Assembly (NCBI RefSeq): GCF_003725535.1
Contig: NZ_RJSF01000009.1
Span: 14,321 to 78,320, forward strand
Length of the DNA: 64,000 nucleotides
Direction of reading: 5' to 3'
Source of the DNA: Nocardioides pocheonensis
GTDB lineage: Bacteria; Actinomycetota; Actinomycetes; Propionibacteriales; Nocardioidaceae
The position numbers and the translations under genes are program-made. A model generated the notes under the pieces. It did not search any database and was not told the DNA's origin. It saw only the letters and a program-made list of their open reading frames with translations. Positions 1-64,000 of the stretch are shown here, piece by piece; position 1 is the stretch's first letter; every line of letters begins with the position of its first letter.

Positions 1-275
1 TGGTGCTTGAGGATCGCCTGGTGCTTGAGGATCGCCTGGTGCTTCAGGATCGCCGAGTGGTTCAGGATCGCCGAGTGGCTGCCGCCGTCGAGGATGGCGG
101 CGTTGGCAGTCGAAGCAATGCCGGCCACGGGCACGGCGGCCATGACGGTCGAAGCTGCCAACAGGCCCAGCGTGCGGACGCTGCCCATCTTGCGGATACG
201 GTCCATCTTGCGGATTCGGTCCATCTTGCGGATACGGTCCATCTTGCTGATTCGGTCCATCTTGCGGATGCGCAT
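1..275 (-). CDS. Repeat-rich secreted protein, truncated by window edge
   Basis: Open from an ATG at 275 to the window edge with no stop, 91 codons visible. A GAGGGAGGG ribosome site lies about 9 nt upstream. The protein has three parts. Residues 5-34 are five hexads close to KMDRIR, an unusually long basic n-region. Residues 35-60 are a hydrophobic segment ending ASTANA, a good signal peptidase I site. From residue 61 the mature part reads AILDGGSHSAILNHSAILK and continues as AILKHQ hexads to the edge. Both repeat blocks have an 18-nt period in DNA. Function is unknown; a secreted or wall-associated repeat protein is an inference. The C-terminus is outside the window. Confidence 0.7.
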   Translation of the reverse strand, partial: MRIRKMDRISKMDRIRKMDRIRKMDRIRKMGSVRTLGLLAASTVMAAVPVAGIASTANAAILDGGSHSAILNHSAILKHQAILKHQAILKH

Positions 276-512
276 GGTGTTGTCCCTCCCTCTGCCTCGA
301 GCCCCGATGACCCGAAGACGTGCTCACTATTGAGGGCAGTGGGACGGAGGGGGAACCGAATGGAACAAACCCTTCCGGCTTGACTAGACCGACCCCTTCG
401 GCGGTTCCGATCCATACGTTACGAATGCCCGAAAATGTCCATGCCGTAAGGGCGTTTGTCCCCATAAATCGCGGTAAAAGGGCGTGTTCCTCTTGACGCC
501 TAGACTCCGATC
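276..512. other. Divergent intergenic region
   Basis: This 237-nt stretch separates the leftward repeat-protein gene from the rightward HD-domain gene. It is more A/T-rich than its surroundings. Two imperfect direct copies of GTAA(AA)GGGCGTKTKTCC occur near 448-462 and 473-490. A TAGACT -10-like hexamer at 501-506 serves the HD gene. I see no gene in it. Confidence 0.5.
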
Positions 513-1133
513 GTGGATGCCACGCACCCCCTCTCGGCGACGTCGCTGGCGTGGCCTCTGCCCGATCGGACCGACCTCCGCGACCAGCTGCTCGCGGCCT
601 ACGCGAACGGCCGCGGCTACCACGACACCCGGCACCTCGCCGAGGTGCTCGAGCGCCTCGACGAGCTGGGCGAGTCCGGCAACGCCGAGCTCGTGCTGGC
701 GGCCTGGTACCACGATGCTGTCTACGACGGCCGACGCCACGCCGAGGAGCGCTCGGCCCGGCTCGCCGAGTCCGACCTGACCGGCGCCGACCTGCCCGGC
801 ACGGGCGTCGACGTCGCCGAGGTGGCCCGCCTGGTCCGGCTCACCGCGCACCACGACCCGGGGCCGGGCGACCACGCCGGCGAGGCGCTCTGCGACGCCG
901 ACCTGGCCATCCTCTCCGCCGGCCCGGAGCGCTACCGGGAGTACACCGCCGGCGTCCGCGACGAGTACGCCGCTCTCTCCGACGAGACCTTCCGGGCGGG
1001 CCGGCTCGCGGTGCTCGAGGAGCTCGCCGGCCGCGACCGGCTCTTCCGCACGGCGTACGCACGCGAACGGTGGGAGCCACGGGCCCGTGCCAACCTGCGC
1101 CGGGAGATCGAGGAGCTGCGCTCGGTCCGCTGA
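513..1133 (+). CDS. HD-domain predicted metal-dependent phosphohydrolase
   Basis: 206 aa. It carries the YHDTRHLAEVLERLDEL segment (about residues 36-52) and the WYHDAVYDG motif with the paired metal ligands H67-D68, which together mark the COG4339-type HD superfamily. Members are presumed soluble hydrolases of phosphate esters or nucleotides; the substrate is unknown. The GTG start has no Shine-Dalgarno sequence, but TAGACT lies at 501-506, six bases before it, so a leaderless transcript is likely. A leftward DUF4031 gene ends 21 nt downstream. Confidence 0.8.
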   Translation: MDATHPLSATSLAWPLPDRTDLRDQLLAAYANGRGYHDTRHLAEVLERLDELGESGNAELVLAAWYHDAVYDGRRHAEERSARLAESDLTGADLPGTGVDVAEVARLVRLTAHHDPGPGDHAGEALCDADLAILSAGPERYREYTAGVRDEYAALSDETFRAGRLAVLEELAGRDRLFRTAYARERWEPRARANLRREIEELRSVR

Positions 1134-1154
1134 CGCTCCGCCGGGGAGTGCCCC

Positions 1155-1457
1155 TCAGGGACGAGGCCCGACCGACTTCCGACCGGGCATCTTCCGACCG
1201 GGCATCTTCCGGCGGCGGAGCCCGGCCCGGACCAGCCGCTCGACGAGCTCGCGGCTGCGCACCGGCACGGCACCCGCGGCGACCAGGTCGTCGTAGGCCT
1301 CCGCCGGAACGTCGTAGTGGTCGCCGTCGAAGCCGCGCTCGGGCACGCCCAAGCGCGCCGCGAACTCGTGCAGCTCCTCGTAGGAGACGTCGGACGCGAG
1401 GTGGGACCACATCCGGCCGCGCCACGGCACCTGCGGCGGGTCGATGAGGATCGTCAC
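1155..1457 (-). CDS. DUF4031 domain-containing protein
   Basis: 100 aa, matching the DUF4031 family over almost its full length: MTILIDPP start, RMWSHLASDVSYEELHEFA core and DRDHYDVP-like block (here DGDHYDVP). No biochemical role is established for the family. The C-terminus ends in a short basic repeat (MPGRKMPGRKS) encoded by a 15-nt tandem duplication near 1183-1212. It converges with the HD gene. Confidence 0.8.
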   Translation of the reverse strand: MTILIDPPQVPWRGRMWSHLASDVSYEELHEFAARLGVPERGFDGDHYDVPAEAYDDLVAAGAVPVRSRELVERLVRAGLRRRKMPGRKMPGRKSVGPRP

Positions 1458-1476
1458 CCCGTCAGGCTAGCTGCGG

Positions 1477-1647
1477 CTAGTGCGGCAACCCGTCGCGGTG
1501 GCGGCGCACGTGGAAGTGGACGACTCCACGACCGCGGTCGTAGCTGTGCACCGCGAGGAAGGTGCCGAAGATCAGCATCGCGAAGAACGTCAGCGTCATC
1601 GCGATGAACCAGATGAATGCGTCACTGCCTGCCATGTTGCCTGCCAT
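1477..1647 (-). CDS. Small single-pass membrane protein, 56 aa
   Basis: The start chosen is the ATG at 1647, because AGGAGG lies 8 nt upstream; a longer open frame has no comparable site. The product starts MAGNMAGSDAFIWFIAMTL, has one strongly hydrophobic helix (about residues 9-31) and a basic, histidine-rich tail with two HxH/HxR clusters. The best guess is a small inner-membrane protein with a cytoplasmic basic tail. Family not recognised. Confidence 0.6.
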   Translation of the reverse strand: MAGNMAGSDAFIWFIAMTLTFFAMLIFGTFLAVHSYDRGRGVVHFHVRRHRDGLPH

Positions 1648-1815
1648 GGTCGACCTCCTGCCGATCGCCCGGGACACACACGTTCTGCTCCGACGGTAGG
1701 CCGGTTCGACCCGGATCGGAAGGCCCGACCGGGAGGCCCGCGACCGGCGCTCGCCGACGTCCACCGCAGACCCGGGGCGCGGTCACCCACCGCGTGCGCA
1801 CCTACCCTCTCCCTC

Positions 1816-2580
1816 GTGACCACCGATGAGCTGCAGATCCACCGCCGCGACGGCGTCGTCGAGGTCGTCTTCGACCGGCCGGAGCGCCGCAACGCCTTCA
1901 CCGCGGCCATGTACGCCGGCATGCGCGCCCTGGTCGACGAGCTGGGCACCGACCCGAGCACCCGGGTTCTGGTGCTCCGCTGCGCCGGCGGCAAGGCGTT
2001 CGCCGCGGGCAACGAGATCTCCGACTTCCTCGACCGCGACGCGGTCGCCTACGAGGAGAGCATCCGCGAGCTGCTCGTCGCGCTCTTCGAGCTGCCGCAG
2101 GTCACGATCGCCGCGGTCGACGGCGCCTGCGTCGGCGGAGGTCTCGCCGTGGCGACCCACTGCGACCTGCGGATCTGCACCCCGCACTCCCGGTTCGGCT
2201 ACCCGATCGCCCGTACGCTCGGCAACGCCCTGTCCGCCTCGATCGTGTACCGCTGCGCCAGCGTCTTCGGCGAGTCGCTCACCCGCGAGATGCTGCTGAC
2301 CTCGCGGCTCACCAGCGCCGACCGCGCGTACGCCGCGGGCGCGGTGATGTCGGTCGTCGAGGACCTCGACGCCGAGGTCGGCCACGTCGTCCACGGCCTG
2401 CTCGAGGCCTCGGCCGTGACCCTGCGCGCGACGAAGGGGCAGCTCACCCACCGGGCGCGCCTGCTGGAGGCCGAGCCCGACACCGACGCGGCACTGCTGG
2501 CCGAGGTCTACCAGGGCCCGGACTTCGCCGAGGGCGTGCGCGCGTTCCTCGCCAAGGAGAAGCCGGCCTTCCGGCGCTGA
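1816..2580 (+). CDS. Enoyl-CoA hydratase/isomerase family protein
   Basis: 254 aa crotonase-fold protein. FDRPERRNAFTAAMY, the oxyanion-hole segment KAFAAGNEISDF and VDGACVGGGLAVATHCDLRI are the family signatures. The acidic residues typical of classical hydratases are not clearly present in GGGLAVATHCD, so the exact reaction (hydration, isomerisation or other) is open. The GTG at 1816 is chosen because TACCCT (1803-1808) lies seven bases upstream and homology begins just after it, suggesting leaderless translation. A longer open frame reaches upstream to 1480 but lacks family similarity. Confidence 0.85.
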   Translation: MTTDELQIHRRDGVVEVVFDRPERRNAFTAAMYAGMRALVDELGTDPSTRVLVLRCAGGKAFAAGNEISDFLDRDAVAYEESIRELLVALFELPQVTIAAVDGACVGGGLAVATHCDLRICTPHSRFGYPIARTLGNALSASIVYRCASVFGESLTREMLLTSRLTSADRAYAAGAVMSVVEDLDAEVGHVVHGLLEASAVTLRATKGQLTHRARLLEAEPDTDAALLAEVYQGPDFAEGVRAFLAKEKPAFRR

Positions 2581-2645
2581 ACCCGGCGGACGCGCTGACG
2601 AGCGAGCCCTCGGAACAAGCCCGCGGTCACTCCGGTTCCACCGAC

Positions 2646-3035
2646 ATGCGGAGCAAGCCCGTCCTCACGCCCGGCCCGCGGCACCCGATCACGATCGAGC
2701 CGGCCGCGGGACGCGTGCGCGTGACCTTCGCCGACCGCGTGATCGCCGACACCGACCGCGCCCTGGTGCTGCGGGAGGCCGGCTACCCGCCCGTCCACTA
2801 CCTGCCGCTCGCCGACGTGGACACCGCGGTGCTCGAGCCCTCGACCCTCCGAACGTACTGCCCGTACAAGGGCGACGCGACCTACTTCACCCTCCGCGCG
2901 GGCGACCGGATCGCCGACGACGCGGTCTGGCGCTACGAGTCGCCGTACGACGCGGTCGCCGCCATCGCCGGCCATGTCGCCTTCTACCCGCAGCACGTCA
3001 CCATCGAGCAGGTCGACGAGCACGAGCCGGCCTGA
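2646..3035 (+). CDS. DUF427 domain-containing protein
   Basis: 129 aa. RVRVTFADRVIADTDRALVLREAGYPPVHYLP and the YCPYKGDATYF block are hallmarks of DUF427, a small beta-rich family with no settled function. The frame covers the domain with little extra. No obvious Shine-Dalgarno sequence precedes the ATG. It stands alone, 65 nt after the crotonase gene, and could be read through from it. Confidence 0.8.
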   Translation: MRSKPVLTPGPRHPITIEPAAGRVRVTFADRVIADTDRALVLREAGYPPVHYLPLADVDTAVLEPSTLRTYCPYKGDATYFTLRAGDRIADDAVWRYESPYDAVAAIAGHVAFYPQHVTIEQVDEHEPA

Positions 3036-3115
3036 GCCCGGGCGCCGGGTATTGCGTGAGCCGTCGAGGCGTGGGTAAGTGGGACAGGTCACATTCGCTC
3101 GTCCCGAGGAGTGTC

Positions 3116-4249
3116 ATGTCGTCCAGCAGAACCAAAGCCCTCGTTGCACTCGGAGGAGCTTTCGCCCTCGTCGCCGCCGCACTCATGCCGGCGCAGGCGG
3201 GAACCGCGGTCCGGCAGAGCGCCGACCGAAGCGGCCAGTCCAGTCGGCTGGTCACCGTCACCAGCGACCTCACCGGGCCTCGCGGGCTCGCGGTGATCTC
3301 CAAGAGGAAGGCCGTCGTCGGTCAGGCGGACGGCACCATCAGCCGCGTCGTCAAGCACCCCGGCATGCCGGCCACGGTCACCACCCTGACCCACGTGCCC
3401 GCCACCTTCATCGCCCCGGCCGTCGCGCGCGGTCGGCACCACCTGATCTGGATCCTCACCGCCGGCGGCGACCCCGGCACCGGCGCCGCCACGCTGTACA
3501 AGTGGAAGCCCGGCTTCACCGCTCCCAAGGTGGTCGCGGACATCGGCGCGTTCCAGCAGACCGACCATGACCCGTTCAACCTCGCGGACGACCCAGGCGA
3601 GAGCGACCCGTACGGCGTCGTCGCCCTCGGGCGGGGAGCGCTCGTCGCCGACGCCGCCGGCAACGACCTGCTGAAGGTCAACCGCCACGGCCGGGTCCAG
3701 CGCGTGGCGGCACTCAAGCCGCGTACCGTCGCCGTCCCGCCCGGTCTGCCGGCCACGGATCCCGAGTCCGGTCAGCCGATCCCGCCGGCCGGCACGATGA
3801 TCCCGTCCGAAGCGGTCGCCACGTCGGTGACCGTCGGCAGCGACGGCTTCTGGTACGTCGGCGAGCTCCGCGGCTTCCCGGCCACCCCGGGCACCTCGGA
3901 GGTCTGGCGGATCAAGCCGGGCACCAGGAACGCCGTCTGCGACCCGGTGCACCCGAACCGTGGCCCGTGCAAGCGGTACCTCGACGGGATGACCTCGATC
4001 GAGGACCTCGCCCCCGCCCCGCACGGTCGGCTCTACATCCTCGAGCTGTCCAAGATGAGCTGGCTGAAGATGGAGCTCGGCATCGCCGGCTCCGACGTCG
4101 GCGGGCTGTTCAAGGTGCGTCGTCACCACGTCATCCGGGAGATGGCGAAGAACAAGCTGACCCAGCCCGGTGGCGTCGACCGCCGGATGGACGCGCTGTT
4201 CGTCACCGGCCCGGTGTTCGGACCCGGCAAGCTGTTCCAGTTCCGCTGA
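3116..4249 (+). CDS. Secreted ScyD/ScyE family protein
   Basis: 377 aa. The ATG at 3116 follows a GAGGAG site and starts a clean signal peptide ending near MPAQAG; an upstream in-frame start would bury it. The mature part is a beta-propeller-like protein with repeated TGPRGLAVI, DPYGVVALG and WYVGELRGFP blade motifs, as in ScyD/ScyE proteins. Those were named from scytonemin clusters, but actinobacterial members are simply exported proteins of unknown role. A 14-bp stem terminator follows at 4277-4309. Confidence 0.8.
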   Translation: MSSSRTKALVALGGAFALVAAALMPAQAGTAVRQSADRSGQSSRLVTVTSDLTGPRGLAVISKRKAVVGQADGTISRVVKHPGMPATVTTLTHVPATFIAPAVARGRHHLIWILTAGGDPGTGAATLYKWKPGFTAPKVVADIGAFQQTDHDPFNLADDPGESDPYGVVALGRGALVADAAGNDLLKVNRHGRVQRVAALKPRTVAVPPGLPATDPESGQPIPPAGTMIPSEAVATSVTVGSDGFWYVGELRGFPATPGTSEVWRIKPGTRNAVCDPVHPNRGPCKRYLDGMTSIEDLAPAPHGRLYILELSKMSWLKMELGIAGSDVGGLFKVRRHHVIREMAKNKLTQPGGVDRRMDALFVTGPVFGPGKLFQFR

Positions 4250-4276
4250 CGCCGGTCCGGCGCAGCTGACGATCGG

Positions 4277-4309
4277 CCGGCCCGGCTCCCCCACAGGGAG
4301 CCGGGCCGG
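4277..4309. terminator. Bidirectional terminator hairpin
   Basis: Perfect 14-bp stem (4277-4290 with 4296-4309) and a CCACA loop, between the convergent ScyD-like and HMG-CoA reductase genes. There is no long T-run, as is usual in high-G+C genomes. Confidence 0.75.
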
Positions 4310-4334
4310 ATCGTTCGCGTCAGGGCCGTTTGGG

Positions 4335-5567
4335 TCAGGGCCGGTTGCGGCCCAGCTCGTCGTGGGCCTGGACCCACTCCTCGACGACCACCGCCGACCC
4401 CAGCGACAGCTCGCCCGCGAGCACGGTGGCGGCCACGATCTCGGCGAGCTTCAGCACCTTGCCGGCGCCGTAGCAGCCGAGCAGCTCCAGGCACTCCCGC
4501 TGCGTGGCCAGGCCGGTGCCCCCGCCGTACGTCGCCACGATCAGCGCCGGGATCGTGACGGCTGCGTAGTAGTCGCCGTTCGGCAGCAGCTCGGAGAACC
4601 CGTAGGCCGCCGAGCTCTCCGCGACGTTGGCGACGTCCTGCCCGGTGGCGATGAACAGGGCGGTGATCCCGTTCGCCGAGTGCAGCCCGTTGTTGTTCAC
4701 CCCGGCCATGAAGCCGCCGAGGTTGCCGACCAGGCGGGCCTTCCAGAGCTTGTCGGTGCTCACGCCCATGTGCTCCTCGACGAGCGCCGCCGGCAGCGTG
4801 ATCTCCGCGACCACGCGCTTGCCCCGGGTGTGCAGCATGTTGACCGTCGAGCTCTTCTTGTCCGTGGCGAACTGCCCCTCGAGGTAGAAGTGCAGCTCGC
4901 CCGGGTAGTTCTGCTTGATCCACGCGCACGCGGCGAAGGTCGCCTTGCCGGTCATGTTCTGCCCCGCGGCGTCGCCGGTCGTGTAGTTGAACCGGGTGTA
5001 GAGCATCCGTGCGGCCGAGAACTTCTGGATCTCGATCAGCCGGCCCGAGCGCGTCGTCGCCTCGGCCGCCGCGGCGATCTCGTCGAGGTGGGCGTCCAGC
5101 CAGCCGCTGAACTCCTTGACCCCGCGCGCGCTCTCGAAGAGGAAGACCGGCGCCCGCTGCATCCGGTCGTCCAGCACGGTCGTGGTGATCCCGCCCGCCT
5201 CGCGCATCAGCTTCATGCCGCGGTTGTAGGAGGCGACCAGGGTGCCCTCCGTCGTCGCCAGCGGCACGTAGAAGTCCCCCTGCGCGTGCTCGCCGTTGAC
5301 CAGCAGCGGGCCGGCCAGCCCGATCGGCACCTGCGCGACGCCGAAGAAGTTCTCGACGTTGCCCGGCAGCGTGGCCGGGTCCAGGGAGTACGACGCGACG
5401 TGCTCGAGCGTGCTCCCGGTCCGCTCGCGCACGAACCGCTGCCGGGCGGCGACGGCCTCGGCGCCGTAGTCGTCGTCGCGGTCGCGCGGGATCCGGTCGT
5501 CCGCGGTCTGGCCGGTCGGGGGCTGGCCGGTCGGGGGCTGGCCGTTCGAATCCTGGGGAGCGCTCAT
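4335..5567 (-). CDS. Hydroxymethylglutaryl-CoA reductase (NADPH), class I-like
   Basis: 410 aa, the size of a soluble catalytic HMG-CoA reductase. Motifs in order: ENFFGVAQVPIGLAGPL (catalytic Glu), TTEGTLVAS, DAAGQNM (Asp and NADPH-binding), DKK...RGKRVVAEI (catalytic Lys), GGFMAGVNNNGLHSANG, ATGQD, YGGGTGLATQ, and a C-terminal AHDELGRNR with the expected His. It makes mevalonate. No other mevalonate gene is in the window. The first 25 residues are a low-complexity NGQPPTGQPPTGQT tail. The small HTH gene at 5666 is divergent, with a perfect palindrome in between. Confidence 0.88.
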   Translation of the reverse strand: MSAPQDSNGQPPTGQPPTGQTADDRIPRDRDDDYGAEAVAARQRFVRERTGSTLEHVASYSLDPATLPGNVENFFGVAQVPIGLAGPLLVNGEHAQGDFYVPLATTEGTLVASYNRGMKLMREAGGITTTVLDDRMQRAPVFLFESARGVKEFSGWLDAHLDEIAAAAEATTRSGRLIEIQKFSAARMLYTRFNYTTGDAAGQNMTGKATFAACAWIKQNYPGELHFYLEGQFATDKKSSTVNMLHTRGKRVVAEITLPAALVEEHMGVSTDKLWKARLVGNLGGFMAGVNNNGLHSANGITALFIATGQDVANVAESSAAYGFSELLPNGDYYAAVTIPALIVATYGGGTGLATQRECLELLGCYGAGKVLKLAEIVAATVLAGELSLGSAVVVEEWVQAHDELGRNRP

Positions 5568-5631
5568 GCGCAGGAGGATGCCACGACCCCGTGCGCCGAC
5601 CTCTTCCCGGAACCAGGGTTCGGATCAGGCG

Positions 5632-5649
5632 TGTCAGCATATGCTGACA
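5632..5649. promoter_or_regulatory. 18-bp perfect palindrome, probable operator
   Basis: TGTCAGCATATGCTGACA reads the same on both strands. It sits 65 bp upstream of the HMG-CoA reductase start and 17 bp before the small HTH gene. Position and symmetry fit a dimeric regulator site; the HTH protein is the obvious candidate binder, but that is inference. Confidence 0.6.
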
Positions 5650-5665
5650 GCATGAGGACACGACC

Positions 5666-5866
5666 ATGAAGACGTCCGTGGGCACCGGCGACCACGACCC
5701 GATCGGCGAGCTCGCCGCGGTGCGCGAGGCCAAGCGCGAGCTGAGCCGCCGCGAGGAGGTCGCCGTCCGCCGGGCCCGCCACCACGGCCTGAGCTGGGCG
5801 GAGATCGGCACGCTCCTGGGCGTCACCCGGCAGACCATCCACCGCAAGTACCGCAAGGTCGGCTGA
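5666..5866 (+). CDS. Small helix-turn-helix DNA-binding protein, 66 aa
   Basis: A short basic protein with a C-terminal HTH: RARHHGLSWAEIGTLLGVTRQTIHRKYRKVG, where SWAEIG is the first helix and TRQTIHRKY the recognition helix. The N-terminal half (AAVREAKRELSRREEVAV) is a charged amphipathic helix that could dimerise. No ligand-binding domain. The palindrome at 5632-5649 lies just upstream, so autoregulation is plausible. Similar 60-70 aa HTH proteins are common in actinobacteria; their regulons are mostly unknown. Confidence 0.75.
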   Translation: MKTSVGTGDHDPIGELAAVREAKRELSRREEVAVRRARHHGLSWAEIGTLLGVTRQTIHRKYRKVG

Positions 5867-6079
5867 GGCCGGAAACCCGGGCGCCGACCGCTCCACACCG
5901 TCGACGCCCGGGGCGGCCCACCAGAGGGGGGCACTCCACACGCCCGGGCTGCGCGCCGCGAGGCCCGCAACCCGGTTCCCCCGCCACTCTCCCGCACGGG
6001 AGTAGCGCGTCGCGTCGAAGTCCGGCAGATCCACCCGAACGGCGGCCGACCAGGACCCAAGGTCCCGGCCGGCGGCGCC

Positions 6080-6994
6080 TCACGCGGTCGCGTCGAGCAC
6101 CTGCTCCTCCCGGACGAAGTCGACCACGGCCTTCACGACCGCCGCGTCGCGCAGGATCTTGCGGTGGCCCAGACCGTCGGTGGTGAGCAGCGGCGCCCGG
6201 ATCGACCGGGCGAAGTCCTCCACGTCGGCGTACGGCGTCTGCCGGTCGTCGCGGTCGGCGATCACCAGGGTCGGCACCGGCCCGGCGTACTCCGCCTGCA
6301 CGCGTGCGTCGAACTCGCTGACCGCGATGCCCACGAAGTCGTCGACGGCACGGTCGAAGGCCCGCCGCGTGCGCGGCCCGAAGCCGAGCGAGGCCTGGAA
6401 GGCGTCGAACAGCGACTGCGACTCCACCATCGGCGCCACGAGCACGAGCCGGTCGGTGCCGAGCCAGCCGAAGCGAAGCGCCAGGTACGTCGCGATCGTC
6501 CCCAGCGAGTGCGCGACGACGGCCTCGGCCGGCCCGAACCGGCAGAACACCGCGTCGAGGGCGTGCGCGAACTCCAACCCGCTGGTCCGGCGCCGGCCGG
6601 CCACGCCGTGCTCGGAGTCGCCGTGCGACGGAGCGTCGAACAGGACGACCCGGAACCCCGCGGCGAGCAACGGCTCGACCATCGCGCCGAACTGCGCGCC
6701 GCGGCCGCCCCACCCGTGCACCAGGTAGACGGTCCCCGGCGATCCCTCCTCCGGTGCGCCGGTGACGGCCGGCTCCCACACCGCACCGCGGACGACGTGC
6801 CCCTGCGCGTCCACCTCGAACGGCGCGCCGCCGTCCGGGACGGGCAGTGCCGGCATCCGCGGCGGCGCGGTGAACCACAGGTCGCGGGCGAGCCGGCCGG
6901 TGCGGCCCGGAGCGACGTGCTCGCCGTACCGGAAGACCGCGCGCGTGGCCGCGTTCCTGAGACGAACGATCGTGCTTTTTTGAGCCCAGTCCAT
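6080..6994 (-). CDS. Alpha/beta hydrolase
   Basis: 304 aa. VYLVHGWGGRG (oxyanion loop), FDAPSHGDS, and the nucleophile elbow VAHSLGT with catalytic Ser, then VIADRDDRQTP carrying the acid and DGLGHRKI the His. Substrate unknown. The ATG at 6994 has AGGAGG nine bases upstream. It lies 43 nt after the tetR-type gene on the same strand and is probably its operon partner and target. An operator-like sequence overlaps codons 5-10. Confidence 0.82.
   Translation of the reverse strand: MDWAQKSTIVRLRNAATRAVFRYGEHVAPGRTGRLARDLWFTAPPRMPALPVPDGGAPFEVDAQGHVVRGAVWEPAVTGAPEEGSPGTVYLVHGWGGRGAQFGAMVEPLLAAGFRVVLFDAPSHGDSEHGVAGRRRTSGLEFAHALDAVFCRFGPAEAVVAHSLGTIATYLALRFGWLGTDRLVLVAPMVESQSLFDAFQASLGFGPRTRRAFDRAVDDFVGIAVSEFDARVQAEYAGPVPTLVIADRDDRQTPYADVEDFARSIRAPLLTTDGLGHRKILRDAAVVKAVVDFVREEQVLDATA
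6965..6980. promoter_or_regulatory. Second copy of TetR-operator-like sequence
   Basis: The segment CGATCGTGCTTTT here matches CGGTCGTGCTTTT at 7643-7655 in 12 of 13 bases. It lies inside the first codons of the hydrolase gene, where a bound repressor could block elongation. Only one half-site is well kept, so it may be chance. Confidence 0.35.
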
Positions 6995-7037
6995 GGTTGC
7001 TGTCCTCCTGCGGGTGGTGGTGGCGGTCGGGTCCGGG

Positions 7038-7625
7038 CTACGCCGCGCTGGCGGCGATCAGCTGGTCGAACGCGACCCGGGTGCGCTCGAGCGCCTTGGG
7101 GTCGTGCATGAGCCGGGAGGCGTGGTGGAAGCCGTACATCAGCGCCTGCACCTGGAACGCGAACTGCTCGGTGTCGAGGTCGGCGCGGAAGTCGCCCTCG
7201 CTGACCGCGGTGCCGGCGACGGTCACGATCAGCTCGGTCCAGTCACGCTCGCCCTGCACGAGGGCGTCACGCACCGGGCCGGGGCGGTCGTCGTACTCGA
7301 TCGCACCGGTCACGAAGATGCATCCGCCCTCGAGGACCTCGGTCGCCCAGTACAGCCACAGGTCGAAGAGCGCCCGGACGCGCTTCACCCCCCGAGGGGT
7401 GGCCAGGGTGGGCCGGACGACGACGTCGGTGAGCCGCTCGCGGGCGCGAGCGAGGGTCTCGAGCTGGAGCGCCTCCTTGGACCGGAAGTGCGCGAACAGC
7501 CCGCTCTTGCTCATCCCGGTGCGCTCGGCGAGCTGCCCGATGGTGAGCCCGGTGAAGCCGACCTCGGACGCGATCCCGACGGCGTCGTCGAGGATCGCCG
7601 CCTTGGTGTCCTGGCCCTTGCTCAT
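7038..7625 (-). CDS. TetR/AcrR family transcriptional regulator
   Basis: 195 aa. The N-terminal TetR HTH is clear: TKAAILDDAVGIASEVGF, then LTIGQLAERTGMSKSGLFAHF. The C-terminal ligand-binding domain (about 80-190) resembles the TetR_C family often seen in YcdC-like regulators. It is transcribed with the downstream hydrolase. No Shine-Dalgarno is visible; GATTCT lies seven bases before the ATG, so the message may be leaderless, with the operator at 7639-7650 just upstream of that hexamer. Confidence 0.87.
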   Translation of the reverse strand: MSKGQDTKAAILDDAVGIASEVGFTGLTIGQLAERTGMSKSGLFAHFRSKEALQLETLARARERLTDVVVRPTLATPRGVKRVRALFDLWLYWATEVLEGGCIFVTGAIEYDDRPGPVRDALVQGERDWTELIVTVAGTAVSEGDFRADLDTEQFAFQVQALMYGFHHASRLMHDPKALERTRVAFDQLIAASAA

Positions 7626-7638
7626 GCGGCCAAGAATC

Positions 7639-7650
7639 GCACGGTCGTGC
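7639..7650. promoter_or_regulatory. TetR autoregulatory operator candidate
   Basis: Near-perfect inverted repeat GCACGGTCGTGC, flanked by AAGAAT and TTTTCA, 14 bp upstream of the tetR-type start and abutting its likely -10 hexamer. A related sequence occurs at 6965-6980. Confidence 0.5.
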
Positions 7651-7695
7651 TTTTCAGGTCAACGGTTTTCCGCGGGCCTCCTCCGGCCGCTGCGC

Positions 7696-8670
7696 TCACT
7701 CGTAGCCGCTGGGCAGCCGCGGCGTGTACGGCGCCTCGAGCGCCGCGATCTCCTCGTCGGTCAGGTGCACGTCGAGTGCGGCCACCGCGTCGGCGAGGTG
7801 GTGGTCCCGGGTGGGGCCGACGATGGGTGCCACGACCGACGGGTTCTTCAGCACCCACGCGAGCGCGACCTGAGCCATCGCGAGGCCGCGTGACTCGGCG
7901 ACCTTCTGCACGGCGTCGACGACCGGCTGGTTCTCCTCGCCGACGTACCGCCGGCCCATGGCGTCGGTCTCGGTGCGTTTCGTCTCGGTGCCCCAGGGAC
8001 GTGCGAGCCGCCCCTTCGCGAGCGGGCTCCACGGGATGCTGCCCACGCCCTGGTCGGCGAGCAGGCCGAACATCTCGCGCTCCTCCTCACGCTGGAGCAG
8101 GCTGTACTGGTTCTGCATCGAGACGAACCGGGTCCAGCCGTGCACGTCCGCCGCGTGCTGCATCTTCGCGAGCTGCCAGGCCCACATCGAGGAGGCGCCG
8201 AGGTAGCGGACCTTGCCCGCCTTGACCACGTCGTGCAGCGCCTCCATGGTCTCCTCGACCGGGGTCTCCGGGTCGAAGCGGTGGATCTGGTACAGGTCGA
8301 CGTAGTCGGTGCCCAGGCGCGTGAGCGAGGCGTCGATCTGCTCCATGATCGCCTTGCGCGACAGACCGGAACCACCGGGCCCGTCGTGCATCGGGAAGAA
8401 CACCTTGGTCGCGAGGACCACGTCCTCGCGCCGGGTGTACGTGCGGAGCGCGCGCCCGACGATCTCCTCCGAGGTGCCGCTGGAGTACACGTTCGCGGTG
8501 TCCCAGAAGGTGATCCCGAGCTCCACCGCCTGCCGGAAGATCGGCGCCGCGGCGTCGTCGTCGAGGACCCACTCCGGCGCGCGGCCGCGCGACGCGTCAC
8601 CGAAGCTCATGCACCCCAGCGCGATCCGACTGACCTTCAGGCCCGAGCTTCCCAGTCGTGTGTAGTCCAT
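7696..8670 (-). CDS. Aldo/keto reductase
   Basis: 324 aa (beta/alpha)8 NAD(P)H oxidoreductase. GCMSFGD, FWDTANVYSSGTSEE (catalytic Asp and Tyr), LATKVFF (Lys) and YLGASSMWAWQ are present; QIHRFD carries the expected His; IVGPTRDHHLADA is the cofactor-binding end. Closest to the general-stress or L-glyceraldehyde-3-phosphate reductase-like group. The ATG at 8670 is preferred to one 27 nt upstream: homology starts at MDYTRLGSSGL, and TAGGTT lies seven bases before it, a leaderless arrangement. Confidence 0.87.
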   Translation of the reverse strand: MDYTRLGSSGLKVSRIALGCMSFGDASRGRAPEWVLDDDAAAPIFRQAVELGITFWDTANVYSSGTSEEIVGRALRTYTRREDVVLATKVFFPMHDGPGGSGLSRKAIMEQIDASLTRLGTDYVDLYQIHRFDPETPVEETMEALHDVVKAGKVRYLGASSMWAWQLAKMQHAADVHGWTRFVSMQNQYSLLQREEEREMFGLLADQGVGSIPWSPLAKGRLARPWGTETKRTETDAMGRRYVGEENQPVVDAVQKVAESRGLAMAQVALAWVLKNPSVVAPIVGPTRDHHLADAVAALDVHLTDEEIAALEAPYTPRLPSGYE

Positions 8671-8722
8671 GGTTTCGAACCTACCCACCGGCGCCACGGC
8701 ATTTCCCGGTCGCGAGCGGCCC

Positions 8723-10273
8723 TCACCAGCGCGCCAGCCGGACGTCGCACGGCTCCGCCGGTGGGGCCCCGCGCGTGACCCCGTCGCGCAGCAGCAGGGG
8801 GTGTCCGCAGACCGCGCCGACCGCGCGGTAGTGCGCGGCGACCACGGCGGCGAGGCGCTCGCGTGTCGGCGGGGGGAAGGAGGGACGGTTCCAGGGCACC
8901 AGCCACGTCGGCGCGCCGGGGCCGTTCAGCAGCGCGATCAGCCGGGTGAGGTGCGGGTCGTCGACCTGGGCGGGAAGCGTCCACAGGTAGGGGTACGGCG
9001 ACATCAGCCCGGACGCCTCCACCGTCTCGGCGTCCCCGACCAGGCTGACCACGGTGTCCCCGGGTGCGGCCACGGCCGCGATCGCCGTACCGGCTCCGAC
9101 GCCGCGGTCGGACGCCTTCGTGCCCCAGGCCAGGGCCCAGTGGGTCAGTGCGACCAGGACCACGGCAGCGGCGGCGAGCGCGGGGACGAGCCGGCCGAGC
9201 TCCCGGCGGCGGAAGGACCCCGTCCCGCCCAGCGCGAGACCGCCGGCCACCGACACCGGCACGACCAGCTGGACCAGGTAGTGGTCCCAGAAGCCTCCGC
9301 TGAGCAGCACCGAGGCGGCCGCCCAGACCAGCAGCGCGCAGAGCCCCCAGGCCACGGGCTCCGGCACGCGCCGGCGGACCGTCGCCCACACGAACGCGCC
9401 GACCACGAGCAGCACCCCGCTGGAGAGCCACGCGTCCATGAACACCCCGAAGCGCTGCGCCTGACCCTGGTCGGGGAGGGTCGCCAGGACGACCGCGGCC
9501 CGGACGCGGAAGGGGTACATCGCACCGAAGACGCTCGTCAGTGAGGCGCCGCGGATCATCGTCCAGGTGCCGACCAGGACCAGTCCGGTCACCAGCCCGC
9601 CCGCCGCGCCGACCGCGGCACGGCGTACGACGCTGCGGTGCACGGCTCCCGTGCCCCAGGCCGCCGCCAACGCGCTGGCCGTGCCGAAGACGATCGGGTC
9701 GGCCATGTTCTGCTTGACCAGCACGGCGCAGGCCGCGAGCACACCGGCGCCGAACGCGGCCGGGGCGGCCCCGGGGCGCTTCGCGGGCAGTTCGCCTGGA
9801 GGCTGGCTGTCGAGGGGCTGGGGCAGCGCACGCAGCCAGCACGCCACCGACCACGCCACGAACGGCGCCGCGAGCAGCTCGCCGTTGACCTGGACGGTCC
9901 CGAGCTGGGGTGAGGCGAGCAGCGCTGCCGCCAGCGCCGCACCCCAGACCGCGGCGCGGTGACCCGCGACCCGGCGGGCGGCGTCGGCGACACCGAGCAC
10001 CGCGACGCCCGCGGCCAGTGCTCCGAGCACGCGCACCGCCGGCATCCCGCCGAACGCGGAGGCGACCTGGAACAGCGCGATCAGCAGGGGCGGCCGGTCC
10101 ACCCAGTAGTGGCCGTAGAGCGACGGACCGGCACCGTGCCACTGCCGGGCGACGGCGAGGTAGCCGCCCTCGTCGGCACCTTCGGGAGCCCCGAGGAACG
10201 GCAGTCGCAACGCGACGGCGGCAGCGGCGAGCGCCAGCACCGTCCCGTGCCGGCCGACCACGCCCGCTCGCAC
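8723..10273 (-). CDS. GT39-like membrane glycosyltransferase
   Basis: About 516 aa with roughly ten hydrophobic segments. The first extracytoplasmic loop has ADEGGYLAVAR, the acidic pair expected of ArnT/PMT-type GT-C enzymes, then HYWVDRPPLLIALF, also typical. These enzymes transfer a sugar from a polyprenyl-phosphate donor on the outer face of the membrane; the acceptor is unknown. The GTG at 10273 follows GAAGGAGG closely and sits just before the first helix. An ATG at 10321 would add 16 basic residues. Confidence 0.7.
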   Translation of the reverse strand: MRAGVVGRHGTVLALAAAAVALRLPFLGAPEGADEGGYLAVARQWHGAGPSLYGHYWVDRPPLLIALFQVASAFGGMPAVRVLGALAAGVAVLGVADAARRVAGHRAAVWGAALAAALLASPQLGTVQVNGELLAAPFVAWSVACWLRALPQPLDSQPPGELPAKRPGAAPAAFGAGVLAACAVLVKQNMADPIVFGTASALAAAWGTGAVHRSVVRRAAVGAAGGLVTGLVLVGTWTMIRGASLTSVFGAMYPFRVRAAVVLATLPDQGQAQRFGVFMDAWLSSGVLLVVGAFVWATVRRRVPEPVAWGLCALLVWAAASVLLSGGFWDHYLVQLVVPVSVAGGLALGGTGSFRRRELGRLVPALAAAAVVLVALTHWALAWGTKASDRGVGAGTAIAAVAAPGDTVVSLVGDAETVEASGLMSPYPYLWTLPAQVDDPHLTRLIALLNGPGAPTWLVPWNRPSFPPPTRERLAAVVAAHYRAVGAVCGHPLLLRDGVTRGAPPAEPCDVRLARW

Positions 10274-10406
10274 GTCGCCTCCTTCGCCCCTCGCGGGGGC
10301 TTTCTCCCGCAGAGGCACCATCCTCGGCCTCGCCGCCTGACCGCCGGCTGACCGGCGGGGCGGGCAGCGGGGCGGGCAGCGGTACCGTCGGAGGCGGAGA
10401 CCCACC

Positions 10407-10895
10407 ATGCCGCCACCCGAGCGCTTCACCGACCAGCACCGCGAGAAGTTCTTCGCCTACCTCGACCGCCTGCCCGCGAAGGATCGGCCGGTCTACGGCT
10501 TCTCCGGGCAGCGCCCGTCGCTGTGGGAGCGCCTGGGAGGCGGTACGACGTACGTGCTGGTGCTCTTCTTCCCCGACCACGTCGTGTTCTCGACGCGCCG
10601 GATGAGCAGCCACCGGGAGGCGGGACGGACCACGCGCCTCCTCGCCGAGATCGCGTCGATCGAGGTCAGCCCGGGCCCGCTCCGGTCGAGCGCGCTGATC
10701 CACTTCGTCGACGACAGGCCGATCCGGCTGTCGAGCATCACGCCGGCGGCAGCAGAGCCGCTGAGGAGGTTCGCCGACGTGGGCCTCACCGCATTCGCGC
10801 GATCCGACCTCGAGCGCGACGCCGTGCGGGCGTTCTTCGTCGCCTGCAGCCGGGCGCTGCCGTTGCCCGACGGGCTGTTCGACGAGGGAGACTGA
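10407..10895 (+). CDS. Hypothetical protein, 162 aa
   Basis: Good start: GGAGGCGGAG precedes the ATG. The sequence alternates short hydrophobic strands (TTYVLVLFFPDHVVFSTRR, SSALIHFVDDRPIRLSSI) with basic stretches, suggesting a soluble PH- or GRAM-like beta fold, but I do not recognise a family. It diverges from the GT39-like gene and converges with the acyltransferase gene. Confidence 0.6.
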   Translation: MPPPERFTDQHREKFFAYLDRLPAKDRPVYGFSGQRPSLWERLGGGTTYVLVLFFPDHVVFSTRRMSSHREAGRTTRLLAEIASIEVSPGPLRSSALIHFVDDRPIRLSSITPAAAEPLRRFADVGLTAFARSDLERDAVRAFFVACSRALPLPDGLFDEGD

Positions 10896-10919
10896 CCAGC
10901 GCGCACGCCCGGCGCAGCC

Positions 10920-11588
10920 TCAGGCGTCGGCCGGCCGCTCGTTGTACGCCGCGACGCGCTCCTGCCCGGTGAGGGCATGGATCGCGTCCATGATCTCGTC
11001 CGTCGCCTCGCGCCGCGCGCGCCCGGGAGGCACGCCGTCGAAGCGGCCGGTGAAGTCGATCGGCTCGCCGAACCGCACGGTCACCTTCGCCAGCCGGGGC
11101 CAGCTCGCGTCGACCGGCTGCAGGTCCTCGGTGCCGATCAGGCCGACCGGCACCACGGGCGCGCCGGCGGTGAGCGCGAGCTGGGCGACACCGGTGCGCC
11201 CGCGGTAGAGCCGGCCGTCGCGTGAACGCGTGCCCTCCGGGTAGATCCCGAACGCATCCCCGCGCCGGAGCACGTCCAGCGCGATGTCGAGGGAGTCGAT
11301 CGCCGAGCGGGCGTCGCCACGGTCGACCGGCACCATGCCCAGGCCCTCGAACCACGTCTTCGTCAGCCAGCCCTTCACGCCGCTTCCGGTGAAGTAGTCC
11401 TCCTTGGCGAGGAACACGACCTTGCGCGGCGCCACGACCGGGATCACCACGCTGTCGGCGAAGCTGAGGTGGTTGCTGGCGATCAGCACCGGCCCCGACA
11501 TCGGCACGTGCTCGACACCCTCGACGGTCGGCCGCCACACAACGCGGGCCACCGGAGGGACCACGGTGTGGAGAACCTGGTAGAGCAC
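10920..11588 (-). CDS. 1-acyl-sn-glycerol-3-phosphate acyltransferase family (PlsC-like)
   Basis: 222 aa. Motif I is SNHLSFAD (NHx4D), motif II includes KEDYFTG, motif III is YPEGTRSRDG, motif IV is APVVPVGLIG. It would acylate lysophosphatidate or a related lysolipid at the inner membrane. The GTG start lacks a Shine-Dalgarno but TACGCT lies six bases upstream, so it looks leaderless. Actinobacteria have several paralogues, so the precise substrate is not assigned. Confidence 0.85.
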   Translation of the reverse strand: MLYQVLHTVVPPVARVVWRPTVEGVEHVPMSGPVLIASNHLSFADSVVIPVVAPRKVVFLAKEDYFTGSGVKGWLTKTWFEGLGMVPVDRGDARSAIDSLDIALDVLRRGDAFGIYPEGTRSRDGRLYRGRTGVAQLALTAGAPVVPVGLIGTEDLQPVDASWPRLAKVTVRFGEPIDFTGRFDGVPPGRARREATDEIMDAIHALTGQERVAAYNERPADA

Positions 11589-11645
11589 CCACCCAGCGTA
11601 GGAGTTCGGAGGGTCCCCGCCCGACCGGGCCCCCGGGCGCGGACG

Positions 11646-14297
11646 CTACAGCCGCCGCATCGCCGTCGTGGTCAGCACCAGCTCGCCGAGGTCGTCGGAC
11701 GCGTGCACGTCCACCTCGGCCTCGATCACCCAGTCGTGGTGGCCGGCCGGGTCGGCGAGCGTCTGCCGGACGGGCCAGCGCGCGCCCGTCCGCTCCACGA
11801 CGAACAGGTCCGGTCCGCGTGCGTCGCCCGACGTGCCCACGGTGTCGTGCTCGGCGTAGTACTCCTCGATCGCGGCGTCCCACGCGTCCCGGGTCATCAG
11901 CACCTCGCGCGGCGGGTCGAAGTGCGCAGCCGCGCGCTCCTCCAGGGCAGCGAGGCCGTCGAGGTCGTCGCGCGCCACCAGCTCCACGCGGCGCCACAGC
12001 GCGTTGCGGATCATCACCCGGAACGCCCGCTCCTGCTGCGACAGCGGCCTCGGCGGCGGAGGTGCGGCCGCGTCGAGGGTGTGCGGCAGGTGCTCGGGGT
12101 CGCTCAGCGCCTCCCACTCGTCGAGCAGCGAGGAGTCGGTCTGCCGCACCGTCTCCCCCAGCCACTCGACCAGCTCCTCGAGCTCAGGGGGCCGGTGCGC
12201 GTCGGGCACGGTCTGGCGCAGCGTGCGGTACGCGTCGGAGAGGTAGCGGAGCAGCAGCCCCTCGGACCGGGCGATCTGGTAGCGACCGACGAAGTCGGTG
12301 AACCCCATCCCCTGCTCGTACATGTCGCGCACGACCGACTTCGGGTCGAGCGCGTCGATCGGCAGCCACGGGTGCGTCTGCCGGTAGGTCTCGAACACCG
12401 GCTCGAGCAGGTCGGCCAGCGGCTGCGGCCAGGTGACGTCCTCGAGCAGGGCCATCCGCTCCTCGTAGTCCAGCCCGTCGGCCTTCATCTCCGCGACCGC
12501 CTCACCGCGCGCCGCCTGCCGCTGCGCCATCAGGATCTGCCGCGGCGGGTCGAGCACCGCCTCGATCACCGACACGATGTCGAGCGCGTACGTCGGGGCC
12601 TCGACGTCGAGCAGGTCCAGCGCCGCGATCGCGAACAGCGCGAGCGGCTGGTTCAGCGCGAAGTCCGGCGGCAGCTCGACGGTGAGCACGTAGCGGCGGC
12701 CGTGCTCGTCGGGCTCGTCGAGCCGCTTGAGCACGCCGTTGTGCACCAGGCTGCGGGCCAGCCGCAGGGCGCGGCGGGCCAGCCGCAGCTGGGTGCGCCG
12801 GTCCTCGTGGTTGTCCATGAGCAGGCGCCGCAGCACCGGGAACGCGTCCTCCTCGCGCGCCACGACGTTGACCAGCATCGCGTTGTCGACCTTCATCCGG
12901 GACCGCATCGGCTCGGGCTCGCCGGCGACCAGCTTGTCGAAGGTCTTCTGCGTCCAGACCACCGTGCCCTCGGGCGGCTTCCTCAGCTGCGCCTTGGACT
13001 TCCGCTTGGCCAGCTTGGCCTCGCTCATCGCCGCGTTCTTCGCGGCCGCCTTGGCCTTGGCCTTCTCGTTCTCGATGACGTGCTCGGGCGCCTGGACGAC
13101 GACGTACCCGTTCGTGTCGAAGCCCGGCCGGCCCGCGCGCCCGGCGATCTGCAGGAACTCCCGCGTCCGGAGCACCCGCTGCTTCTGGCCGTCGTACTTC
13201 GCCAGTCCGGTGAACAGGACCGTCCGGATCGGCACGTTGATCCCGACGCCGAGCGTGTCGGTGCCGCAGATGACGGTCAGGAGGCCCTCCTGCGCCAGCT
13301 GCTCCACCAGCCGCCGGTAGCGCGGCAGCATCCCCGCGTGGTGCACCCCGATCCCCCGGCGCAGCAGCTGCGAGAGCGTCCGGCCGAACCCGGCGCCGAA
13401 CCGTACGCCGGCCAGCCGCTCCTTGAGAGTCTCGGTCGTCGAGCCACCCCCGGTGGTTGACCCGCCCCCGGTGGTCGAGCCGCCCCCGGTGGTCGAGCCT
13501 GCCGCGGTGGTTGAGCCTGCCGAAACCCCGCCTGCCGGTGGTTGAGGTGCGAGCTTGCGAGCCTCGAAACCCCCGGCACCCTTCAGCAACGACCCGGCGT
13601 GCTCCACCGCCCCCGCCTGGGTGAAGTGCACGACGTACACCGGGGCCTGCCCCGTCTCGACCAGCTCCTGCAGGGTCTCGTCGAGCGGCTCGAGCGACCA
13701 GCTGAAGTGCAGCGGCACCGGCCGCTCCGCCTTGTCCACCACCGCGGTCTCGCGGCCGTTGCGACGGGTCAGGTCGTCGGCCAGCTCCCGGACGTCGCCG
13801 AGCGTCGCGGACATCAGCACGAACTGCGCGTCGGTGAGCTCCAGCAACGGCACCTGCCACGCCCAGCCCCGCTGCGGGTCGGCGTAGTAGTGGAACTCGT
13901 CCATGATCACGAGCCCGGCATCAGCCGCCCGCCCCTCGCGCAACGCGATGTTCGCGAGCACCTCCGCGGTGCAGCAGACGATCGGCGCCTCGGGGTTGAC
14001 CGAGGCGTCGCCGGTGAGCAGACCGACGTCTTCGGCGCCGAACACCTCGCACAGCGCGAAGAACTTCTCGCTGACCAGCGCCTTGATCGGCGCGGTGTAG
14101 AACGACCGACGGCCCTCCGCCATCGCGGCCATGTGTGCCGCGGTCGCCACCAGCGACTTGCCGGACCCGGTCGGCGTGGCGAGCACGACGTTGTTGCCCG
14201 ACAGCAGCTCGAGGATCGCCTCCTCCTGGTGCGGGTAGAGCTCCAGCCCTTGCTCCCCCGCCCAGCCCAGCACCCGCTCGTACGCCGCGTCGCTCAC
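11646..14297 (-). CDS. DEAD/DEAH-box helicase with DUF3516 C-terminus, repeat-invaded
   Basis: 883 aa. Motif I ATPTGSGKS (about 40-48), DEFH box in VIMDEFHYYAD, motif III MSATLGD, motif VI QIAGRAGRPG; then a long C-terminal DUF3516 region from about residue 480. An actinobacterial SF2 helicase, probably acting on RNA. Residues 242-287 are abnormal: GGFEARKLAPQPPAGG followed by GSTTGG hexads, encoded by dispersed-repeat DNA at 13437-13571, between the RecA-like domains (after HFTQAGAVEHAGSLLKG). Both sides stay in frame, so the gene is probably functional with an added linker. The GTG at 14297 is the best start; homology begins there. Confidence 0.85.
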   Translation of the reverse strand: MSDAAYERVLGWAGEQGLELYPHQEEAILELLSGNNVVLATPTGSGKSLVATAAHMAAMAEGRRSFYTAPIKALVSEKFFALCEVFGAEDVGLLTGDASVNPEAPIVCCTAEVLANIALREGRAADAGLVIMDEFHYYADPQRGWAWQVPLLELTDAQFVLMSATLGDVRELADDLTRRNGRETAVVDKAERPVPLHFSWSLEPLDETLQELVETGQAPVYVVHFTQAGAVEHAGSLLKGAGGFEARKLAPQPPAGGVSAGSTTAAGSTTGGGSTTGGGSTTGGGSTTETLKERLAGVRFGAGFGRTLSQLLRRGIGVHHAGMLPRYRRLVEQLAQEGLLTVICGTDTLGVGINVPIRTVLFTGLAKYDGQKQRVLRTREFLQIAGRAGRPGFDTNGYVVVQAPEHVIENEKAKAKAAAKNAAMSEAKLAKRKSKAQLRKPPEGTVVWTQKTFDKLVAGEPEPMRSRMKVDNAMLVNVVAREEDAFPVLRRLLMDNHEDRRTQLRLARRALRLARSLVHNGVLKRLDEPDEHGRRYVLTVELPPDFALNQPLALFAIAALDLLDVEAPTYALDIVSVIEAVLDPPRQILMAQRQAARGEAVAEMKADGLDYEERMALLEDVTWPQPLADLLEPVFETYRQTHPWLPIDALDPKSVVRDMYEQGMGFTDFVGRYQIARSEGLLLRYLSDAYRTLRQTVPDAHRPPELEELVEWLGETVRQTDSSLLDEWEALSDPEHLPHTLDAAAPPPPRPLSQQERAFRVMIRNALWRRVELVARDDLDGLAALEERAAAHFDPPREVLMTRDAWDAAIEEYYAEHDTVGTSGDARGPDLFVVERTGARWPVRQTLADPAGHHDWVIEAEVDVHASDDLGELVLTTTAMRRL
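13437..13571. repeat. Dispersed repeat copy plus tandem remnants inside helicase gene
   Basis: A full 35-nt copy (13537-13571), a short-type copy GGTGGTTGAGCCTGCCGAAACC without the central part (13506-13527), and four degenerate 18-nt GGTGGTYGAGCC-like units (13440-13505). On the gene strand this is read in frame as a Gly/Ser/Thr-rich linker. Other copies are at 44146, 44665, 47024, 52150, 59096, 60366 and 61039. Confidence 0.8.
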
Positions 14298-14571
14298 CGG
14301 GCGGCCACCTCGCCCGACCGGCGCCCTGCGGTACCGATCGGGCGGTGCCGCGCTGTGCCGATCGCGGTGGGGTCCATGCCGAGACCGTACCCATGCCACC
14401 CGATTCCCCGGCCGATCCCGGCCCGGCCCCGCCGCCTGAAGCAGCCCGACACGGCCGTACCGCCGCCCCGTTCCGCTCGTTGGACGCGACATGACTTCTG
14501 CCGACCCCATGTCTCCGGACGCCTCCACGAGATACGTTGCCCGCGAGGGCGATGCGAAGGCAGGAGGGGGC

Positions 14572-14883
14572 ATGGACGACTTCGTCGTCGAGACCCGCGC
14601 GGACGGCGTCATCGTCGTGTCCGGTGAGCTCGACATCGCGACCGTGGACGAGCTCAGCGCGGCTGCCCGCGCGGCGCTCGAGACCACCGCCTCGACGCTG
14701 GTGCTTGACTTCGGCGGAGTGACGTTCGTCGACTCCACCGGCCTGGGCGCGCTGGTGCGCCTGCGCAAGGAGGCCGAGCACCGCGGTCTGGGGCTGCGCC
14801 TGGACGGAGTCCGTCCCGAGGTGCGCCGTGTCCTGGACCTCACCGGGCTGTCGGAGATCTTCCCCGACCAGGCGGAGCTCTGA
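14572..14883 (+). CDS. STAS-domain anti-sigma factor antagonist
   Basis: 103 aa SpoIIAA/RsbV-like STAS protein. DGVIVVSGELDIATVDEL and the phosphorylation-site region VDSTGLGALVRL are diagnostic; the Ser of DSTG is the expected site. It would bind the HATPase kinase when dephosphorylated. The ATG at 14572 follows AGGAGG; a start 81 nt upstream adds a tail outside the domain. First gene of a three-gene partner-switching operon. Confidence 0.87.
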   Translation: MDDFVVETRADGVIVVSGELDIATVDELSAAARAALETTASTLVLDFGGVTFVDSTGLGALVRLRKEAEHRGLGLRLDGVRPEVRRVLDLTGLSEIFPDQAEL

Positions 14884-14888
14884 GCCGG

Positions 14889-16640
14889 TTGGCCGGCACC
14901 CAGACCACGTCACCGGCCGGACGTTCGTCCGACGAGGCCCCGCCGAGCGCGCCGCGGCCGGGCCCCGCTGGCGGCACCGTGGGTGCGGAGGCCGAGCCGC
15001 CGGGACCCTCGCAGCCCGCGGCTCGCCCGGCTGGGCCGCGGCGCCATCCCGGGCGCGTCGCCGCAGCCATCACCCTGGTCGGCCTCGTGCTCACCGCCGG
15101 CTCCACGCTGGCGACGGCCAGGATCGACCGCACCACCGAGCAGCGCCTGCTCGACGGCCAGACCCGGCAGGCCGCCACGGTCCTGTCGACGGCGATCATG
15201 GTCATCGAGCTGCCGCTCCAGTCGACCCTGGCCGCCCAGCGTGCCAGCGCGCCCGCCGGCTCCACGGCGCCGTTCGAGCAGGTGATGGGTGCGCAGGTCG
15301 GCGCCGGCAAGATGTTCCAGACCGCCTCGCTGTGGCGGCGTCAGGGCGCAGACCTGCGCCTCGTCGCGACGCTCGGCGACCCACCGGCGCTGAGCCCCAA
15401 GGCGGCCTCGACCCTCACCTACCTGCGTCACGCGTTCGACACGAAGACGACCACCGTCCGCCTGGTCACCGTCGGCAGTCGCTCGGAGGTCGCCTACGCC
15501 CACGCCGATCCGACCAGCGGCTGGCTCGTGTACGCCGAGCGGGAGATCCCGGCGAACCGGCGCGCACCCGTCGACCGTGACTCGGCGTTCAGCCAGATCC
15601 ACTACGCGATCTACCTCGGCCGGCACACCACCGCCGACACGCTCTCCACCACCGACGTGGACCCGCGCACGCTGCCGTTCCACGGTGTCCGGTCGAGCCA
15701 GACGGTGCCGTTCGGCGACACCAGCCTGACCCTGACCACCACTCCCCGGTCCCGGCTGGGGTCCGACCTGAGCGGCGCGCTGCCCTGGCTCCTGCTGGGC
15801 GGTGGCCTGCTGCTCACGCTGGCCGCCGCGCGGGTCGGGCAGCGGCTGACCCGCGACCGCGAGTCGGCCGAGCACGACGCAGCGACGATCACGACCCTCT
15901 ACCAGCAGACCGAGACGCTCTACGACCAGCAGCGGGAGCTCTTCGTGAGGCTGCAGCGGGCGCTGCTGCCCAGCGCCAACCCGGAGCTGCCCCACCTCGA
16001 GGTCGCGGCCGAGTACGCCGCCGGCGCCCGCGGGCTGGACATCGGGGGCGACTGGTTCAGCGTCATCGAGCTCGACGGGGAGCGCTTCGGCTTCGTGGTG
16101 GGCGACGTCTCCGGCCGCGGCGTCGACGCGGTGGCGGTGATGGCGCGCGCCAGGTTCACGATCCGCGCGTACCTGACCGACGGCGACGACCCGGTGACCG
16201 TCCTCGAGAAGTGCTCCCAGCAGTTCGACATCCTGACCGACGGCCACATGACCACGGCGCTGGTCGGCGTCGGCAGCTGGCGGACCGGCGAGGTCACGCT
16301 CGCGAGCGCCGGTCACCCGCCGCCCGTGCTGCTCGGCGACGGGCCCCCGCATTTCGTGGAGGTGACCCCGGGCCGCCCCCTCGGAGCCGGCGTCGCGCCG
16401 TACCCGGTCTCGACCTTCACGATGCCGGCGGGCGCCACGTTGTTCTGCTTCACCGACGGCCTGGTCGAGCGGCGCGGCGAGGACATCGACACCGGGCTCA
16501 CTCGGCTCGCCGACGTGCTGGCACGCGCCGCGGAGCGACCGGTCGGAGACCTGGTCGCCCACGTCCTCGCGACGTTGCGCCACGAGGACGCCCCCGACGA
16601 CATCGCCACGCTGGCGATCCGCTGGACCGGGGAGTCATGA
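14889..16640 (+). CDS. Membrane-bound SpoIIE-type PP2C phosphatase with sensor domain
   Basis: 583 aa. A disordered Pro/Ala-rich N-tail, one membrane helix (about 60-80), an extracytoplasmic sensor of about 200 residues, a second helix (about 300-320), a short coiled coil with ETLYDQQRELFVRLQRALLP, then the SpoIIE/PP2C domain: DIGGDWF, FVVGDVSGRGVDA, LASAGHPPPVLL, FCFTDGLVER, DDIATL with the metal-binding Asp residues. It should dephosphorylate the neighbouring STAS protein in response to an external cue. TTG start 5 nt after the STAS stop; the last 4 nt overlap the next gene. Confidence 0.87.
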   Translation: MAGTQTTSPAGRSSDEAPPSAPRPGPAGGTVGAEAEPPGPSQPAARPAGPRRHPGRVAAAITLVGLVLTAGSTLATARIDRTTEQRLLDGQTRQAATVLSTAIMVIELPLQSTLAAQRASAPAGSTAPFEQVMGAQVGAGKMFQTASLWRRQGADLRLVATLGDPPALSPKAASTLTYLRHAFDTKTTTVRLVTVGSRSEVAYAHADPTSGWLVYAEREIPANRRAPVDRDSAFSQIHYAIYLGRHTTADTLSTTDVDPRTLPFHGVRSSQTVPFGDTSLTLTTTPRSRLGSDLSGALPWLLLGGGLLLTLAAARVGQRLTRDRESAEHDAATITTLYQQTETLYDQQRELFVRLQRALLPSANPELPHLEVAAEYAAGARGLDIGGDWFSVIELDGERFGFVVGDVSGRGVDAVAVMARARFTIRAYLTDGDDPVTVLEKCSQQFDILTDGHMTTALVGVGSWRTGEVTLASAGHPPPVLLGDGPPHFVEVTPGRPLGAGVAPYPVSTFTMPAGATLFCFTDGLVERRGEDIDTGLTRLADVLARAAERPVGDLVAHVLATLRHEDAPDDIATLAIRWTGES

Positions 16641-17023
16641 AGACCGACCTCCGCGCCGACCACCGTGCGCCGGCCGCCGCGCGGCGGTTCATCGCCGCGG
16701 CGCTCGCTGCCCTGCCGCGCGCCGAGGGACCCCGCGGCGAGGACGTGATGCTCGTGGTGAGCGAGCTGGTCACCAACGCGGTGCGAGCCGGGGCCACTGC
16801 GGTCGGCGTCGAGCTCCGGGCCACCGCCCACCACGTCGTGCTCGACGTCAGCGACGACGCCGAAGGCTGGCCCGCGACGCGACACCCGGCGTGGGACGAC
16901 CCCGGCGGGCGTGGCCTCGCCATCGTCGAGGACGTCGCCGACGAGTGGCACACGACCACGCTCATCTCGGGGAAGCGGGTCAGCGCCAGCTGGCTCCTGA
17001 CGCCGGCCGCGACCGTCGACTGA
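16637..17023 (+). CDS. HATPase anti-sigma/serine kinase (RsbW-like)
   Basis: 128 aa single GHKL ATPase domain. N box VSELVTNAVRAG with the catalytic/Mg Asn, G1 DVSDDAEG, G2 GGRGLAIVEDVADEWH. The ATG overlaps the phosphatase stop as ATGA, so translation is coupled. Such proteins phosphorylate the STAS partner and may hold a sigma factor; no sigma gene is adjacent here. Confidence 0.85.
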   Translation: MKTDLRADHRAPAAARRFIAAALAALPRAEGPRGEDVMLVVSELVTNAVRAGATAVGVELRATAHHVVLDVSDDAEGWPATRHPAWDDPGGRGLAIVEDVADEWHTTTLISGKRVSASWLLTPAATVD

Positions 17024-17030
17024 GCCTCGT

Positions 17031-17048
17031 CGTCGGGCGGGCCCGACG
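17031..17048. terminator. Short hairpin after partner-switching operon
   Basis: CGTCGGGC and GCCCGACG arms with a 2-nt loop (or 7-bp stem, 4-nt loop). It lies between convergent genes, followed by two degenerate TCGTCGRGCACSCTTCA units. Weak terminator candidate. Confidence 0.4.
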
Positions 17049-17092
17049 GGTCAGCCCTCGTCGGGCACCCTTCAATTCTCGTCGAGCACGCT

Positions 17093-17974
17093 TCAGTCCC
17101 CGTCGAAGACGCTGCGCAGGGTCGCGCCGAACTCCACCGGCTTCCCGGCGTACGGGTTCTCCGGGCCACCGCCGATGAAACCGCCGTGATGGCTCGGGAA
17201 CAGCACGGCCTCCTCACCCAGCCGCTCGGCGAGGGCTCGCGCCGTGCGCGCGGTGATCGTGTCGCCGGTCTCCTCACCGACGCCGGCGACGACGCGGGTC
17301 GGGGCGGCTGCGATCGCGTCGAGGTCGTAGCGGTACGTCGTGACGGTGGCCGAGCGCTCCGAGAGCAGCGGGTCGTCGCGGCTGCCGTCGTCGTCGTTCG
17401 GCATGCCGAACATCGCCGGATCGGCCGGAGGCTGGGCGAAGTAGGCGTCGGTGAGCTCGCCCGGCCACATCGTCAGGGCGATGAACTGCGCCATGCCTCG
17501 CCCCTGCCCCCCGGCCTGATAAGCCTCCCGGACCGCACCGAACGCCCGATCCACCTCCGCGGCGTCGGGCAGCAGCCAGGTCGAGGGCGGCTCGTGCGCG
17601 ACCAGCGTGGCGACGTCGTCGGGGAAGAGCGCGACCCAGGCCAGCCCGGCGACCGCGCCGCCGCTGCTGCCGAACACCTCGACCCGCCCACCGGGAGCGA
17701 GGTGCTCCTTGAGCGCGTGCAGGTCGGCCGCCTGGTCCTCCGGGCGCTGGTCGGTGCGTCCGTCCCGGCGCACCGTGCTGCGGCCGAGCCCCCGCGGGTC
17801 GTAGGTCACGACCGTGCGGTCGGGGAACTGCGCGGCCAGGTCGGCGAACCCGTCGGCGCACATCGGCTGCCCGATCATGAAGAGCAGCGGCCGCCCGTCC
17901 GCGGGCGGAACCGGCCCGTGCAGGTCGTGCACGAGGTCGACGTCGGGCAGGTGGAGGGTGCGGGTCTCGCTCAC
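17093..17974 (-). CDS. Alpha/beta hydrolase
   Basis: 293 aa. YDPRGLGRST precedes the nucleophile elbow VFGSSGGAVAGL (GSSGG, with Ser), AHEPP follows, and FPSHHGGFIGG carries the C-terminal His. This pattern is common in actinobacterial hydrolases induced with TetR regulators, but none is adjacent. Substrate not predictable. It converges with the partner-switching operon. Confidence 0.82.
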   Translation of the reverse strand: MSETRTLHLPDVDLVHDLHGPVPPADGRPLLFMIGQPMCADGFADLAAQFPDRTVVTYDPRGLGRSTVRRDGRTDQRPEDQAADLHALKEHLAPGGRVEVFGSSGGAVAGLAWVALFPDDVATLVAHEPPSTWLLPDAAEVDRAFGAVREAYQAGGQGRGMAQFIALTMWPGELTDAYFAQPPADPAMFGMPNDDDGSRDDPLLSERSATVTTYRYDLDAIAAAPTRVVAGVGEETGDTITARTARALAERLGEEAVLFPSHHGGFIGGGPENPYAGKPVEFGATLRSVFDGD

Positions 17975-18081
17975 GGATCGCTCCTTGCGTCGGTGGGTCC
18001 TTGTCTACCCGTCGTACGACGCCCGCGGTCCTCGACACGGGGCTGGAAGTTCAGCTCTTCGGGCCGCCGCGGACCCGCGCG

Positions 18082-19257
18082 TCACCAGCCCCGCGTCGTC
18101 CGCTCGACCAGGTCGGCCAGCAAGCCGGGCATCCCGCCGGTCGCGTGCACCCGCCGCTGCCGGTCGGGCTCCGGCTCGTTCGCCAGGATCCGCTCGACCT
18201 CGGCGAGCGGAGCGTCGGCCCCGAGCGGGCGCAGCGCCGTCCGGGCCTGGTCGACCAGCTCGGCCGCGATCTCCCGGACCGGCCGCATCGAGCCGGTCGG
18301 GTCGGCCATGGTCGTCTCCAGGCCGTGGCGCATCGCGCGGAAGTCGTTCTCGGCCAGCACCTCGCCGGGCACGTCGATGACGACCGGGTGCTCCAGCGCG
18401 TGCGCCGCGATCCCCTGCACCAGCGCGGCCAGCCCGGCGGTGGTCGCCAGCGACGGCTGCGGATCCATCACCCGGATCTCGACGGTGCCGAGCCGCGCCT
18501 GGATCCGCGCTCCCCACCAGACGAACGAGGGGTCCGGTGCCTCCGCGGCGGCGAGCACGGCCGCGGTGAGGGCGAGGTACTCGTCCCAGGAACGCACGAC
18601 CGGCGGCAGGCTGCTGCGCGGGTAGGACGCGATCACCGCGGCCCGCGCGGAGGCCAGCCCGGAGTCGCGTCCGTGCCAGTACGGCGACCCGGCCGCCAGC
18701 GCGCGGAGCACCGGCAGCTGCTGCCGCAGCGCCCGGTACGCCGTGACGGCCGCCGCCGCGTCGGGCAGACCGACGTGCACCTGCAGCGCCGCCGTCGGGG
18801 TGCGCAGCACGCCCGCGAGGCTGTCGCCGATGTACTGGTAGCGCGGGGCGTGCGTGACCCGTGGCTCCCCGAACGGGGCCGCCGGGTGCAGCCCGACCGC
18901 CATCGCCCGCGCCCCCGCGCTCACCAGCGCCGCGCGCAGGTCGGCGAGGTGCTGCGCCGCCGACGCCGCGTCCGGGCACACGACCGTCGCGAACTCGATC
19001 TCGCTGCCGAAGAGCTCCCCCGACACCACCCCCGAGCCCGGCCCGCCGAGCTCCTGCACCCGGGCGATCCAGCCCTGGGAGCGGCGCTCCTCGACCAGCT
19101 GGTCGGCCTCGTCGACCAGGAGCAGCTCCTCCTCGACCCCGAGCGTGAGCTCCCCTCCGGGGCCGAACGTGTCCGTCCCAGCGTCGGGCCCAGCGTCGGG
19201 CCCACCGCCGGGCACCGGGTCCGGCCCGGGTCCGTTCCTGAGCAGCGAGAGGACCAT
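18082..19257 (-). CDS. Glutamate-cysteine ligase family (YbdK-type carboxylate-amine ligase)
   Basis: 391 aa. ELTLGVEEELLLVD opens the domain; FGSEIEFATVV, MAVGLHPAAPF, YQYIGDS, LQVHVGLPD, RIQARLGTVEIRVMDPQPS and LAENDFRAMRHGL match the GCS2/YbdK family. It forms gamma-glutamyl-type amide bonds using ATP. Whether this is a true EgtA-like cysteine ligase is not shown; no ergothioneine genes are nearby. The ATG at 19257 follows GGAAAGGG. The first 40 residues are Gly/Pro/Asp-rich with GPDAGPDAGTD repeats. Confidence 0.8.
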   Translation of the reverse strand: MVLSLLRNGPGPDPVPGGGPDAGPDAGTDTFGPGGELTLGVEEELLLVDEADQLVEERRSQGWIARVQELGGPGSGVVSGELFGSEIEFATVVCPDAASAAQHLADLRAALVSAGARAMAVGLHPAAPFGEPRVTHAPRYQYIGDSLAGVLRTPTAALQVHVGLPDAAAAVTAYRALRQQLPVLRALAAGSPYWHGRDSGLASARAAVIASYPRSSLPPVVRSWDEYLALTAAVLAAAEAPDPSFVWWGARIQARLGTVEIRVMDPQPSLATTAGLAALVQGIAAHALEHPVVIDVPGEVLAENDFRAMRHGLETTMADPTGSMRPVREIAAELVDQARTALRPLGADAPLAEVERILANEPEPDRQRRVHATGGMPGLLADLVERTTRGW

Positions 19258-19410
19258 GAGCGCGCCCTTTCCGTCCCCGCGGGGCCAGCCCTCTGAACCC
19301 GGTCCGTCTCGAGGTACCCACTTCGCGCCCCGGCGAACCGGTGGAGGGCCACTTCTGCGAAGGAACGGTGACAGCGACCCTCGGAGCGGCATCCACGGTC
19401 GCGTCGCGCG

Positions 19411-19434
19411 TGACGGTGGTGCCCGCCACCGTCA
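19411..19434. promoter_or_regulatory. 9-bp inverted repeat in divergent intergenic region
   Basis: TGACGGTGG and CCACCGTCA, 6-nt spacer, in the 283-nt gap between the divergent YbdK-type and PAP2 genes. Could be an operator or small hairpin. A 67-codon open frame across it is not convincing. Confidence 0.35.
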
Positions 19435-19540
19435 TGACGGATGATCGGACTCGCGTGCGGGGCAGGACCTCGGCACGCCGCGGCGTGCTCACCGGGCTGG
19501 TGGCCGCGGTCACGGGCAGTGTCGAGGAGGAGCACGCGGC

Positions 19541-20647
19541 TTGAGCGAGACCGAGACCGAACCCCGGACGGAGGCGGCGCCCCCGACCACGGGAGTCGGC
19601 CGGCTGCGCGTCGTACGCCGGCTCGCCTTCGTCGCCTACCTCGGCGCCCTCGCCTTCACCTTCGGCACCCAGGGCGCGCCGCTCGACCGTGAAGGCGTGG
19701 TGCTCTGGGTCGTCCTCGGACTTGCCGTGGCCTCCATCGGCCGGCGACCGATCCGGATCCTGTGGCTGGTCCTCGACTTCCTGCCGTTCGTGCTGGTGCT
19801 GGTGTTCTACGACTACCTGCGCGGCCTGGCCGACACCGTCGGGATGCCGACCTGGTGGCGTCCGCAGATCGAGGTCGACCGGTTCCTCTTCTTCGGGCAC
19901 GTGCCGACCGTGTGGTTGCAGGAGCACCTCAAGCACCAGCGGTACTCCGGGGTGCGCTGGTACGACCTGATCGCCTGCCTCAGCTACTACTCGTTCTTCT
20001 TCCTGCCCTACCTGACCGCCGGAGTGATGTGGCTGCGCAGTCGCGCCGACTTCTACCGCTGGGCCGTGCGCTTCGTCGCCCTGAGCTTCTCCTGCTTCCT
20101 GCTGTTCATGCTGATCCCGACGGCGCCACCGTGGGCCGCCGGCCACTGCACGGCCGCCGACGTGGCCGATCACCCGAGCTCCGCACCCTGCATGTACGCC
20201 ATCGGCGTGCCCCCGGCCGACGGACTTCTCGGCCGCTTCACCACCGTGCAGGCGGGCGCCAACCCGTGGGTCGAGCGGATCGCCGGCGACGGCCTGCAGC
20301 AGCTCCACCTCGGCGTGGCCCACGAGCTGTGGACGAAGGGCTTCTCCACCGCCGACCCGGTCGCCGCCGTACCCTCGTTGCACCTCGGCGGCACCGTGCT
20401 GTTCTGCCTGTTCCTCTGGCGCCGCACCAGCACCACCTGGCGACCGCTGCTCGTGCTGTATCCGCTGGTGATGATGTTCAGCCTCGCCTACACCGGCGAG
20501 CACTACGTCGCCGACGGCATCGCCGGCGCACTGGCCGCCTGGCTGGTGCACACGGCGGCGAACCGGCTCGAACGTTGGCGCGAGCGTCGCCGGGTGCGGA
20601 CCGACCCCGCCGCGACTCCCGCCGAGAGCGCGTCCGTCTCGATCTGA
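19541..20647 (+). CDS. PAP2 family (Aur1/Ipt1-type) membrane phosphatase/transferase
   Basis: 368 aa with six or seven membrane helices. The conserved PAP2_3 motifs are VPSLHLGGT and YTGEHYVADGIAG, giving the catalytic His residues and the supporting Asp. The Aur1/Ipt1 subfamily includes inositolphosphotransferases, so a role in lipid head-group transfer is possible; simple phosphatase activity is the alternative. TTG start with GAGGAGG ten bases upstream. Confidence 0.8.
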   Translation: MSETETEPRTEAAPPTTGVGRLRVVRRLAFVAYLGALAFTFGTQGAPLDREGVVLWVVLGLAVASIGRRPIRILWLVLDFLPFVLVLVFYDYLRGLADTVGMPTWWRPQIEVDRFLFFGHVPTVWLQEHLKHQRYSGVRWYDLIACLSYYSFFFLPYLTAGVMWLRSRADFYRWAVRFVALSFSCFLLFMLIPTAPPWAAGHCTAADVADHPSSAPCMYAIGVPPADGLLGRFTTVQAGANPWVERIAGDGLQQLHLGVAHELWTKGFSTADPVAAVPSLHLGGTVLFCLFLWRRTSTTWRPLLVLYPLVMMFSLAYTGEHYVADGIAGALAAWLVHTAANRLERWRERRRVRTDPAATPAESASVSI

Positions 20648-20668
20648 GCAGCACACGCGACGGGGGGG

Positions 20669-21961
20669 TCATGCCGCCCCACCTTGCCCGCCCCTGACCA
20701 CGGAGCCGCGGTCCGTCGGCCGGGCTCGCCGCAGCTCGAGCTCGCCGTCCGGACATCGTCGGACGTCGACGGCCGGGTCGTGGGCACGATGGTGGTGGAA
20801 GGAGCACAGCAGGACCCCGTCCGCCAGATCGGTCGCGCCACCGCGCGCCCACGGTTTCAGGTGGTGGGCCTCGCACCACGTCGCCGGGATGCTGCAGCCC
20901 CGGGCCCGGCATCGTCGATCGCGCACGCGCAGGGCCTTGCGCTGCGCCCGGCTGAACAGGCGGCTGGTGCGGCCGAGGTCGAGGACCTCCGACGCACCGC
21001 CGAGCACGACCGGGACGATGCCTGCCGTGCAGGCCAGCCGTCGCGCCTCCGCGGCCGTGATCCGGTGGTCGTCGCCGCTGATCAGGCCGGCGGTGGCGAG
21101 ATCGCTGCGCAGCTGGTCGAGGGTCATCGTCACCATGACCGTCGTGGCGTCACCGCCGTGCACGGGGAGCTGGTCGGGGTCGAGGTGCTCGAGCAGGGCG
21201 CAGAAGGCCCGACCCCGGCGACGCTCGATCGGGCCCGGAACGACGGCGCGGTCCTCGGAGCGGCGCGGCGACGTGAACGCGTCCAGGTAGGTGGCCAGTC
21301 GATGTGCCGTCGCGTCGGGCAGCTGACCGCGGACGCGGGTGGTGCCGTCGCCGTACGGGGTCAGGGAGAGGGTCGTGCTCTCGGCCGCGCGCCGTTCCTC
21401 GGCCTCGAGCGCCCGCGCCTCCGCGGCCTCGGCGACCTCGGGCGCAACGACGTCCAGGATGCGACGGCCCAGGATCCGCAGGTCGCGCGGACCGAACTCC
21501 GCGGCGTACGCGACGAGCTGGGCCTGGGCTCCCGACACCACGTCTGCCGGTACGTCGCCCGGCAGCTCGTCCAGGGCGTGCGCGATCACGCGCGCCTGTG
21601 CGAGGTTGACCGTGCCGGCGGCGAGCGCCGTCGCGACAGCCTGCCAGCGCTCGGCCAGGGCCACCCCGAGCCGGAGGGCGCGTTGCTGCTCGCTCCGGTC
21701 GGCCCGCACTTCATGAGCCAGCCAGGCTCCGGCGTCCCGGGCGCCGCACTCGGCGGCGACGTCGTCGGCCGAGGCCAGGAGGCGCAGCCGCAGCGCCTCG
21801 AGCCGGTCGGCGGTCGCGCTGATCGCGACCAGCGCCGCGGCCTTGTCGTCCGCGCCCATCAGCTCGACCGGCACGTCGGCGATCGCACCGACCTCGTCGG
21901 AGACGTGCCTGGCGCAGGCGAGCACGGGGTGGACGCCGTACGCGTCGCGGGCCACCGCCAT
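20669..21961 (-). CDS. DUF222 and HNH endonuclease domain protein (13E12-like)
   Basis: 430 aa. N-terminal DUF222 (about 30-300), then a C-terminal HNH module: DRRCRARGCSIPATWCEAHHLKPWARGG...LCSFHHHRAHD. This is the multi-copy actinobacterial 13E12/REP13E12 family, whose biological role is unclear. The ATG at 21961 is chosen because GGGAGG lies seven bases upstream; a start 174 nt upstream exists but reads non-conserved sequence. It converges with the PAP2 gene, 21 nt apart. Confidence 0.85.
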   Translation of the reverse strand: MAVARDAYGVHPVLACARHVSDEVGAIADVPVELMGADDKAAALVAISATADRLEALRLRLLASADDVAAECGARDAGAWLAHEVRADRSEQQRALRLGVALAERWQAVATALAAGTVNLAQARVIAHALDELPGDVPADVVSGAQAQLVAYAAEFGPRDLRILGRRILDVVAPEVAEAAEARALEAEERRAAESTTLSLTPYGDGTTRVRGQLPDATAHRLATYLDAFTSPRRSEDRAVVPGPIERRRGRAFCALLEHLDPDQLPVHGGDATTVMVTMTLDQLRSDLATAGLISGDDHRITAAEARRLACTAGIVPVVLGGASEVLDLGRTSRLFSRAQRKALRVRDRRCRARGCSIPATWCEAHHLKPWARGGATDLADGVLLCSFHHHRAHDPAVDVRRCPDGELELRRARPTDRGSVVRGGQGGAA

Positions 21962-22140
21962 CGCACACCTCCCAGCACGCAGGATCGAGGGACACTCGTC
22001 CTCACGCGTGATGGGCAGCAGGCCCGTGAGAGGCCGACCCGACGCTCGGGCCAAGGTCCGGGGCCTCAGCCATCGCGTATCACCACCGTACCTAGGCTTA
22101 TCGTACACCCATTCGATTGTGATGGCCAACGGCAAAAGCG

Positions 22141-22569
22141 CTAGGGCCGCACCAGGAACGTGGCGAGCCAGCTGTCCATGTCCTCGCCGTCGATGGTCAG
22201 GTGGAACTCGTACTTCTCGCCCGCCGCGAGCGGAACGCCGCCGGCGAGTGCGATCGCGAGCTGGTGCCGCATGGGCGTCCCGGCGGGCACGCCGGGAGGT
22301 CGACCGACCTCGAACTCGGCCTCGACGTGGAGGGCGGGCAGCGGCTGGCCCTCGGGACCGCGCTGGAACGAGACGGCCCGGCCGTCGGCGTCACGCAGCT
22401 CGATGACGAGCTGGTGCTTCTGGTTCGTCTGGTCCCACGGGACGTCGATGACGGCCACGAGCGCCATCGGGGGCGTCGGGGTGGCGGTGACGCTCCACCC
22501 GGCCCCGAGCGACGAGACCTTGCCGTTCGTCACCTCGGCGGCGTCCGCGAGGAGGAGGACCGCCTTCAC
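22141..22569 (-). CDS. DUF6941 family protein
   Basis: 142 aa. VLLLADAAEVTNGKVSSLGAGW, PMALVAVIDVPWDQTNQKHQLVIEL and a beta-sandwich pattern match DUF6941, a family of unknown function. The natural family start is the GTG at 22569; it lacks its own ribosome site and overlaps (GTGA) the stop of an 18-codon leader frame that has a good site. Translation is probably coupled. Confidence 0.72.
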   Translation of the reverse strand: MKAVLLLADAAEVTNGKVSSLGAGWSVTATPTPPMALVAVIDVPWDQTNQKHQLVIELRDADGRAVSFQRGPEGQPLPALHVEAEFEVGRPPGVPAGTPMRHQLAIALAGGVPLAAGEKYEFHLTIDGEDMDSWLATFLVRP

Positions 22570-22622
22570 GAGCTGAGCACGCGAGCGTCGACGAGCGTGC
22601 TGTCCAAGGGGACTGGGGTCAT
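22566..22622 (-). CDS. Putative 18-aa leader peptide
   Basis: MTPVPLDSTLVDARVLSS, with CAGGAG nine bases before the ATG. Its TGA overlaps the GTG start of the DUF6941 gene in a GTGA junction. It could be a translational coupler, or a sign that the original N-terminus was shifted by a frame change. No attenuator structure is evident. Confidence 0.4.
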   Translation of the reverse strand: MTPVPLDSTLVDARVLSS

Positions 22623-22705
22623 GACGGTGGACTCCTGGCGGGTCGGGGCTCTTCGCACAGTCTGTACCCGAGGTCACGAGTCCGGAGACGTTTGACGCCG
22701 CCTGG

Positions 22706-23887
22706 TCACACCACCCAGCGCACCGTCCGCGCCAGCCCGGGCCCGACGTCGAGACGCACGGACGCGATCCGTACGTCGCTCGGCACCTCGAAGACCAGCG
22801 CGCCGGACAAGGTGTGGTGGGCCCGCACCGTCGGCGACCCGCTGACCACGCGGCCGCCCTGCACAGCCGGGTAGTCGGCGCTCGGCGCATAGGTGACGCC
22901 GGCACTGTCGACCAGCGCGAGCCGGGTGTTGCCGTCCCACACCCAGCGCTGGTCGCCCCGGTTCTCCAGGCGCATCGTCACCGCCACCAGCCGGTGCCCT
23001 GCCGGGGGCTTCGTGCCCTTCCCGACCACGTGGGTGTCGACGACGGAGGCGACGGTCATCGCCAGCTCCGGGTGGCCGTCGCCCGCGGCCACCGTCTGCG
23101 TCGTACCCACGGGCTTGGCCGGAGCGACCAGGTTCTGCACGCGCTGTGACGCCGCGTTCGTCAGCGCATGAATCACTGTCGGCACCATCGCGACGGCGAG
23201 GACGAGGGCGGACACGGCGAGGGCGAAGCGCGTCACGCGCGGCCCGCGCCGTCGGGGGCCGAGCCGGGGCCGTGGACGCGCGGGGCGTGGACCCCACGGG
23301 TCGCGGACCGGCACGCCCTGCACCGGCGGAGGTGCCGCCGTCGCAGCCGGGAAGAGACCACGGGTGAGCACCGGCAGCAGTCGGTCGATGGTCGCGGCGT
23401 GCAGGACGGCCGGCCGCGAGGTGAGCATGTCGTTGAGGTTCGCGGTCGAGCAGACCATCACGTCGCGCGCCCAGCCCGCGACCGGCTCCTCGCGCACGAA
23501 GCACAGCACCGGCACGGCCGGCACCTGCCCGATCACCCCGGTCACGGCGAGGGCGGCGTCGGCGATCGACGCGACCTCCTTCTCCCGGGACCGACCGTTC
23601 TGCCGGAGCACGTCGCCGGCCACGGCCACCGTGCCGCTCCAGTGCTTGCTGTCGATCACGAAGACTCCGCCCGGACCGATCACCACGTGGTCGATGTTGG
23701 CGCGCCGCCGACCCGGCCACCGTACGTCGTGCAGGACCGTCCACTCCGGGGGCAGCAGCGCCAGCGCGCGGGCGGTCGCCTCCTCGCCGGCCGCGCCACG
23801 CTCCCAGGCGTCGGCGACCCGCGTCAGACGCTCGGCCTTCTCACGCCGCTTGCGCGCGATCTCGCGCGCGGACTCCCCCGCGCTCAT
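22706..23887 (-). CDS. NERD-domain protein with membrane helix and DUF4352-like C-terminus
   Basis: 393 aa. N-terminal coiled region, then NERD nuclease-related domain: E34/E35, RRANIDHVVIGPGGVFVIDSKHW with D66, D79 and K81 as the PD-(D/E)XK-like residues. A basic linker and one membrane helix (about 240-260) precede a beta-rich domain (VTMRLENRGDQRW) like DUF4352. Starts after GGAGGGATGCC. It is a close paralogue of the NERD gene at 38282. Here it has no defence neighbours. Confidence 0.8.
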   Translation of the reverse strand: MSAGESAREIARKRREKAERLTRVADAWERGAAGEEATARALALLPPEWTVLHDVRWPGRRRANIDHVVIGPGGVFVIDSKHWSGTVAVAGDVLRQNGRSREKEVASIADAALAVTGVIGQVPAVPVLCFVREEPVAGWARDVMVCSTANLNDMLTSRPAVLHAATIDRLLPVLTRGLFPAATAAPPPVQGVPVRDPWGPRPARPRPRLGPRRRGPRVTRFALAVSALVLAVAMVPTVIHALTNAASQRVQNLVAPAKPVGTTQTVAAGDGHPELAMTVASVVDTHVVGKGTKPPAGHRLVAVTMRLENRGDQRWVWDGNTRLALVDSAGVTYAPSADYPAVQGGRVVSGSPTVRAHHTLSGALVFEVPSDVRIASVRLDVGPGLARTVRWVV

Positions 23888-23998
23888 GGCATCCCTCCTG
23901 CCCCCTCCCGGCGAGGGTAGGGGCGACCGGAGGACGCGCGCGGGGAAACGGTGCAAATCGGGCGCCGCCTGCCGGTTGAGGTGCGACGCCCCCGCCGC

Positions 23999-24766
23999 TC
24001 ACATCGACATGGTCTGGTGCAGGCCCGGCAGCAGCGCCGGGTGAGCGGGCACCAGGACCGCGAACCCGATGATCGCGAGCCCGAGCACCTTGCTCAGCCC
24101 GACTCCGTGGCGCCACGTCTTCTCGAGGAGCACGACTCCCGCGATCGCTGCCATCCAGACCAGGCTCATGATGCCGACCACCAACAGGACGACCATCAGC
24201 CCCCAGCAGCAGCCCACGCAGAACGCCCCGTGACGCACCCCGACCTTGAGGTCGCGCGCGCGACCCGTCACGGCTCCGTACTGCAGCAGGAACGAGACCG
24301 GCGACCGGCAGTGACCCAGGCAGAAGTCCTTGGCCGGCGTGAGCTGGTACATCCCGGCCGCGACGAGCGCACCCGCACCGACCCAGGGCGCGCCGCCGGG
24401 CGACTGACGGGCGAGCTCGTCCCCCGCGCGAGCCAGCCCGAAAGCCACCAGACCGACGGCACTCCACGCCGTGAGGTAACCGGCCACGAGGCTGGTCGTG
24501 CGCCACGTGCGCACTCGACGCGAGGGCTCGCCGCGGAGCCGGTGCAGGTACAGCGACACGACGGGGTGCACCGAGGGCAGCATCATCGCGGCCATCATCA
24601 CGGTCCAGAGCGCGACGAACCCGACGACGTCGAGGCCCATCGTGCCCGGCGCGGCGGGCATGTCCGCGGCGTACCAGACCGTCACGACCCAGGCGGCCAG
24701 CGAGCAGCCGACCAGCACCACCGTGCTCGTGGAGCGGAGTGCCGCTCCACGAGCCGTGTCCGTCAT
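23999..24766 (-). CDS. DUF2182 integral membrane protein
   Basis: 255 aa, about seven helices. WTVMMAAMMLPS, YQLTPAKDFCLGHCRSP and GAFCVGCCWGLM (Cys-rich) are the DUF2182 signatures; the cysteines suggest metal or redox chemistry, not proven. The ATG is 4 nt after the DUF1326 stop, so the two form an operon, a pairing seen widely. A 13-bp hairpin (24725-24754) lies in its first codons. Confidence 0.85.
   Translation of the reverse strand: MTDTARGAALRSTSTVVLVGCSLAAWVVTVWYAADMPAAPGTMGLDVVGFVALWTVMMAAMMLPSVHPVVSLYLHRLRGEPSRRVRTWRTTSLVAGYLTAWSAVGLVAFGLARAGDELARQSPGGAPWVGAGALVAAGMYQLTPAKDFCLGHCRSPVSFLLQYGAVTGRARDLKVGVRHGAFCVGCCWGLMVVLLVVGIMSLVWMAAIAGVVLLEKTWRHGVGLSKVLGLAIIGFAVLVPAHPALLPGLHQTMSM
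24725..24754. repeat. Perfect 13-bp hairpin within the 5' end of the DUF2182 gene
   Basis: Arms 24725-24737 and 24742-24754, loop AGTG, covering codons 5-14 of the gene. It could lower translation of the second operon gene or be chance in high-G+C DNA. Confidence 0.5.
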
Positions 24767-24770
24767 CGCG

Positions 24771-25376
24771 CTAGCCCGACCAGGCGAACGGCGCGGAGAA
24801 GGAGTTCTTCCCGCTGGTGTCCCAGCTCAGGCCGAACGCGTCGACCTTCGCCGAGGTCGCGGTCCCGGCGGCGAGCGTGTCCGCGGGGAAGCCGACCCCG
24901 CTGACCCGGATCCCCTTGCCGGTGGCGTCCAGCGGGGAGACGAAGTCGGCGACACTCACGTCGACCATGTCGCCGACCCGGACGCTGTGGTTGCGCCCGT
25001 CGTCGGCGTACTCGATCGGCGCCGGGCCCCCGCCCACCATCTCCCCGATCAGCGGAGCGAGGTCGGCCAGCGGTCCGCCGGCCTGGCCGCCGAAGATGGC
25101 GTTGATCGCCTCCGTCTGCTCCGCGCTGGCCTTGTCGTCGACCAGCAGCGCTGCGCGCCAGTTGCCCTCGGTCATCAGGGCCGGGGTGTCGGCGAGCATG
25201 CACACGGTGATCCCGGAGAGGTCGAGGTCGTCCGACCTGCCGGAGTCGATGTGGAAGGCGAGCATGACGGTGCACCGCTCGGTGTCGGCGGCCACGGTCA
25301 GGCCGGACGTCGAGCACGGGCACACCATGTCGCAGCTGCAGTTCTCGAAGTAGGTTCCCTCAATCTGCCAAGCCAT
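24771..25376 (-). CDS. DUF1326 domain-containing protein
   Basis: 201 aa. It begins MAWQIEGTYFENCSCDMVCPC, the NCSCxxxCPC cysteine cluster typical of DUF1326, a probable metal-binding site. Function not established. GAAGGG precedes the ATG. First gene of the DUF1326-DUF2182 operon. Confidence 0.87.
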   Translation of the reverse strand: MAWQIEGTYFENCSCDMVCPCSTSGLTVAADTERCTVMLAFHIDSGRSDDLDLSGITVCMLADTPALMTEGNWRAALLVDDKASAEQTEAINAIFGGQAGGPLADLAPLIGEMVGGGPAPIEYADDGRNHSVRVGDMVDVSVADFVSPLDATGKGIRVSGVGFPADTLAAGTATSAKVDAFGLSWDTSGKNSFSAPFAWSG

Positions 25377-25418
25377 GGCTGATCCCTTCAGGTCGAAGAG
25401 GGTGGATCCGGACGACGG

Positions 25419-26009
25419 TCACGCGGACGCGAACCACGGGTGGCGCAGGTCGTAGTAGCGCGCCCCGGCCATCGCCTTGCCGAGGACGTCACGGACCTCG
25501 GGCGGCGGCTCGAGCCGCTCGCCCTTCCGCGCGCTCTCCTCGTCGGTGAAGGCGACAGTCTGGGTGAACGTCCCGTCGTCCGCGACGCCGACCACACCGC
25601 CGATCACCTCCGGGCGCATCTCCCGCAGGTCGTCGGTCGTGGACATGAGCGTCTCGATCAGGCGGCGATCGTCGACCTTGCCCTGGATGACCTGGACGAA
25701 GCCGGCGTCGTCGGACCCGCCGTCGAGGAAGGTCATGGCGTCGTCGTAGTCGTGGAACTCCAGTGGAGCGTCCAGCGCCGCGGCGAGCTTCGCGGCCCAG
25801 GCGTCCTGCTCGGGCCGGGCGGAGTTCGCCATCGCCTCCTCACGGGAGTTGAACCGGACCACAGCGACGAACTGGTCGTCGTCGGTGACCCCGAAGGTGG
25901 CGCCGAGCCAGCCCTTGGCCCCGGCGGCGAGCTCGGAGCTCCACGTGTCGAGGACGGCACGTACGTCGTCGGGGCGACGGCACGGAGCCTGCATCACCTG
26001 GATGAACAT
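25419..26009 (-). CDS. Two-repeat ABM-like protein, paralogue of 58423-59019
   Basis: 196 aa. Two similar halves, each a ferredoxin-like alpha/beta unit: MFIQVMQAP... with GATFGVTDDDQFVAVVRF, and AGFVQVIQGKV... with TFTQTVAFTDEESARKGE, ending LRHPWFAS. It resembles antibiotic-biosynthesis monooxygenase-fold proteins, but active-site identity is unknown. The second copy at 58423 shares start, DGGSD.AGFVQV core and HPWFAS end. GGGAGA precedes the ATG. Confidence 0.7.
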   Translation of the reverse strand: MFIQVMQAPCRRPDDVRAVLDTWSSELAAGAKGWLGATFGVTDDDQFVAVVRFNSREEAMANSARPEQDAWAAKLAAALDAPLEFHDYDDAMTFLDGGSDDAGFVQVIQGKVDDRRLIETLMSTTDDLREMRPEVIGGVVGVADDGTFTQTVAFTDEESARKGERLEPPPEVRDVLGKAMAGARYYDLRHPWFASA

Positions 26010-26385
26010 GCGCTCTCCCGACGGATCGCACGGTGGGCCTGGTCGAGCGTGTGGACAACAGAGGTCATCGCAACGCCTCTCGCTTGCATCAACGTTGATC
26101 GCGATTCGCGGATCCCCGGCGAGCACTCCCGTCCGGGTAGATCCGGCGGGCCCGACCCCGAGCTCGGGTCTTGGCGGTGTCGGGCCGACGTGTCGGCCTC
26201 CGCTGAGAGTAATCCCGGCCGCTCGTCCCACGCGAGACCCGAATAGACCACCTGGTTCAGCAAATCCGTCGGGGCATGCGGTTCGTCGCTGCGTCGCGAC
26301 TCGAGGACGGGCCGTCCTCCCCCGCCCTCCCGGGAGCGCCGAAAAGCAGACGGGGCGCGGGCTCCTCGTCGCCTACCATCCAACG
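26010..26385. other. Divergent intergenic region with 12-bp palindrome
   Basis: 376 nt between the ABM-like and methyltransferase genes. It contains the perfect palindrome ATCAACGTTGAT (26088-26099), possibly an operator for the leftward gene, and TACCAT (26374-26379) as -10 for the methyltransferase. I see no gene. Confidence 0.5.
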
Positions 26386-27027
26386 ATGCCCGACGACTGG
26401 CTGTCCGACGCCCGCACCTCCTACGACGCCGACGCCTCCGGGTACGCCGACGAGGTGCGCGGCCTCCTCGACGAGCACCCCTTCCTCCGCTTGAGCCTCG
26501 CCTGGCTGGCCGAGCACGTGCGCGACGTCGGAGGGGGTCCGGTCGCGGACGTCGGCTGCGGCCCCGGTCACGTCACCCGCTACCTCCACGATCTCGGCCT
26601 GGACGCCTTCGGCATCGACCTGTCCCCCGAGATGGTCGAGCTCGCGCGGCGCGACCACCCCGGCCTGCGGTTCGAGGTCGGCTCGATGACCGACCTCGAC
26701 CTGCCCGACGACGCGGTCGCCGGCGTGCTCGCCTTCTGGTCGGTGATCCACGTGCCCGACCCCGTCGTACCGACGGTCTTCGCGCAGTTCCGCCGCGTGC
26801 TCCGCCCCGGCGGCCCGCTGCTCGTCGGCTTCCACGTCGGCGACCGGACGATCCGCTCGACGCAGGGCTACACCGGCCGCGAGATCGGCGTCGACAGCCA
26901 CCGGCGCCGCCCCGAGCAGGTGTCCCGCTGGCTGCGCGACGCCGGGTTCACCATCGACGGCGAGCTCCTCATGCGCCCGTACGACGACGTCCCGGGCGCG
27001 ATCGTCTTCGCCACCAGCCCCGCCTGA
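26386..27027 (+). CDS. Class I SAM-dependent methyltransferase
   Basis: 213 aa. Motif I VADVGCGPGHVTRYL, post-I GIDLSPEMVELAR, motif II VLAFWSVIHV, motif III VLRPGGPLLVGFH. Small-molecule methyltransferase of the Methyltransf_11/25 type; acceptor unknown. The ATG at 26386 has TACCAT six bases upstream and no Shine-Dalgarno, so it is probably leaderless. It ends 3 nt from the convergent amidase gene. Confidence 0.85.
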   Translation: MPDDWLSDARTSYDADASGYADEVRGLLDEHPFLRLSLAWLAEHVRDVGGGPVADVGCGPGHVTRYLHDLGLDAFGIDLSPEMVELARRDHPGLRFEVGSMTDLDLPDDAVAGVLAFWSVIHVPDPVVPTVFAQFRRVLRPGGPLLVGFHVGDRTIRSTQGYTGREIGVDSHRRRPEQVSRWLRDAGFTIDGELLMRPYDDVPGAIVFATSPA

Positions 27028-27030
27028 GGC

Positions 27031-28701
27031 TCACGTCGTGCAGCTGACCCGCTTCTTCACCAGCGAGCACTGCACGGTGCGCGTCGCCCGACTCTGTTGC
27101 CCGTCGGTGAGCGTCACGGTGTAGCTGCCCTTCGCGGCGTACGTGACACTCACCGGCGATCCAGAGGCGCCCTTGCCGTTCCCGAAGGTCCAGGTGAGCG
27201 TCGGCGTGCCCTGCCCCGCGAAGGTGCAGGTGGCGCCGCTGCACGACGCCGACGTGATCGTCGCAGGCGTGGTGACCGTGACCGGGCCGGCGGAGGCGGA
27301 GGTGCCGCAGCCCACGCTGTTGCACGCCCGCACGGCGTAGTAGTAGCTCCCCGCGGCCGGCTTGTCGGTCGCGCTGGTCGCGCTGCCGCTGTAGATCGGC
27401 GTGGTCGACGTCGAGACGGTCGACGTCGCGCCCCGGAAGACTTCGTACCGGCTGATCGCCGCTCCTCCGTCGCTGGTGGGCGCGGTCCACGAGAGCGCGA
27501 CCGACCCTGCGCCGCCCGAGGCGGTCAGGCTCGACGGGGCCGCGGGCGCGGTCGCGGTCGAGCCGGCCATCCGGCTCGCGACGTCGCTGCGGATCGTGGG
27601 CAGCTGGGCGTACAGGTTGCCGCCGGGACACGCGGTCGCCTCCCAGTCGCGGTGACCGGAGATGGTCGCGACGTCCTTGGCGGCGCCCGTGACCGGGTTG
27701 ACGTAGTGGACGCTGCCGGTCGGCTTCAGCCCGTGGCGGGTCGCGAGCGAAGCGAGGAGGCCCTCGAGGCCGTCGACCGCCGCCGTCGGCGGCGTGGTGC
27801 TGCCCGAGCACGCCGTGGTCGGCTCGTAGCAGCCCATCAGCGCGACGCCGGCGTTGCCGGAGTTGTAGTTCGCCACGTGTGCGCCGGTGACGACCTGGTC
27901 CGTGCTCGTCTGGTGGGCGAAGTCCGAGCCGTCGCCGCCGTCGTACAGGCAGGACCGGCTGGTGTGTCCGGAGTTTCGGCCTTCGTAGACCACGCCGTGG
28001 CCGTCCACGAGGTACTGGTAGCCGATGTCGGACCACCCGTTGGTCTGCACGTGGTAGCTGTAGATCGCGCGGACCGTCGCGCCGTAGTCCTGGGTGAGGT
28101 CGTTCGAGCCGGCGGTGTGGTGCACGGTCAGCGCCTGCAGGGGGAAGTAGGTCTGCGTGTCGCCCTTCGCCCACCCGCTCAGGGACTCGTCAGCACCCCA
28201 GTCCGCGCGCGACCGGCACGACGCGGAGGCGGACGCGGCGTCCGACCGGGCCTTGCCGACGGTGAGGGTCGGGCCGTCGGTCGTGTTGATCGCCGCCGCC
28301 CGCCAGTGGCTCGCGCCCGCCGGCAGGTTGCGCACCTGGTACGCCGTGGCGCGGTCCACGCTGACCAGGGCCCCGGTGAAGTGACCCGTGGACTGCGCTC
28401 CGTCCTGGTCGAGGTCCTGCCAGGCGGTCCACGCGCCGTCGACGCGGAACCGCGCCTGCCCGTACGCCGAGGGGTCGTGGGCCTCGAGCGGCGCACCCGA
28501 GGGCAGGTCCGCGACGAGTCCGAAGTACTCGATCGGGAAGCCCACGGCGACCGCGCCCACGCCGACCGGACGGGTGTCGTTGAGAGCACGGTGGCTGCTC
28601 ACGGCGTACGCCGCGGGAACGGCGGCAAGGACCACCGAGGCGAGCAGCGTGGCGACGGCGACCGCTGCGGCGCGTGCGAGGAAGGGGCGGTGAGGAGACA
28701 T
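27031..28701 (-). CDS. Secreted peptidoglycan-recognition/N-acetylmuramoyl-L-alanine amidase
   Basis: 556 aa. Signal peptide (1-34, ending VPAAYAVS). PGRP/amidase_2 domain in the middle: RADWGADES, LTVHHTAGSNDL, DIGYQYLVDGHGVVYEGR, GCYEP, SGHRDWEATACPGG, with the zinc His/His and catalytic residues. Then a fibronectin type III domain (PSSLTASGG...AVRACNSVGCG) and a PKD-like C-terminal domain with paired cysteines. It cleaves stem peptides from the glycan. GGAAGG precedes the ATG at 28701. Confidence 0.87.
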   Translation of the reverse strand: MSPHRPFLARAAAVAVATLLASVVLAAVPAAYAVSSHRALNDTRPVGVGAVAVGFPIEYFGLVADLPSGAPLEAHDPSAYGQARFRVDGAWTAWQDLDQDGAQSTGHFTGALVSVDRATAYQVRNLPAGASHWRAAAINTTDGPTLTVGKARSDAASASASCRSRADWGADESLSGWAKGDTQTYFPLQALTVHHTAGSNDLTQDYGATVRAIYSYHVQTNGWSDIGYQYLVDGHGVVYEGRNSGHTSRSCLYDGGDGSDFAHQTSTDQVVTGAHVANYNSGNAGVALMGCYEPTTACSGSTTPPTAAVDGLEGLLASLATRHGLKPTGSVHYVNPVTGAAKDVATISGHRDWEATACPGGNLYAQLPTIRSDVASRMAGSTATAPAAPSSLTASGGAGSVALSWTAPTSDGGAAISRYEVFRGATSTVSTSTTPIYSGSATSATDKPAAGSYYYAVRACNSVGCGTSASAGPVTVTTPATITSASCSGATCTFAGQGTPTLTWTFGNGKGASGSPVSVTYAAKGSYTVTLTDGQQSRATRTVQCSLVKKRVSCTT

Positions 28702-28932
28702 CAGGGGCCTTCCGAGGCGAGTGTGGACCCGACGGGAAAGCCACCATCCGACGAAAGGCCGAACCCGGTCCCCCCACTGGGCCGAAGGAGCCATCGTAGG
28801 TGACTTTCGGCCCGATACCCACCGATCGTGAGGACCTCGCTCGAGACGAGCGCGACCTGACCGACCACCCGCACGGGGCATACCGGGGAGCAGCCCCCGC
28901 CCCTACAGTCGCGGTGGGAGGAAGGGGCGCAC

Positions 28933-30072
28933 ATGCGGGTGCTCGTGCTCGGCGCGGGGTTCGGCGGTCTCGAGCTCAGCACGCGTCTCTCCGAGGCGCT
29001 CGGCGACGACGTCGAGGTCACCCTGCTCGACAAGGCCGACGGCTTCGTCTTCGGGTTCTCCAAGCTCGACGTGATGTTCGGCCGGACCACCGCGCCGGCG
29101 GTCCAGCACGCCTACCGCGACCTCGCCCGGCCCGGCGTACGGTTCGTGCAGACCGAGGTCCTCGCCATCGACCCGGTCGCCCGCGCCGTGAAGACCGATG
29201 CCGGCACGTTCGAGGGTGACGTCCTGGTGATCGCCCTCGGGGCGGACCTCGACCCCGCCGCGACCCCGGGGCTGGTCGAGTGCGGCCACGAGTTCTACAC
29301 CGTCGCCGGCGCGTTCGCTCTCCGCGAGGTGCTGGAGCGGTTCGACGGAGGACGCGTCGTCGTCGGCGTCACCTCGACGCCGTTCAAGTGCCCGCCGGCA
29401 CCGAGCGAGGCTGCCCTGCTGGTGCACGACCACCTCCTCCGACGCGGCCTGCGCGACCGCAGCGAGGTCGCCCTGGTGATGCCGTTCGGCATACCGATCC
29501 CGCCGTCGCCGGCCGCGTCCCGCGCGCTGCTGGACGCCTTCGCCGAGCGCGGCATCGCCTGGCACCCGGAGCGACTCGTTCGCTCCCTCGACCCGGACCG
29601 CCGTGTCGCGGTCACGGCCGAGGGCGACGAGCTGCCGTTCGACCTCTTCCTCGGCGTACCGAAGCACTGCGCGCCCCAGGTCGTCGCCGACTCCGGCCTG
29701 TGCGTCGACGGCTGGATCCCGGTCGACCCCGCGACCCTCGAGACGGCGTACCCGGGCGTCTACGCCGTCGGCGACGTCACCAGCGTCGGCACCCCGAAGG
29801 CCGGCGTCTTCTCCGAGCGCCAGGCCGCGGTCGTCGCCGACGAGATCATCGCCCGCGCCAGCGGCGGCCGCTTCGAGCCGTACGACGGCCGCGGCATCTG
29901 CTACCTGGAGTTCGGCAACGACGAGGTCGCCCGCGTCGACGTCACGTTCCTCCCGGGCCGGGCGCCGTCGGGCGACTTCGACGCGGCGTCCGACGAGCTC
30001 GCGGCCGACAAGGCGGAGTTCGGCACCAGCCGGATCCGGCGCTGGTTCGGCCGGGAGTGGTCGGCGCACTGA
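28933..30072 (+). CDS. NAD(P)/FAD-dependent oxidoreductase (sulfide:quinone reductase/FCSD-like)
   Basis: 379 aa. FAD-binding GAGFGGLE at the N-terminus, FKCPPAPSEAALLVHD in the middle (a Cys-Pro-Pro motif as in SQR/FCSD relatives), and YAVGDVTSVGTPKAG for the second FAD contact. No transmembrane segment. Only one of the redox cysteines of true SQR is clear, so sulfide oxidation is not assigned. A strong AGGAAGGGG site precedes the ATG. Confidence 0.83.
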   Translation: MRVLVLGAGFGGLELSTRLSEALGDDVEVTLLDKADGFVFGFSKLDVMFGRTTAPAVQHAYRDLARPGVRFVQTEVLAIDPVARAVKTDAGTFEGDVLVIALGADLDPAATPGLVECGHEFYTVAGAFALREVLERFDGGRVVVGVTSTPFKCPPAPSEAALLVHDHLLRRGLRDRSEVALVMPFGIPIPPSPAASRALLDAFAERGIAWHPERLVRSLDPDRRVAVTAEGDELPFDLFLGVPKHCAPQVVADSGLCVDGWIPVDPATLETAYPGVYAVGDVTSVGTPKAGVFSERQAAVVADEIIARASGGRFEPYDGRGICYLEFGNDEVARVDVTFLPGRAPSGDFDAASDELAADKAEFGTSRIRRWFGREWSAH

Positions 30073-30177
30073 GCCGACCCTTCGCCCTGCTGTCGGGCCA
30101 TCGGTGACGACACCGGGCTGCCTGCGGTCGGGTCCACGCCGACCACGGCGAGCCAAGGGCTGACGGCGAAATCCGTC

Positions 30178-30210
30178 GGGAACCAGGACTGCCGCTCGCG
30201 CCTCGTAGGG
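30178..30210 (+). promoter_or_regulatory. Possible ECF-type promoter
   Basis: GGGAACC at 30178-30184 and CGTAGG at 30204-30209, 19 nt apart, 30 nt upstream of the ECF sigma start. This resembles the GGAAC/CGT pair used by many autoregulated ECF factors; spacing is a little long. Confidence 0.35.
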
Positions 30211-30239
30211 ATGAGACTCGAACCGGACGGAGGTGGCTC

Positions 30240-30728
30240 ATGCGCGACGCGGTCGACCTCCACGAGCTGTTCGACGCGGCGTACGCGCGCCTGGTCGTCC
30301 AGCTCTACGCGATCTGCGGCGACATGGCCGACGCCGAGGACGCCGTCCAGGACGCCTTCGTCACCGCGATCCGCAAGCAGCGTCAGCTCCAGCACGTCAG
30401 CAACCCCGAGGCCTGGGTCCGCACGGTCGCGGTGAGCCGGGTGCGGGGCGGCTGGCGGCACGCGGCCGTCGTACGCCGCTACCAGCCGCGGGTGCCCGGG
30501 CCGCAGACGCCCGTCGAGGTCGGGCCGGAGCACGTCGCGATCGTGACGGCGTTGTCCGACCTCGACGTCGACCAGCGCATCGTGGTCGTGCTGCACCACC
30601 TGGTCGACCTCGGCACCGCGGAGATCGCCGCGGAGCTCGGGATCCCCGAGGGGACGGTCAAGTCGCGGTTGGCCCGCGCGCGGGCGCGGCTCGCAGCGCT
30701 GTTGGAGGAGGAGCCTCGTCATGCTTGA
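30240..30728 (+). CDS. ECF RNA polymerase sigma factor (SigE-like)
   Basis: 162 aa. Region 2: LYAICGDMADAEDAVQDAFVTAIR; region 4: VVLHHLVDLGTAEIAAELGIPEGTVKSRLARARARL. GGAGG ribosome site just upstream. The last 8 nt overlap the following membrane-anchored gene, so the two are translationally coupled. The partner is a candidate regulator of this sigma factor. Confidence 0.87.
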   Translation: MRDAVDLHELFDAAYARLVVQLYAICGDMADAEDAVQDAFVTAIRKQRQLQHVSNPEAWVRTVAVSRVRGGWRHAAVVRRYQPRVPGPQTPVEVGPEHVAIVTALSDLDVDQRIVVVLHHLVDLGTAEIAAELGIPEGTVKSRLARARARLAALLEEEPRHA

Positions 30729-32085
30729 TCTCCAGCCGCTGACCCGCCTGCGCGAGCAGGTCCAGCCGCCGTCGTACGACGCACTCACCGACACCGCGCG
30801 CCGCCGCGACCGTCGCGCCGTCGTCCTCACGGCAGCGGGATCCGCCGCCGTCGTCCTCGCCGTCGCCGCGGGCGCCCTGGTGGCCGCCCGGGGCGAACCC
30901 GACTCCGCGCCCGCACCGGTGATCACGCCGACCCCGACCCCGACTCCGTCGCCCACGCCATCCCCGACGCATCACTCGGCGACCTCGATGACGCCGCGCG
31001 AGGTCGTGCTGTCCGACAACGCGCACCTGCAGTGGACCGCTGTGTCCGCCGACGACCCGGACTTCCGGGTCTCGGTCTGGGAGGCGGTGTGCACGTGGTG
31101 TCCCCGGTCGCCACGCGACTCGCGGTTCGCCCATCCGTCGTTCCTGGGCATGGCGATCACGAAGGACGGGTTCGCCACCGCGACGTACCGGCACACAGGT
31201 CCGCTCGAGTTCGAGGAGGGCGGACTGCGCCCGGTCCACGTGGTGTCGCCCGGGCCCGGACTGCTGCTGCTCGTGGACGGCTCGAACGGCGGCGTGTGGC
31301 TGGTGCGCGACGACGGGACGGTCACCCATGAGGCAGAGTCGACTGACGCGACGCCGACCGGCGACCCGCGGGCCTGGTTCGTCTGCCAGACCGGCTACGA
31401 CCACCCGCCCTGGGTGAATCCGCCCATCCCCTCGACCACGTGGTGCAAGCTCGATCCCGACGCGAACACCGTGCACGTGCTCGGCAGCTCCTGGTGGGGA
31501 ATGGACGAGATCGGGCACGACACGGTCTCCGTCGCCGGCCCGGCGTCCGGGTCCGTGCGCTGGGGGCTTCGCAACCAGAGCTTCGACCGGCTCGTCGGGT
31601 GGTGGGACGCCGGTGGCTCGCGGCACGCCAAGGACTTCGGGCCGGCGGACGCGAGCGGCGCCGTCGGCAATGCCCCGGCCGGCGTGATGTCCTACTGGGC
31701 CTGGTCCAAGGGCTCGGCGACGCTGACGGTCTACACGAGCTCCGACCAGGGCGCGTCGTGGCAGAGGTCGACGTTGCCCGCGCCGTACCGGCCGATCAGG
31801 TACTACGACTTCAAGCTCGCCTGGACGCCGGACGGCGCCCTGCTCGGGCGACAGGAGGACGCCTTCGAGGTCACCGACAGCTCTGGCAACACGGACCTCG
31901 GCATCCGGCTGTGGCGCAGCGCGTCCGGCGGCGCCTTCACCAAGGTCTACGAGGGGAACGCGGGAACTCCCGCCCCCGGGTACACCTACCCCACGCTCAC
32001 CGTCGTCGGCGGCCGGATCTGGTCGAAGGGGCTCTGGTCCGACGACGACGGCGTCACCTGGAACGCCGTCCCCCGCTGGCGCTGA
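30721..32085 (+). CDS. Membrane-anchored protein coupled to ECF sigma factor
   Basis: 454 aa. A short cytoplasmic N-terminus (about 1-35), a single membrane helix (about 36-57), a TPTPTPSPTPSP linker, and a large extracytoplasmic beta-propeller-like domain with sialidase/BNR-like strings (SSDQGASWQRST, DDDGVTWNAV). The cytoplasmic part lacks a clear ZAS zinc motif, so it is at most an atypical anti-sigma factor; the position supports that role, the sequence does not prove it. It ends 5 nt from the convergent response regulator. Confidence 0.7.
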   Translation: MLDLQPLTRLREQVQPPSYDALTDTARRRDRRAVVLTAAGSAAVVLAVAAGALVAARGEPDSAPAPVITPTPTPTPSPTPSPTHHSATSMTPREVVLSDNAHLQWTAVSADDPDFRVSVWEAVCTWCPRSPRDSRFAHPSFLGMAITKDGFATATYRHTGPLEFEEGGLRPVHVVSPGPGLLLLVDGSNGGVWLVRDDGTVTHEAESTDATPTGDPRAWFVCQTGYDHPPWVNPPIPSTTWCKLDPDANTVHVLGSSWWGMDEIGHDTVSVAGPASGSVRWGLRNQSFDRLVGWWDAGGSRHAKDFGPADASGAVGNAPAGVMSYWAWSKGSATLTVYTSSDQGASWQRSTLPAPYRPIRYYDFKLAWTPDGALLGRQEDAFEVTDSSGNTDLGIRLWRSASGGAFTKVYEGNAGTPAPGYTYPTLTVVGGRIWSKGLWSDDDGVTWNAVPRWR

Positions 32086-32090
32086 ACGGC

Positions 32091-32750
32091 TCAGCCCTTG
32101 CCGAACCCGGCCTCGCGCGCCTTCACGATCGCCTCGGCCCGGCCGTTCGCGTGCAGCTTGGCGTAGATGCCGGACACCGTGTTGCGCACGGTCTTGTTGG
32201 AGACGAAGAGCTTGCGTGCGATCGCGTCGTTGCTGGCGCCGGCCGCGAGCAGGTTCAGCACCTCGCGCTCGCGCTCGGTCAGGTCGGCCAGCGTCGGGAG
32301 CGTGGGCGTTGTCGAGGCAGGGGCCTGGAACAACGAGGCCACGCGCCCGGCCAGCCGCGCGCCGAACACCATGCCGCCCTCGTGCGCCGCGCGCACTGCG
32401 CCGAGCACCTCCGTGGCGCCCGACCCCTTGAGCAGGTAGCCCGACGCTCCCGCCCGGATCGCGCTCACCACGGTGTCGTCGTCCTCGTTCATGGTCAGCA
32501 TCACGACCCGCACGTCCGGATGCGCGGCGGTGATCCGCCGCGTCGCCTCGATGCCGTCGAGCTCGCCGGGCATCTGGATGTCCATCACGACCACGTCCGG
32601 CTGCTCGGTCGCGACCAGCGCCAGGGCCTCCGCGGCGTCGGCGGCCTGGCCGACGACGTGGGTGCCCTCCATCGCGGTGAGCAGGGAGACCAGCCCGTCC
32701 CGCACGATCGCGTGGTCGTCGACGACGACCACCCCGATGCTGTCGCTCAT
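32091..32750 (-). CDS. NarL/FixJ-type response regulator
   Basis: 219 aa. Receiver with VVVDDHAIVRDG acidic pair, phospho-acceptor Asp in VVVMDIQMPG, and SGYLLKG Lys. C-terminal LuxR HTH: LTEREREVLNLLAAGASNDAIARKLFVSNKTVRNTVSGIYAKL. The ATG overlaps the kinase stop (ATGA). Target genes unknown. Confidence 0.88.
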   Translation of the reverse strand: MSDSIGVVVVDDHAIVRDGLVSLLTAMEGTHVVGQAADAAEALALVATEQPDVVVMDIQMPGELDGIEATRRITAAHPDVRVVMLTMNEDDDTVVSAIRAGASGYLLKGSGATEVLGAVRAAHEGGMVFGARLAGRVASLFQAPASTTPTLPTLADLTEREREVLNLLAAGASNDAIARKLFVSNKTVRNTVSGIYAKLHANGRAEAIVKAREAGFGKG

Positions 32751-34837
32751 GCCCCGTCCTTCCCGTTGACTCCCAGCGGCAGCACCGCCCGGACGACCGT
32801 CCCACCCGACGGCGGGCAGCTGACCTCGGTGTGCCCGCCCAGCTCGGCCGCACGCTCGCGCACCGACAGCAGGCCGACCCCGGCCTGCACGTCCGCGCCG
32901 ATGCCGACCCCGTCGTCGGCGATCTCCACCACCAGCTCTGTACCCGTCCGCTCCAGCCGCACCCGCGCCGAGCCGGCCTGCGCGTGCCGCGCGACGTTGG
33001 TCAGCGACTCGGCGACGATCCGGTACGCCGCGACCTCGACCGCGGCCGACAGCGTGCCGAGGTCGGCCGCCTCCACGGACACCGGCAGCTGCTGGTGCTC
33101 GGCGAGCTGGCGCACGGCTCCGACGAGGCCGCGGTCGTCGAGGGCCGGGGGCCGCAGCTCGTGCACGAGGCGGCGTACGTCGGCGACGATCTCCTGCACG
33201 TGGTCGCGCACCGTGTCGATCTGCGCGGTCGCGCCGTCCGGGTCGGACGACACGAGCAGCCGCGCGGTCTCGAGCTGGTAGACGACGCCGGCCATCGCCG
33301 GACCCAGGCCGTCGTGCAGGTCGCGCCGGATCCGCCGGCGCTCCTCCTCGCGCGTGGTCACCAATCGCTCGCGGATCGCCTGCAGCTCGTCGGCGAGCCG
33401 GCTCGTGCGGGCGGCGGTCGCGGCCTGCCGCACCAGGTCGCCGAGCAGCTTCTCGTCCCGGCTGGACAGCCGGCTGCGCATCCCGCGCGCCGGCAGCACC
33501 AGCCGGCCGACCTCGGCCTCGCGGTAGGTGATCGGCAGCATGCGGGTCTGCGTCGGCCGGTCGCCGTACGTCGCGGTGAGCCGCTCGCCGCCGGGGCGGT
33601 CGACCTCGACGGCGACATACCCGATCCCGAAGGCGTCGGCGACCGCCTGTGCGACCGCGGCGAGCTGGGCCGGTCCGTCCTCGATCGACTCCAGGCTGGC
33701 CGCGAGGCCGGCCATCACGTCGTACCGGTTGCCGCGGCTGCCGAGCACCCAGCCCTGCACCAGGCGGGACAACCGCTGTCGCAGCGGCCCGTACGCGAGC
33801 GCGGTGACCAGCAGCACGACCGTGACCAGCTGGCGCTGGCCGAGGTCGCCGAGCGCGTGCGAGAGCAGGGCGACGACGAGCAGGTCGACCCCGAGCAGGC
33901 TCAGGGCGACGGCGCCGAGCACGAGCGTGCGGACCAGCAGGTCCTCGACCGGTACGACGGTCGGCCGCACCACCCCGACGGTCATCGCCGCGACCGGCAG
34001 CACCGCGACGGCGACGATCACCGCGTCGACGGCCGACCCGAGGTCCAGGAGGCCTACCGCCGTGAGCGTCAGCGCCATCACCAGCACGGCCCAGATCAGC
34101 CAGCGCATCCGGTCGCGGTCGGCGGCCGTCGACCGCCGGTAGCGCAGCACGGCGCTGACCATCGCGAACAGGAAGCCCGCGATGGTCAGCACTCCGGTCA
34201 CCGGCCGGAGGCCGTCGGCCGAGGCGAGCGGCGACAGCGTCAGGTAGTTGAGGTCGACCTCGGGTGGCAGGTGCGCGACGTCGGGCGCGTTGGTCGCAGG
34301 CGTGAGCACCACCAGCGCGGCGGCCACGACCATGCCGCCGAGCGCCGCGATGCCGAGGCGACCCAGCCAGCCCGGGAGGAACCGGCCGGTCGGGAAGATG
34401 AGGAGCAGCAGCGCGATGCTGAGCGGGAGCACGGAGCCGAAGCGGTTCAGGAACCACAGCGCGAGGTTCGCCCCAGGATCGATCCCGTCGGCGCTGATCG
34501 ACACGCGCACGTAGGACTGCGAGAACCCGTCCAGCACCCAGACCGCCGCGATCGGGAGCAGCGCCCAGCCGAACCGCTGCCGCGGGTCGTCCCGCGTCAC
34601 CAGCAGCGCGCACAGGGCGATCGCCAGACCGCCGACGGCGTACGTGACGCCGTACCCCTCGGCCAGGTCGGCTCCTGGCCCGTGGTCGGGCCCGGTGACG
34701 TCGAGCACGAGGGACGCGGCGACGAGCAGCAGGCTGGCGACCGCGGTCAGCCAGGCCGCGACGTACGCCGCCCGCGGCGCGCGCCGAAGGCCCGGCATCG
34801 TCGATGCCGGGCCTTCGGACGTGATGGTGGTGCTCAT
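32747..34837 (-). CDS. Membrane histidine kinase (HisKA_3)
   Basis: 696 aa. About ten N-terminal membrane helices (20-360), a GAF-like segment (about 380-480), then HisKA_3 with [21 protein letters not shown] (phospho-His in DLHDGLG) and HATPase_c with ESLTNVARHA, ADDGVGIG and GVGLLSVRERAAELGG. It partners the response regulator that follows by overlap. A 35-nt perfect palindrome lies across codons 7-18. It uses ATG at 34837, where the signal-anchor region begins. Confidence 0.86.
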   Translation of the reverse strand: MSTTITSEGPASTMPGLRRAPRAAYVAAWLTAVASLLLVAASLVLDVTGPDHGPGADLAEGYGVTYAVGGLAIALCALLVTRDDPRQRFGWALLPIAAVWVLDGFSQSYVRVSISADGIDPGANLALWFLNRFGSVLPLSIALLLLIFPTGRFLPGWLGRLGIAALGGMVVAAALVVLTPATNAPDVAHLPPEVDLNYLTLSPLASADGLRPVTGVLTIAGFLFAMVSAVLRYRRSTAADRDRMRWLIWAVLVMALTLTAVGLLDLGSAVDAVIVAVAVLPVAAMTVGVVRPTVVPVEDLLVRTLVLGAVALSLLGVDLLVVALLSHALGDLGQRQLVTVVLLVTALAYGPLRQRLSRLVQGWVLGSRGNRYDVMAGLAASLESIEDGPAQLAAVAQAVADAFGIGYVAVEVDRPGGERLTATYGDRPTQTRMLPITYREAEVGRLVLPARGMRSRLSSRDEKLLGDLVRQAATAARTSRLADELQAIRERLVTTREEERRRIRRDLHDGLGPAMAGVVYQLETARLLVSSDPDGATAQIDTVRDHVQEIVADVRRLVHELRPPALDDRGLVGAVRQLAEHQQLPVSVEAADLGTLSAAVEVAAYRIVAESLTNVARHAQAGSARVRLERTGTELVVEIADDGVGIGADVQAGVGLLSVRERAAELGGHTEVSCPPSGGTVVRAVLPLGVNGKDGA
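34784..34818. repeat. 35-nt perfect palindrome at the kinase 5' end
   Basis: Two 17-bp arms (34784-34800 and 34802-34818) around one central base. The segment encodes residues 7-18 of the kinase. It would form a strong mRNA hairpin just after the start codon. Confidence 0.75.
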
Positions 34838-34866
34838 GGGTGGTCGTACCGTAAGCCGTCGGCCGC

Positions 34867-35598
34867 TCAGGCGTTCGCGGAACGGTGCGCCCGGTCGCCG
34901 ACCAGGAAGCCCACCGAGGTGACGACGAGCCACAGCGCGGCGATCGGGCCGGCCAGGTACTCCAGGGGCGAGATGCCGACCAGCATCGCCAGACCGCCCA
35001 TGACCAGGCCGACGCGGCCGATCCAGCGCGGCACCACGGACAGGCGGCTGGTGGCGTAGACGGCCACACCGGCCAGGCCGGCGAGCACCCACACCCACGG
35101 GATGGTGCCGATCCAGTTGTTGTAGAACGACGCGGTCGAGTCGGGGATCGTCGGCCCGTCCCCGACGCCGAGCGGCATCATGATCTCGGTGTCGAGCCCG
35201 GCACCCATGACGGACACGACCGCCGTGCCGAGCAGCCCGGCGAACGCGACCGTCGGGGCGATCGAGTCACCGGCACCCCGACGGAGCCGGCGGAAGAGCC
35301 CGGCCGCGAACACGACCATGAGCACCGCGCCGAGCGTGGTGATCGAGTGGAAGGCGAACAGCACGCCCGCCTTGTGCTCGAGCGCGTTCGCGACGCCGTC
35401 GGTGGTCCCCTTGAACTCGTCGCGGTAGACGACGTCCACCATCGAGGAGGTCACGATCGTGGCGACGCCCAGGAGGCCGGCGCCCAGACCGCTCAGGGCC
35501 CACAGGCGGGAGCCGCTGGGGGTGGTGGTCGCGGTGCGGTCGTCCTCGAAGCTGAGGTCGGAGCGGACCGGGTTGCTGGTGGCGACATGAGTGGACAC
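34867..35598 (-). CDS. Hypothetical multi-pass membrane protein
   Basis: 243 aa. A polar N-terminus of about 30 residues, then six hydrophobic segments with a conserved-looking MVDVVYRDEFKGTTDGVANALEHKAG stretch split over a loop. Family not recognised. GTG start with AAAGGA upstream. It is 29 nt upstream of the kinase gene on the same strand and could belong to that operon, perhaps as a sensor accessory. Confidence 0.65.
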   Translation of the reverse strand: MSTHVATSNPVRSDLSFEDDRTATTTPSGSRLWALSGLGAGLLGVATIVTSSMVDVVYRDEFKGTTDGVANALEHKAGVLFAFHSITTLGAVLMVVFAAGLFRRLRRGAGDSIAPTVAFAGLLGTAVVSVMGAGLDTEIMMPLGVGDGPTIPDSTASFYNNWIGTIPWVWVLAGLAGVAVYATSRLSVVPRWIGRVGLVMGGLAMLVGISPLEYLAGPIAALWLVVTSVGFLVGDRAHRSANA

Positions 35599-35718
35599 GG
35601 TGTTTCCTTTCTGGTCGGCCGGGGCACGTCGCCTCCGGCAGTGGCCAAACCGTGCCGGGCCCGCTGTCCCGTTGCACAGGGACAACGGGGCAAGGGTTTG
35701 TCCCGTCGTCGTCGGCGG

Positions 35719-38175
35719 TCAGGCGAGGCGCTGGGCGAGGTACGGCGCCGTGCGGCTGTCGCGCGACCGGGCGACCTGCGCCGGCGTGCCGGTCGCGACC
35801 ACCTGGCCACCGGCGTCGCCGCCGCCCGGGCCGAGGTCGATCACCCAGTCCGCCGTGGCGATCGCGTCCAGGTCGTGCTCGACCAGCACGACCGTGTTGC
35901 CGACGTCGACGAGGCGGTGCAGCTGGCGCAGCAGCAGCGCGATGTCCGCAGGGTGCAGCCCAGAGGTCGGCTCGTCGAGCAGGTAGAGCGCGTGCCCGCG
36001 CCGGGCGCGCTGCAGCTCGGTCGCGAGCTTGATCCGCTGGGCCTCGCCTCCGCTGAGCTCGGTGGCCGGCTGACCGAGCCGGAGGTAGCCGAGCCCGACG
36101 TCGCGCAGGGTCTCCAGGCTCCGCGACGCGGCCGGGACGTCGGCGAGGAACTTCGCGGCCTCGTCGACCGACAGCGCCAGCACGTCGGCGATCGACTTCC
36201 CCTCGTAGGTGACCTCGAGGGTCTTCTCGTCGTACCGCGCCCCGTGGCAGGTCGGGCACTTGGCGTACGTGCCCGGCAGGAACAGCAGCTCGACCGCGAC
36301 GAAGCCCTCCCCCTGGCAGGTCTCGCACCGACCCTCCGGCACGTTGAACGAGAACCGTCCGGCCGAGTAGCGCCGCCTCCTCGCCAGCGGCGTCGCGGCG
36401 AACAGCTTGCGGACCGTGTCGAACATCCCTGTGTACGTCGCCAGGTTGGACCGTGGCGTCCGGCCGATCGGGCGCTGGTCGACGACCACGAGCCGGTCGA
36501 ACGCGTCCAGGCCGCTGACGTCGTGGACGTCGACCTCGAGCTCCGCCGCGTCCGGGTCGTCGGGGGCCAGGCCGAGGTGGCAGCGGACGACCTCGGCAAG
36601 CACCTGGGTCACCAGCGTCGACTTGCCGGAGCCGGACACGCCGGACACGGCGGTCAGCACGCACTGCGGGACGTCGACCGAGACGTCTTCGAGGTTGTGT
36701 CGGGAGACGCCGCGCAGGTGCAGCCAGCCGTGCGGCTCGCGCAGCGTGTGCTCGAACCCGGCTGCCCGACCGAACAGGTACGCGCTGGTCGCGGACTCCG
36801 CGACGTCCTCGAGGTCCGCGACCGGCCCGGAGTGGAGGACGCGCCCGCCCTCCTCACCGGCACCGGGGCCGATGTCGACGACCCAGTCGGCGCGGCGTAC
36901 GACGTCGAGGTCGTGCTCGACCACGAACAGCGAGTTGCCCGACGCCTTGAGTCGGCCGAGCACGTCGAGCAGCGGCTCGGCGTCGGCCGGGTGCAGGCCG
37001 GCCGAGGGCTCGTCGAGCACGTAGACGACGCCGAAGAGTCCCGACCGCAGCTGGGTCGCGATCCGCAGCCGCTGCGCCTCGCCCGGCGAGAGCGTGGTCG
37101 AGGAGCGGCCGAGACTGAGGTAGCCGAGCCCGAGGTCCAGCAGCACCTGGATCCGGGCGACCAGGTCGGCGCAGATCCGCACCGCCACCTCGCTGGTCTC
37201 GCCGGAGCCTGCGGTCGGGACCGCTGCCCCCGGGTTCGCCAGCTCGGCGATCGGCCGCAGCAGGTCGGCAACCTGGGCCAGCGACATCGCGTTGACCTCG
37301 GCGATCGAGTGGGCGGCGAAGCTCACCGCGAGCGCCTCGGGCCGCAGACCGCTCCCGCCGCAGACCGGGCACGGCACGCTGCGGACGAACCGCAGCGCCT
37401 TCTCGCGCATCCGCTCGCTCTTGGAGTCGGCGAGCACGTGCATCACGTGCTTCCGCGCGCTCCAGAACGTCCCGTAGTAACCGTAGTCGACCCGGTCGCG
37501 CTCCGGCTCGACCAGCACCGACGGCTGCTCGTCGGTGTAGAGCAGCCAGTCGCGGTCCTTCTTGCGCAGCCGGTGCCACGGCTTGTCGATGTCGATGCCG
37601 AGGCCGCTGACCACGCTGCGCAGGTTCGCGCCCTGCCAGGCGCCCGGCCAGGCCGCGATCGCACCCTCACGGATGGTCAGCGACGGGTCCGGGACGAGCA
37701 GGTCCTCGGCCACGTCGTGCACGACCCCGAGCCCGTGGCAGTGCGGGCACGCCCCGGCCGCGGTGTTCGGGGAGAAGTCCTCCGCCTCCAGCCGCCGAGC
37801 ACCCTTCGGGTAGGTGCCGGCGCGGGAGAACAGCATGCGCAGCAAGTTCGACAGCGTCGTGATCGTCCCGACCGTCGACCGGCTCGACGGCGCCCCGCGT
37901 CTTTGTTGAAGCGCGACCGCGGGAGGCAGCCCGGTGATCTCCTGCACGTGCGGAGCCCCGACCTGCTGGAGCAGCCGCCGCGCGTACGGCGCCACCGACT
38001 CGAAGTACCGCCGCTGCGCCTCGGCGTACAACGTGCCGAACGCCAGCGACGACTTCCCCGACCCCGACACCCCGGTGAACGCCACCATCGCGTCCCGCGG
38101 GATGTCGACGTCGACGTCCCGCAGGTTGTGTTCACTGGCGCCCCTGACGTGCACGAAGCCGTCGAGGGAAGTCAC
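35719..38175 (-). CDS. Excinuclease ABC subunit A-like ATPase (class II UvrA)
   Basis: 818 aa, shorter than housekeeping UvrA (about 950). Two ABC modules: GVSGSGKSSL and LSPGEAQRLRI, then GVSGSGKSTL and LSGGEAQRIKL, plus zinc-finger pairs CPHCHG, CPVCGG, CETCQG, CPTCHG. The shorter first half fits class II UvrA, which lacks the UvrB-interaction domain and is linked to tolerance of DNA-binding drugs. A classical repair role is the alternative. GTG start without a clear ribosome site. Confidence 0.85.
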   Translation of the reverse strand: MTSLDGFVHVRGASEHNLRDVDVDIPRDAMVAFTGVSGSGKSSLAFGTLYAEAQRRYFESVAPYARRLLQQVGAPHVQEITGLPPAVALQQRRGAPSSRSTVGTITTLSNLLRMLFSRAGTYPKGARRLEAEDFSPNTAAGACPHCHGLGVVHDVAEDLLVPDPSLTIREGAIAAWPGAWQGANLRSVVSGLGIDIDKPWHRLRKKDRDWLLYTDEQPSVLVEPERDRVDYGYYGTFWSARKHVMHVLADSKSERMREKALRFVRSVPCPVCGGSGLRPEALAVSFAAHSIAEVNAMSLAQVADLLRPIAELANPGAAVPTAGSGETSEVAVRICADLVARIQVLLDLGLGYLSLGRSSTTLSPGEAQRLRIATQLRSGLFGVVYVLDEPSAGLHPADAEPLLDVLGRLKASGNSLFVVEHDLDVVRRADWVVDIGPGAGEEGGRVLHSGPVADLEDVAESATSAYLFGRAAGFEHTLREPHGWLHLRGVSRHNLEDVSVDVPQCVLTAVSGVSGSGKSTLVTQVLAEVVRCHLGLAPDDPDAAELEVDVHDVSGLDAFDRLVVVDQRPIGRTPRSNLATYTGMFDTVRKLFAATPLARRRRYSAGRFSFNVPEGRCETCQGEGFVAVELLFLPGTYAKCPTCHGARYDEKTLEVTYEGKSIADVLALSVDEAAKFLADVPAASRSLETLRDVGLGYLRLGQPATELSGGEAQRIKLATELQRARRGHALYLLDEPTSGLHPADIALLLRQLHRLVDVGNTVVLVEHDLDAIATADWVIDLGPGGGDAGGQVVATGTPAQVARSRDSRTAPYLAQRLA

Positions 38176-38281
38176 CCGCGCTCGTTACCCGATCGCCCCG
38201 TCCGCACGCCCCGGCGCGCGCTTCGCCGGATCCTGATGGCCCTCTCGAGGAGATCTTGATCCTCGCTCCACCGACCGCGCA

Positions 38282-39478
38282 TCACGGAATGAGCCACTCC
38301 ACGCTCTCGCCTGAGCCCAGGCCCGTCTGCACAGACACGCGTACAAGCTTCGCTCCATCCGGCACCGCGAAGACGACGAGACCGCGCTGTGCCTTGCCGG
38401 GGCGCAGGTTGAACGCCGCCGGCATGAGCTCGCTGGCAGGAAGCGCGGCGTAACTACCGACGCCGGCGTGCTGGCCGTTCGACAACAACGCGGAGAAGCT
38501 CAAGTACGGCACCGCAGCACCCCACATCCGGTCGCCGTCGTTGCGGATGGTGTAACGCACACCGACCAGGTGTTCGCCGCGGTGCAGGGCAACGCCTAGG
38601 TCCGTCATGGCCACGCGCGTCACTCCGTCGGCCCGGACCCGAAGTGCGGGGTGCGACTCTGTCGCCGCCACGCGCACCACCTCTCCAAATGTGGGCTCGG
38701 ATGCTCCTGGAGTGTCCCCTCCGCCGTTGCGGCTGTGCGTCGCGCCGGCGTCGATCCCTTTGAGCACCACGCCGATAAGACCGACCGCGAACAAGAGGCC
38801 AACCAGGATGAGGAGCAGCCCACAGCCCGCCTTGCCCAGACGGAGCGCAACGTTCCTGGAAATGGGTGGCCGAGGCTGAGGAGGGCTGGGCGGAGGCCAT
38901 GCCTGGGACACGGACTGAGCTGTCACCGGCCGCCGGGCAGAGGTCAGCTGCCACTGCAGGATCGTGACGGCGCGCCTGATCGACTCCGGCCCGAGGATCG
39001 GAGGCATGGCTGCTAGCAGCGCCGCGAGATTCGAGGTCGAACAGATCGTCACGCCTCGTGCCTGCACATCGATCGGCTCAGGCCGGACAAAGCAGAGCAC
39101 TGGCGTAGCCGGCAGTCCCTGGAGTAACTGAGTGACCGCCAAGGCTGCGTCGGCAGCTGATGCGACTTCGCGCTCTCGACGTCGACCGGACTGATAGAGC
39201 ACCCCATCGCTTACCCGGATGTCTCCGGTCCAATTCTTGCTGTCGATGACGAAGACACCACCGGGACCGACGACAACGTGATCGATGTTCGCTCGCTGGC
39301 GTCCCGGCCACCGCACGTCGTGGAACGTGGTCCAGCCGCGAGTGCTCAGCGTGGCCAAGGCGGCCGCCGTGGCCGCTTCTCCTTGCGCACCGCGCTCCCA
39401 CAGCGCGGCGCTCCGCTCCAGTCGTGCAGCCTTCTCGCGTTGGCGTCGCGCGATATCGCGAGCCGAGTCCCCCGCCAT
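38282..39478 (-). CDS. NERD-domain membrane protein, candidate defence component
   Basis: 398 aa. Same layout as 22706-23887: coiled N-terminus, NERD domain with E34, D66, D79 and K81 in RQRANIDHVVVGPGGVFVIDSK, a membrane helix (about 220-245), and a beta-rich DUF4352-like domain. NERD is a nuclease-related PD-(D/E)XK fold. GGGGGAGG precedes the ATG. It diverges from the PLD-helicase gene across only 97 nt. Its codon use is less G/C-biased than the first paralogue, suggesting transfer with the island. Confidence 0.78.
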   Translation of the reverse strand: MAGDSARDIARRQREKAARLERSAALWERGAQGEAATAAALATLSTRGWTTFHDVRWPGRQRANIDHVVVGPGGVFVIDSKNWTGDIRVSDGVLYQSGRRREREVASAADAALAVTQLLQGLPATPVLCFVRPEPIDVQARGVTICSTSNLAALLAAMPPILGPESIRRAVTILQWQLTSARRPVTAQSVSQAWPPPSPPQPRPPISRNVALRLGKAGCGLLLILVGLLFAVGLIGVVLKGIDAGATHSRNGGGDTPGASEPTFGEVVRVAATESHPALRVRADGVTRVAMTDLGVALHRGEHLVGVRYTIRNDGDRMWGAAVPYLSFSALLSNGQHAGVGSYAALPASELMPAAFNLRPGKAQRGLVVFAVPDGAKLVRVSVQTGLGSGESVEWLIP

Positions 39479-39575
39479 ATTCCTCCCCCTGCAGGCAACT
39501 CACGCTAGGGGACCGCACGCGGCCGCACGGGCAATTCCCCTGAAATCGTCCGATCGGCCTGGCAAGCTCGCGCGC
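39479..39575. promoter_or_regulatory. Divergent promoter region, NERD / PLD-helicase
   Basis: The 97-nt gap must hold promoters for both genes. No obvious palindrome. The shared region implies co-regulation of the two divergent genes. Confidence 0.4.
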
Positions 39576-42500
39576 ATGACCTCACCGCTAAGTGAGGGCC
39601 TCCATGAGGCCCTCCTGACGCGTGAGCTCCAGGGCGCCTTATCTCGGGAGACCACGCTCCTGCCAAACCTCGGTCGAGTCGATCCCGAAGATCAGGTGCA
39701 CGTCCTCGCGCGTCATCTCGCCTCGGCCGCGCTGCGGCGCCTCGAAACCGTGCGCGACCCCGCGAAGCGGCTGGAACTGGCCAACGCGCTCCTGGCTCAC
39801 ATCGCCGATGATTCCCAGCTCGTGATCGATCCAGTGGAGCAACTACAAGCGCTGCGCCCTCCTGCTCGGCCGGGCAGCGTGTCCCGTTACACCGAGCGAC
39901 CACGTACGCCGCTCAACGACGCGGCACTCCTCACGAATGCGCACGGCGAGCCCTCATTGGCCGCTGAGCTCCGGGCCGAGCTCGATTCGGCTGACTCCGT
40001 CGACCTGCTCTGCGCGTTCGTCATGTGGCACGGCCTGCGCCTTCTCGAGAAGCAGCTCGCCACACTCAAGGCGGCCGGCATACCCCTGCGCGTCATCACG
40101 ACGACCTACATCGGAGGCACAGAGCGTCGCGCGCTCGACCGGCTTGTTCGCGAGTTCGGTGCCGACGTTCGCGTGCAATACGACGCAGCGCGGACTCGTC
40201 TGCACGCGAAGGCCTGGATCTTCCATCGCAACACCGGCTACGACACGGCGTATGTCGGCTCGTCTAACCTCACCACCAGCGCCATGTTGGAAGGTGTCGA
40301 GTGGAACGTGCGGCTGAGCAACGCGGCGACGCCGGCGCTGATGCAGAAGTTTCGCGCGACCTTTGACTACTACTGGAACGCCGGTGAGTTCGAGCCCTAC
40401 GACCCTGACCGGGACGGCGAACGGCTTGACCAGGCGCTTGCGCAGGCGCGGGGCGGGAAGCGCAGCGACCGAGTCACGATGTCTCTGTCGGGCTTGGAGG
40501 TCCGGCCCTTCTCGTACCAGCAAGAGATGCTGGACATGCTCGAAGTCGAACGAATCGTGCACGATCGCCACCGCAACCTCGTCGTCGCGGCGACCGGAAC
40601 CGGAAAGACGGTCATCGCGGCGCTCGACTACCGCGGCCTTGTTGAGGGAGCAAACGGCCGCCGCTTAACACTGCTGTTCGTCGCCCACCGCAAAGAAATC
40701 CTTGAGCAGTCCCGTCGCATCTACCAAGAGGTCCTCGGTGACGCGAGCTTTGGCGAACTGTACGTCGGCGGTGCCCGACCAGACACGTGGCAACACGTCT
40801 TCGCGAGCGTTCAGTCCCTGACGTCGTACGGCGTTCCCAACCTTCCCGCAGACGCCTTCGACATCGTGGTGATCGACGAGTTCCACCACGCCGAAGCGCG
40901 CACCTACCGTCGCATCCTCGATCACTTGAAGCCACGAGAATTGCTCGGGCTTACTGCGACGCCGGAACGAGCGGACGGGGTCGACGTTCGCAGCTTCTTC
41001 GACGGGCGCACTGCAGCAGAGCTGCGACTTTGGGACGCATTAGGCGCCGACCTTCTGTGTCCGTTCCATTACTTCGCAGTCGCGGACGGCACCGACCTCA
41101 GGACCGTGAAGTGGAGTCGTGGACGCTATGACGAGGCCGAGCTGGACAACGTCTTCACCGGCAACGACGTCCGCTCACGGATCGTGCTGAGCCAACTTCG
41201 CGACAAGATCTCGGATCTGAGTGCGATGCGTGCCCTCGGGTTCTGCGTCAGCGTTGCACACGCGGAGTACATGACACGCGTCTTTAACGACGCTGGTGTC
41301 CCAGCCAAGACTGTGACGGGAGCGACCGCCCCGCACGAACGGGAACTGGCCCTTCGAGAGCTTCGCGACGCGAGCGTCAACGTGCTCTTCACCGTCGACG
41401 TCTTCAACGAAGGACTCGATGTGCCGGATGTCGACACACTTCTCATGTTGCGGCCGACGGAGAGTTCCACGATCTTCATGCAGCAGCTTGGCCGTGGGCT
41501 CCGACGCACGCGGGACAAGGCCGTCCTGACCGTGTTGGACTTCGTAGGCTTGCATCGCGCCGAGTTTCAGTTCGCCGCCCGGTACCGCGCCTTAACGGGG
41601 ATTGGCGGACGGCACCTCATCGACCAGGTCGAGAAGGGATTTCCGTTTCTTCCCTCTGGCTGCCAGATCGTCATGGACCGACAGGCACAGGCCTCGATTC
41701 TCGAGAACCTGCGCAGCCAGATCAGCACCCGCTGGGCGAAGATCGTCGCGGAGCTCAAGCGTGCGCCGGAACACGACCTCCACGGCTTCCTCGAACACAG
41801 CGGCCTTGAGCTGAGCGACATCCTCCGCCGCGGCAGTCATTCCTGGACCCGCCTGCGACGCGACGCCGACCTGCCGACCGCACCTGGATCAGTCTTGGAG
41901 GAGAAGTTGCTGAAGCGCGTGCGCGCATTTGCGCACGTCGACGATGACCTTCGCGCCCAGCACTACCAAGCATTGCTTAGTGATGAAGCGCGTTCGTACA
42001 GCGAACTCTCTCCACTCGAGCAGAAGCTCGCACGCATGCTCTTCTACTCGTTCTGGAGTGACGGCGGCGGTCATGAGACCTTCGACGCGGGCCTCGCTTC
42101 CTTGCGCTCCGAGCGAGCCACCCGGTCGGAGATCCGCTCGGTCATCGACATTGCGTTCGATGCTGCACGGCACGTCACGACCCCATTGCTCGGGGATCTG
42201 GGTGAGATCCCACTGCGAATTCATGCCCGCTATCAACGCGAAGAGATCCTCGCCGCCCTCGACTTCCCGCGGAAGCCGAACAGTTTCCGCGAGGGCGTCT
42301 GGTACTCCCCCGACCACAACGTCGACATCTTCTTCATCACCCTGAAGAAGTCAGAAGCCGACTACTCCCCAAGCACGATGTACTCCGACTACCCGATCAG
42401 TCCGGAGCTCTTCCACTGGGAGTCGCAGTCCACGACATCGGTTCAGTCACAGACGGGCCGGCGCTACCTCAACGGAACGAGCACAGTGCTGCTGTTTGTG

Positions 42501-42662
42501 CGCCACGAGCAGAAGGATGACTTCGGCACCTCGCCCTATCTGTTCCTCGGGCCCGCCACCTATGTCAGCCACACCGGAGACCGGCCGATCGCGGTCACGT
42601 GGAAGCTCAAGACACCGATGCCTACGGACTTCTTCAACTTGACGTCCGCCGTAGCTCCTTAG
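39576..42662 (+). CDS. PLD-nuclease, DEAD/DEAH helicase and DUF3427 fusion protein
   Basis: 1028 aa. N-terminal region, then a phospholipase D-like domain with one HKD motif (HAKAWIFHRNTG near 210, GSSNLTTSAM near 228). SF2 helicase core: motif I AATGTGKT (about 338), DEFHH (about 435), LTATPER, FNEGLDVPDV, motif VI QQLGRGLRR (about 636). The last 290 residues match DUF3427. Related proteins occur in many bacteria, often near restriction genes, and are thought to act in anti-phage defence; this is inference here. Third-position G+C is visibly lower than in flanking genes. No strong ribosome site upstream. Confidence 0.85.
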   Translation: MTSPLSEGLHEALLTRELQGALSRETTLLPNLGRVDPEDQVHVLARHLASAALRRLETVRDPAKRLELANALLAHIADDSQLVIDPVEQLQALRPPARPGSVSRYTERPRTPLNDAALLTNAHGEPSLAAELRAELDSADSVDLLCAFVMWHGLRLLEKQLATLKAAGIPLRVITTTYIGGTERRALDRLVREFGADVRVQYDAARTRLHAKAWIFHRNTGYDTAYVGSSNLTTSAMLEGVEWNVRLSNAATPALMQKFRATFDYYWNAGEFEPYDPDRDGERLDQALAQARGGKRSDRVTMSLSGLEVRPFSYQQEMLDMLEVERIVHDRHRNLVVAATGTGKTVIAALDYRGLVEGANGRRLTLLFVAHRKEILEQSRRIYQEVLGDASFGELYVGGARPDTWQHVFASVQSLTSYGVPNLPADAFDIVVIDEFHHAEARTYRRILDHLKPRELLGLTATPERADGVDVRSFFDGRTAAELRLWDALGADLLCPFHYFAVADGTDLRTVKWSRGRYDEAELDNVFTGNDVRSRIVLSQLRDKISDLSAMRALGFCVSVAHAEYMTRVFNDAGVPAKTVTGATAPHERELALRELRDASVNVLFTVDVFNEGLDVPDVDTLLMLRPTESSTIFMQQLGRGLRRTRDKAVLTVLDFVGLHRAEFQFAARYRALTGIGGRHLIDQVEKGFPFLPSGCQIVMDRQAQASILENLRSQISTRWAKIVAELKRAPEHDLHGFLEHSGLELSDILRRGSHSWTRLRRDADLPTAPGSVLEEKLLKRVRAFAHVDDDLRAQHYQALLSDEARSYSELSPLEQKLARMLFYSFWSDGGGHETFDAGLASLRSERATRSEIRSVIDIAFDAARHVTTPLLGDLGEIPLRIHARYQREEILAALDFPRKPNSFREGVWYSPDHNVDIFFITLKKSEADYSPSTMYSDYPISPELFHWESQSTTSVQSQTGRRYLNGTSTVLLFVRHEQKDDFGTSPYLFLGPATYVSHTGDRPIAVTWKLKTPMPTDFFNLTSAVAP

Positions 42663-42751
42663 GCACAGGCAGTGCAAGATCACGTCGGAGCGACTTCATC
42701 GCCCAACTCTGCGTCGAACGCAATGACAGCGGTCTCAAAGCCCGCAAATAC

Positions 42752-43795
42752 CTACACGTCATCGCTCTCGTTGAGCACCCAGGCACGCTTCAGCGGGATT
42801 TCTTGGCGCAAAGTCTCCGGTAGGTCGTCGTAAGCATCGAAGACCTGGTCAATCACGTCGTCGGCATCCCAGACGCGCATGGTCAATCGATCCTTTCGGA
42901 TCTCAGTTCTCGCGTCCTTGGTGATCCCTCCCCATGCGACCAGAAGTCCCTGATCGGCCCGATGAGACAACATCGCGCCCTGTAGACCGCGCACGATCGG
43001 AGCACCGACAGCACCGGGCTCGGACTTCACTTCGACGATGAGCGTGGGGGAATCGAGGCCGAGTGGTCCAGTTCCAGCGAGGATGTCGACACCCTGGTCT
43101 TTGCCGGGAGGGGAAACGTCGCAGACGAAACCGCGGACCTCCAGGATCGCCGCGACGAGCCGCGTCAGTTCATGCTCGCGAAAGTGCTTGCGCACATGGG
43201 TCCGAACGCGATCGCGGATCGTCTCGAGTGTCGGCACAGGGTCCGGGTCCGTAGGCGTATCCGCCGAATCTGTTGGGGTCTCGACCGACGTCGGGTCCTC
43301 GTGCTCGCCCGCTTCGGGGTCGAGCCCGGTCATGATCACTTGGGCAAACCTTGATTCTGCGCCATTGCGCTTGATCCTGAACACGGTCATGAGGGAGCCC
43401 AGGGAGTTTAGAAGATCTTGTCCGAGGGCCGACCGTGGCACGTCATCGCGAATCCAATCGACCTTCACCGTGTGACGCGCGGGAGCGGTCTCGTCGAGAT
43501 GCTCGTAGCCGGATGTGCAGCGGCCCATCACCAGCAAACCAGCGCCGGAGAGCGGCATAATGACGATGTCGCCAGGCTCGATCGACCGGAGGCCCCACAA
43601 CTGGCCCGCGAAGTTCGCGGCCTTGGCATTCGAGACATCAGGATTCACCGACCGGTACTTCGCCAACACATCGTCGCGGGTTGTGGCGTCCCCTAGCGAA
43701 GGGACGTTGTTCCACGCCGCGGCCGCTCGACCCTCCTCGATGCACCATTGGGCGTACGAGTTGCCGCGGCCGCCCCGGACTACCCAGACCGCCAT
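42752..43795 (-). CDS. Mrr-type restriction endonuclease with N-terminal reader-like domain
   Basis: 347 aa. N-terminal about 160 residues (AVWVVRGGRG...DIVIMPLSGAGLLVMGRC) look like a PUA/EVE-type modified-base reader. A Glu/Asp/Thr/Pro-rich linker follows (160-190). The Mrr catalytic domain carries D237 in QGVDI and E255/K257 in LIVEVKSE, the PD-(D/E)XK triad. This architecture suggests a type IV enzyme cutting modified DNA. AGGGAG precedes the ATG. It converges with the helicase gene. Confidence 0.83.
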   Translation of the reverse strand: MAVWVVRGGRGNSYAQWCIEEGRAAAAWNNVPSLGDATTRDDVLAKYRSVNPDVSNAKAANFAGQLWGLRSIEPGDIVIMPLSGAGLLVMGRCTSGYEHLDETAPARHTVKVDWIRDDVPRSALGQDLLNSLGSLMTVFRIKRNGAESRFAQVIMTGLDPEAGEHEDPTSVETPTDSADTPTDPDPVPTLETIRDRVRTHVRKHFREHELTRLVAAILEVRGFVCDVSPPGKDQGVDILAGTGPLGLDSPTLIVEVKSEPGAVGAPIVRGLQGAMLSHRADQGLLVAWGGITKDARTEIRKDRLTMRVWDADDVIDQVFDAYDDLPETLRQEIPLKRAWVLNESDDV

Positions 43796-43859
43796 ATCGC
43801 TCCCTTCGTTTGATCGCCACTTGCCCCATCAGAACAGAGTGACGCTGCACGCGGTAACG

Positions 43860-43892
43860 GCGATGGCCCGACGAGTTGCGTCGGGCCATCGC
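43860..43892. terminator. nrdJ terminator hairpin
   Basis: Perfect 14-bp stem (43860-43873 and 43879-43892) with an AGTTG loop, 14 nt downstream of the nrdJ stop on the minus strand. Confidence 0.75.
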
Positions 43893-43905
43893 ATGTTGGC
43901 GTAAG

Positions 43906-46854
43906 TCAGCTACAGCCCGACGTACTCCCGCAGCCCTCGCACACGTAGCAGCTGCCCGCCGGCCGCATCTTGGTCCCGCAGGTCATGCAGAGCGGGGAGT
44001 CGACGGCGGTGCCGGTGATCTGCTCGAGGAGCTCGGCGGAGGTGTGGGCCTGGCCGGTGTGGAGCTTGGCGGGGACCTCGCGGTCCTCGTTGCCGTGGGT
44101 GTCCTTGGTTTCGACGTCGGCGCGGTCCTCTGCGTCGGCGTCGATGGTTTCGAGGCTCGCTTCGCTTCGCACCTCAACCACCTCGTCGTGGTTCTTCAGG
44201 GACTCGGCCTCGCTGACCTCGATGGGCTCGTAGGAGCCGGTCTCGAGGTGGCGCTGGCGCTCCTCGGCGGAGTAGATGCCGAGCATCGAGCGGTCCTCGA
44301 AGGTCATGTAGTCGAGGGCCAGGCGGCGGAAGATGTAGTCCATGATCGACTGCGCCATCCGCACGTCCGGGTCGTCGGTCATGCCGGCCGGCTCGAAGCG
44401 CAGGTTGGTGAACTTCGAGACGTAGGTCTCCAGCGGCACGCCGTACTGCAGCCCGATGGACACCGCGATCGAGAAGGCGTCCATCACGCCGGCCAGGGTC
44501 GAGCCCTGCTTGCCGAGCTTGAGGAAGATCTCGCCGAGCTCGCCGTCGTCGTGGGCGCCGGAGGTCATGTAGCCCTCGGCACCACCGACCGTGAAGCTGG
44601 TCGTCCGCGACTGCCGGCTCTTCGGCAGGCGCTTGCGGAACGGCTTGTGCACCTCGACGACCTTGGTTTCGGCAGGCTCAACCCCCGAGCCGGCGGCAGC
44701 GGCGGCCGCGTTGCCGGCCATCGCCTGGTCCTTCTTCGAGGCGTCGGACTTGCCGTCGGAGAGCGGCTGGCCCACCTTGCAGTTGTCGCGGTAGACCGCG
44801 GTCGCCTTGAGGCCGAGCTTCCACGACTGCAGGTAGATGTCCTCGATCTCCTCGACCGTGGCGGTCTCGGGAAGGTTGACCGTCTTGGAGATCGCGCCGG
44901 AGAGGAACGGCTGGCAGGCCGCCATCATCCGCACGTGGCCCATCGGCTTCAGCGCCCGGGCGCCCATCGCGGTGTCGAAGACCTCGTAGTGCTCCTGGCG
45001 CAGGCCGGGGGCGTCGATCACGTGGCCGTGCTCGGCGATGTAGGCGACGATCGCCTCGACCTGCTCCTCCTGGTAGCCCATCTTGCGCAGCGCCCGCGGG
45101 ATCGTCTGGTTGACGATCTGCATCGAGCCGCCACCGACGAGCTTCTTGAACTTCACCAGCGAGAAGTCCGGCTCGATGCCGGTGGTGTCGCAGTCCATCA
45201 TGAAGCCGATCGTGCCGGTGGGCGCGAGCACGGAGGCCTGCGCGTTGCGGAAGCCGTTCTTCTCGCCCAGCTTGATCACGTCGGCCCACGCCTTGGTGGC
45301 CAGCTTGTGCACCTGGCTGTCGGCGACCGACAGGGTGCGAACCACGTCGTTGGCGGCCTGGTGCTTGCGCATCACCCGCTTGTGCGCCTCGGCGTTGCGG
45401 GCGTAGCCGTTGTACGGGCCGACGACCGCGGCCAGCTCCGCCGACCGCTTGTACGACGTGCCGGTCATCAGCGAGGTGATCGACGCCGCCATCGCGCGGC
45501 CGCCGTCGGAGTCGTAGCCGAGGCCCATCGCCATCAGCAGCGCGCCGAGGTTGGCGTAGCCGATGCCGAGCTGGCGGTAGTCGACGGTGGTCTTGCCGAT
45601 CGACTCGGTCGGGAAGTCGGCGAAGCAGATCGAGATGTCCATCGCGGTGATGATCAGCTCGACGGCCTTGGCGAACAGCTCGCCGTCGAAGGTGTCGTCG
45701 TCCTTGAGGAACTTCAGGAGGTTCAGCGAGGCCAGGTTGCACGAGGAGTTGTCCAGCGACATGTACTCCGAGCACGGGTTGGACGCGGTGATCCGGCCGG
45801 TCTCGGGGTTGGTGTGCCAGTCGTTGATCGTGTCGTCGTACTGCAGGCCCGGGTCGGCGCACTCCCAGGCGGCCTTGCTGATCTTGTGGAACAGCTCGCG
45901 GGCGTCGACGGTCTCGATCACCTCGCCGGTGCTGCGCGAGCGCAGGCCGAACTCGGTGCCGTCCTCGACCGCGCGCATGAACTCGTCGCTGACGCGCACG
46001 GAGTTGTTGGCGTTCTGGTACTGGACCGAGGTGATGTCCTTGCCGCCGAGGTCCATGTCGAAGCCGGCGTCACGCAGCGCGCGGATCTTGTCCTCCTCGC
46101 GCGCCTTGGTCTCGATGAACTCCTCGATGTCGGGGTGGTCGACGTCGAGCACGACCATCTTCGCCGCACGGCGGGTGGCGCCGCCGGACTTGATCGTGCC
46201 GGCGCTGGCGTCGGCGCCGCGCATGAAGGAGACCGGACCGGAGGCCGTGCCGCCGCTGGAGAGCAGCTCCTTGGAGGAGCGGATGCGGGAGAGGTTCAGG
46301 CCGGCACCGGAGCCGCCCTTGAAGATGAAGCCCTCCTCCTTGTACCAGTTCAGGATGGAGTCCATCGAGTCGTCGACGGAGAGGATGAAGCACGCGGACA
46401 CCTGCTGCGGCGACTGGGTGCCGACGTTGAACCAGACCGGGGAGTTGAACGAGAAGTACTGGTGGACCAGCAGCCAGGTCAGCTCGTGCTCGAACAGCTC
46501 GGCGTCGGCGACCGAGGCGAAGTAGTCGTTGTCCTCGCCGCCCTTGCGGTAGGTCTTCACGACCCGGTCGATCAGCTGCTTGAGGCTCCACTCGCGGACG
46601 TCGGTGCCGAGCGCGCCGCGGAAGTACTTGGTGGTGACGATGGTGGAGGCGTTGACCGACCAGAAGTCCGGGAACTCCACGCCGCGCTGCTCGAAGACCG
46701 ACTCACCGGTCTTCCAGTTCGTCTGGACGACGTCGCGGCGCTCCCAGTTGAGCTCGTCGTACGGGTGCACACCCTCGGTGCTGAAGACCCGCTCGATCTT
46801 CATGCCCCGCTTGCGGCCCTGCACCTTTGCGTTGCCGCTCACCGTCTCGGTCAT
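43906..46854 (-). CDS. nrdJ: Vitamin B12-dependent (class II) ribonucleotide reductase
   Basis: 982 aa. It makes deoxyribonucleotides using adenosylcobalamin. Conserved segments: FNSPVWFNVG, SACFILSVDDSMDS (redox Cys), KGGSGAGLNLSRIRS, NPCSEYMSLDNSSCNL (active-site Cys near 360), PTGTIGFMMDCDTTG, SFSIAVSIGLQYG-like segment, and a C-terminal tail CMTCG...CYVCEGCGS for thioredoxin reduction. Two insertions match the dispersed repeat: GVEPAETK (about 724-730) and VVEVRSEASLETI (about 891-903), both in linker regions. AAAGGGG precedes the ATG. Lies downstream of nrdR on the same strand. Confidence 0.92.
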   Translation of the reverse strand: MTETVSGNAKVQGRKRGMKIERVFSTEGVHPYDELNWERRDVVQTNWKTGESVFEQRGVEFPDFWSVNASTIVTTKYFRGALGTDVREWSLKQLIDRVVKTYRKGGEDNDYFASVADAELFEHELTWLLVHQYFSFNSPVWFNVGTQSPQQVSACFILSVDDSMDSILNWYKEEGFIFKGGSGAGLNLSRIRSSKELLSSGGTASGPVSFMRGADASAGTIKSGGATRRAAKMVVLDVDHPDIEEFIETKAREEDKIRALRDAGFDMDLGGKDITSVQYQNANNSVRVSDEFMRAVEDGTEFGLRSRSTGEVIETVDARELFHKISKAAWECADPGLQYDDTINDWHTNPETGRITASNPCSEYMSLDNSSCNLASLNLLKFLKDDDTFDGELFAKAVELIITAMDISICFADFPTESIGKTTVDYRQLGIGYANLGALLMAMGLGYDSDGGRAMAASITSLMTGTSYKRSAELAAVVGPYNGYARNAEAHKRVMRKHQAANDVVRTLSVADSQVHKLATKAWADVIKLGEKNGFRNAQASVLAPTGTIGFMMDCDTTGIEPDFSLVKFKKLVGGGSMQIVNQTIPRALRKMGYQEEQVEAIVAYIAEHGHVIDAPGLRQEHYEVFDTAMGARALKPMGHVRMMAACQPFLSGAISKTVNLPETATVEEIEDIYLQSWKLGLKATAVYRDNCKVGQPLSDGKSDASKKDQAMAGNAAAAAAGSGVEPAETKVVEVHKPFRKRLPKSRQSRTTSFTVGGAEGYMTSGAHDDGELGEIFLKLGKQGSTLAGVMDAFSIAVSIGLQYGVPLETYVSKFTNLRFEPAGMTDDPDVRMAQSIMDYIFRRLALDYMTFEDRSMLGIYSAEERQRHLETGSYEPIEVSEAESLKNHDEVVEVRSEASLETIDADAEDRADVETKDTHGNEDREVPAKLHTGQAHTSAELLEQITGTAVDSPLCMTCGTKMRPAGSCYVCEGCGSTSGCS
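44146..44182. repeat. Dispersed repeat, full copy inside nrdJ
   Basis: GGTTTCGAGGCTCGC then TTCGCTTCGCACCTCAACCACC-like sequence, 37 nt. It is read in frame on the gene strand as VVEVRSEASLETI, in the linker before the C-terminal cysteine domain. Confidence 0.8.
44665..44685. repeat. Dispersed repeat, short form inside nrdJ
   Basis: GGTTTCGGCAGGCTCAACCCC, the short form of the family, encoding GVEPAET on the gene strand between residues about 724 and 730. Confidence 0.65.
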
Positions 46855-46996
46855 CCCGTGATCCCCTTTGTTCGCTGCTCGTGTGCTTCATGTCGGGTGC
46901 TGCTGGTGGTGCTGTGGTGGCCGTCGTCCCCTGGCCACCGCCGGGTGGTGCCCGGCGCGCGCAGCTTCCCCACTACGTGCGCCGGGCGGTCTGTGG
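46855..46996 (-). other. nrdR-nrdJ intergenic leader
   Basis: 142 nt with two small hairpins (46916-46939, 7-bp stem; 46939-46957, 7-bp stem). I do not see the conserved boxes of a cobalamin riboswitch, although that would be a natural control for nrdJ. A 62-codon frame starting at 46891 overlaps nrdJ and is not convincing. Confidence 0.4.
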
Positions 46997-47521
46997 TCAG
47001 CCCGTGGGCTGAGGTTCTCTACCGGTGGTTGAGGTGCGAGCGTCAGCGAGCCTCGAAACCTCCGGTACGTCGGCGGCCCGCTCCATCCGCAGCGCCGCGA
47101 TCTCGGCCTCGAAGTCGTCGGCGGACTCGAACCCGCGGTAGACGCTGGCAAACCGGAGGTAGGCCACCTCGTCGAGCTCGCGGAGCGGGGCCAGGATCGC
47201 CAGGCCCACCTCGTGGGCCGGCACCTCCGCCCAGCCGCCGGCACGCAGGGTGTCCTCGACGGTCTGGCCCAGCCGGGCCAGGTCGTCCTCGGAGACCGGG
47301 CGGCCCTTGAGCGCCTTGCGCACCCCGGCGACCGCCTTCTCGCGCTGGAACGGCTCGCACGCACCGCTGCGCTTGAGCACGGTCAGCTGCATCTGCTCCA
47401 CCGTCGTGAACCGCTTCTCGCACTCCGGGCAGGTGCGCCGGCGCCGGATCGACGTGCCGTCCTCGGCGACCCGGGAGTCGAGGACCCGGGTGTCGGTGCT
47501 GCGGCAGAACGGACAGTGCAT
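46997..47521 (-). CDS. nrdR: Transcriptional repressor NrdR, with repeat-derived C-terminal extension
   Basis: 174 aa; the family is usually 150-160. Zinc ribbon [11 protein letters not shown]...[15 protein letters not shown], then ATP-cone domain with [29 protein letters not shown]. Senses dNTP/ATP and represses nrd genes. From about residue 154 the protein reads [13 protein letters not shown], the translation of a dispersed repeat copy, then a short tail to the stop. The start at 47521 follows GAGGAGG; an upstream ATG adds 12 non-conserved residues. Confidence 0.92.
47024..47060. repeat. Dispersed repeat, copy at the nrdR 3' end
   Basis: 37-nt copy GGTGGTTGAGGTGCGAGC...GCCTCGAAACC. It supplies NrdR residues about 154-166 and pushes the stop codon downstream. 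Confidence 0.8.
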
Positions 47522-47580
47522 CGGGGCCTCCTCTCCGGGAGCGGAAGGCTCGGTCATCGAGCCTGCCGCGATGTAGAACC

Positions 47581-47664
47581 TGTGGATGAAGCTGTGGATT
47601 CCGACGGGAGAACCCGGCTTTCCTGTGCGTAAGCCGCTTCTTCTGTGGAACTAGATGTGGAAAA
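47581..47664. promoter_or_regulatory. Cluster of TGTGGA boxes upstream of nrdR
   Basis: Four TGTGGA-containing 9-mers at 47581, 47593, 47644 and 47656, each resembling one strand of a DnaA box (TGTGGATAA). Best matches are TGTGGATGA and TGTGGATTC. DnaA control of nrd genes is known in E. coli; here it is only suggested. Confidence 0.35.
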
Positions 47665-47693
47665 CCACAACGATGTAACTACTAGATGTAGGG
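47646..47693 (-). promoter_or_regulatory. Two NrdR boxes upstream of nrdR-nrdJ
   Basis: ACTAGATGT occurs at 47650-47658 and 47681-47689, exactly 31 bp apart, each in a weak palindrome (CTACTAGATGTAG for the second). Paired 16-bp sites about three helical turns apart are the known NrdR-box arrangement, so the operon is probably autoregulated. Confidence 0.7.
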
Positions 47694-47916
47694 GTTACCG
47701 TACGCCGGGCCCGTGACCTGCGCAACAACAAACCAGAATTGGCCGAGGTTCTTTTCGCGCGGTCGCAAACCCGCAGGTCAGGCCCTGTTTAGCTGTCTGC
47801 AAGCGGCGTGTCGGGCCGCTGGGAACAGCCTCTCGCGGGGCACCGACACTCCTGGTGTCCGGACTTCTCCACCCCTTGCGGCATACCGGCTCCGGCGGTT
47901 GCCGGAGTCGGACACA

Positions 47917-48243
47917 ATGACCGGCGTGGGCAAGCACACGGGACCTCCGGTGGAGCCCCGGCCTCTCCCTCGCCGGCGGCTGCTCGTGCTCGCCGTCGGG
48001 GTGACCCTGACCGTGGTCGCGTGGGGGTTCCTGGTGTGGGCCGCGATCGACTTCGGCTCCCAGGCGCGCAGCGGCGAGAAGCTGGCCTGGGTGTTCCTGG
48101 GCCTGGCCACGATCGGCGCGACCGCCTGCCTGTTCCTGGCGCTGATCCTGCTCACCCGGCTGATCCGGACGATCACCTCAGGCGAGCAGGAGGAGGCCGA
48201 GTCGCGGCCCGTCGTACCGGGTGGGCGACGGGCGGCCCGTTGA
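47917..48243 (+). CDS. Small two-helix membrane protein
   Basis: 108 aa. Two membrane helices (about 22-46 and 58-80) separated by a short polar loop with DFGSQARSGEK, and a charged C-tail. Family not recognised. The ATG at 47917 or a GTG at 47926 could be the start; a 7-bp hairpin (47890-47907) sits just before. Confidence 0.6.
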   Translation: MTGVGKHTGPPVEPRPLPRRRLLVLAVGVTLTVVAWGFLVWAAIDFGSQARSGEKLAWVFLGLATIGATACLFLALILLTRLIRTITSGEQEEAESRPVVPGGRRAAR

Positions 48244-48420
48244 GGCACATCTAGTCACATCGGGCCATGGCGCTCGGCGCTGTCTGTGGGTTTGCTGTCG
48301 GGAGTGCGTCTGACGACGTCCGGGGGTTGTTCGGCCGGGTGTGGACGCGGTTCCCCGAGAATCGCCCTCACACCCGGTCGAGCGCATTTCAGGGCCCGTG
48401 CTGTGGGCCGTCGACCGGGC

Positions 48421-48669
48421 TCAGCCCAGGTAGCCCTCGACCTCGCTCGCCGGCCGCACCGACGCGGACGCCGGGTCGCCGCCGCTGTCGCGCAGCGCCT
48501 CGCGCTGGCGGAGCAGGTCCCAGCACTGGTCGAGCTGGACCTCGAGCTCGCGCAGCTGCGCCTGCTCGTCGGCGCGGTCGATCTCGCCGGCCTGCAACTG
48601 GGCCCGCAGCGCGCGCTCGCGCGCGACCAGCTCGGAGATCTGCGCGTGGATGCCGTCGTCGGTGGTCAT
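48421..48669 (-). CDS. DUF2630 family protein
   Basis: 82 aa. ISELVARERALRAQLQAGEIDR...LRELEVQLDQCWDLLRQREALRDSGGDP is the characteristic DUF2630 sequence, a helical, coiled-coil-like protein of unknown function found across actinobacteria. Confidence 0.85.
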   Translation of the reverse strand: MTTDDGIHAQISELVARERALRAQLQAGEIDRADEQAQLRELEVQLDQCWDLLRQREALRDSGGDPASASVRPASEVEGYLG

Positions 48670-48724
48670 GTCGTCGAGTATTCACGGGCGCTGGTCACGA
48701 GACCAGAGCGGAGGGGCGGAGCGG

Positions 48725-49120
48725 TCAGTGGCGGTCGGCGAGACGGCGGACGAACTTCAGCCCGGACCACACCTCGTCGATCGCGCAGACCTTGACGTCG
48801 ACGACTCCCGCGGCGAGGCCGATCTCGCGGACCAGGTTGTCGTCGAGGTCGGTGACGTAGCCGAGCGCGCGGGCCGCCTTCTTGGGCCAGCAGACCCAGA
48901 CCATGCCGGCCTGCTCGGTGTGCTCGATCAGCTTGGGCAGTCGGCGCTCGAGATCGGCGGCGCGGGTCTGGAAGGTCAGCGTGATCGCGGCCTGCTTCGG
49001 CAGCCGTCGGGTGGTCGGCGCCGCCAGCGCGAAGTCGTCAGGCGCGCGGTCGAGGAACACCACCTGGCCGTCCTTGATGCCGAGCTTCTTCTCCAGCGGC
49101 GTCCCTGAGTACCCGGCCAT
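48725..49120 (-). CDS. DUF3052 family protein
   Basis: 131 aa. AGYSGTPLEKKLGIKDGQVVFLDRAPDDF and MVWVCWPKKAARALGYVTDLDDNLVRE are hallmarks of DUF3052. Role unknown. TAACCT lies seven bases before the ATG at 49120 with no ribosome site, so it is probably leaderless; a longer frame from 49171 is unlikely. Confidence 0.83.
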   Translation of the reverse strand: MAGYSGTPLEKKLGIKDGQVVFLDRAPDDFALAAPTTRRLPKQAAITLTFQTRAADLERRLPKLIEHTEQAGMVWVCWPKKAARALGYVTDLDDNLVREIGLAAGVVDVKVCAIDEVWSGLKFVRRLADRH

Positions 49121-49221
49121 GCGCCGGAGGTTATCCACATCGCCGCGCCAGGTGTAGCGCGTCGGCGCCACGGGTAGGACACTGGCGCGGTCTTCCTGTC
49201 TCGGGTCGGAAGGGGTCGCCC

Positions 49222-49776
49222 ATGGCGCGTCGGCTCATCGGTGCGGTCGTGCTGCTGTTTGCCCTCTCCGGGTGCGGCGGCGACCCGAAGGCGGATCCGC
49301 CGCCTTCGCCGTCGCCTTCGACGAGTCCCGTGAGTACGACGCCTTCGGCGAGGGCGTCCGTCCCGGTAATGCCCGAAGCGGCGAAGGAGAACACCAAGGC
49401 GGGCGCCATCGCGTTTGCAGAGCACTACGTGGATCTAATCAATCAGGCTCAGGCGACAGGTTATGTCGCGGGCCTTCGATCAGTCGAAGATCCACAGTGC
49501 ACTTCGTGCTCGAGGGTAAGGCGCTCAATTGAGGCGATCTACGGAGCTGGCGGCACGATCGAAGGTGGAACATGGCGACCGTCGTTCAAGGTTGCGCTGC
49601 AAAATGCGGACCGCAGCTGGCTGATCACTGGCGTGATCTCGTTCGATCCGGAGCAGGTCCGTAGGTCCAAAGATGGCCAGCTCGAGGTGCAACCCGGCGG
49701 CTCAGCTGTAACCCACCTGACGATCGCGAAGACCAGTCGCGCATGGAAGGTTCTGGCGTGGTCGCGGGAAAGCTAA
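49222..49776 (+). CDS. DUF6318 lipoprotein
   Basis: 184 aa. Lipobox ALSGCGGD gives lipid attachment at Cys18. A Pro/Ser linker, then AIAFAEHYVDLINQAQATGYVAGLRSVEDPQCTSC, the DUF6318 signature with a Cys pair. Exported and anchored in the membrane; function unknown. From about 49430 the codons become less G/C-rich. Its end overlaps the next gene by 34 nt. Confidence 0.8.
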   Translation: MARRLIGAVVLLFALSGCGGDPKADPPPSPSPSTSPVSTTPSARASVPVMPEAAKENTKAGAIAFAEHYVDLINQAQATGYVAGLRSVEDPQCTSCSRVRRSIEAIYGAGGTIEGGTWRPSFKVALQNADRSWLITGVISFDPEQVRRSKDGQLEVQPGGSAVTHLTIAKTSRAWKVLAWSRES

Positions 49777-50597
49777 CCGCTGGAGCGCTCGTGCTCATCG
49801 GCTTGATGTTCGTAGTCCCTTGCCCCGCCTATGCGGCTGACTGTAACTCGGGCGCGAGCACAGGGGGCAACGTCATCTTCTCCGAGGTGAGTTGTGCGTC
49901 ATCGGGATCAGGTGGCTCTGATTCGCACGGCTCTAACAAGCCGGTTGCCTATTACACGGCGTACCGCTTCGACGCTGTCTGCTTCATCCGAAGCGATATG
50001 GCGAACCAATCTGGGGGCTGCCCGTCCTCGGCACCCGGTGCCTGCCGGCCCGGCGACACGCTTTACCAGGAGTACGGCCTTCACGAAGGGTCGTGGGTCG
50101 CTCTCGGCCAGTTATGTCGCGGCGACGGTCCCCCACAGGCCGCTCAACCGCAGGTCACGCCGGCCGACGTCGCGCGCGCCTTCCAACGCATCCCGCTCCC
50201 CGCCCTGCGCGCGAAGACGCAGCCCGCTGACAAGACGCTGATCAACTTCGACACGATCTTCTACGTCGAGGCCACTCCCCTGCACCGCACGCTGACCCTG
50301 CTCGGCCAGCGGGTGGACCTGGAGATCACGCCGGCCACGTTCCGGTGGGTGCACGGCGACGGGACGACGACGGAGACCACGACGCCGGGAGCGGCGTACC
50401 CGGCGAAGGACGTGCTCTACCGCTACCAGCAGGCGCACGTCACCGTGCAGCACCACGTCGAGATCGTGTGGACCGCGCGCTGGAGCCTGAACGGCGGGCC
50501 GTACCAGGACGTCGCCGGCACCGTGACCACCGTCGGCCCGGACACCCCGCTCCAGGTGGCGGAGGCGACGCCGGCGCTGTCCGGCTACGGCCACTGA
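49743..50597 (+). CDS. Secreted protein of unknown function with composition break
   Basis: 284 aa. Signal peptide (about 1-31, ending AYAAD), then a Cys-rich segment (DCNSGAS, SEVSCASS, VCFIRSD, CPSSAPGACRPGD) and a C-terminal beta-rich PKD-like half (ETTTPGAAYPAKDVLYRYQQAHV). The first half has lower G+C than the second; the change is near 50110, as if two segments of different origin were joined. A GTG at 49758 is an alternative start. Overlaps the lipoprotein gene, so the two are co-translated. Confidence 0.65.
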   Translation: MEGSGVVAGKLTAGALVLIGLMFVVPCPAYAADCNSGASTGGNVIFSEVSCASSGSGGSDSHGSNKPVAYYTAYRFDAVCFIRSDMANQSGGCPSSAPGACRPGDTLYQEYGLHEGSWVALGQLCRGDGPPQAAQPQVTPADVARAFQRIPLPALRAKTQPADKTLINFDTIFYVEATPLHRTLTLLGQRVDLEITPATFRWVHGDGTTTETTTPGAAYPAKDVLYRYQQAHVTVQHHVEIVWTARWSLNGGPYQDVAGTVTTVGPDTPLQVAEATPALSGYGH

Positions 50598-50614
50598 CCT
50601 CGACGATCGCCACA

Positions 50615-50658
50615 ACGTCATACGAATCGGTCGCCAGGACGCCCGGTTCGCATGACGT
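50615..50658. terminator. Imperfect 16-bp inverted repeat
   Basis: Arms ACGTCATACGAATCGG and CCGGTTCGCATGACGT (one mismatch, one G-T pair). It lies after the secreted-protein gene and before the lysoplasmalogenase promoter (TAGATT at 50685-50690). Terminator candidate. Confidence 0.45.
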
Positions 50659-50696
50659 CCGGGCCGCGTCGGCGTCGGGGGCACTAGATTCAACGC

Positions 50697-51386
50697 GTGC
50701 CCCGACTCCTCACCTCCACCAAGCTCAAGCTCGCGTACGCCGGCCTGGCGATCGCCGACACCTGGCTCGCCGGCTCCGCCCACCCGCGCGCCCACCAGGC
50801 GCGCGTGCTCACCAAGCCGCTGCTGATGCCGACGCTGATGGCGTCCCTCGTCACCAACCCCAAGGCCGCCGACTCGCCGCTGCGCTCCAGCACGCTGGTC
50901 GCCCAGGCCGCCGGGTGGGGCGGCGACCTGGCGCTGATGGGGCACGGCACCAAGCCGTTCGCGATCGGCAGCGGATCGTTCGCGGTCGGGCACGCGGCGT
51001 ACATCACCGGCTTCCTGAGCCACCGCGGCAAGAAGGCCCAGCCGGGGCCGAAGGCCGTCGCCGGGCTGTGGGCGACGACCGCGCCAGGGATGGTGTTCGG
51101 CGCCTACCGGGAGGACAAGGTCCTCGCCCCGGCGATCGCCGGGTACTCCGCGATGCTGGCCGGCACGGTCGCCGCGGCCACCCAGCTGGACCCGGCGCTG
51201 CCGGCGTCCGCTCGCCGGGCCACGCTGCTCGGCGCCGGCCTGTTCATGCTGTCCGACTCCGTCCTCGGCACGCGCAAGTTCCTCTGGAGGAACGCGCCGG
51301 CTCGGGTGGAGTCCGTGGTGATGGCGACCTACACCGCCGCGCAGTTCCTGCTCAGCGAAGGGGCCGCGCGGGCCGGTCGCCGCTGA
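50697..51386 (+). CDS. Lysoplasmalogenase family (YhhN) membrane protein
   Basis: 229 aa, about seven helices. RVLTKPLLMPTLMASLV, GWGGDLALM and GHAAYITGF match the YhhN/TMEM86 family, whose eukaryotic member hydrolyses the vinyl-ether of lysoplasmalogens. Bacterial substrate not certain. GTG start preceded by TAGATT at six bases: leaderless. Confidence 0.82.
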   Translation: MPRLLTSTKLKLAYAGLAIADTWLAGSAHPRAHQARVLTKPLLMPTLMASLVTNPKAADSPLRSSTLVAQAAGWGGDLALMGHGTKPFAIGSGSFAVGHAAYITGFLSHRGKKAQPGPKAVAGLWATTAPGMVFGAYREDKVLAPAIAGYSAMLAGTVAAATQLDPALPASARRATLLGAGLFMLSDSVLGTRKFLWRNAPARVESVVMATYTAAQFLLSEGAARAGRR

Positions 51387-51400
51387 CCGACGTACGGTCC

Positions 51401-51737
51401 CTGCCCGCTCGCCGCACCTCCGCGCAGTAGCACCGCCCGCTCGCCGCACCCCCACGCAGCAGCACCGCCCCCTCACCGCACCCCCACGCAGCAGCACCCC
51501 CACGCAGCAGCACCGCCCGCTCACCGCCCCCCCACGCAGCAGCACCGCCCGCTCGCCGCACCTCCGCGCAGTAGCACCGCCCGCTCGCCGCACTCCCACG
51601 CAGCAGCACCGCCCGCTCGCCGCACCTCCGCGCAGCAGCACCGCCCGCTCGCCGCACCCCCACGCAGCAGCACCGCCCGCTCACCGCACCCCCACGCAGC
51701 AGCACCCCCACGCAGCAGCACCGCCCGCTCGCGCCGC
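51401..51737. repeat. 32-nt tandem repeat tract
   Basis: Nine full units of 32 nt (first one 31), two exact half-units of 16 nt (51496-51511 and 51704-51719), and a partial last unit. A unit starts CCGCCCGCTCGCCGCACC and ends CACGCAGCAGCA; an alternative ending is CGCGCAGTAGCA. The two half-units follow similar full units, hinting at slippage or duplication of a larger block. It lies between convergent genes; frames through it change with each unit, so it is not coding. Confidence 0.9.
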
Positions 51738-51747
51738 CAAAGAGAAC

Positions 51748-51773
51748 GAGGGCGGGGCACCGTGGCCCCGCCC
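51748..51773. terminator. Bidirectional terminator hairpin
   Basis: 10-bp stem AGGGCGGGGC / GCCCCGCCCT with a 6-nt loop, followed by a C/T-rich run. It separates the lysoplasmalogenase and LysM genes, which converge. Confidence 0.7.
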
Positions 51774-51843
51774 TGTCCTCTTCCCACACAGCCGACGACC
51801 CGGGTCGAGGGAGCCGTCGGACGTCTTGATCAGGCCGCGTGCC

Positions 51844-52224
51844 TCACGAGGCCGGGATCGCGAGCTTCTGGCCAGCCTGGAGGCCGGCGCTCGAGAGCGA
51901 GTTGAGCTGCTGGATCTCGTGCACCATCTCGCGCACGTGGCCCGGCCGCGCGACGCGGCCGGCGATGCCGTAGAGGGTGTCGCCCTCCTGGACCTCGACG
52001 ACTCGCACCGGCTGCGGCGTGCCCGCGTCGTGCGAGGCGGTGGCCCAGCCACCGAGACCGACCATCACCACGAAGGCCATCGCCAGGAACGCCAGCACGA
52101 ACACGACCCGGCCACGGTGGGTGAGCCGGACGGTCGAGCGTCGGGCGCTGGTTTCGGCAAGCTCAACCACCCGAGTGGGGCGGCGCGCCGGTCGGAAGGC
52201 CGGGGAGATGCTCAGCGTGCTCAT
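51844..52224 (-). CDS. Membrane-anchored LysM protein, YneA-like SOS cell-division inhibitor candidate
   Basis: 126 aa. Cytoplasmic N-terminus, one membrane helix (about 40-61), then a LysM domain: VEVQEGDTLYGIAGRV...REMVHEIQQLNSLSSAGLQAGQKLAIP. Size and order match YneA-type proteins that delay division after DNA damage. Three LexA boxes lie upstream, supporting SOS control. Residues about 18-25 (RVVELAETS) come from a short-form dispersed repeat. AGGAGG precedes the ATG. Confidence 0.8.
   Translation of the reverse strand: MSTLSISPAFRPARRPTRVVELAETSARRSTVRLTHRGRVVFVLAFLAMAFVVMVGLGGWATASHDAGTPQPVRVVEVQEGDTLYGIAGRVARPGHVREMVHEIQQLNSLSSAGLQAGQKLAIPAS
52150..52171. repeat. Dispersed repeat, short form in the LysM gene
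   Basis: GGTTTCGGCAAGCTCAACCACC, read in frame on the gene strand as RVVELAETS ahead of the membrane helix. Confidence 0.7.
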
Positions 52225-52359
52225 TGGTCTACCTCCTGGGGAAGTCCGGCCCGTGTGGCCGGAAGGTCGGTCTGACCCGTCGTGGTGCAGGTGCGGTGTC
52301 GAGTCGATGTCTATCGGCGAGCACCGACAGAACCGCTGCCGGATCGCTCAGACGTTCGA

Positions 52360-52417
52360 TCGAACACATGTACGACGATAGAACAGACGTTCGAGGAACG
52401 CAAGAACATACGTTCGA
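52360..52417. promoter_or_regulatory. Three LexA (SOS) boxes
   Basis: TCGAACACATGTACGA at 52360-52375, TAGAACAGACGTTCGA at 52379-52394 and AAGAACATACGTTCGA at 52402-52417 fit the actinobacterial consensus TCGAACNNNNGTTCGA. They lie in the 300-nt gap between the LysM gene and a rightward membrane-protein gene. The rest of the gap (52225-52359 and 52418-52524) shows no gene. Confidence 0.8.
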
Positions 52418-52524
52418 ACGCGGTCGGGAGTTCTTCCCGGCGCTCCCGGGAGCCGGCCCGATCCGCGAGAGCGCCCCCGCGACCGACGCTGGGACGGCCA
52501 GCCCACCCACCCACGGAGGTCACC

Positions 52525-53232
52525 ATGACCCAGCTCGCCACTCCCCTCAGCGCCGGACCCGGGACCGGCTCCCACCCCGACACCGACACCGACCCTCGCC
52601 CCTGGCGCTGGGCCGGCGGCCTCGCCCTCGCCCACGTCGTCGTGATGCTCGGCGCTCTCTCCCAGGAGGGCGTGATCCTCGAGCACGGGGCGTCCACCGC
52701 GAAGGTCCAGCACGACCTCGCCGCCGCGTCGCTCACCCGGATGTACGCCGGCGGCTACGTCGAGTCGATGGCCTTCCTCGTGCTCGTGCCCGCCCTGGTC
52801 CTGATCGCGCGACTGCTCGGACGGCGTACCGAGCTCGGCCGGGTCGCCGCCCAGACGTTCCTCGGACTCGGCATCGCGTTCGTCGCCTCGACGCTCGCGA
52901 TCGGCTTCGCGCCCGCCGCGGCCGCCGGCTACGCCGCCCACCACGGGGTCGACGCGGGTGCGATCGCGATGGTCAACGACCTCCGCAACTTCGGCTTCGT
53001 GCTGCAGGTCGCCCTCCTCGCCGCCATGACCCTCGCCCTGGGAGTCGCCGCCCTCACCGATCGCGTGCACATGCGCTGGATCGGCTGGGGCGGTGTCGCC
53101 GTGGGTGCGGTCGGCCTCGTCGTGACCCCGTTCGCGCACAACGCGATCTCGATGGTCTGGATGATCTGGTGGGTCGGGATGGCCGTGCTGCTGCTCCGCG
53201 GCGCGCCCGCGACGGACCGACCGAACCGCTGA
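52525..53232 (+). CDS. Hypothetical six-helix membrane protein
   Basis: 235 aa. A short polar N-terminus, then about six hydrophobic segments. Family not recognised. ATG with GGAGGTCACC upstream. It shares the SOS-box intergenic region with the LysM gene and precedes a two-component system by 22 nt, so control could be by either. Confidence 0.6.
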   Translation: MTQLATPLSAGPGTGSHPDTDTDPRPWRWAGGLALAHVVVMLGALSQEGVILEHGASTAKVQHDLAAASLTRMYAGGYVESMAFLVLVPALVLIARLLGRRTELGRVAAQTFLGLGIAFVASTLAIGFAPAAAAGYAAHHGVDAGAIAMVNDLRNFGFVLQVALLAAMTLALGVAALTDRVHMRWIGWGGVAVGAVGLVVTPFAHNAISMVWMIWWVGMAVLLLRGAPATDRPNR

Positions 53233-53254
53233 AACCGTTCACTCGGCTGCGACG

Positions 53255-55240
53255 ATGAGTCACCCTGACCCTGTGACCAGGACGCTGCCGCTCCTGGCGG
53301 CCGTCGTCGCGGTCGCCGGCGAAGCCGTCGCGATCGCCGCCTCGCCCGCGGGTTCGGCCCGTTGGAACGAGGTGGCGGTCGCGGCCGTCGTGGTCGCGTA
53401 CGCCGGGGTCGGGGCGCTCATCCTCTGGCACCGGCCCGGCCACCCGGTCGGCCGGATCGCCACGGCGATCGCCCCTGTCTGGGGCGTCGGTCAGGCGTTC
53501 GTCGCCACGTCGTACCGCACCCTCGAGCAGCACCCCCACACCGAGCTCGCCGCCCTCGGCTCGGTCACCGGCAGCCTGCTGCGGGCGCTGCCGTGGCTGG
53601 TCGCCGTCCTGTGGCTGCCCCTGCGCTTCCCTGACGGCGCTCGCACCACCACCCGCCTGCACCGCGTCGCGGAGCGAACGTCGATGGTCACCATCGCCGG
53701 CTTCACCGTCGCGACGCTGTTCGCCCCCCACCTGACCGACCTCCGGGTGGACCAGATCCGCAACCCGATCGGTGCGCCCGGCCCGCTCGGCAACGTGGCC
53801 AACGCACTGGCAGGCATCAACCTCCTGCTCGGAGCCGCCGCGATCGGGCTCGCGATCGGCACCCTGGTGCAGGGCTACCGGCGGGGCGGACCCCTCACCC
53901 GCCAGCAGACCCTGATCTTCGGGATGGCGTTCCTGCTGCCGATCGCCGGCCTCGTGAGCAGCATCTGGGACGCGGCGGGCCCGTGGCTGTTCGGAGCCAT
54001 CTCCTTGCCGCTGCCGGTGGCGATCGGCGTCGCCGTGCTCCAGCGCCGCCTCTACGACCTCCCGCTCTTGGTCAACCGGTCGTTGACCTACGGGTCCCTC
54101 TGGCTGGTGATCGCCGCGCTGTACGGCCTCGTGGTCGGCGGCGTCGGCGCCATGCTCCGCCAGCAGCACGCCGCCTGGATCCCCTGGCTCGCGGCCGGCG
54201 TCGTCGCGGTCACCTTCTCGCCGTTGCGCGAGGCGCTCCAGGCCGCGGCCAACCGGCTCACCTACGGTCAGTGGTCCCAACCCGGCGAGGTGCTGGCCGC
54301 CACCGCACGCCGGCTCGGCGACGCCTCGGACGTGCCGGCCCTGCTCGGCGAGCTGGTCGAGGACGTCGGCGCCGCCCTCGACCTCCCGTTCGTCGCGATC
54401 ACGTCTCCCGACGGTCGCGTCCTCGCCGCACGCGGTGATCGGCCCGACCTGGTCGACGAGCTGCCGATGACGTCGTACGGCGTGCCCGTCGGCGTGCTCT
54501 CCTGGGCCCGGAGGCCACTGCGGGAGTCCGACCTGGGCCTGCTCGACGACCTCGCCCGCCAGCTCGGCACGGTCGTGCACGCCGCCGGCCTGCTCGAGAG
54601 CGTGCGGTCGGCCCGCGAGCGGCTCGTGCTCGCCCGGGAGGAGGAGCGCCGCCGGCTCCGGCGGGAGCTCCACGACGGCCTCGGCCCGGCGCTCGCCGGG
54701 CTGACCCTGCAGGTCGACACGGTGCGCAACCGGGTCGCCGACCAGGGTGCCGACGAGGGTGCCGACCAGGACCTCCTCGCCCTGCGCAGCGGGATCCAGG
54801 CCACCGTGGTGGACGTGCGCCGGATCGTCGAGGGGCTGCGGCCTGCGGCCCTCGACGACCTCGGACTGGCGGAGGCGGTCCGCCAGCTCGCCGCGCACAC
54901 CGAGCTCCCTGTGGCGGTCGAGGCCGACGACCTCCCCCGCCTGCCGGCGGCCACGGAGGTCGCGGCGTACCGGATCGTGCAGGAGGCGCTCACCAACGCC
55001 GGCCGCCACGCCCACGCGCGGCGCGCCTGCGTGCGCCTGCACCTCGTCGACGGCGCCCTGGTCGCAGAGGTCGCGGACGACGGCAGCGGCGTCGTGACCC
55101 CGCGGCCGGACGGCGTCGGCCTCGGGTCGATGCGCAGCCGCGCGGAGGAGATCGGCGGCTCGTTCGAGCTCGCCGCGGCCGAGGGCCGCGGCACCCGGGT
55201 GATCGCCCGACTCCCCCTGGACGCAGGGGCGGTCCGATGA
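53255..55240 (+). CDS. Membrane histidine kinase (HisKA_3)
   Basis: 661 aa. About ten membrane helices to residue 330, a GAF-like linker, then HisKA_3 with [21 protein letters not shown] (phospho-His) and HATPase_c with [20 protein letters not shown] and [16 protein letters not shown]. Overlaps the response regulator by ATGA. The same layout as the kinase at 32747. A GTG at 53273 could be the start. Confidence 0.86.
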
Positions 55241-55845
55241 TCCGCGTGCTCGTCGTCGACGACCACCCCTTGTTCCGGGACGGGCTCGTGGGCCTGCTGG
55301 CGACCGTGGCCGACGTCGAGGTGGTCGACGCGGTCGGCGACGGCGAGACCGCCGTACGACGGTGCGCGGAGCTGGCGCCCGACATCGTGCTGATGGACCT
55401 CAACCTGCCGGGGATGCCTGGCCTGGAGGCGATCCGCCGGATCGTCGCCCGGGAGCCGGCCCCCGCCGTCCTGGTGCTCACCATGGTCGACGACGACGAC
55501 ACGGTCACCGCGGCGCTGCGCGTCGGTGCCCGCGGCTACCTGCTCAAGGGAGCCGTGCAGGAAGAGGTCCTGGCCGGACTGCGGACGGTCGCCGGAGGCG
55601 GCGTCGTGTTCGGCGCCGGTGCCGCGCAGCGCGTGCTCTCCGGTGACCGGCGGGTGGGTGAGCTCACGCCCCGGGAGGCCGAGGTGCTGGCGCTGGTGGC
55701 CGACGGTCGCAGCAACGCCGAGATCGCCCGCGCCCTCGGGCTCAGCCTCAAGACGGTGCAGAACCACGTCTCCAACGTGCTGGCCAAGATGCAGGTGCGC
55801 GACCGCACCCAGGCCGCGCTGAGGATGCGCGGCCTGGGTGGTTGA
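55237..55845 (+). CDS. NarL/FixJ-type response regulator
   Basis: 202 aa. Receiver with [11 protein letters not shown], acceptor Asp in [17 protein letters not shown]. Lux[49 protein letters not shown]. Partner of the upstream kinase. Confidence 0.88.
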
Positions 55846-55856
55846 CGGTCCGAGCG

Positions 55857-56300
55857 TCAGTGAGTGCTGAGGTAGTCCCCGACGTAGACCGCGACGTAGC
55901 CGATCAGCGTGATCATGCCGAGCACGAACGACGCGATCGCCTTGCCGGAGCCGTGGTCGGCGCGGCGGCCGGCCTGCCCGAGCAAGGTGGCGCCCGCGCC
56001 CAGCACGAGGGGGATGCCCGACCAGAACGCGACCGGCACGGCGAGCAGACCGAGGACGCCCAGGGCGATGCCCCGGCCGCCGGCCGACTCGTGCCGCAGG
56101 CCGCGCGCCACGACGAGGGCGAAGATCGCCGCGGTGAGCAGCGGGATGAACACGGCCTCGCCGATCGCCTCGCCGCGGGTGTTCGCGAACAACGCGGAGA
56201 CAGCGCTGCCGACGACGGCGACGGCGACGGCGGTCGGCACGAGAGCCTGGCGGACCTGGGTGCGGTCCTCGGCGGCGGTGGGGGCGTGGGTGGTGGTCAT
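55857..56300 (-). CDS. Hypothetical four-helix membrane protein
   Basis: 147 aa with four hydrophobic segments and a GSGKAIASFVLGMITLIGYVAVYVGDY end that resembles DUF4190-type membrane proteins. Function unknown. GAGAGGA precedes the ATG. It converges with the response regulator and diverges from the next kinase. Confidence 0.6.
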   Translation of the reverse strand: MTTTHAPTAAEDRTQVRQALVPTAVAVAVVGSAVSALFANTRGEAIGEAVFIPLLTAAIFALVVARGLRHESAGGRGIALGVLGLLAVPVAFWSGIPLVLGAGATLLGQAGRRADHGSGKAIASFVLGMITLIGYVAVYVGDYLSTH

Positions 56301-56471
56301 GGCAGGTCCTCTCGGAAGTGGTCTCTCGGAAGTGGTGGAGCACCAGCGAACCGCCGGCCACCGTCCCGGCGCGTCCCTCCGCGCAGCGATTCCGCGTCAC
56401 CCGACAGGATGGCCCGGGGTCATTCCTGCGAGTGACTGCGCGACCACGCGCGCGGACCTACCGTTCTTGCC

Positions 56472-57632
56472 ATGGACCTCCGCCGGCTCGCGCGCCAGCA
56501 CGCCGATGTGCTGGTGCCCGTCCCGATCGCGGTCCTCTACGTCGTCGAGCTGGTCGGGCGCGGCCACGGCACCGACCTGACGCGCGCCGTACCCCTGGCC
56601 CTGCTGGCGTGCGCGTCGCTGACCCAGCGTCGGCGCCACCCCTTGGTCGCCTTCCCCCTGACCATGGTGGCCAGCGGCATCGTGCCGCACTGGTCCCCGG
56701 CCTTCGACAGCAACTCCATCAGCTACGTGGTGGTCTTCTTCTTCGCGCTGTACTCCCTCGGCCGGCACGCCCGCGGCGCCGCCGCCTGGGCCGCGGTCCC
56801 GCTGGTGGCGCTCATGGTGGTCGCGTTCGTCGTGGGCGACGGCGCGCACGGGCCGAGCGACGTGTTCTTCGCGATGGCGTTCGTCGGATCGCCGTACGCG
56901 GCCGGCCTGACCTGGCGGCTCCGCACCGAGCGCGAGCAGGTGCTGACCGCCCGCAACGAGGAGCTGCGCCGGAGCCAGGAGGAGAACGAGCGCCGTGCCA
57001 TCGCCGCCGAGCGCGCCCGCATCGCCCGTGAGCTCCACGACGTCGTCTCGCACGCGATCTCGGTGACCGTCCTCCAGGCACGCGGTGGCCGCAAGCTGGT
57101 GGGCCAGGACGACGACGCGGTACGCCGTGCCCTGGACGCGATCGAGAAGACCAACGCAGCCGCGCTCAGCGACATGCGCCGCCTGCTCGCGGTGCTGCGC
57201 GACACCGACACCGACCCCGACGCCCGACAGGCGCCGCAGCCGAGCCTGGCCAGCCTCGACCTGCTGCTCGAGCAGGTGCGTGCCTCCGGCCTGCAGGTGG
57301 AGACCACGGTCAGCGGAGCGCCGGCGGCCATTCCTCCGGGGGTCGACCTCTCGGCGTACCGGATCATCCAGGAAGCGCTGACCAACGTGCTCAAGCACGC
57401 CGGACCGCAGGCTCACGCGTGCGTGCGCATCGACTACGGGACGGCGGACCTCGACATCGCCGTCACCGACGACGGACCGGGCGCCGCCGCGGCGTCGGCG
57501 GACGGCCGGGGCCACGGGCTGGTCGGGATCCGCGAGCGGGTCGCGGTCATCGGCGGCACCGTCGAGGCCGGGCCCGCGGAGGACGGTGGCTTCGTCGTAC
57601 GTGCCCAGCTCCCCTACTCGGTGACGGCATGA
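56472..57632 (+). CDS. Membrane histidine kinase (HisKA_3)
   Basis: 386 aa. Five membrane helices (to about 145), a short linker, HisKA_3 with ERARIARELHDVVSHAISV (phospho-His), then HATPase_c with QEALTNVLKHAG, TDDGPGA and GHGLVGIRERVAVIGG. TACCGT lies seven bases before the ATG with no ribosome site, suggesting a leaderless transcript. It overlaps the response regulator (ATGA). Confidence 0.87.
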   Translation: MDLRRLARQHADVLVPVPIAVLYVVELVGRGHGTDLTRAVPLALLACASLTQRRRHPLVAFPLTMVASGIVPHWSPAFDSNSISYVVVFFFALYSLGRHARGAAAWAAVPLVALMVVAFVVGDGAHGPSDVFFAMAFVGSPYAAGLTWRLRTEREQVLTARNEELRRSQEENERRAIAAERARIARELHDVVSHAISVTVLQARGGRKLVGQDDDAVRRALDAIEKTNAAALSDMRRLLAVLRDTDTDPDARQAPQPSLASLDLLLEQVRASGLQVETTVSGAPAAIPPGVDLSAYRIIQEALTNVLKHAGPQAHACVRIDYGTADLDIAVTDDGPGAAAASADGRGHGLVGIRERVAVIGGTVEAGPAEDGGFVVRAQLPYSVTA

Positions 57633-58288
57633 ACGCCACGCCCATCCGGGTCGTGGTCGCCGACGACCAGCCCCTGGTGCGCACCGGCCTGCGGATGGTG
57701 CTCTCCGACGTGGACGACATCACCATCGTCGGGGAGGCGGCCGACGGCCACGAGGCGATCGCCCTGACCCGGTCCGAGCGGCCGGACGTCGTGCTCATGG
57801 ACGTGCGCATGCCGGGCCTCGACGGCATCGACGCGACCCGCGCGGTGACGTCGGCCGAGGACCCGCCCCGGGTGCTGGTGCTGACCACCTTCGACCTCGA
57901 CGAGGTGGTCTACGACGCGCTCCGCGCCGGCGCCAGCGGCTTCCTGCTCAAGGATGCACCGGAGGAACGGCTCGTCACGGCGATCCGCGTCGTCGCCGAG
58001 GGCGGCTCGCTGTTCGCCCCGGCCGTGACCCGACGGCTGATCGAGGAGTTCTCGCGACGACCCCGGACCACGCGGCCGGCCGCGATGGAAAGCCTGACCG
58101 AGCGCGAGGCGGAGGTCCTCCGCCTGGTCGCCCGAGGCCTGTCGAACCCGGAGATCGCGGCCGAGCTGTTCGTCAGCGAGAACACCGTGAAGACGCACGT
58201 CGCGAGGGTGCTGATGAAGCTCGGCCTGCGCGACCGGGTGCAGGCCGTCGTGCTCGCCTACGAGACCGGGCTCGTGCAACCGTCCTGA
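57629..58288 (+). CDS. NarL/FixJ-type response regulator
   Basis: 219 aa. Receiver with VVADDQPLVRTG, acceptor Asp in VVLMDVRMPG, SGFLLKD. LuxR HTH LTEREAEVLRLVARGLSNPEIAAELFVSENTVKTHVARVLMKL. Partner of the overlapping kinase. Confidence 0.88.
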   Translation: MNATPIRVVVADDQPLVRTGLRMVLSDVDDITIVGEAADGHEAIALTRSERPDVVLMDVRMPGLDGIDATRAVTSAEDPPRVLVLTTFDLDEVVYDALRAGASGFLLKDAPEERLVTAIRVVAEGGSLFAPAVTRRLIEEFSRRPRTTRPAAMESLTEREAEVLRLVARGLSNPEIAAELFVSENTVKTHVARVLMKLGLRDRVQAVVLAYETGLVQPS

Positions 58289-58422
58289 CCCCTCCCCTGC
58301 AGCCGCCGCCGAAAATGGGCGACTCGGCCCCCTACCCACCCCGGGTCCGACTGGTCTAGGTTGGCTGTGATCCAGACCACTTCGTCCGAAGCGGCCGTCC
58401 ACAACAAATGGGAGGCCCGACT

Positions 58423-59019
58423 GTGTTCATCCAGATGGTTCAGGGACGTTGTTCCCGACAGGACGAGATGCGAGGTCTCGTCGACGACTGGTGCGCCGCG
58501 ATGGCGGACCGGCCCGGCTGGCTCGGCGGCACCTACGGCTTCACCGACGACGGCCGGTTCCTGGGCATCGTCCGCTTCGACTCCAGCGCCGCCTGCAAGG
58601 ACTGCGCCAGCATGCCCGAGGCCGCGATGATGTGGGCGGCCGCCGAGGAGCTCTTCGACGGCCGCTGCGAGATCCACGAGTCCGAGGACGTCTCGATGAT
58701 GCTCGAGGGCGGCTCGGACAGCGCCGGCTTCGTCCAGGTCATGACCGGCCGGGTCGCCGACGCCGACCGGATGCGGCACCTGATCAGCGACGAGATGACC
58801 ACGATGCTCCACCAGGCCCGTCCCGAGATCCTCGGCGCCACGTTGGCGATCGAGGCGGACGGCCGGTTCGTGGAGACGATCGGCTTCACCGACGAGGCGA
58901 CGGCCCGCAAGGGCGAGCAGCAGGAGATGCCCGAGGACGTACGTGCCGAGCTGGAGTCGGCGATGGCCGACGTCGAGTACGCCGACCTGCACCACCCCTG
59001 GTTCGCCTCGCACCACTAG
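58423..59019 (+). CDS. Two-repeat ABM-like protein, paralogue of 25419-26009
   Basis: 198 aa. VFIQMVQGRC, GGTYGFTDDGRFLGIVRF, then the second half AGFVQVMTGRV, GRFVETIGFTDEATARKGE and the end HPWFAS. Same two-fold ferredoxin-like layout as the gene at 25419, so the two are paralogues. Here the first half has extra cysteines (SAACKDCASMPEA). GTG start with GGGAGG upstream. A 16-bp stem terminator follows. Confidence 0.7.
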   Translation: MFIQMVQGRCSRQDEMRGLVDDWCAAMADRPGWLGGTYGFTDDGRFLGIVRFDSSAACKDCASMPEAAMMWAAAEELFDGRCEIHESEDVSMMLEGGSDSAGFVQVMTGRVADADRMRHLISDEMTTMLHQARPEILGATLAIEADGRFVETIGFTDEATARKGEQQEMPEDVRAELESAMADVEYADLHHPWFASHH

Positions 59020-59025
59020 ACCCGG

Positions 59026-59069
59026 CGTCGGCGTTGCGTGGGCGTACGCCGATCCACGCAACGCCGACG
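59026..59069. terminator. Strong terminator hairpin
   Basis: Perfect 16-bp stem (59026-59041 and 59054-59069) with a 12-nt loop, 6 nt after the stop of the ABM-like gene. Confidence 0.8.
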
Positions 59070-59095
59070 CTTCCGTCGGTGGTCGACGCCGGGGC

Positions 59096-59369
59096 TTTCG
59101 AGGCTCGCTGGCGTGGTTCCTGAGCCTGCCGAAGGGCTCGCACCTCAACCAGCTGGTGGTTGAGGCTGGTGGTTGAGGCTGGTGGTTGAGGTGCGGTTGT
59201 GCAGCAACCGCCTCGAAACCAGGCGAGGCGCGTCGTCACGTGGTTTCGAGGCTCGCTGGCGTGGTTCCTGAGCCTGCCGAAGGGCTCGCACCTCAACCAG
59301 CTGGTGGTTGAGGCTGGTGGTTTGAGGCTGGTGGTTGAGGTGCGGTTGCGCAGCAACCGCCTCGAAACC
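59096..59369. repeat. 125-bp direct duplication built from the dispersed repeat
   Basis: Unit A 59096-59220 and unit B 59244-59369 differ by a few bases including one inserted T. Each starts TTTCGAGGCTCGCTGG, contains GAGCCTGCCGAAGGGCTCG and several GGTGGTTGAGGCT repeats, and ends CAACCGCCTCGAAACC, so each is also an imperfect palindrome. It fills the gap between the terminator and the lexA promoter. Confidence 0.85.
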
Positions 59370-59393
59370 CGGTGAGGAACGCCGACACGCCGT

Positions 59394-59409
59394 TCGAACA
59401 TGTGTTTGA
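59394..59409. promoter_or_regulatory. LexA box of lexA
   Basis: TCGAACATGTGTTTGA, a near-consensus actinobacterial SOS box, 20 bp upstream of the -10 hexamer TACCGT (59429-59434), so LexA would cover the -35 region and repress its own gene. Confidence 0.85.
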
Positions 59410-59440
59410 ACTCCGGCGGCGTTGGGTCTACCGTCGGCCC

Positions 59441-60199
59441 ATGGCCTCCGACCGCTTCCGTCCCGGTTCCGCCACGCGCACCGCTGCGCAGCGCGGCAAC
59501 GTCAGCGAGCTGCCCGACGCGCCTCCGGACGCGACCGGGCTGACCCCGCGCCAGCAGCGGATCCTCAACGTGCTGCGCGACGCGATCGAGCAGCGCGGCT
59601 ACCCGCCGAGCATCCGCGAGATCGGCGACCTGGTCGGGCTGGCCAGCTCCTCCAGCGTGGCCCACCAACTGCGGGTGCTGGAGCAGAAGGGCTTCATCAA
59701 GCGCGACCCCAACCGGCCGCGCGCTCTCGAGGTGTTCATCCCCGAGCTGATGGCCGCACGACGCGCGATCGCGAGCGCCGACGAGCACGGGTACGACGTG
59801 ACCGGCATCGGCGACGCCGTACCGGAGGCCACGCACGTGCCGCTGGTCGGACGTATCGCGGCGGGCGGCCCGATCCTCGCCGAGGAGCGGGTCGAGGAGA
59901 TCTTCCCGCTGCCCAAGACGCTGGTCGGCGAGGGCACGCTGTTCATGCTCGAGGTGGCCGGCGACTCGATGGTCGACGCGGCGATCTGCAACGGCGACTA
60001 CGTCGTGGTCCGTCAGGAGCAGACCGCGCAGAACGGCGAGATCGTCGCCGCGCTGATCGACGGCGAGGCCACCGTGAAGACCCTGCAGCGCAAGGACGGC
60101 CACGTCTGGCTGATGCCCCACAACCCTGCCTACGAGCCGATCAACGGCGACGAGGCCAGCATCCTCGGCATCGTCACCGCGGTGCTGCGGAAGGTCTGA
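59441..60199 (+). CDS. lexA: SOS repressor LexA
   Basis: 252 aa. N-terminal winged HTH ([24 protein letters not shown]), then S24 peptidase domain: cleavage site A141-G142 in RIAAGGP, Ser176 in GDSMVDA, Lys213 in TVKTLQ. It represses SOS genes until RecA-stimulated self-cleavage. The ATG at 59441 has TACCGT six bases upstream and no ribosome site, so it is probably leaderless. A longer frame from 59372 runs through the promoter and is rejected. Confidence 0.93.
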
Positions 60200-60237
60200 G
60201 CGGTGACCCTGCGACGAACGAGCAGGGTCACCACGCG

Positions 60238-60425
60238 AAGAGGTTGAGGGAGCCCGCGGCCGAGCTTGCGAGGTCGCGACGGCGGCTCGAAACCTTGAGC
60301 AACGAAAACACGACGACGGGGCCCGGTGCTGGTGCACCGGGCCCTGCCGCGTCGTGCGGCGAGGTGGTTTCGAGGTGGTTCCTGAGCCTGCCGAAGGGCT
60401 CGCTGGCGCTCGCACCTCGACCACC
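60238..60425. repeat. Two dispersed-repeat derivatives after lexA
   Basis: A degenerate copy at 60238-60297 (GAGGTTGAGGGA...GGCTCGAAACC) and a longer variant at 60366-60425 (GGTTTCGAGGTGGTTCC...CACCTCGACCACC). A terminator hairpin lies between them. Confidence 0.6.
60319..60344. terminator. Bidirectional terminator hairpin
   Basis: 11-bp stem GGGCCCGGTGC / GCACCGGGCCC with a TGGT loop, between the convergent lexA and PepSY-like genes. Confidence 0.7.
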
Positions 60426-60440
60426 GACCGGCGGCGTGCC

Positions 60441-60929
60441 TCAGGCGGCCGGCGCCTGCGTCGACGGCTGGCCCGCCGGGCCGTCGCCGTTGGCGTCACC
60501 CTGCGGGGCGGTCGGCATCGACTGGGTGCCGGTGACCGTGAAGGTCGCGTCCACCTGCACGATGACCGGCTTGCCGTGGTCGAGGATGTGCGCCTCGTAG
60601 ACGCCGTCGGAGTCGGTCTCGACCCGCTGGAAGGTCGCGTTCGGGTACTTCGCCTTCACCGCGGCGGTGACCTTGTCCTTCGTGTCCCCGGTGAGCAGCT
60701 TCTCGTCGCTGCGCATCGGCTTGCTCGGGTCGTTGTTGCCGTTGGGCGCGCCGGTGCCCGTCTGGCCGGCCGGGGTCGTGCCCGGCTGGCTGGTGCCGTA
60801 CGACGACGTGCCCGACGTGGCGGACGAGTCGTCGGCCGCGTTCGCCGACATCGTGCCCATCAGCACGCCACCGGCGAGCAGGCCGGCGACACCGGTCGAG
60901 ACGAGCAGGGCGGTTGCCTTCTTCTGCAT
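60441..60929 (-). CDS. Secreted PepSY-like protein
   Basis: 162 aa. Signal peptide (1-31, ending SANAAD), a Gly/Ser/Thr/Pro-rich low-complexity linker (35-70), then a PepSY-like unit: EKLLTGDTKDKVTAAVKAKYPNATFQRVETD and YEAHILDHGKPVIVQVD. PepSY proteins often inhibit proteases or bind the envelope; not shown here. AGGAGG precedes the ATG. Confidence 0.7.
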   Translation of the reverse strand: MQKKATALLVSTGVAGLLAGGVLMGTMSANAADDSSATSGTSSYGTSQPGTTPAGQTGTGAPNGNNDPSKPMRSDEKLLTGDTKDKVTAAVKAKYPNATFQRVETDSDGVYEAHILDHGKPVIVQVDATFTVTGTQSMPTAPQGDANGDGPAGQPSTQAPAA

Positions 60930-61038
60930 GTTTCCTCCTGGGGAGCGGTTGACCTCGGCAAGCGTCGCCACGGCCGCTGTCCGATCCGGGGTGCGGCGCT
61001 GGCAGGACGCTGTGAGTCGCTGTGCGGTTCGGCAGGGT

Positions 61039-61124
61039 GGTTTCGAGGCTCGCAAGCTCGCACCTCAACCACCGGGGTCGGGGCAGGGTGGTTTCGAGGC
61101 TCGCAAGCTCGCACCTCAACCACC
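61039..61124. repeat. Two dispersed-repeat copies in tandem
   Basis: Identical 35-nt copies GGTTTCGAGGCTCGCAAGC...CCTCAACCACC at 61039-61073 and 61090-61124, 51 bp apart, in the gap before the MFS gene. This is the clean consensus form. Confidence 0.85.
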
Positions 61125-61186
61125 CCGGGGTTGCGGCGGGCGAAAAGCAGAGGCGGTCGCGTGGGCGGGCGACGTACGTTCCCCGG

Positions 61187-62446
61187 GTGACCTCGGAGCT
61201 CGCGCCGCCCGCCGCCCTCACCCGGCGCGGCGTGCCGGTGGACCCGACGCTGCGGATCCTCTCGCTCGGCACCTTGGTCAACCGCGCCTCCGGGGGCGCC
61301 GTGTTCACGACGTTCGCCCTGTACTTCACCCGCCACGTCGGGCTCGAGCCGGCCCAGGTCGGCCTCGCGCTCTCGGTGTCGGCCGCGGCGGGGGCGGTCG
61401 CGCAGGTGCCCGGCGGCCAGTGGGGTGACGTGCGCGGGCCGCGGGAGGTGATGCGCGACCTCACCGTGGTCACCGGCGTCGCCACGGCCTGCCTCGCCGT
61501 CGCCCGCAGCTTCGGCGCCCTGCTGGTCGTGATCACCGTGCTCGGTGCCGCGCAGATGGCCGGGAACGCGGTGCGCAACGGCTACATCGCCCGGATCGCG
61601 CCGGGCGGGTCGGGCGTGCGGTTCAAGGCCTACCTGCGCGCGGTCACGAACGTCGCGATGACCTTCGGCGCCCTCCTCGGCGGCATCGCGCTGTGGATCG
61701 ACCGGCCGTGGGCCTACGTCACCGTGTTCCTGCTCGACGGCGCCACCTCGGTGTTCACCGGGCTGCTCTTCCAGCGCCTCCCCCACCTGCCGGGGGTGCC
61801 GGCCCGCGGCGAGGGCGAGCCGAGGCTCGGCGTCGTGCGCGACCTGCCGTACGTCGCCGTCACGCTCCTCACCGGCGTGCTGTTCATGCACTTCGTGGTG
61901 CTCGAGATCGGCATCCCGCTGTGGATCAGCGAGCACACCTCCGCGCCGACGGCGCTGGTGGCGATCCTGCTCGGGCTGAACACGATCGCGGTCGCGGTCT
62001 TCCAGGTCCGGCTCAGCCGCGGCGCCGAGGGTGTGACCAGCGGCGCGCGGGCCGTGGCGCGCGGCGGCGTCCTCATCGCCGCCTCCTTCGTGCTGGTCGG
62101 CCTCACCGACGGGGCGGCCCGCGACGTGACGATCGCGGTGCTGTTCCTCTACGGGTGCGTGCACGTGGTCGGCGAGATGGTGTCCAGCAGCGGCCAGTGG
62201 GGCGTGTCGATGGGGCTCGCGCCCGTCGAGCGCCAGGGTCAGTACCAGGGCTTCGCCGGCCTCGCGTTCAGCCTCTCCCGGGTCGCGGCACCGACCCTGA
62301 TCACCACGCTCTGCATCGGCTGGGGCCGACCGGGCTGGTTCGTGCTGGCCGGCCTGATCCTGGCCGCCTCGCTGCTGATGCGACCGGTCGCCGCGTGGGG
62401 CCTGGCCACCCGGGAGCGGTACGGCGCGGCCACGGCCACCGGCTGA
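61187..62446 (+). CDS. MFS transporter
   Basis: 419 aa, twelve predicted helices. The loop 2-3 motif is GGQWGDVRGPREVM, the expected MFS signature in modified form. Major facilitator efflux-type permease; substrate unknown. GTG start with TACGTT six bases upstream: leaderless. An upstream in-frame start would read through repeat DNA and is rejected. Confidence 0.83.
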   Translation: MTSELAPPAALTRRGVPVDPTLRILSLGTLVNRASGGAVFTTFALYFTRHVGLEPAQVGLALSVSAAAGAVAQVPGGQWGDVRGPREVMRDLTVVTGVATACLAVARSFGALLVVITVLGAAQMAGNAVRNGYIARIAPGGSGVRFKAYLRAVTNVAMTFGALLGGIALWIDRPWAYVTVFLLDGATSVFTGLLFQRLPHLPGVPARGEGEPRLGVVRDLPYVAVTLLTGVLFMHFVVLEIGIPLWISEHTSAPTALVAILLGLNTIAVAVFQVRLSRGAEGVTSGARAVARGGVLIAASFVLVGLTDGAARDVTIAVLFLYGCVHVVGEMVSSSGQWGVSMGLAPVERQGQYQGFAGLAFSLSRVAAPTLITTLCIGWGRPGWFVLAGLILAASLLMRPVAAWGLATRERYGAATATG

Positions 62447-62449
62447 GCC

Positions 62450-62514
62450 GGATAGTCCGGCACGTTCGGCATCACTCCTGTCACAGAAGCCGTGCCGAAC
62501 GTGCCGGACTATCC
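62450..62514. terminator. 22-bp perfect inverted repeat before psuK
   Basis: Arms 62450-62471 and 62493-62514 match in all 22 bases, with a 21-nt loop. It follows the MFS stop by 3 nt and ends just before the -10 TAGGCT (62518-62523) of psuK. Too long and symmetric for an ordinary terminator; may be a palindromic repeat element. Confidence 0.65.
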
Positions 62515-62529
62515 CCCTAGGCTGCTGCC

Positions 62530-63444
62530 GTGGAGGCACAGGGAGACATCGTCGTGGTGGGCGGGATGAACGTGGACACGCTCGCCCGGATCAGCGGGGA
62601 CACGGTGCCGGGGAGCAGCAATCCCGGCGAGACCAGCACGGCGCACGGCGGGGTCGGGCGCAACGTGGCCGAGAACCTCGCCCGGCTCGGCAGCCCGGTG
62701 CGCCTGGTCGGGGTGGTCGGCGACGACGCGCACGGCTCCGACCTGCTGGCCCAGCTGCGCCTGCTCGACGTGGACTGCGCCGGCGTACGCCGGTCCGCGG
62801 ACCGCCCGACCGGCACCTACACCGCGGTGCTCGACCACGACGGCGCCCTGGTCATCGGCGTGGCCGACATGGCCGCCACCGACAGCCTCGGGCCCAACGA
62901 CGTGCCGGACGCCAGCCTGCGCGGCGCGAGCTGGCTGGTGCTCGACGGCAACCTGCGCCCCGACACGATCGCCCACTGCCTCGCAATCGCCGCCGAGTGG
63001 GACGTGCCCGTGGTGCTCGACCCCGTCGGCGTCACCAAGGCCGCGCGGCTCGGCCGCCTCCCCGGGCTGCACACGTTCACCCCGAACCACGACGAGCTGC
63101 TCGCGTGGGCCGGCACCGACGACCTCGACGCGGCCCGGGAGCACGCGCACGCCCAGGGCATCGAGGTGGTCTGGCTCCGCGAGGGCGCCGAGGGCAGCAC
63201 CCTGCACACCGGTGACGGCCGCCAGACCGCGCTCCGGCTTCCGCCGGCGCCGGTGGTCGACGTGACCGGCGCGGGCGACGCGATGCTGGCGGCGTACGTG
63301 CACCGGCTGCGCGCCGGCGACCCGGTGGTGCAGGCCGGGTGGTTCGCCACCGCGGCCGCCTGGCTGACGGTCGGGTCGCCGACCACCGTGCGCCACGACC
63401 TCACCGAGGACCTCGTCCACGGCACCCTGCAGGACCTGCGGTGA
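62530..63444 (+). CDS. psuK: PfkB-family sugar kinase, probable pseudouridine kinase
   Basis: 304 aa ribokinase-fold kinase. [15 protein letters not shown] near the N-terminus and [14 protein letters not shown] (catalytic Asp in GAGD) near the C-terminus are the PfkB signatures. The next gene is psuG, overlapping by GTGA, so pseudouridine is the likely substrate, phosphorylated at the 5'-position. GTG start preceded by TAGGCT at six bases. Confidence 0.83.
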
Positions 63445-64000
63445 GGGGCGCTCCGGACCTGCACCTCACCGACGAGGTGCGCGACGCGCTCGCCGAGGGC
63501 CGGCCAGTGGTGGCGCTGGAGAGCACGATCATCAGCCACGGCATGCCCTACCCCGACAACGTCGCGATGGCGCGCGAGGTCGAGGCCATCATCCGCGGCC
63601 ACGACGCGACGCCGGCGACGATCGCCGTCCTCGACGGCGTGCCCCGGATCGGGCTCGACGACGCCGCCCTCGAGCTGCTCGGCAAGGGCCAGCAGTCGAT
63701 CCGCAAGGTGAGCATCCGCGACCTGCCCTACGTGGTCGCCCGCAGGGAGCACGGGGCCACCACGGTGGCCGCGACCATGCGGCTGGCCGCCCTGGCCGGC
63801 ATCCGGGTGTTCACCACCGGCGGTCTCGGCGGCGTGCACCGCGGGGCCGCGACGACGATGGACGTCAGCGCAGACCTCACCGAGCTCTCGCTGACCGACG
63901 TCACCGTGATCTCCGCCGGGGTGAAGTCGATCCTCGACATCGGCCTGACCCTGGAGAAGCTCGAGACCCTCGGCGTGCCGGTGCTCGGCTACCGCACCGA
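63441..64000 (+). CDS. psuG: Pseudouridine-5'-phosphate glycosidase, truncated by window edge
   Basis: 186 codons visible, no stop before the edge. [14 protein letters not shown] (catalytic Glu27), [15 protein letters not shown] (Lys89), GGLGGVHRG and [28 protein letters not shown] are PsuG hallmarks. It splits pseudouridine 5'-phosphate into uracil and ribose 5-phosphate. Its GTG overlaps the psuK stop. Confidence 0.9.

Follow-up and report, generated by a model that had tools for sequence, protein, structure and literature searches.

In one family of Propionibacteriales, the region 3' of nrdJ is a hotspot of defence genes. The case studied here is a 64,000-nucleotide stretch of Nocardioides pocheonensis DNA (the window), in which the genes of a NERD-domain protein, a 1028-aa PLD-helicase-DUF3427 protein (the helicase) and a 347-aa Mrr-type nuclease (the Mrr protein) form a compact block of foreign composition beside nrdJ. 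The enzymes of this island belong to families already known or listed as candidates. The block is likely to be cargo of the hotspot that brings together a SauUSI-type enzyme and an independent reader-Mrr type IV enzyme, with the NERD protein as an accessory or a mere neighbour.

The NERD gene (38282..39478, minus strand), the helicase gene (39576..42662, plus strand) and the Mrr gene (42752..43795, minus strand) are followed by nrdJ (43906..46854, minus strand), which encodes a vitamin B12-dependent ribonucleotide reductase. All three island genes were found open, confirming the adjacency of three nuclease-fold genes described in the sequence-only reading of the window. The helicase starts from the ATG at 39576 and the mechanical ORF begins upstream at 39285. 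The NERD and helicase genes are divergent with a gap of 97 nt (39479..39575), the helicase and Mrr genes are convergent with 89 nt between them, and 110 nt separate the Mrr gene from nrdJ. A shared promoter had been proposed for the 97-nt gap; the divergent gap is present, but no match was found in the island region by a scan for sigma-70-type promoters, which leaves other types outside its scope. The promoter and terminator scan of the region detected none. Third-position GC (GC3) is 0.754 in the NERD gene, 0.776 in the helicase gene and 0.744 in the Mrr gene, against 0.949 (sd 0.020) in the 35 other called window genes of at least 200 codons. The weaker G/C bias once ascribed to the helicase gene is therefore real but common to all three genes, and this foreign composition agrees with the earlier view of a defence island of transferred look. 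Gene calling relied on a codon-score script that passes over genes of short length or unusual composition, including all three of the island.

On the basis of its sequence, the helicase is a member of the SauUSI family, whose type IV restriction enzymes depend on ATP. It possesses the Pfam domains PLDc_2, ResIII, Helicase_C and DUF3427, and residues 104-1026 matched the PADLOC mREase_IV model PDLC03659 with 1145.5 bits. This is the closest PADLOC model, while the model resembling SauUSI in length is PDLC03658. A profile of 23 homologues aligned helicase residues 113-1000 to SauUSI residues 30-920 (PDB 7clg, E 8.4e-117), spanning the nuclease, the SF2 motor, the coupler and the C-terminal DUF3427/SRA reader, which follow in the same order in both proteins. 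By single-sequence search only the nuclease and motor of SauUSI were matched, and the reader match requires the profile. The catalytic PLD residues H210, K212, N231 and E242 are invariant in 23/23 homologues and the same H, K, N and E are found in SauUSI, where H119, K121 and N143 align with the first three. The motor shows the motifs TGTGKT from residue 340 and DEFHH from residue 434. In the reader, D938 and W948, predicted to bind the base, are likewise invariant in all 23 homologues and align with D858 and the stacking W868 of SauUSI, for which contacts with the flipped cytosine are proposed in the model of its authors (PMC7913695). The helicase differs from SauUSI in an N-terminus longer by about 80 residues and in a valine, present in 23/23 homologues, at the position of SauUSI Tyr-831, which the same model places to touch the methyl group. 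Because of this replacement, the preferred mark of the helicase may differ from that of SauUSI, for whose type ATP-dependent cleavage of DNA containing Sm5CNGS or hm5C is characteristic. The actinobacterial ScoA3I (Sco2863) is tabulated beside SauUSI as restricting m5C DNA in PMC3874153; its placing in the same subgroup as the helicase is a guess. The SauUSI-type identity of the helicase and the hotspot beside nrdJ were both missing from the sequence-only reading.

The helicase gene has a patchy distribution, being found in 54 of 394 genomes of the class and 3 of 24 genomes of the genus. Close orthologues at one locus in every relative, the case that would have spoken against a defence island, did not arise. 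Together with 8 more genomes and G451, the 54 genomes of the class scan give 63 in which the gene was detected with E no higher than 1e-100, and the loci of 41 of them, roughly the top-scoring ones, were examined.

The Mrr protein is a full-length match to PDC-S02, a phage defence candidate (PADLOC model PDLC04815, 416 bits, E 3.1e-125, residues 1-344 of 347). PADLOC gives no description of this candidate, while the fold obtained here suggests a mechanism. Pfam detected PF04471 (Mrr_cat, E 1.3e-19) and gave no match in the reader half, and PDB sequence searches with the protein and its profile gave no match. The AlphaFold2 model has a mean pLDDT of 90.2, with the reader half mostly above 90, and predicts an EVE/YTH-like reader (residues 1-158) joined to an MspJI/Mrr-like nuclease (189-332). 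Fold matches of the nuclease half include MspJI, at Z 12.9 across 140 residues, and AspBHI, at Z 12.3. The reader half matched MJECL36 (Z 9.9), PH1033 (9.6), the EVE-HNH enzyme VcaM4I (9.5) and YTHDC2 (9.2), so that EVE and YTH folds tie at Z 9-10, little above the middling range of the tool. In the D...(E/Q)xK set of the nuclease, D237 and K257 are invariant in 55/55 sequences and position 255 is E or Q (E255 here); the model alignment took in 54 of the 80 named loci, with L183 excluded for an in-frame stop. From this model and these fold matches, the protein seems to be a type IV enzyme in its own right, with an N-terminal half of PUA/EVE-like type, as had been suggested. An EVE/YTH-group reader and a nuclease in one short protein are also described for the EVE-PD(D/E)XK type IV candidates (PMC7641849). 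A reader of the EVE/YTH group is shared with VcaM4I, whose nuclease is HNH (PMC7897488), whereas that of the Mrr protein is MspJI-like. With MspJI and AspBHI it shares an N-terminal reader and a C-terminal Mrr-like nuclease fold with D...(E/Q)xK, but their reader is SRA-like (for MspJI, PMC12707154) while that of the Mrr protein resembles EVE/YTH.

Relatives of the Mrr protein were kept at 80 loci from many phyla. A type I-like methylase gene is also present at 14 of these loci, with an identity of only 23-26% for some. The scan of viral contigs gave no relative. A full-length SauUSI-like gene is absent from all 80 named loci (each up to 13 kb), and the Mrr protein is absent from all other 40 helicase loci within 8 kb per side where the contig allowed. 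On these two absences, a conserved three-gene unit was rejected.

The identity of nrdJ is given by NCBIfam NF005122 (1616 bits, cut-off 859) and NrdJ_Z (622.6, cut-off 400). Its 3' end faces the island and nrdR adjoins it at 46997-47557. Orthologues of nrdJ were found in 21/24 genomes of the genus and 74/80 of the family. The relative G007 matches the window at 33554-35731 (82%) and at nrdJ, and has 9.2 kb of different DNA between these two matches. The stretch from nrdJ to the point where collinearity with G007 resumes (35732..43905) was taken as the variable slot, containing a UvrA-like gene and the three island genes. The UvrA-like gene has host composition (GC3 0.952), so that the contents of the slot are not exclusively foreign DNA. 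The slot of the window shows no integrase, transposase or tRNA. The repeats spanning it are short and probably due to chance (one inverted pair of 16 nt at 35064/44047, one direct pair of 22 nt with 86% at 35409/44775), and an island bounded by a tRNA or by clear repeats was rejected on these grounds. Varied cargo lies between the same conserved borders in relatives, some of which show empty sites. In G386, 7.1 kb with a cytosine methylase cassette precede 14 genes shared with G324 (72-97% identical), and in G324 the same run begins 1.0 kb after nrdJ, giving an emptier site. Genes of the nrdJ flanks are mostly unshared between genomes; the exceptions include G160, G332, G410 and G283, which share four genes. 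The SauUSI-like gene itself is situated at the nrdJ slot in five of the nine family genomes where it was seen (G000, G232, G241, G451, and G119 at 7.3 kb).

Defence genes are commoner in these flanks than elsewhere. In PADLOC tallies at E up to 1e-20, which count models and not genes, so that a single protein can match many, 20 family flanks (125 proteins) gave 128 families and 18 genus flanks (111 proteins) gave 86. The corresponding figures were 8 for 20 flanks of two sister families (149 proteins) and 20 for 18 arbitrary stretches (139 proteins), these stretches all being taken from genus genomes. These full tallies cover 18 genus and 20 family (L270-L289) flanks of 71, and 30 chosen flank proteins were run individually. 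The control matches, among those listed, are mostly housekeeping look-alikes along with a ThsB TIR-like protein and PDC-S68. In tblastn with flank-derived defence genes as queries, 26 of the 71 family flanks gave a match. The query came from a different genome in 12 of these, and the other 14 are self-matches, a bias of queries drawn from the flanks. The 18 arbitrary stretches and 20 sister flanks gave zero matches, partly as an effect of the same bias. Matches of a DpdE query at 30-31% in G465 and G378 were dropped as generic helicases, leaving 26 and not 28, and the G119 helicase was lost at the 8-kb limit and stands outside the 26. An nrdJ match was obtained in 74 family genomes, 66 of which supplied flanks, and five further genomes of the genus complete the 71; G014, G022, G026, G029, G034, G446, G449 and G457 were left out for an nrdJ fragmentary or at a contig end. 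Two of the 71 (G023, G394) are shorter than 7 kb, and among the 20 sister flanks three are truncated by a contig end.

Other antiviral systems often occupy the same spot in relatives, which gives the 3' side of nrdJ the look of a docking site for defence genes. In the sister family f2, too, the nrdJ flanks vary, with 32% of their genes found in another flank as well, suggesting that the hotspot may extend beyond one family, and in the sister genome G043 PADLOC detected a Wadjet-type JetA-like protein immediately beside nrdJ. Core defence hotspots have been reported in Pseudomonas aeruginosa (PMC10250203) and E. coli (PMC10121019). The recurrent gathering on the chromosome is alike, while the lineage and the border gene differ. 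The nrdJ flank as a defence hotspot was not found among the matches listed in searches of the open-licence PMC literature.

The NERD protein (398 aa; PF08378, E 3.8e-19) has a hydrophobic membrane-like stretch at about residues 210-247 and carries a NIDHVV...VIDSK stretch, which presumably holds its catalytic residues. The PDB sequence search with it gave no match. DUF4352, earlier assigned to this protein, gave no Pfam match in it and was found instead (E 7.5e-6) in a host-like NERD paralogue at 22706-23887, which is 39-42% identical to the island protein over its length. The NERD protein and the helicase had been proposed as a two-component system, in which a membrane-anchored NERD nuclease and a SauUSI-like motor nuclease would act at the DNA entry point. 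The recurrent linkage expected of such a pair was observed, as a NERD gene occurs no more than 4 kb from the helicase in 7/41 genomes of different families (0.16 expected), compared with 1/53 type I-like methylase places (E < 1e-20) of the same genomes (Fisher p about 0.02, computed with 53 non-hits entered instead of 52, a negligible change). The divergent layout is repeated in G017, the sole clear orthologue pair (NERD 54.7% identical over residues 1-187). The hydrophobic segment lies outside the NERD match in 5/7 (G000, G017, G085, G142, G130) and only inside it in G267 and G008, by a loose hydropathy test that 8/8 NERD proteins pass. However, 34/41 helicase loci have no NERD match inside 4 kb, the neighbouring NERD proteins differ in architecture (that of G267, read by eye, is joined to a UvrD-like helicase), and NERD paralogues are present in genus members without the helicase. 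SauUSI, moreover, works as a single polypeptide (PMC3874153). The two-component system is quite unlikely on this evidence, and it was dropped as the main reading since regular pairing of orthologous genes was not observed.

The absence of the Mrr protein from other helicase loci, the usual absence of NERD there and the diverse cargo of the nrdJ flanks are also what would be expected if the three genes were chance passengers in a variable region, with the helicase as the sole working defence gene. This is unlikely, as the unusual composition is common to all three genes, the catalytic residues are intact, and the Mrr protein, a candidate of PADLOC, has relatives in many phyla, some at loci that also carry type I-like methylase genes (with the low identities given above for part of them). 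A DNA-repair function of the helicase, either like that of RadD or together with the UvrA-like gene adjoining the block, has in its favour that RadD is the best NCBIfam match. That match reaches 111 bits, far under the cut-off of 720 and the mREase_IV score, and the RadD structure matches the motor only (314-658) while SauUSI matches nuclease, motor and reader. Together with the patchy distribution of the gene and its foreign composition, these results make repair highly improbable, and it was rejected on the scores and the motor-only match.

As hotspot cargo with two type IV enzymes, the island very probably encodes proteins that cut chemically marked DNA. By analogy with SauUSI, the C-terminal SRA-type domain of the helicase would find 5-methyl- or hydroxymethylcytosine in incoming DNA, recognition of the mark would activate the SF2 motor to travel along the DNA, and dimeric PLD nuclease domains would do the cutting. 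In the Mrr protein, the EVE/YTH-like pocket would grip a modified base and the MspJI-like PD-(D/E)XK domain would cut, acting as an independent type IV enzyme which is probably NTP-independent. Two readers may widen the range of marked DNA, such as that of phages, which the cell refuses. The NERD protein, having the same composition, seems to have arrived with the block, perhaps as an accessory nuclease or only as a neighbour. A bolder reading, which is doubtful, takes the 3' side of nrdJ as a docking site devoted to defence cassettes in one actinobacterial family, here holding a composite barrier to marked DNA, made of an ATP-driven SRA-type and an NTP-free EVE/YTH-type reader-nuclease with a membrane-bound NERD nuclease helping at DNA entry. 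If true, the two reader-nucleases would cover different modifications, and defence placed beside a gene of deoxynucleotide supply could couple its expression to replication demand.

For the hotspot cargo itself, the confident fold gives PDC-S02 a concrete and testable mechanism, a modified-base reader with an MspJI-like nuclease. Type IV enzymes are also a practical obstacle to the transformation of actinobacteria with methylated plasmid DNA. The 3' flank of nrdJ offers a fixed address for seeking defence genes in this Propionibacteriales family, and some low-GC3 cassette proteins of these flanks, which have no PADLOC match, are candidates for new systems.

Three genes proposed by the sequence-only reading were confirmed with the same coordinates beside nrdJ. 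They are a NERD gene (38282-39478, minus strand; Pfam NERD, E 3.8e-19), a helicase gene (39576-42662, plus strand; Pfam PLDc_2, ResIII, Helicase_C and DUF3427) and a Mrr gene (42752-43795, minus strand; Pfam Mrr_cat, E 1.3e-19). The gaps between NERD and helicase, helicase and Mrr, and Mrr and nrdJ are 97, 89 and 110 nt, respectively. Third-position GC (GC3) of the NERD, helicase and Mrr genes was 0.754, 0.776 and 0.744 against 0.949 (sd 0.020) for the remaining 35 called genes of the window with at least 200 codons each, and therefore all three look recently acquired. GC calculated in 2-kb steps drops over the island from about 0.70-0.75 to a minimum of 0.61.

Comparison with relatives defined the borders of the variable DNA. 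The window and genome G007 both have nrdJ at one border, and at the opposite one they share DNA that extends as far as window position 35731 (82% over 2.2 kb). Between these borders the window has 8.2 kb, comprising the island and a gene for a UvrA-like ABC protein of host composition (35719-38175, 818 aa), which lies within the segment that varies against G007, while the interval in G007 consists of 9.2 kb of different DNA that includes a transposase which we take to be IS30-like. In another pair of genomes, 14 collinear genes (72-97% identical) start 7.1 kb past nrdJ behind a cytosine methylase cassette (G386) or 1.0 kb past nrdJ (G324). A palindromic repeat of 35-37 nt (GGTTTCGAGGCTCGC...GCACCTCAACCACC) was observed at 44146-44182 and 47024-47060; it has 58 exact copies in the genome versus none for the reversed control, also within the nrdJ and nrdR coding regions. 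Minus-strand ORFs built of short repeated peptides at 50112-51789 point to a tandem DNA repeat.

The helicase matched the PADLOC type IV restriction model mREase_IV PDLC03659 with 1145.5 bits over residues 104-1026, and a second mREase_IV model, PDLC03658, with 258.7 bits. As a single sequence it matched the type IV enzyme SauUSI (PDB 7clg) only at residues 118-664, and with a profile of 23 homologues the match also took in the reader domain, residues 113-1000 aligning with 30-920 of SauUSI (E 8.4e-117). H210, K212 and N231, corresponding to His-119, Lys-121 and Asn-143 of SauUSI, are invariant in all 23 homologues, as is E242. The catalytic string could also be located by motif search in 35 of 36 homologues; the pattern missed L054. 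PMC7913695 describes the SauUSI reader as an SRA fold, in which the authors' model has Asp-858 contacting the flipped cytosine, Trp-868 stacking on it and Tyr-831 touching the methyl group. In the profile alignment, read by eye, these align with D938, W948 and V908 of the helicase, each conserved in 23/23. The Asp and Trp are thus shared with SauUSI whereas Val-908 replaces Tyr-831, so the machinery appears conserved and the proposed methyl contact appears to depart from that of SauUSI.

Among the genomes of the genus 3 of 24 carry the helicase gene, and among those of the class 54 of 394 do (E up to 1e-100), a patchy distribution of the kind seen for mobile defence genes. The SauUSI-like gene lies 107 bp from nrdJ in G232, 0.9 kb in G241, 1.2 kb in the window, 2.2 kb in G451 and 7.3 kb in G119; it is distant from nrdJ in G008 and G283, and in G017 and G027 the two genes are on separate contigs. 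In G057 this gene (L084, G057:C1:530495-534960) is split in three pieces, two with in-frame TGA, and is probably a pseudogene.

Across 41 helicase genomes, 78 NERD matches were obtained. In seven genomes a NERD gene was at most 4 kb from the helicase (0.16 expected), and in ten it was at most 10 kb away (0.33 expected). In the same genomes a NERD gene lay within 4 kb of a type I-like methylase in only one of 53 places; hence the link between NERD and helicase is real yet loose. The seven neighbouring NERD proteins vary in size and domains, and the divergent layout with a clear NERD orthologue recurs in G017 only (54.7% over residues 1-187). A host-like NERD-DUF4352 paralogue elsewhere in the window (22706-23887, GC3 0.919), at a distance of about 14 kb, shows 39-42% identity with the island NERD. 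A further NERD match (C36:8530-11319) is situated just ahead of the window, which spans G000:C36:14321-78320.

PADLOC assigned the Mrr protein to the phage defence candidate PDC-S02 (416 bits), and its AlphaFold2 model, built with 55 sequences, had a mean pLDDT of 90.2. The nuclease half of the model (189-332) resembled MspJI with Z 12.9 (rmsd 3.4 over 140 residues) and AspBHI with Z 12.3, with further PD-(D/E)XK structures also at Z 9-13. The reader half (1-158) resembled MJECL36 (Z 9.9), PH1033 (Z 9.6), the EVE-HNH enzyme VcaM4I (Z 9.5) and YTHDC2 (Z 9.2). D237 and K257 are invariant in all 55 sequences, and at position 255 there is a Q in 38 sequences and an E in 17; the commoner Q is also that of the PD-QxK site given for MspJI in PMC12707154. 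EVE-PD(D/E)XK type IV enzymes were predicted already in PMC7641849, which makes this architecture a known one in outline. The relatives are widely distributed, with at least 216 confirmed among 589 pattern matches; 80 were kept, including archaea and Planctomycetes, and 14 of these 80 loci have a type I-like methylase gene nearby. The same EVE/YTH-like reader is also N-terminal in proteins of about 500-580 aa in five genomes (L126:481-2010, L128, L129, L131, L132); two of these were scanned, and both had CBS domain matches. A C-terminal RNELxH motif spotted by eye in these longer proteins might be HEPN.

Matches to the border gene nrdJ (NCBIfam NF005122, 1616 bits) were obtained for 21 of the 24 genomes of the genus and 74 of the 80 of the family (E up to 1e-200). 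The window's helicase and Mrr gene are both absent 3' of nrdJ in 18 genus relatives. Genes in these 18 flanks are mostly confined to single genomes, G016 and G004 having several in common, and GC3 was below 0.85 in 37% of the 111 flank genes, the share in 18 arbitrary stretches (139 genes) being 9%. PADLOC matches in the genus flanks included a Druantin-type cytosine methylase in G006, a CBASS cyclase with phospholipase and E1-E2 in G015, another, weaker E1-E2 in G009, type I methylases in G018, a GmrSD/Orf5-like protein in G011 and DpdE in G019; the G010 flank has a NERD gene nearest to the host-like paralogue. Among the matches in flanks from other genera were DISARM DrmD and DrmMI in G340, HmaA in G461, type IIG in G456, an SspF-like protein in G455, a DrmD-like helicase in G300, the SauUSI-like enzyme in G451 (1205 bits) and cytosine methylases in G459 and G033; in G033 a type II restriction enzyme match adjoins the methylase. 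A recurrent cassette next to nrdJ (L274:970-7561) consists of a cytosine methylase, a HATPase protein, a helicase (MzaC-like match) and a DUF4420 protein; related clusters occur in G448 and G386, partially in G222 and G309, and the cassette is reminiscent of Mza. Low-GC3 genes close to nrdJ at L276:5129-7255, L262:1939-4110 and L261:5704-7263 gave no PADLOC match at E 1e-15 and are possibly new systems.

Defence queries derived from the flanks matched 26 of 71 family flanks within 8 kb of nrdJ (28 minus two weak helicase matches), 14 at the query's own locus and 12 through a query of another genome. They matched none of 18 arbitrary stretches and none of 20 flanks beside nrdJ in two sister families, a comparison biased by the origin of the queries, and for this reason PADLOC itself was run. 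Counted as families matched, of which one protein may match many, the tally was 86 (111 proteins) in the 18 genus flanks and 128 (125 proteins) in 20 other family flanks, against 20 (139 proteins), including a ThsB TIR-like match, in arbitrary stretches and 8 (149 proteins) in the 20 sister flanks. The sister matches were two to mad3 and one JetA/DUF2397-like protein directly 3' of nrdJ in G043 (L304:6458-7837), the latter indicating that defence genes here extend beyond one family. The site is quiet in sister family f3, where 80% of the flank genes are common to another flank; for f2 the figure is only 32%, and some activity is therefore possible in that family.

A defence hotspot 3' of nrdJ was not found in the open-licence PMC papers searched, and both restriction enzymes belong to known or candidate families. 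With all functions predicted from sequence and fold, the simplest account would be a mobile cassette for defence, situated in a hotspot of this lineage and carrying two restriction enzymes that act against modified DNA independently of each other.
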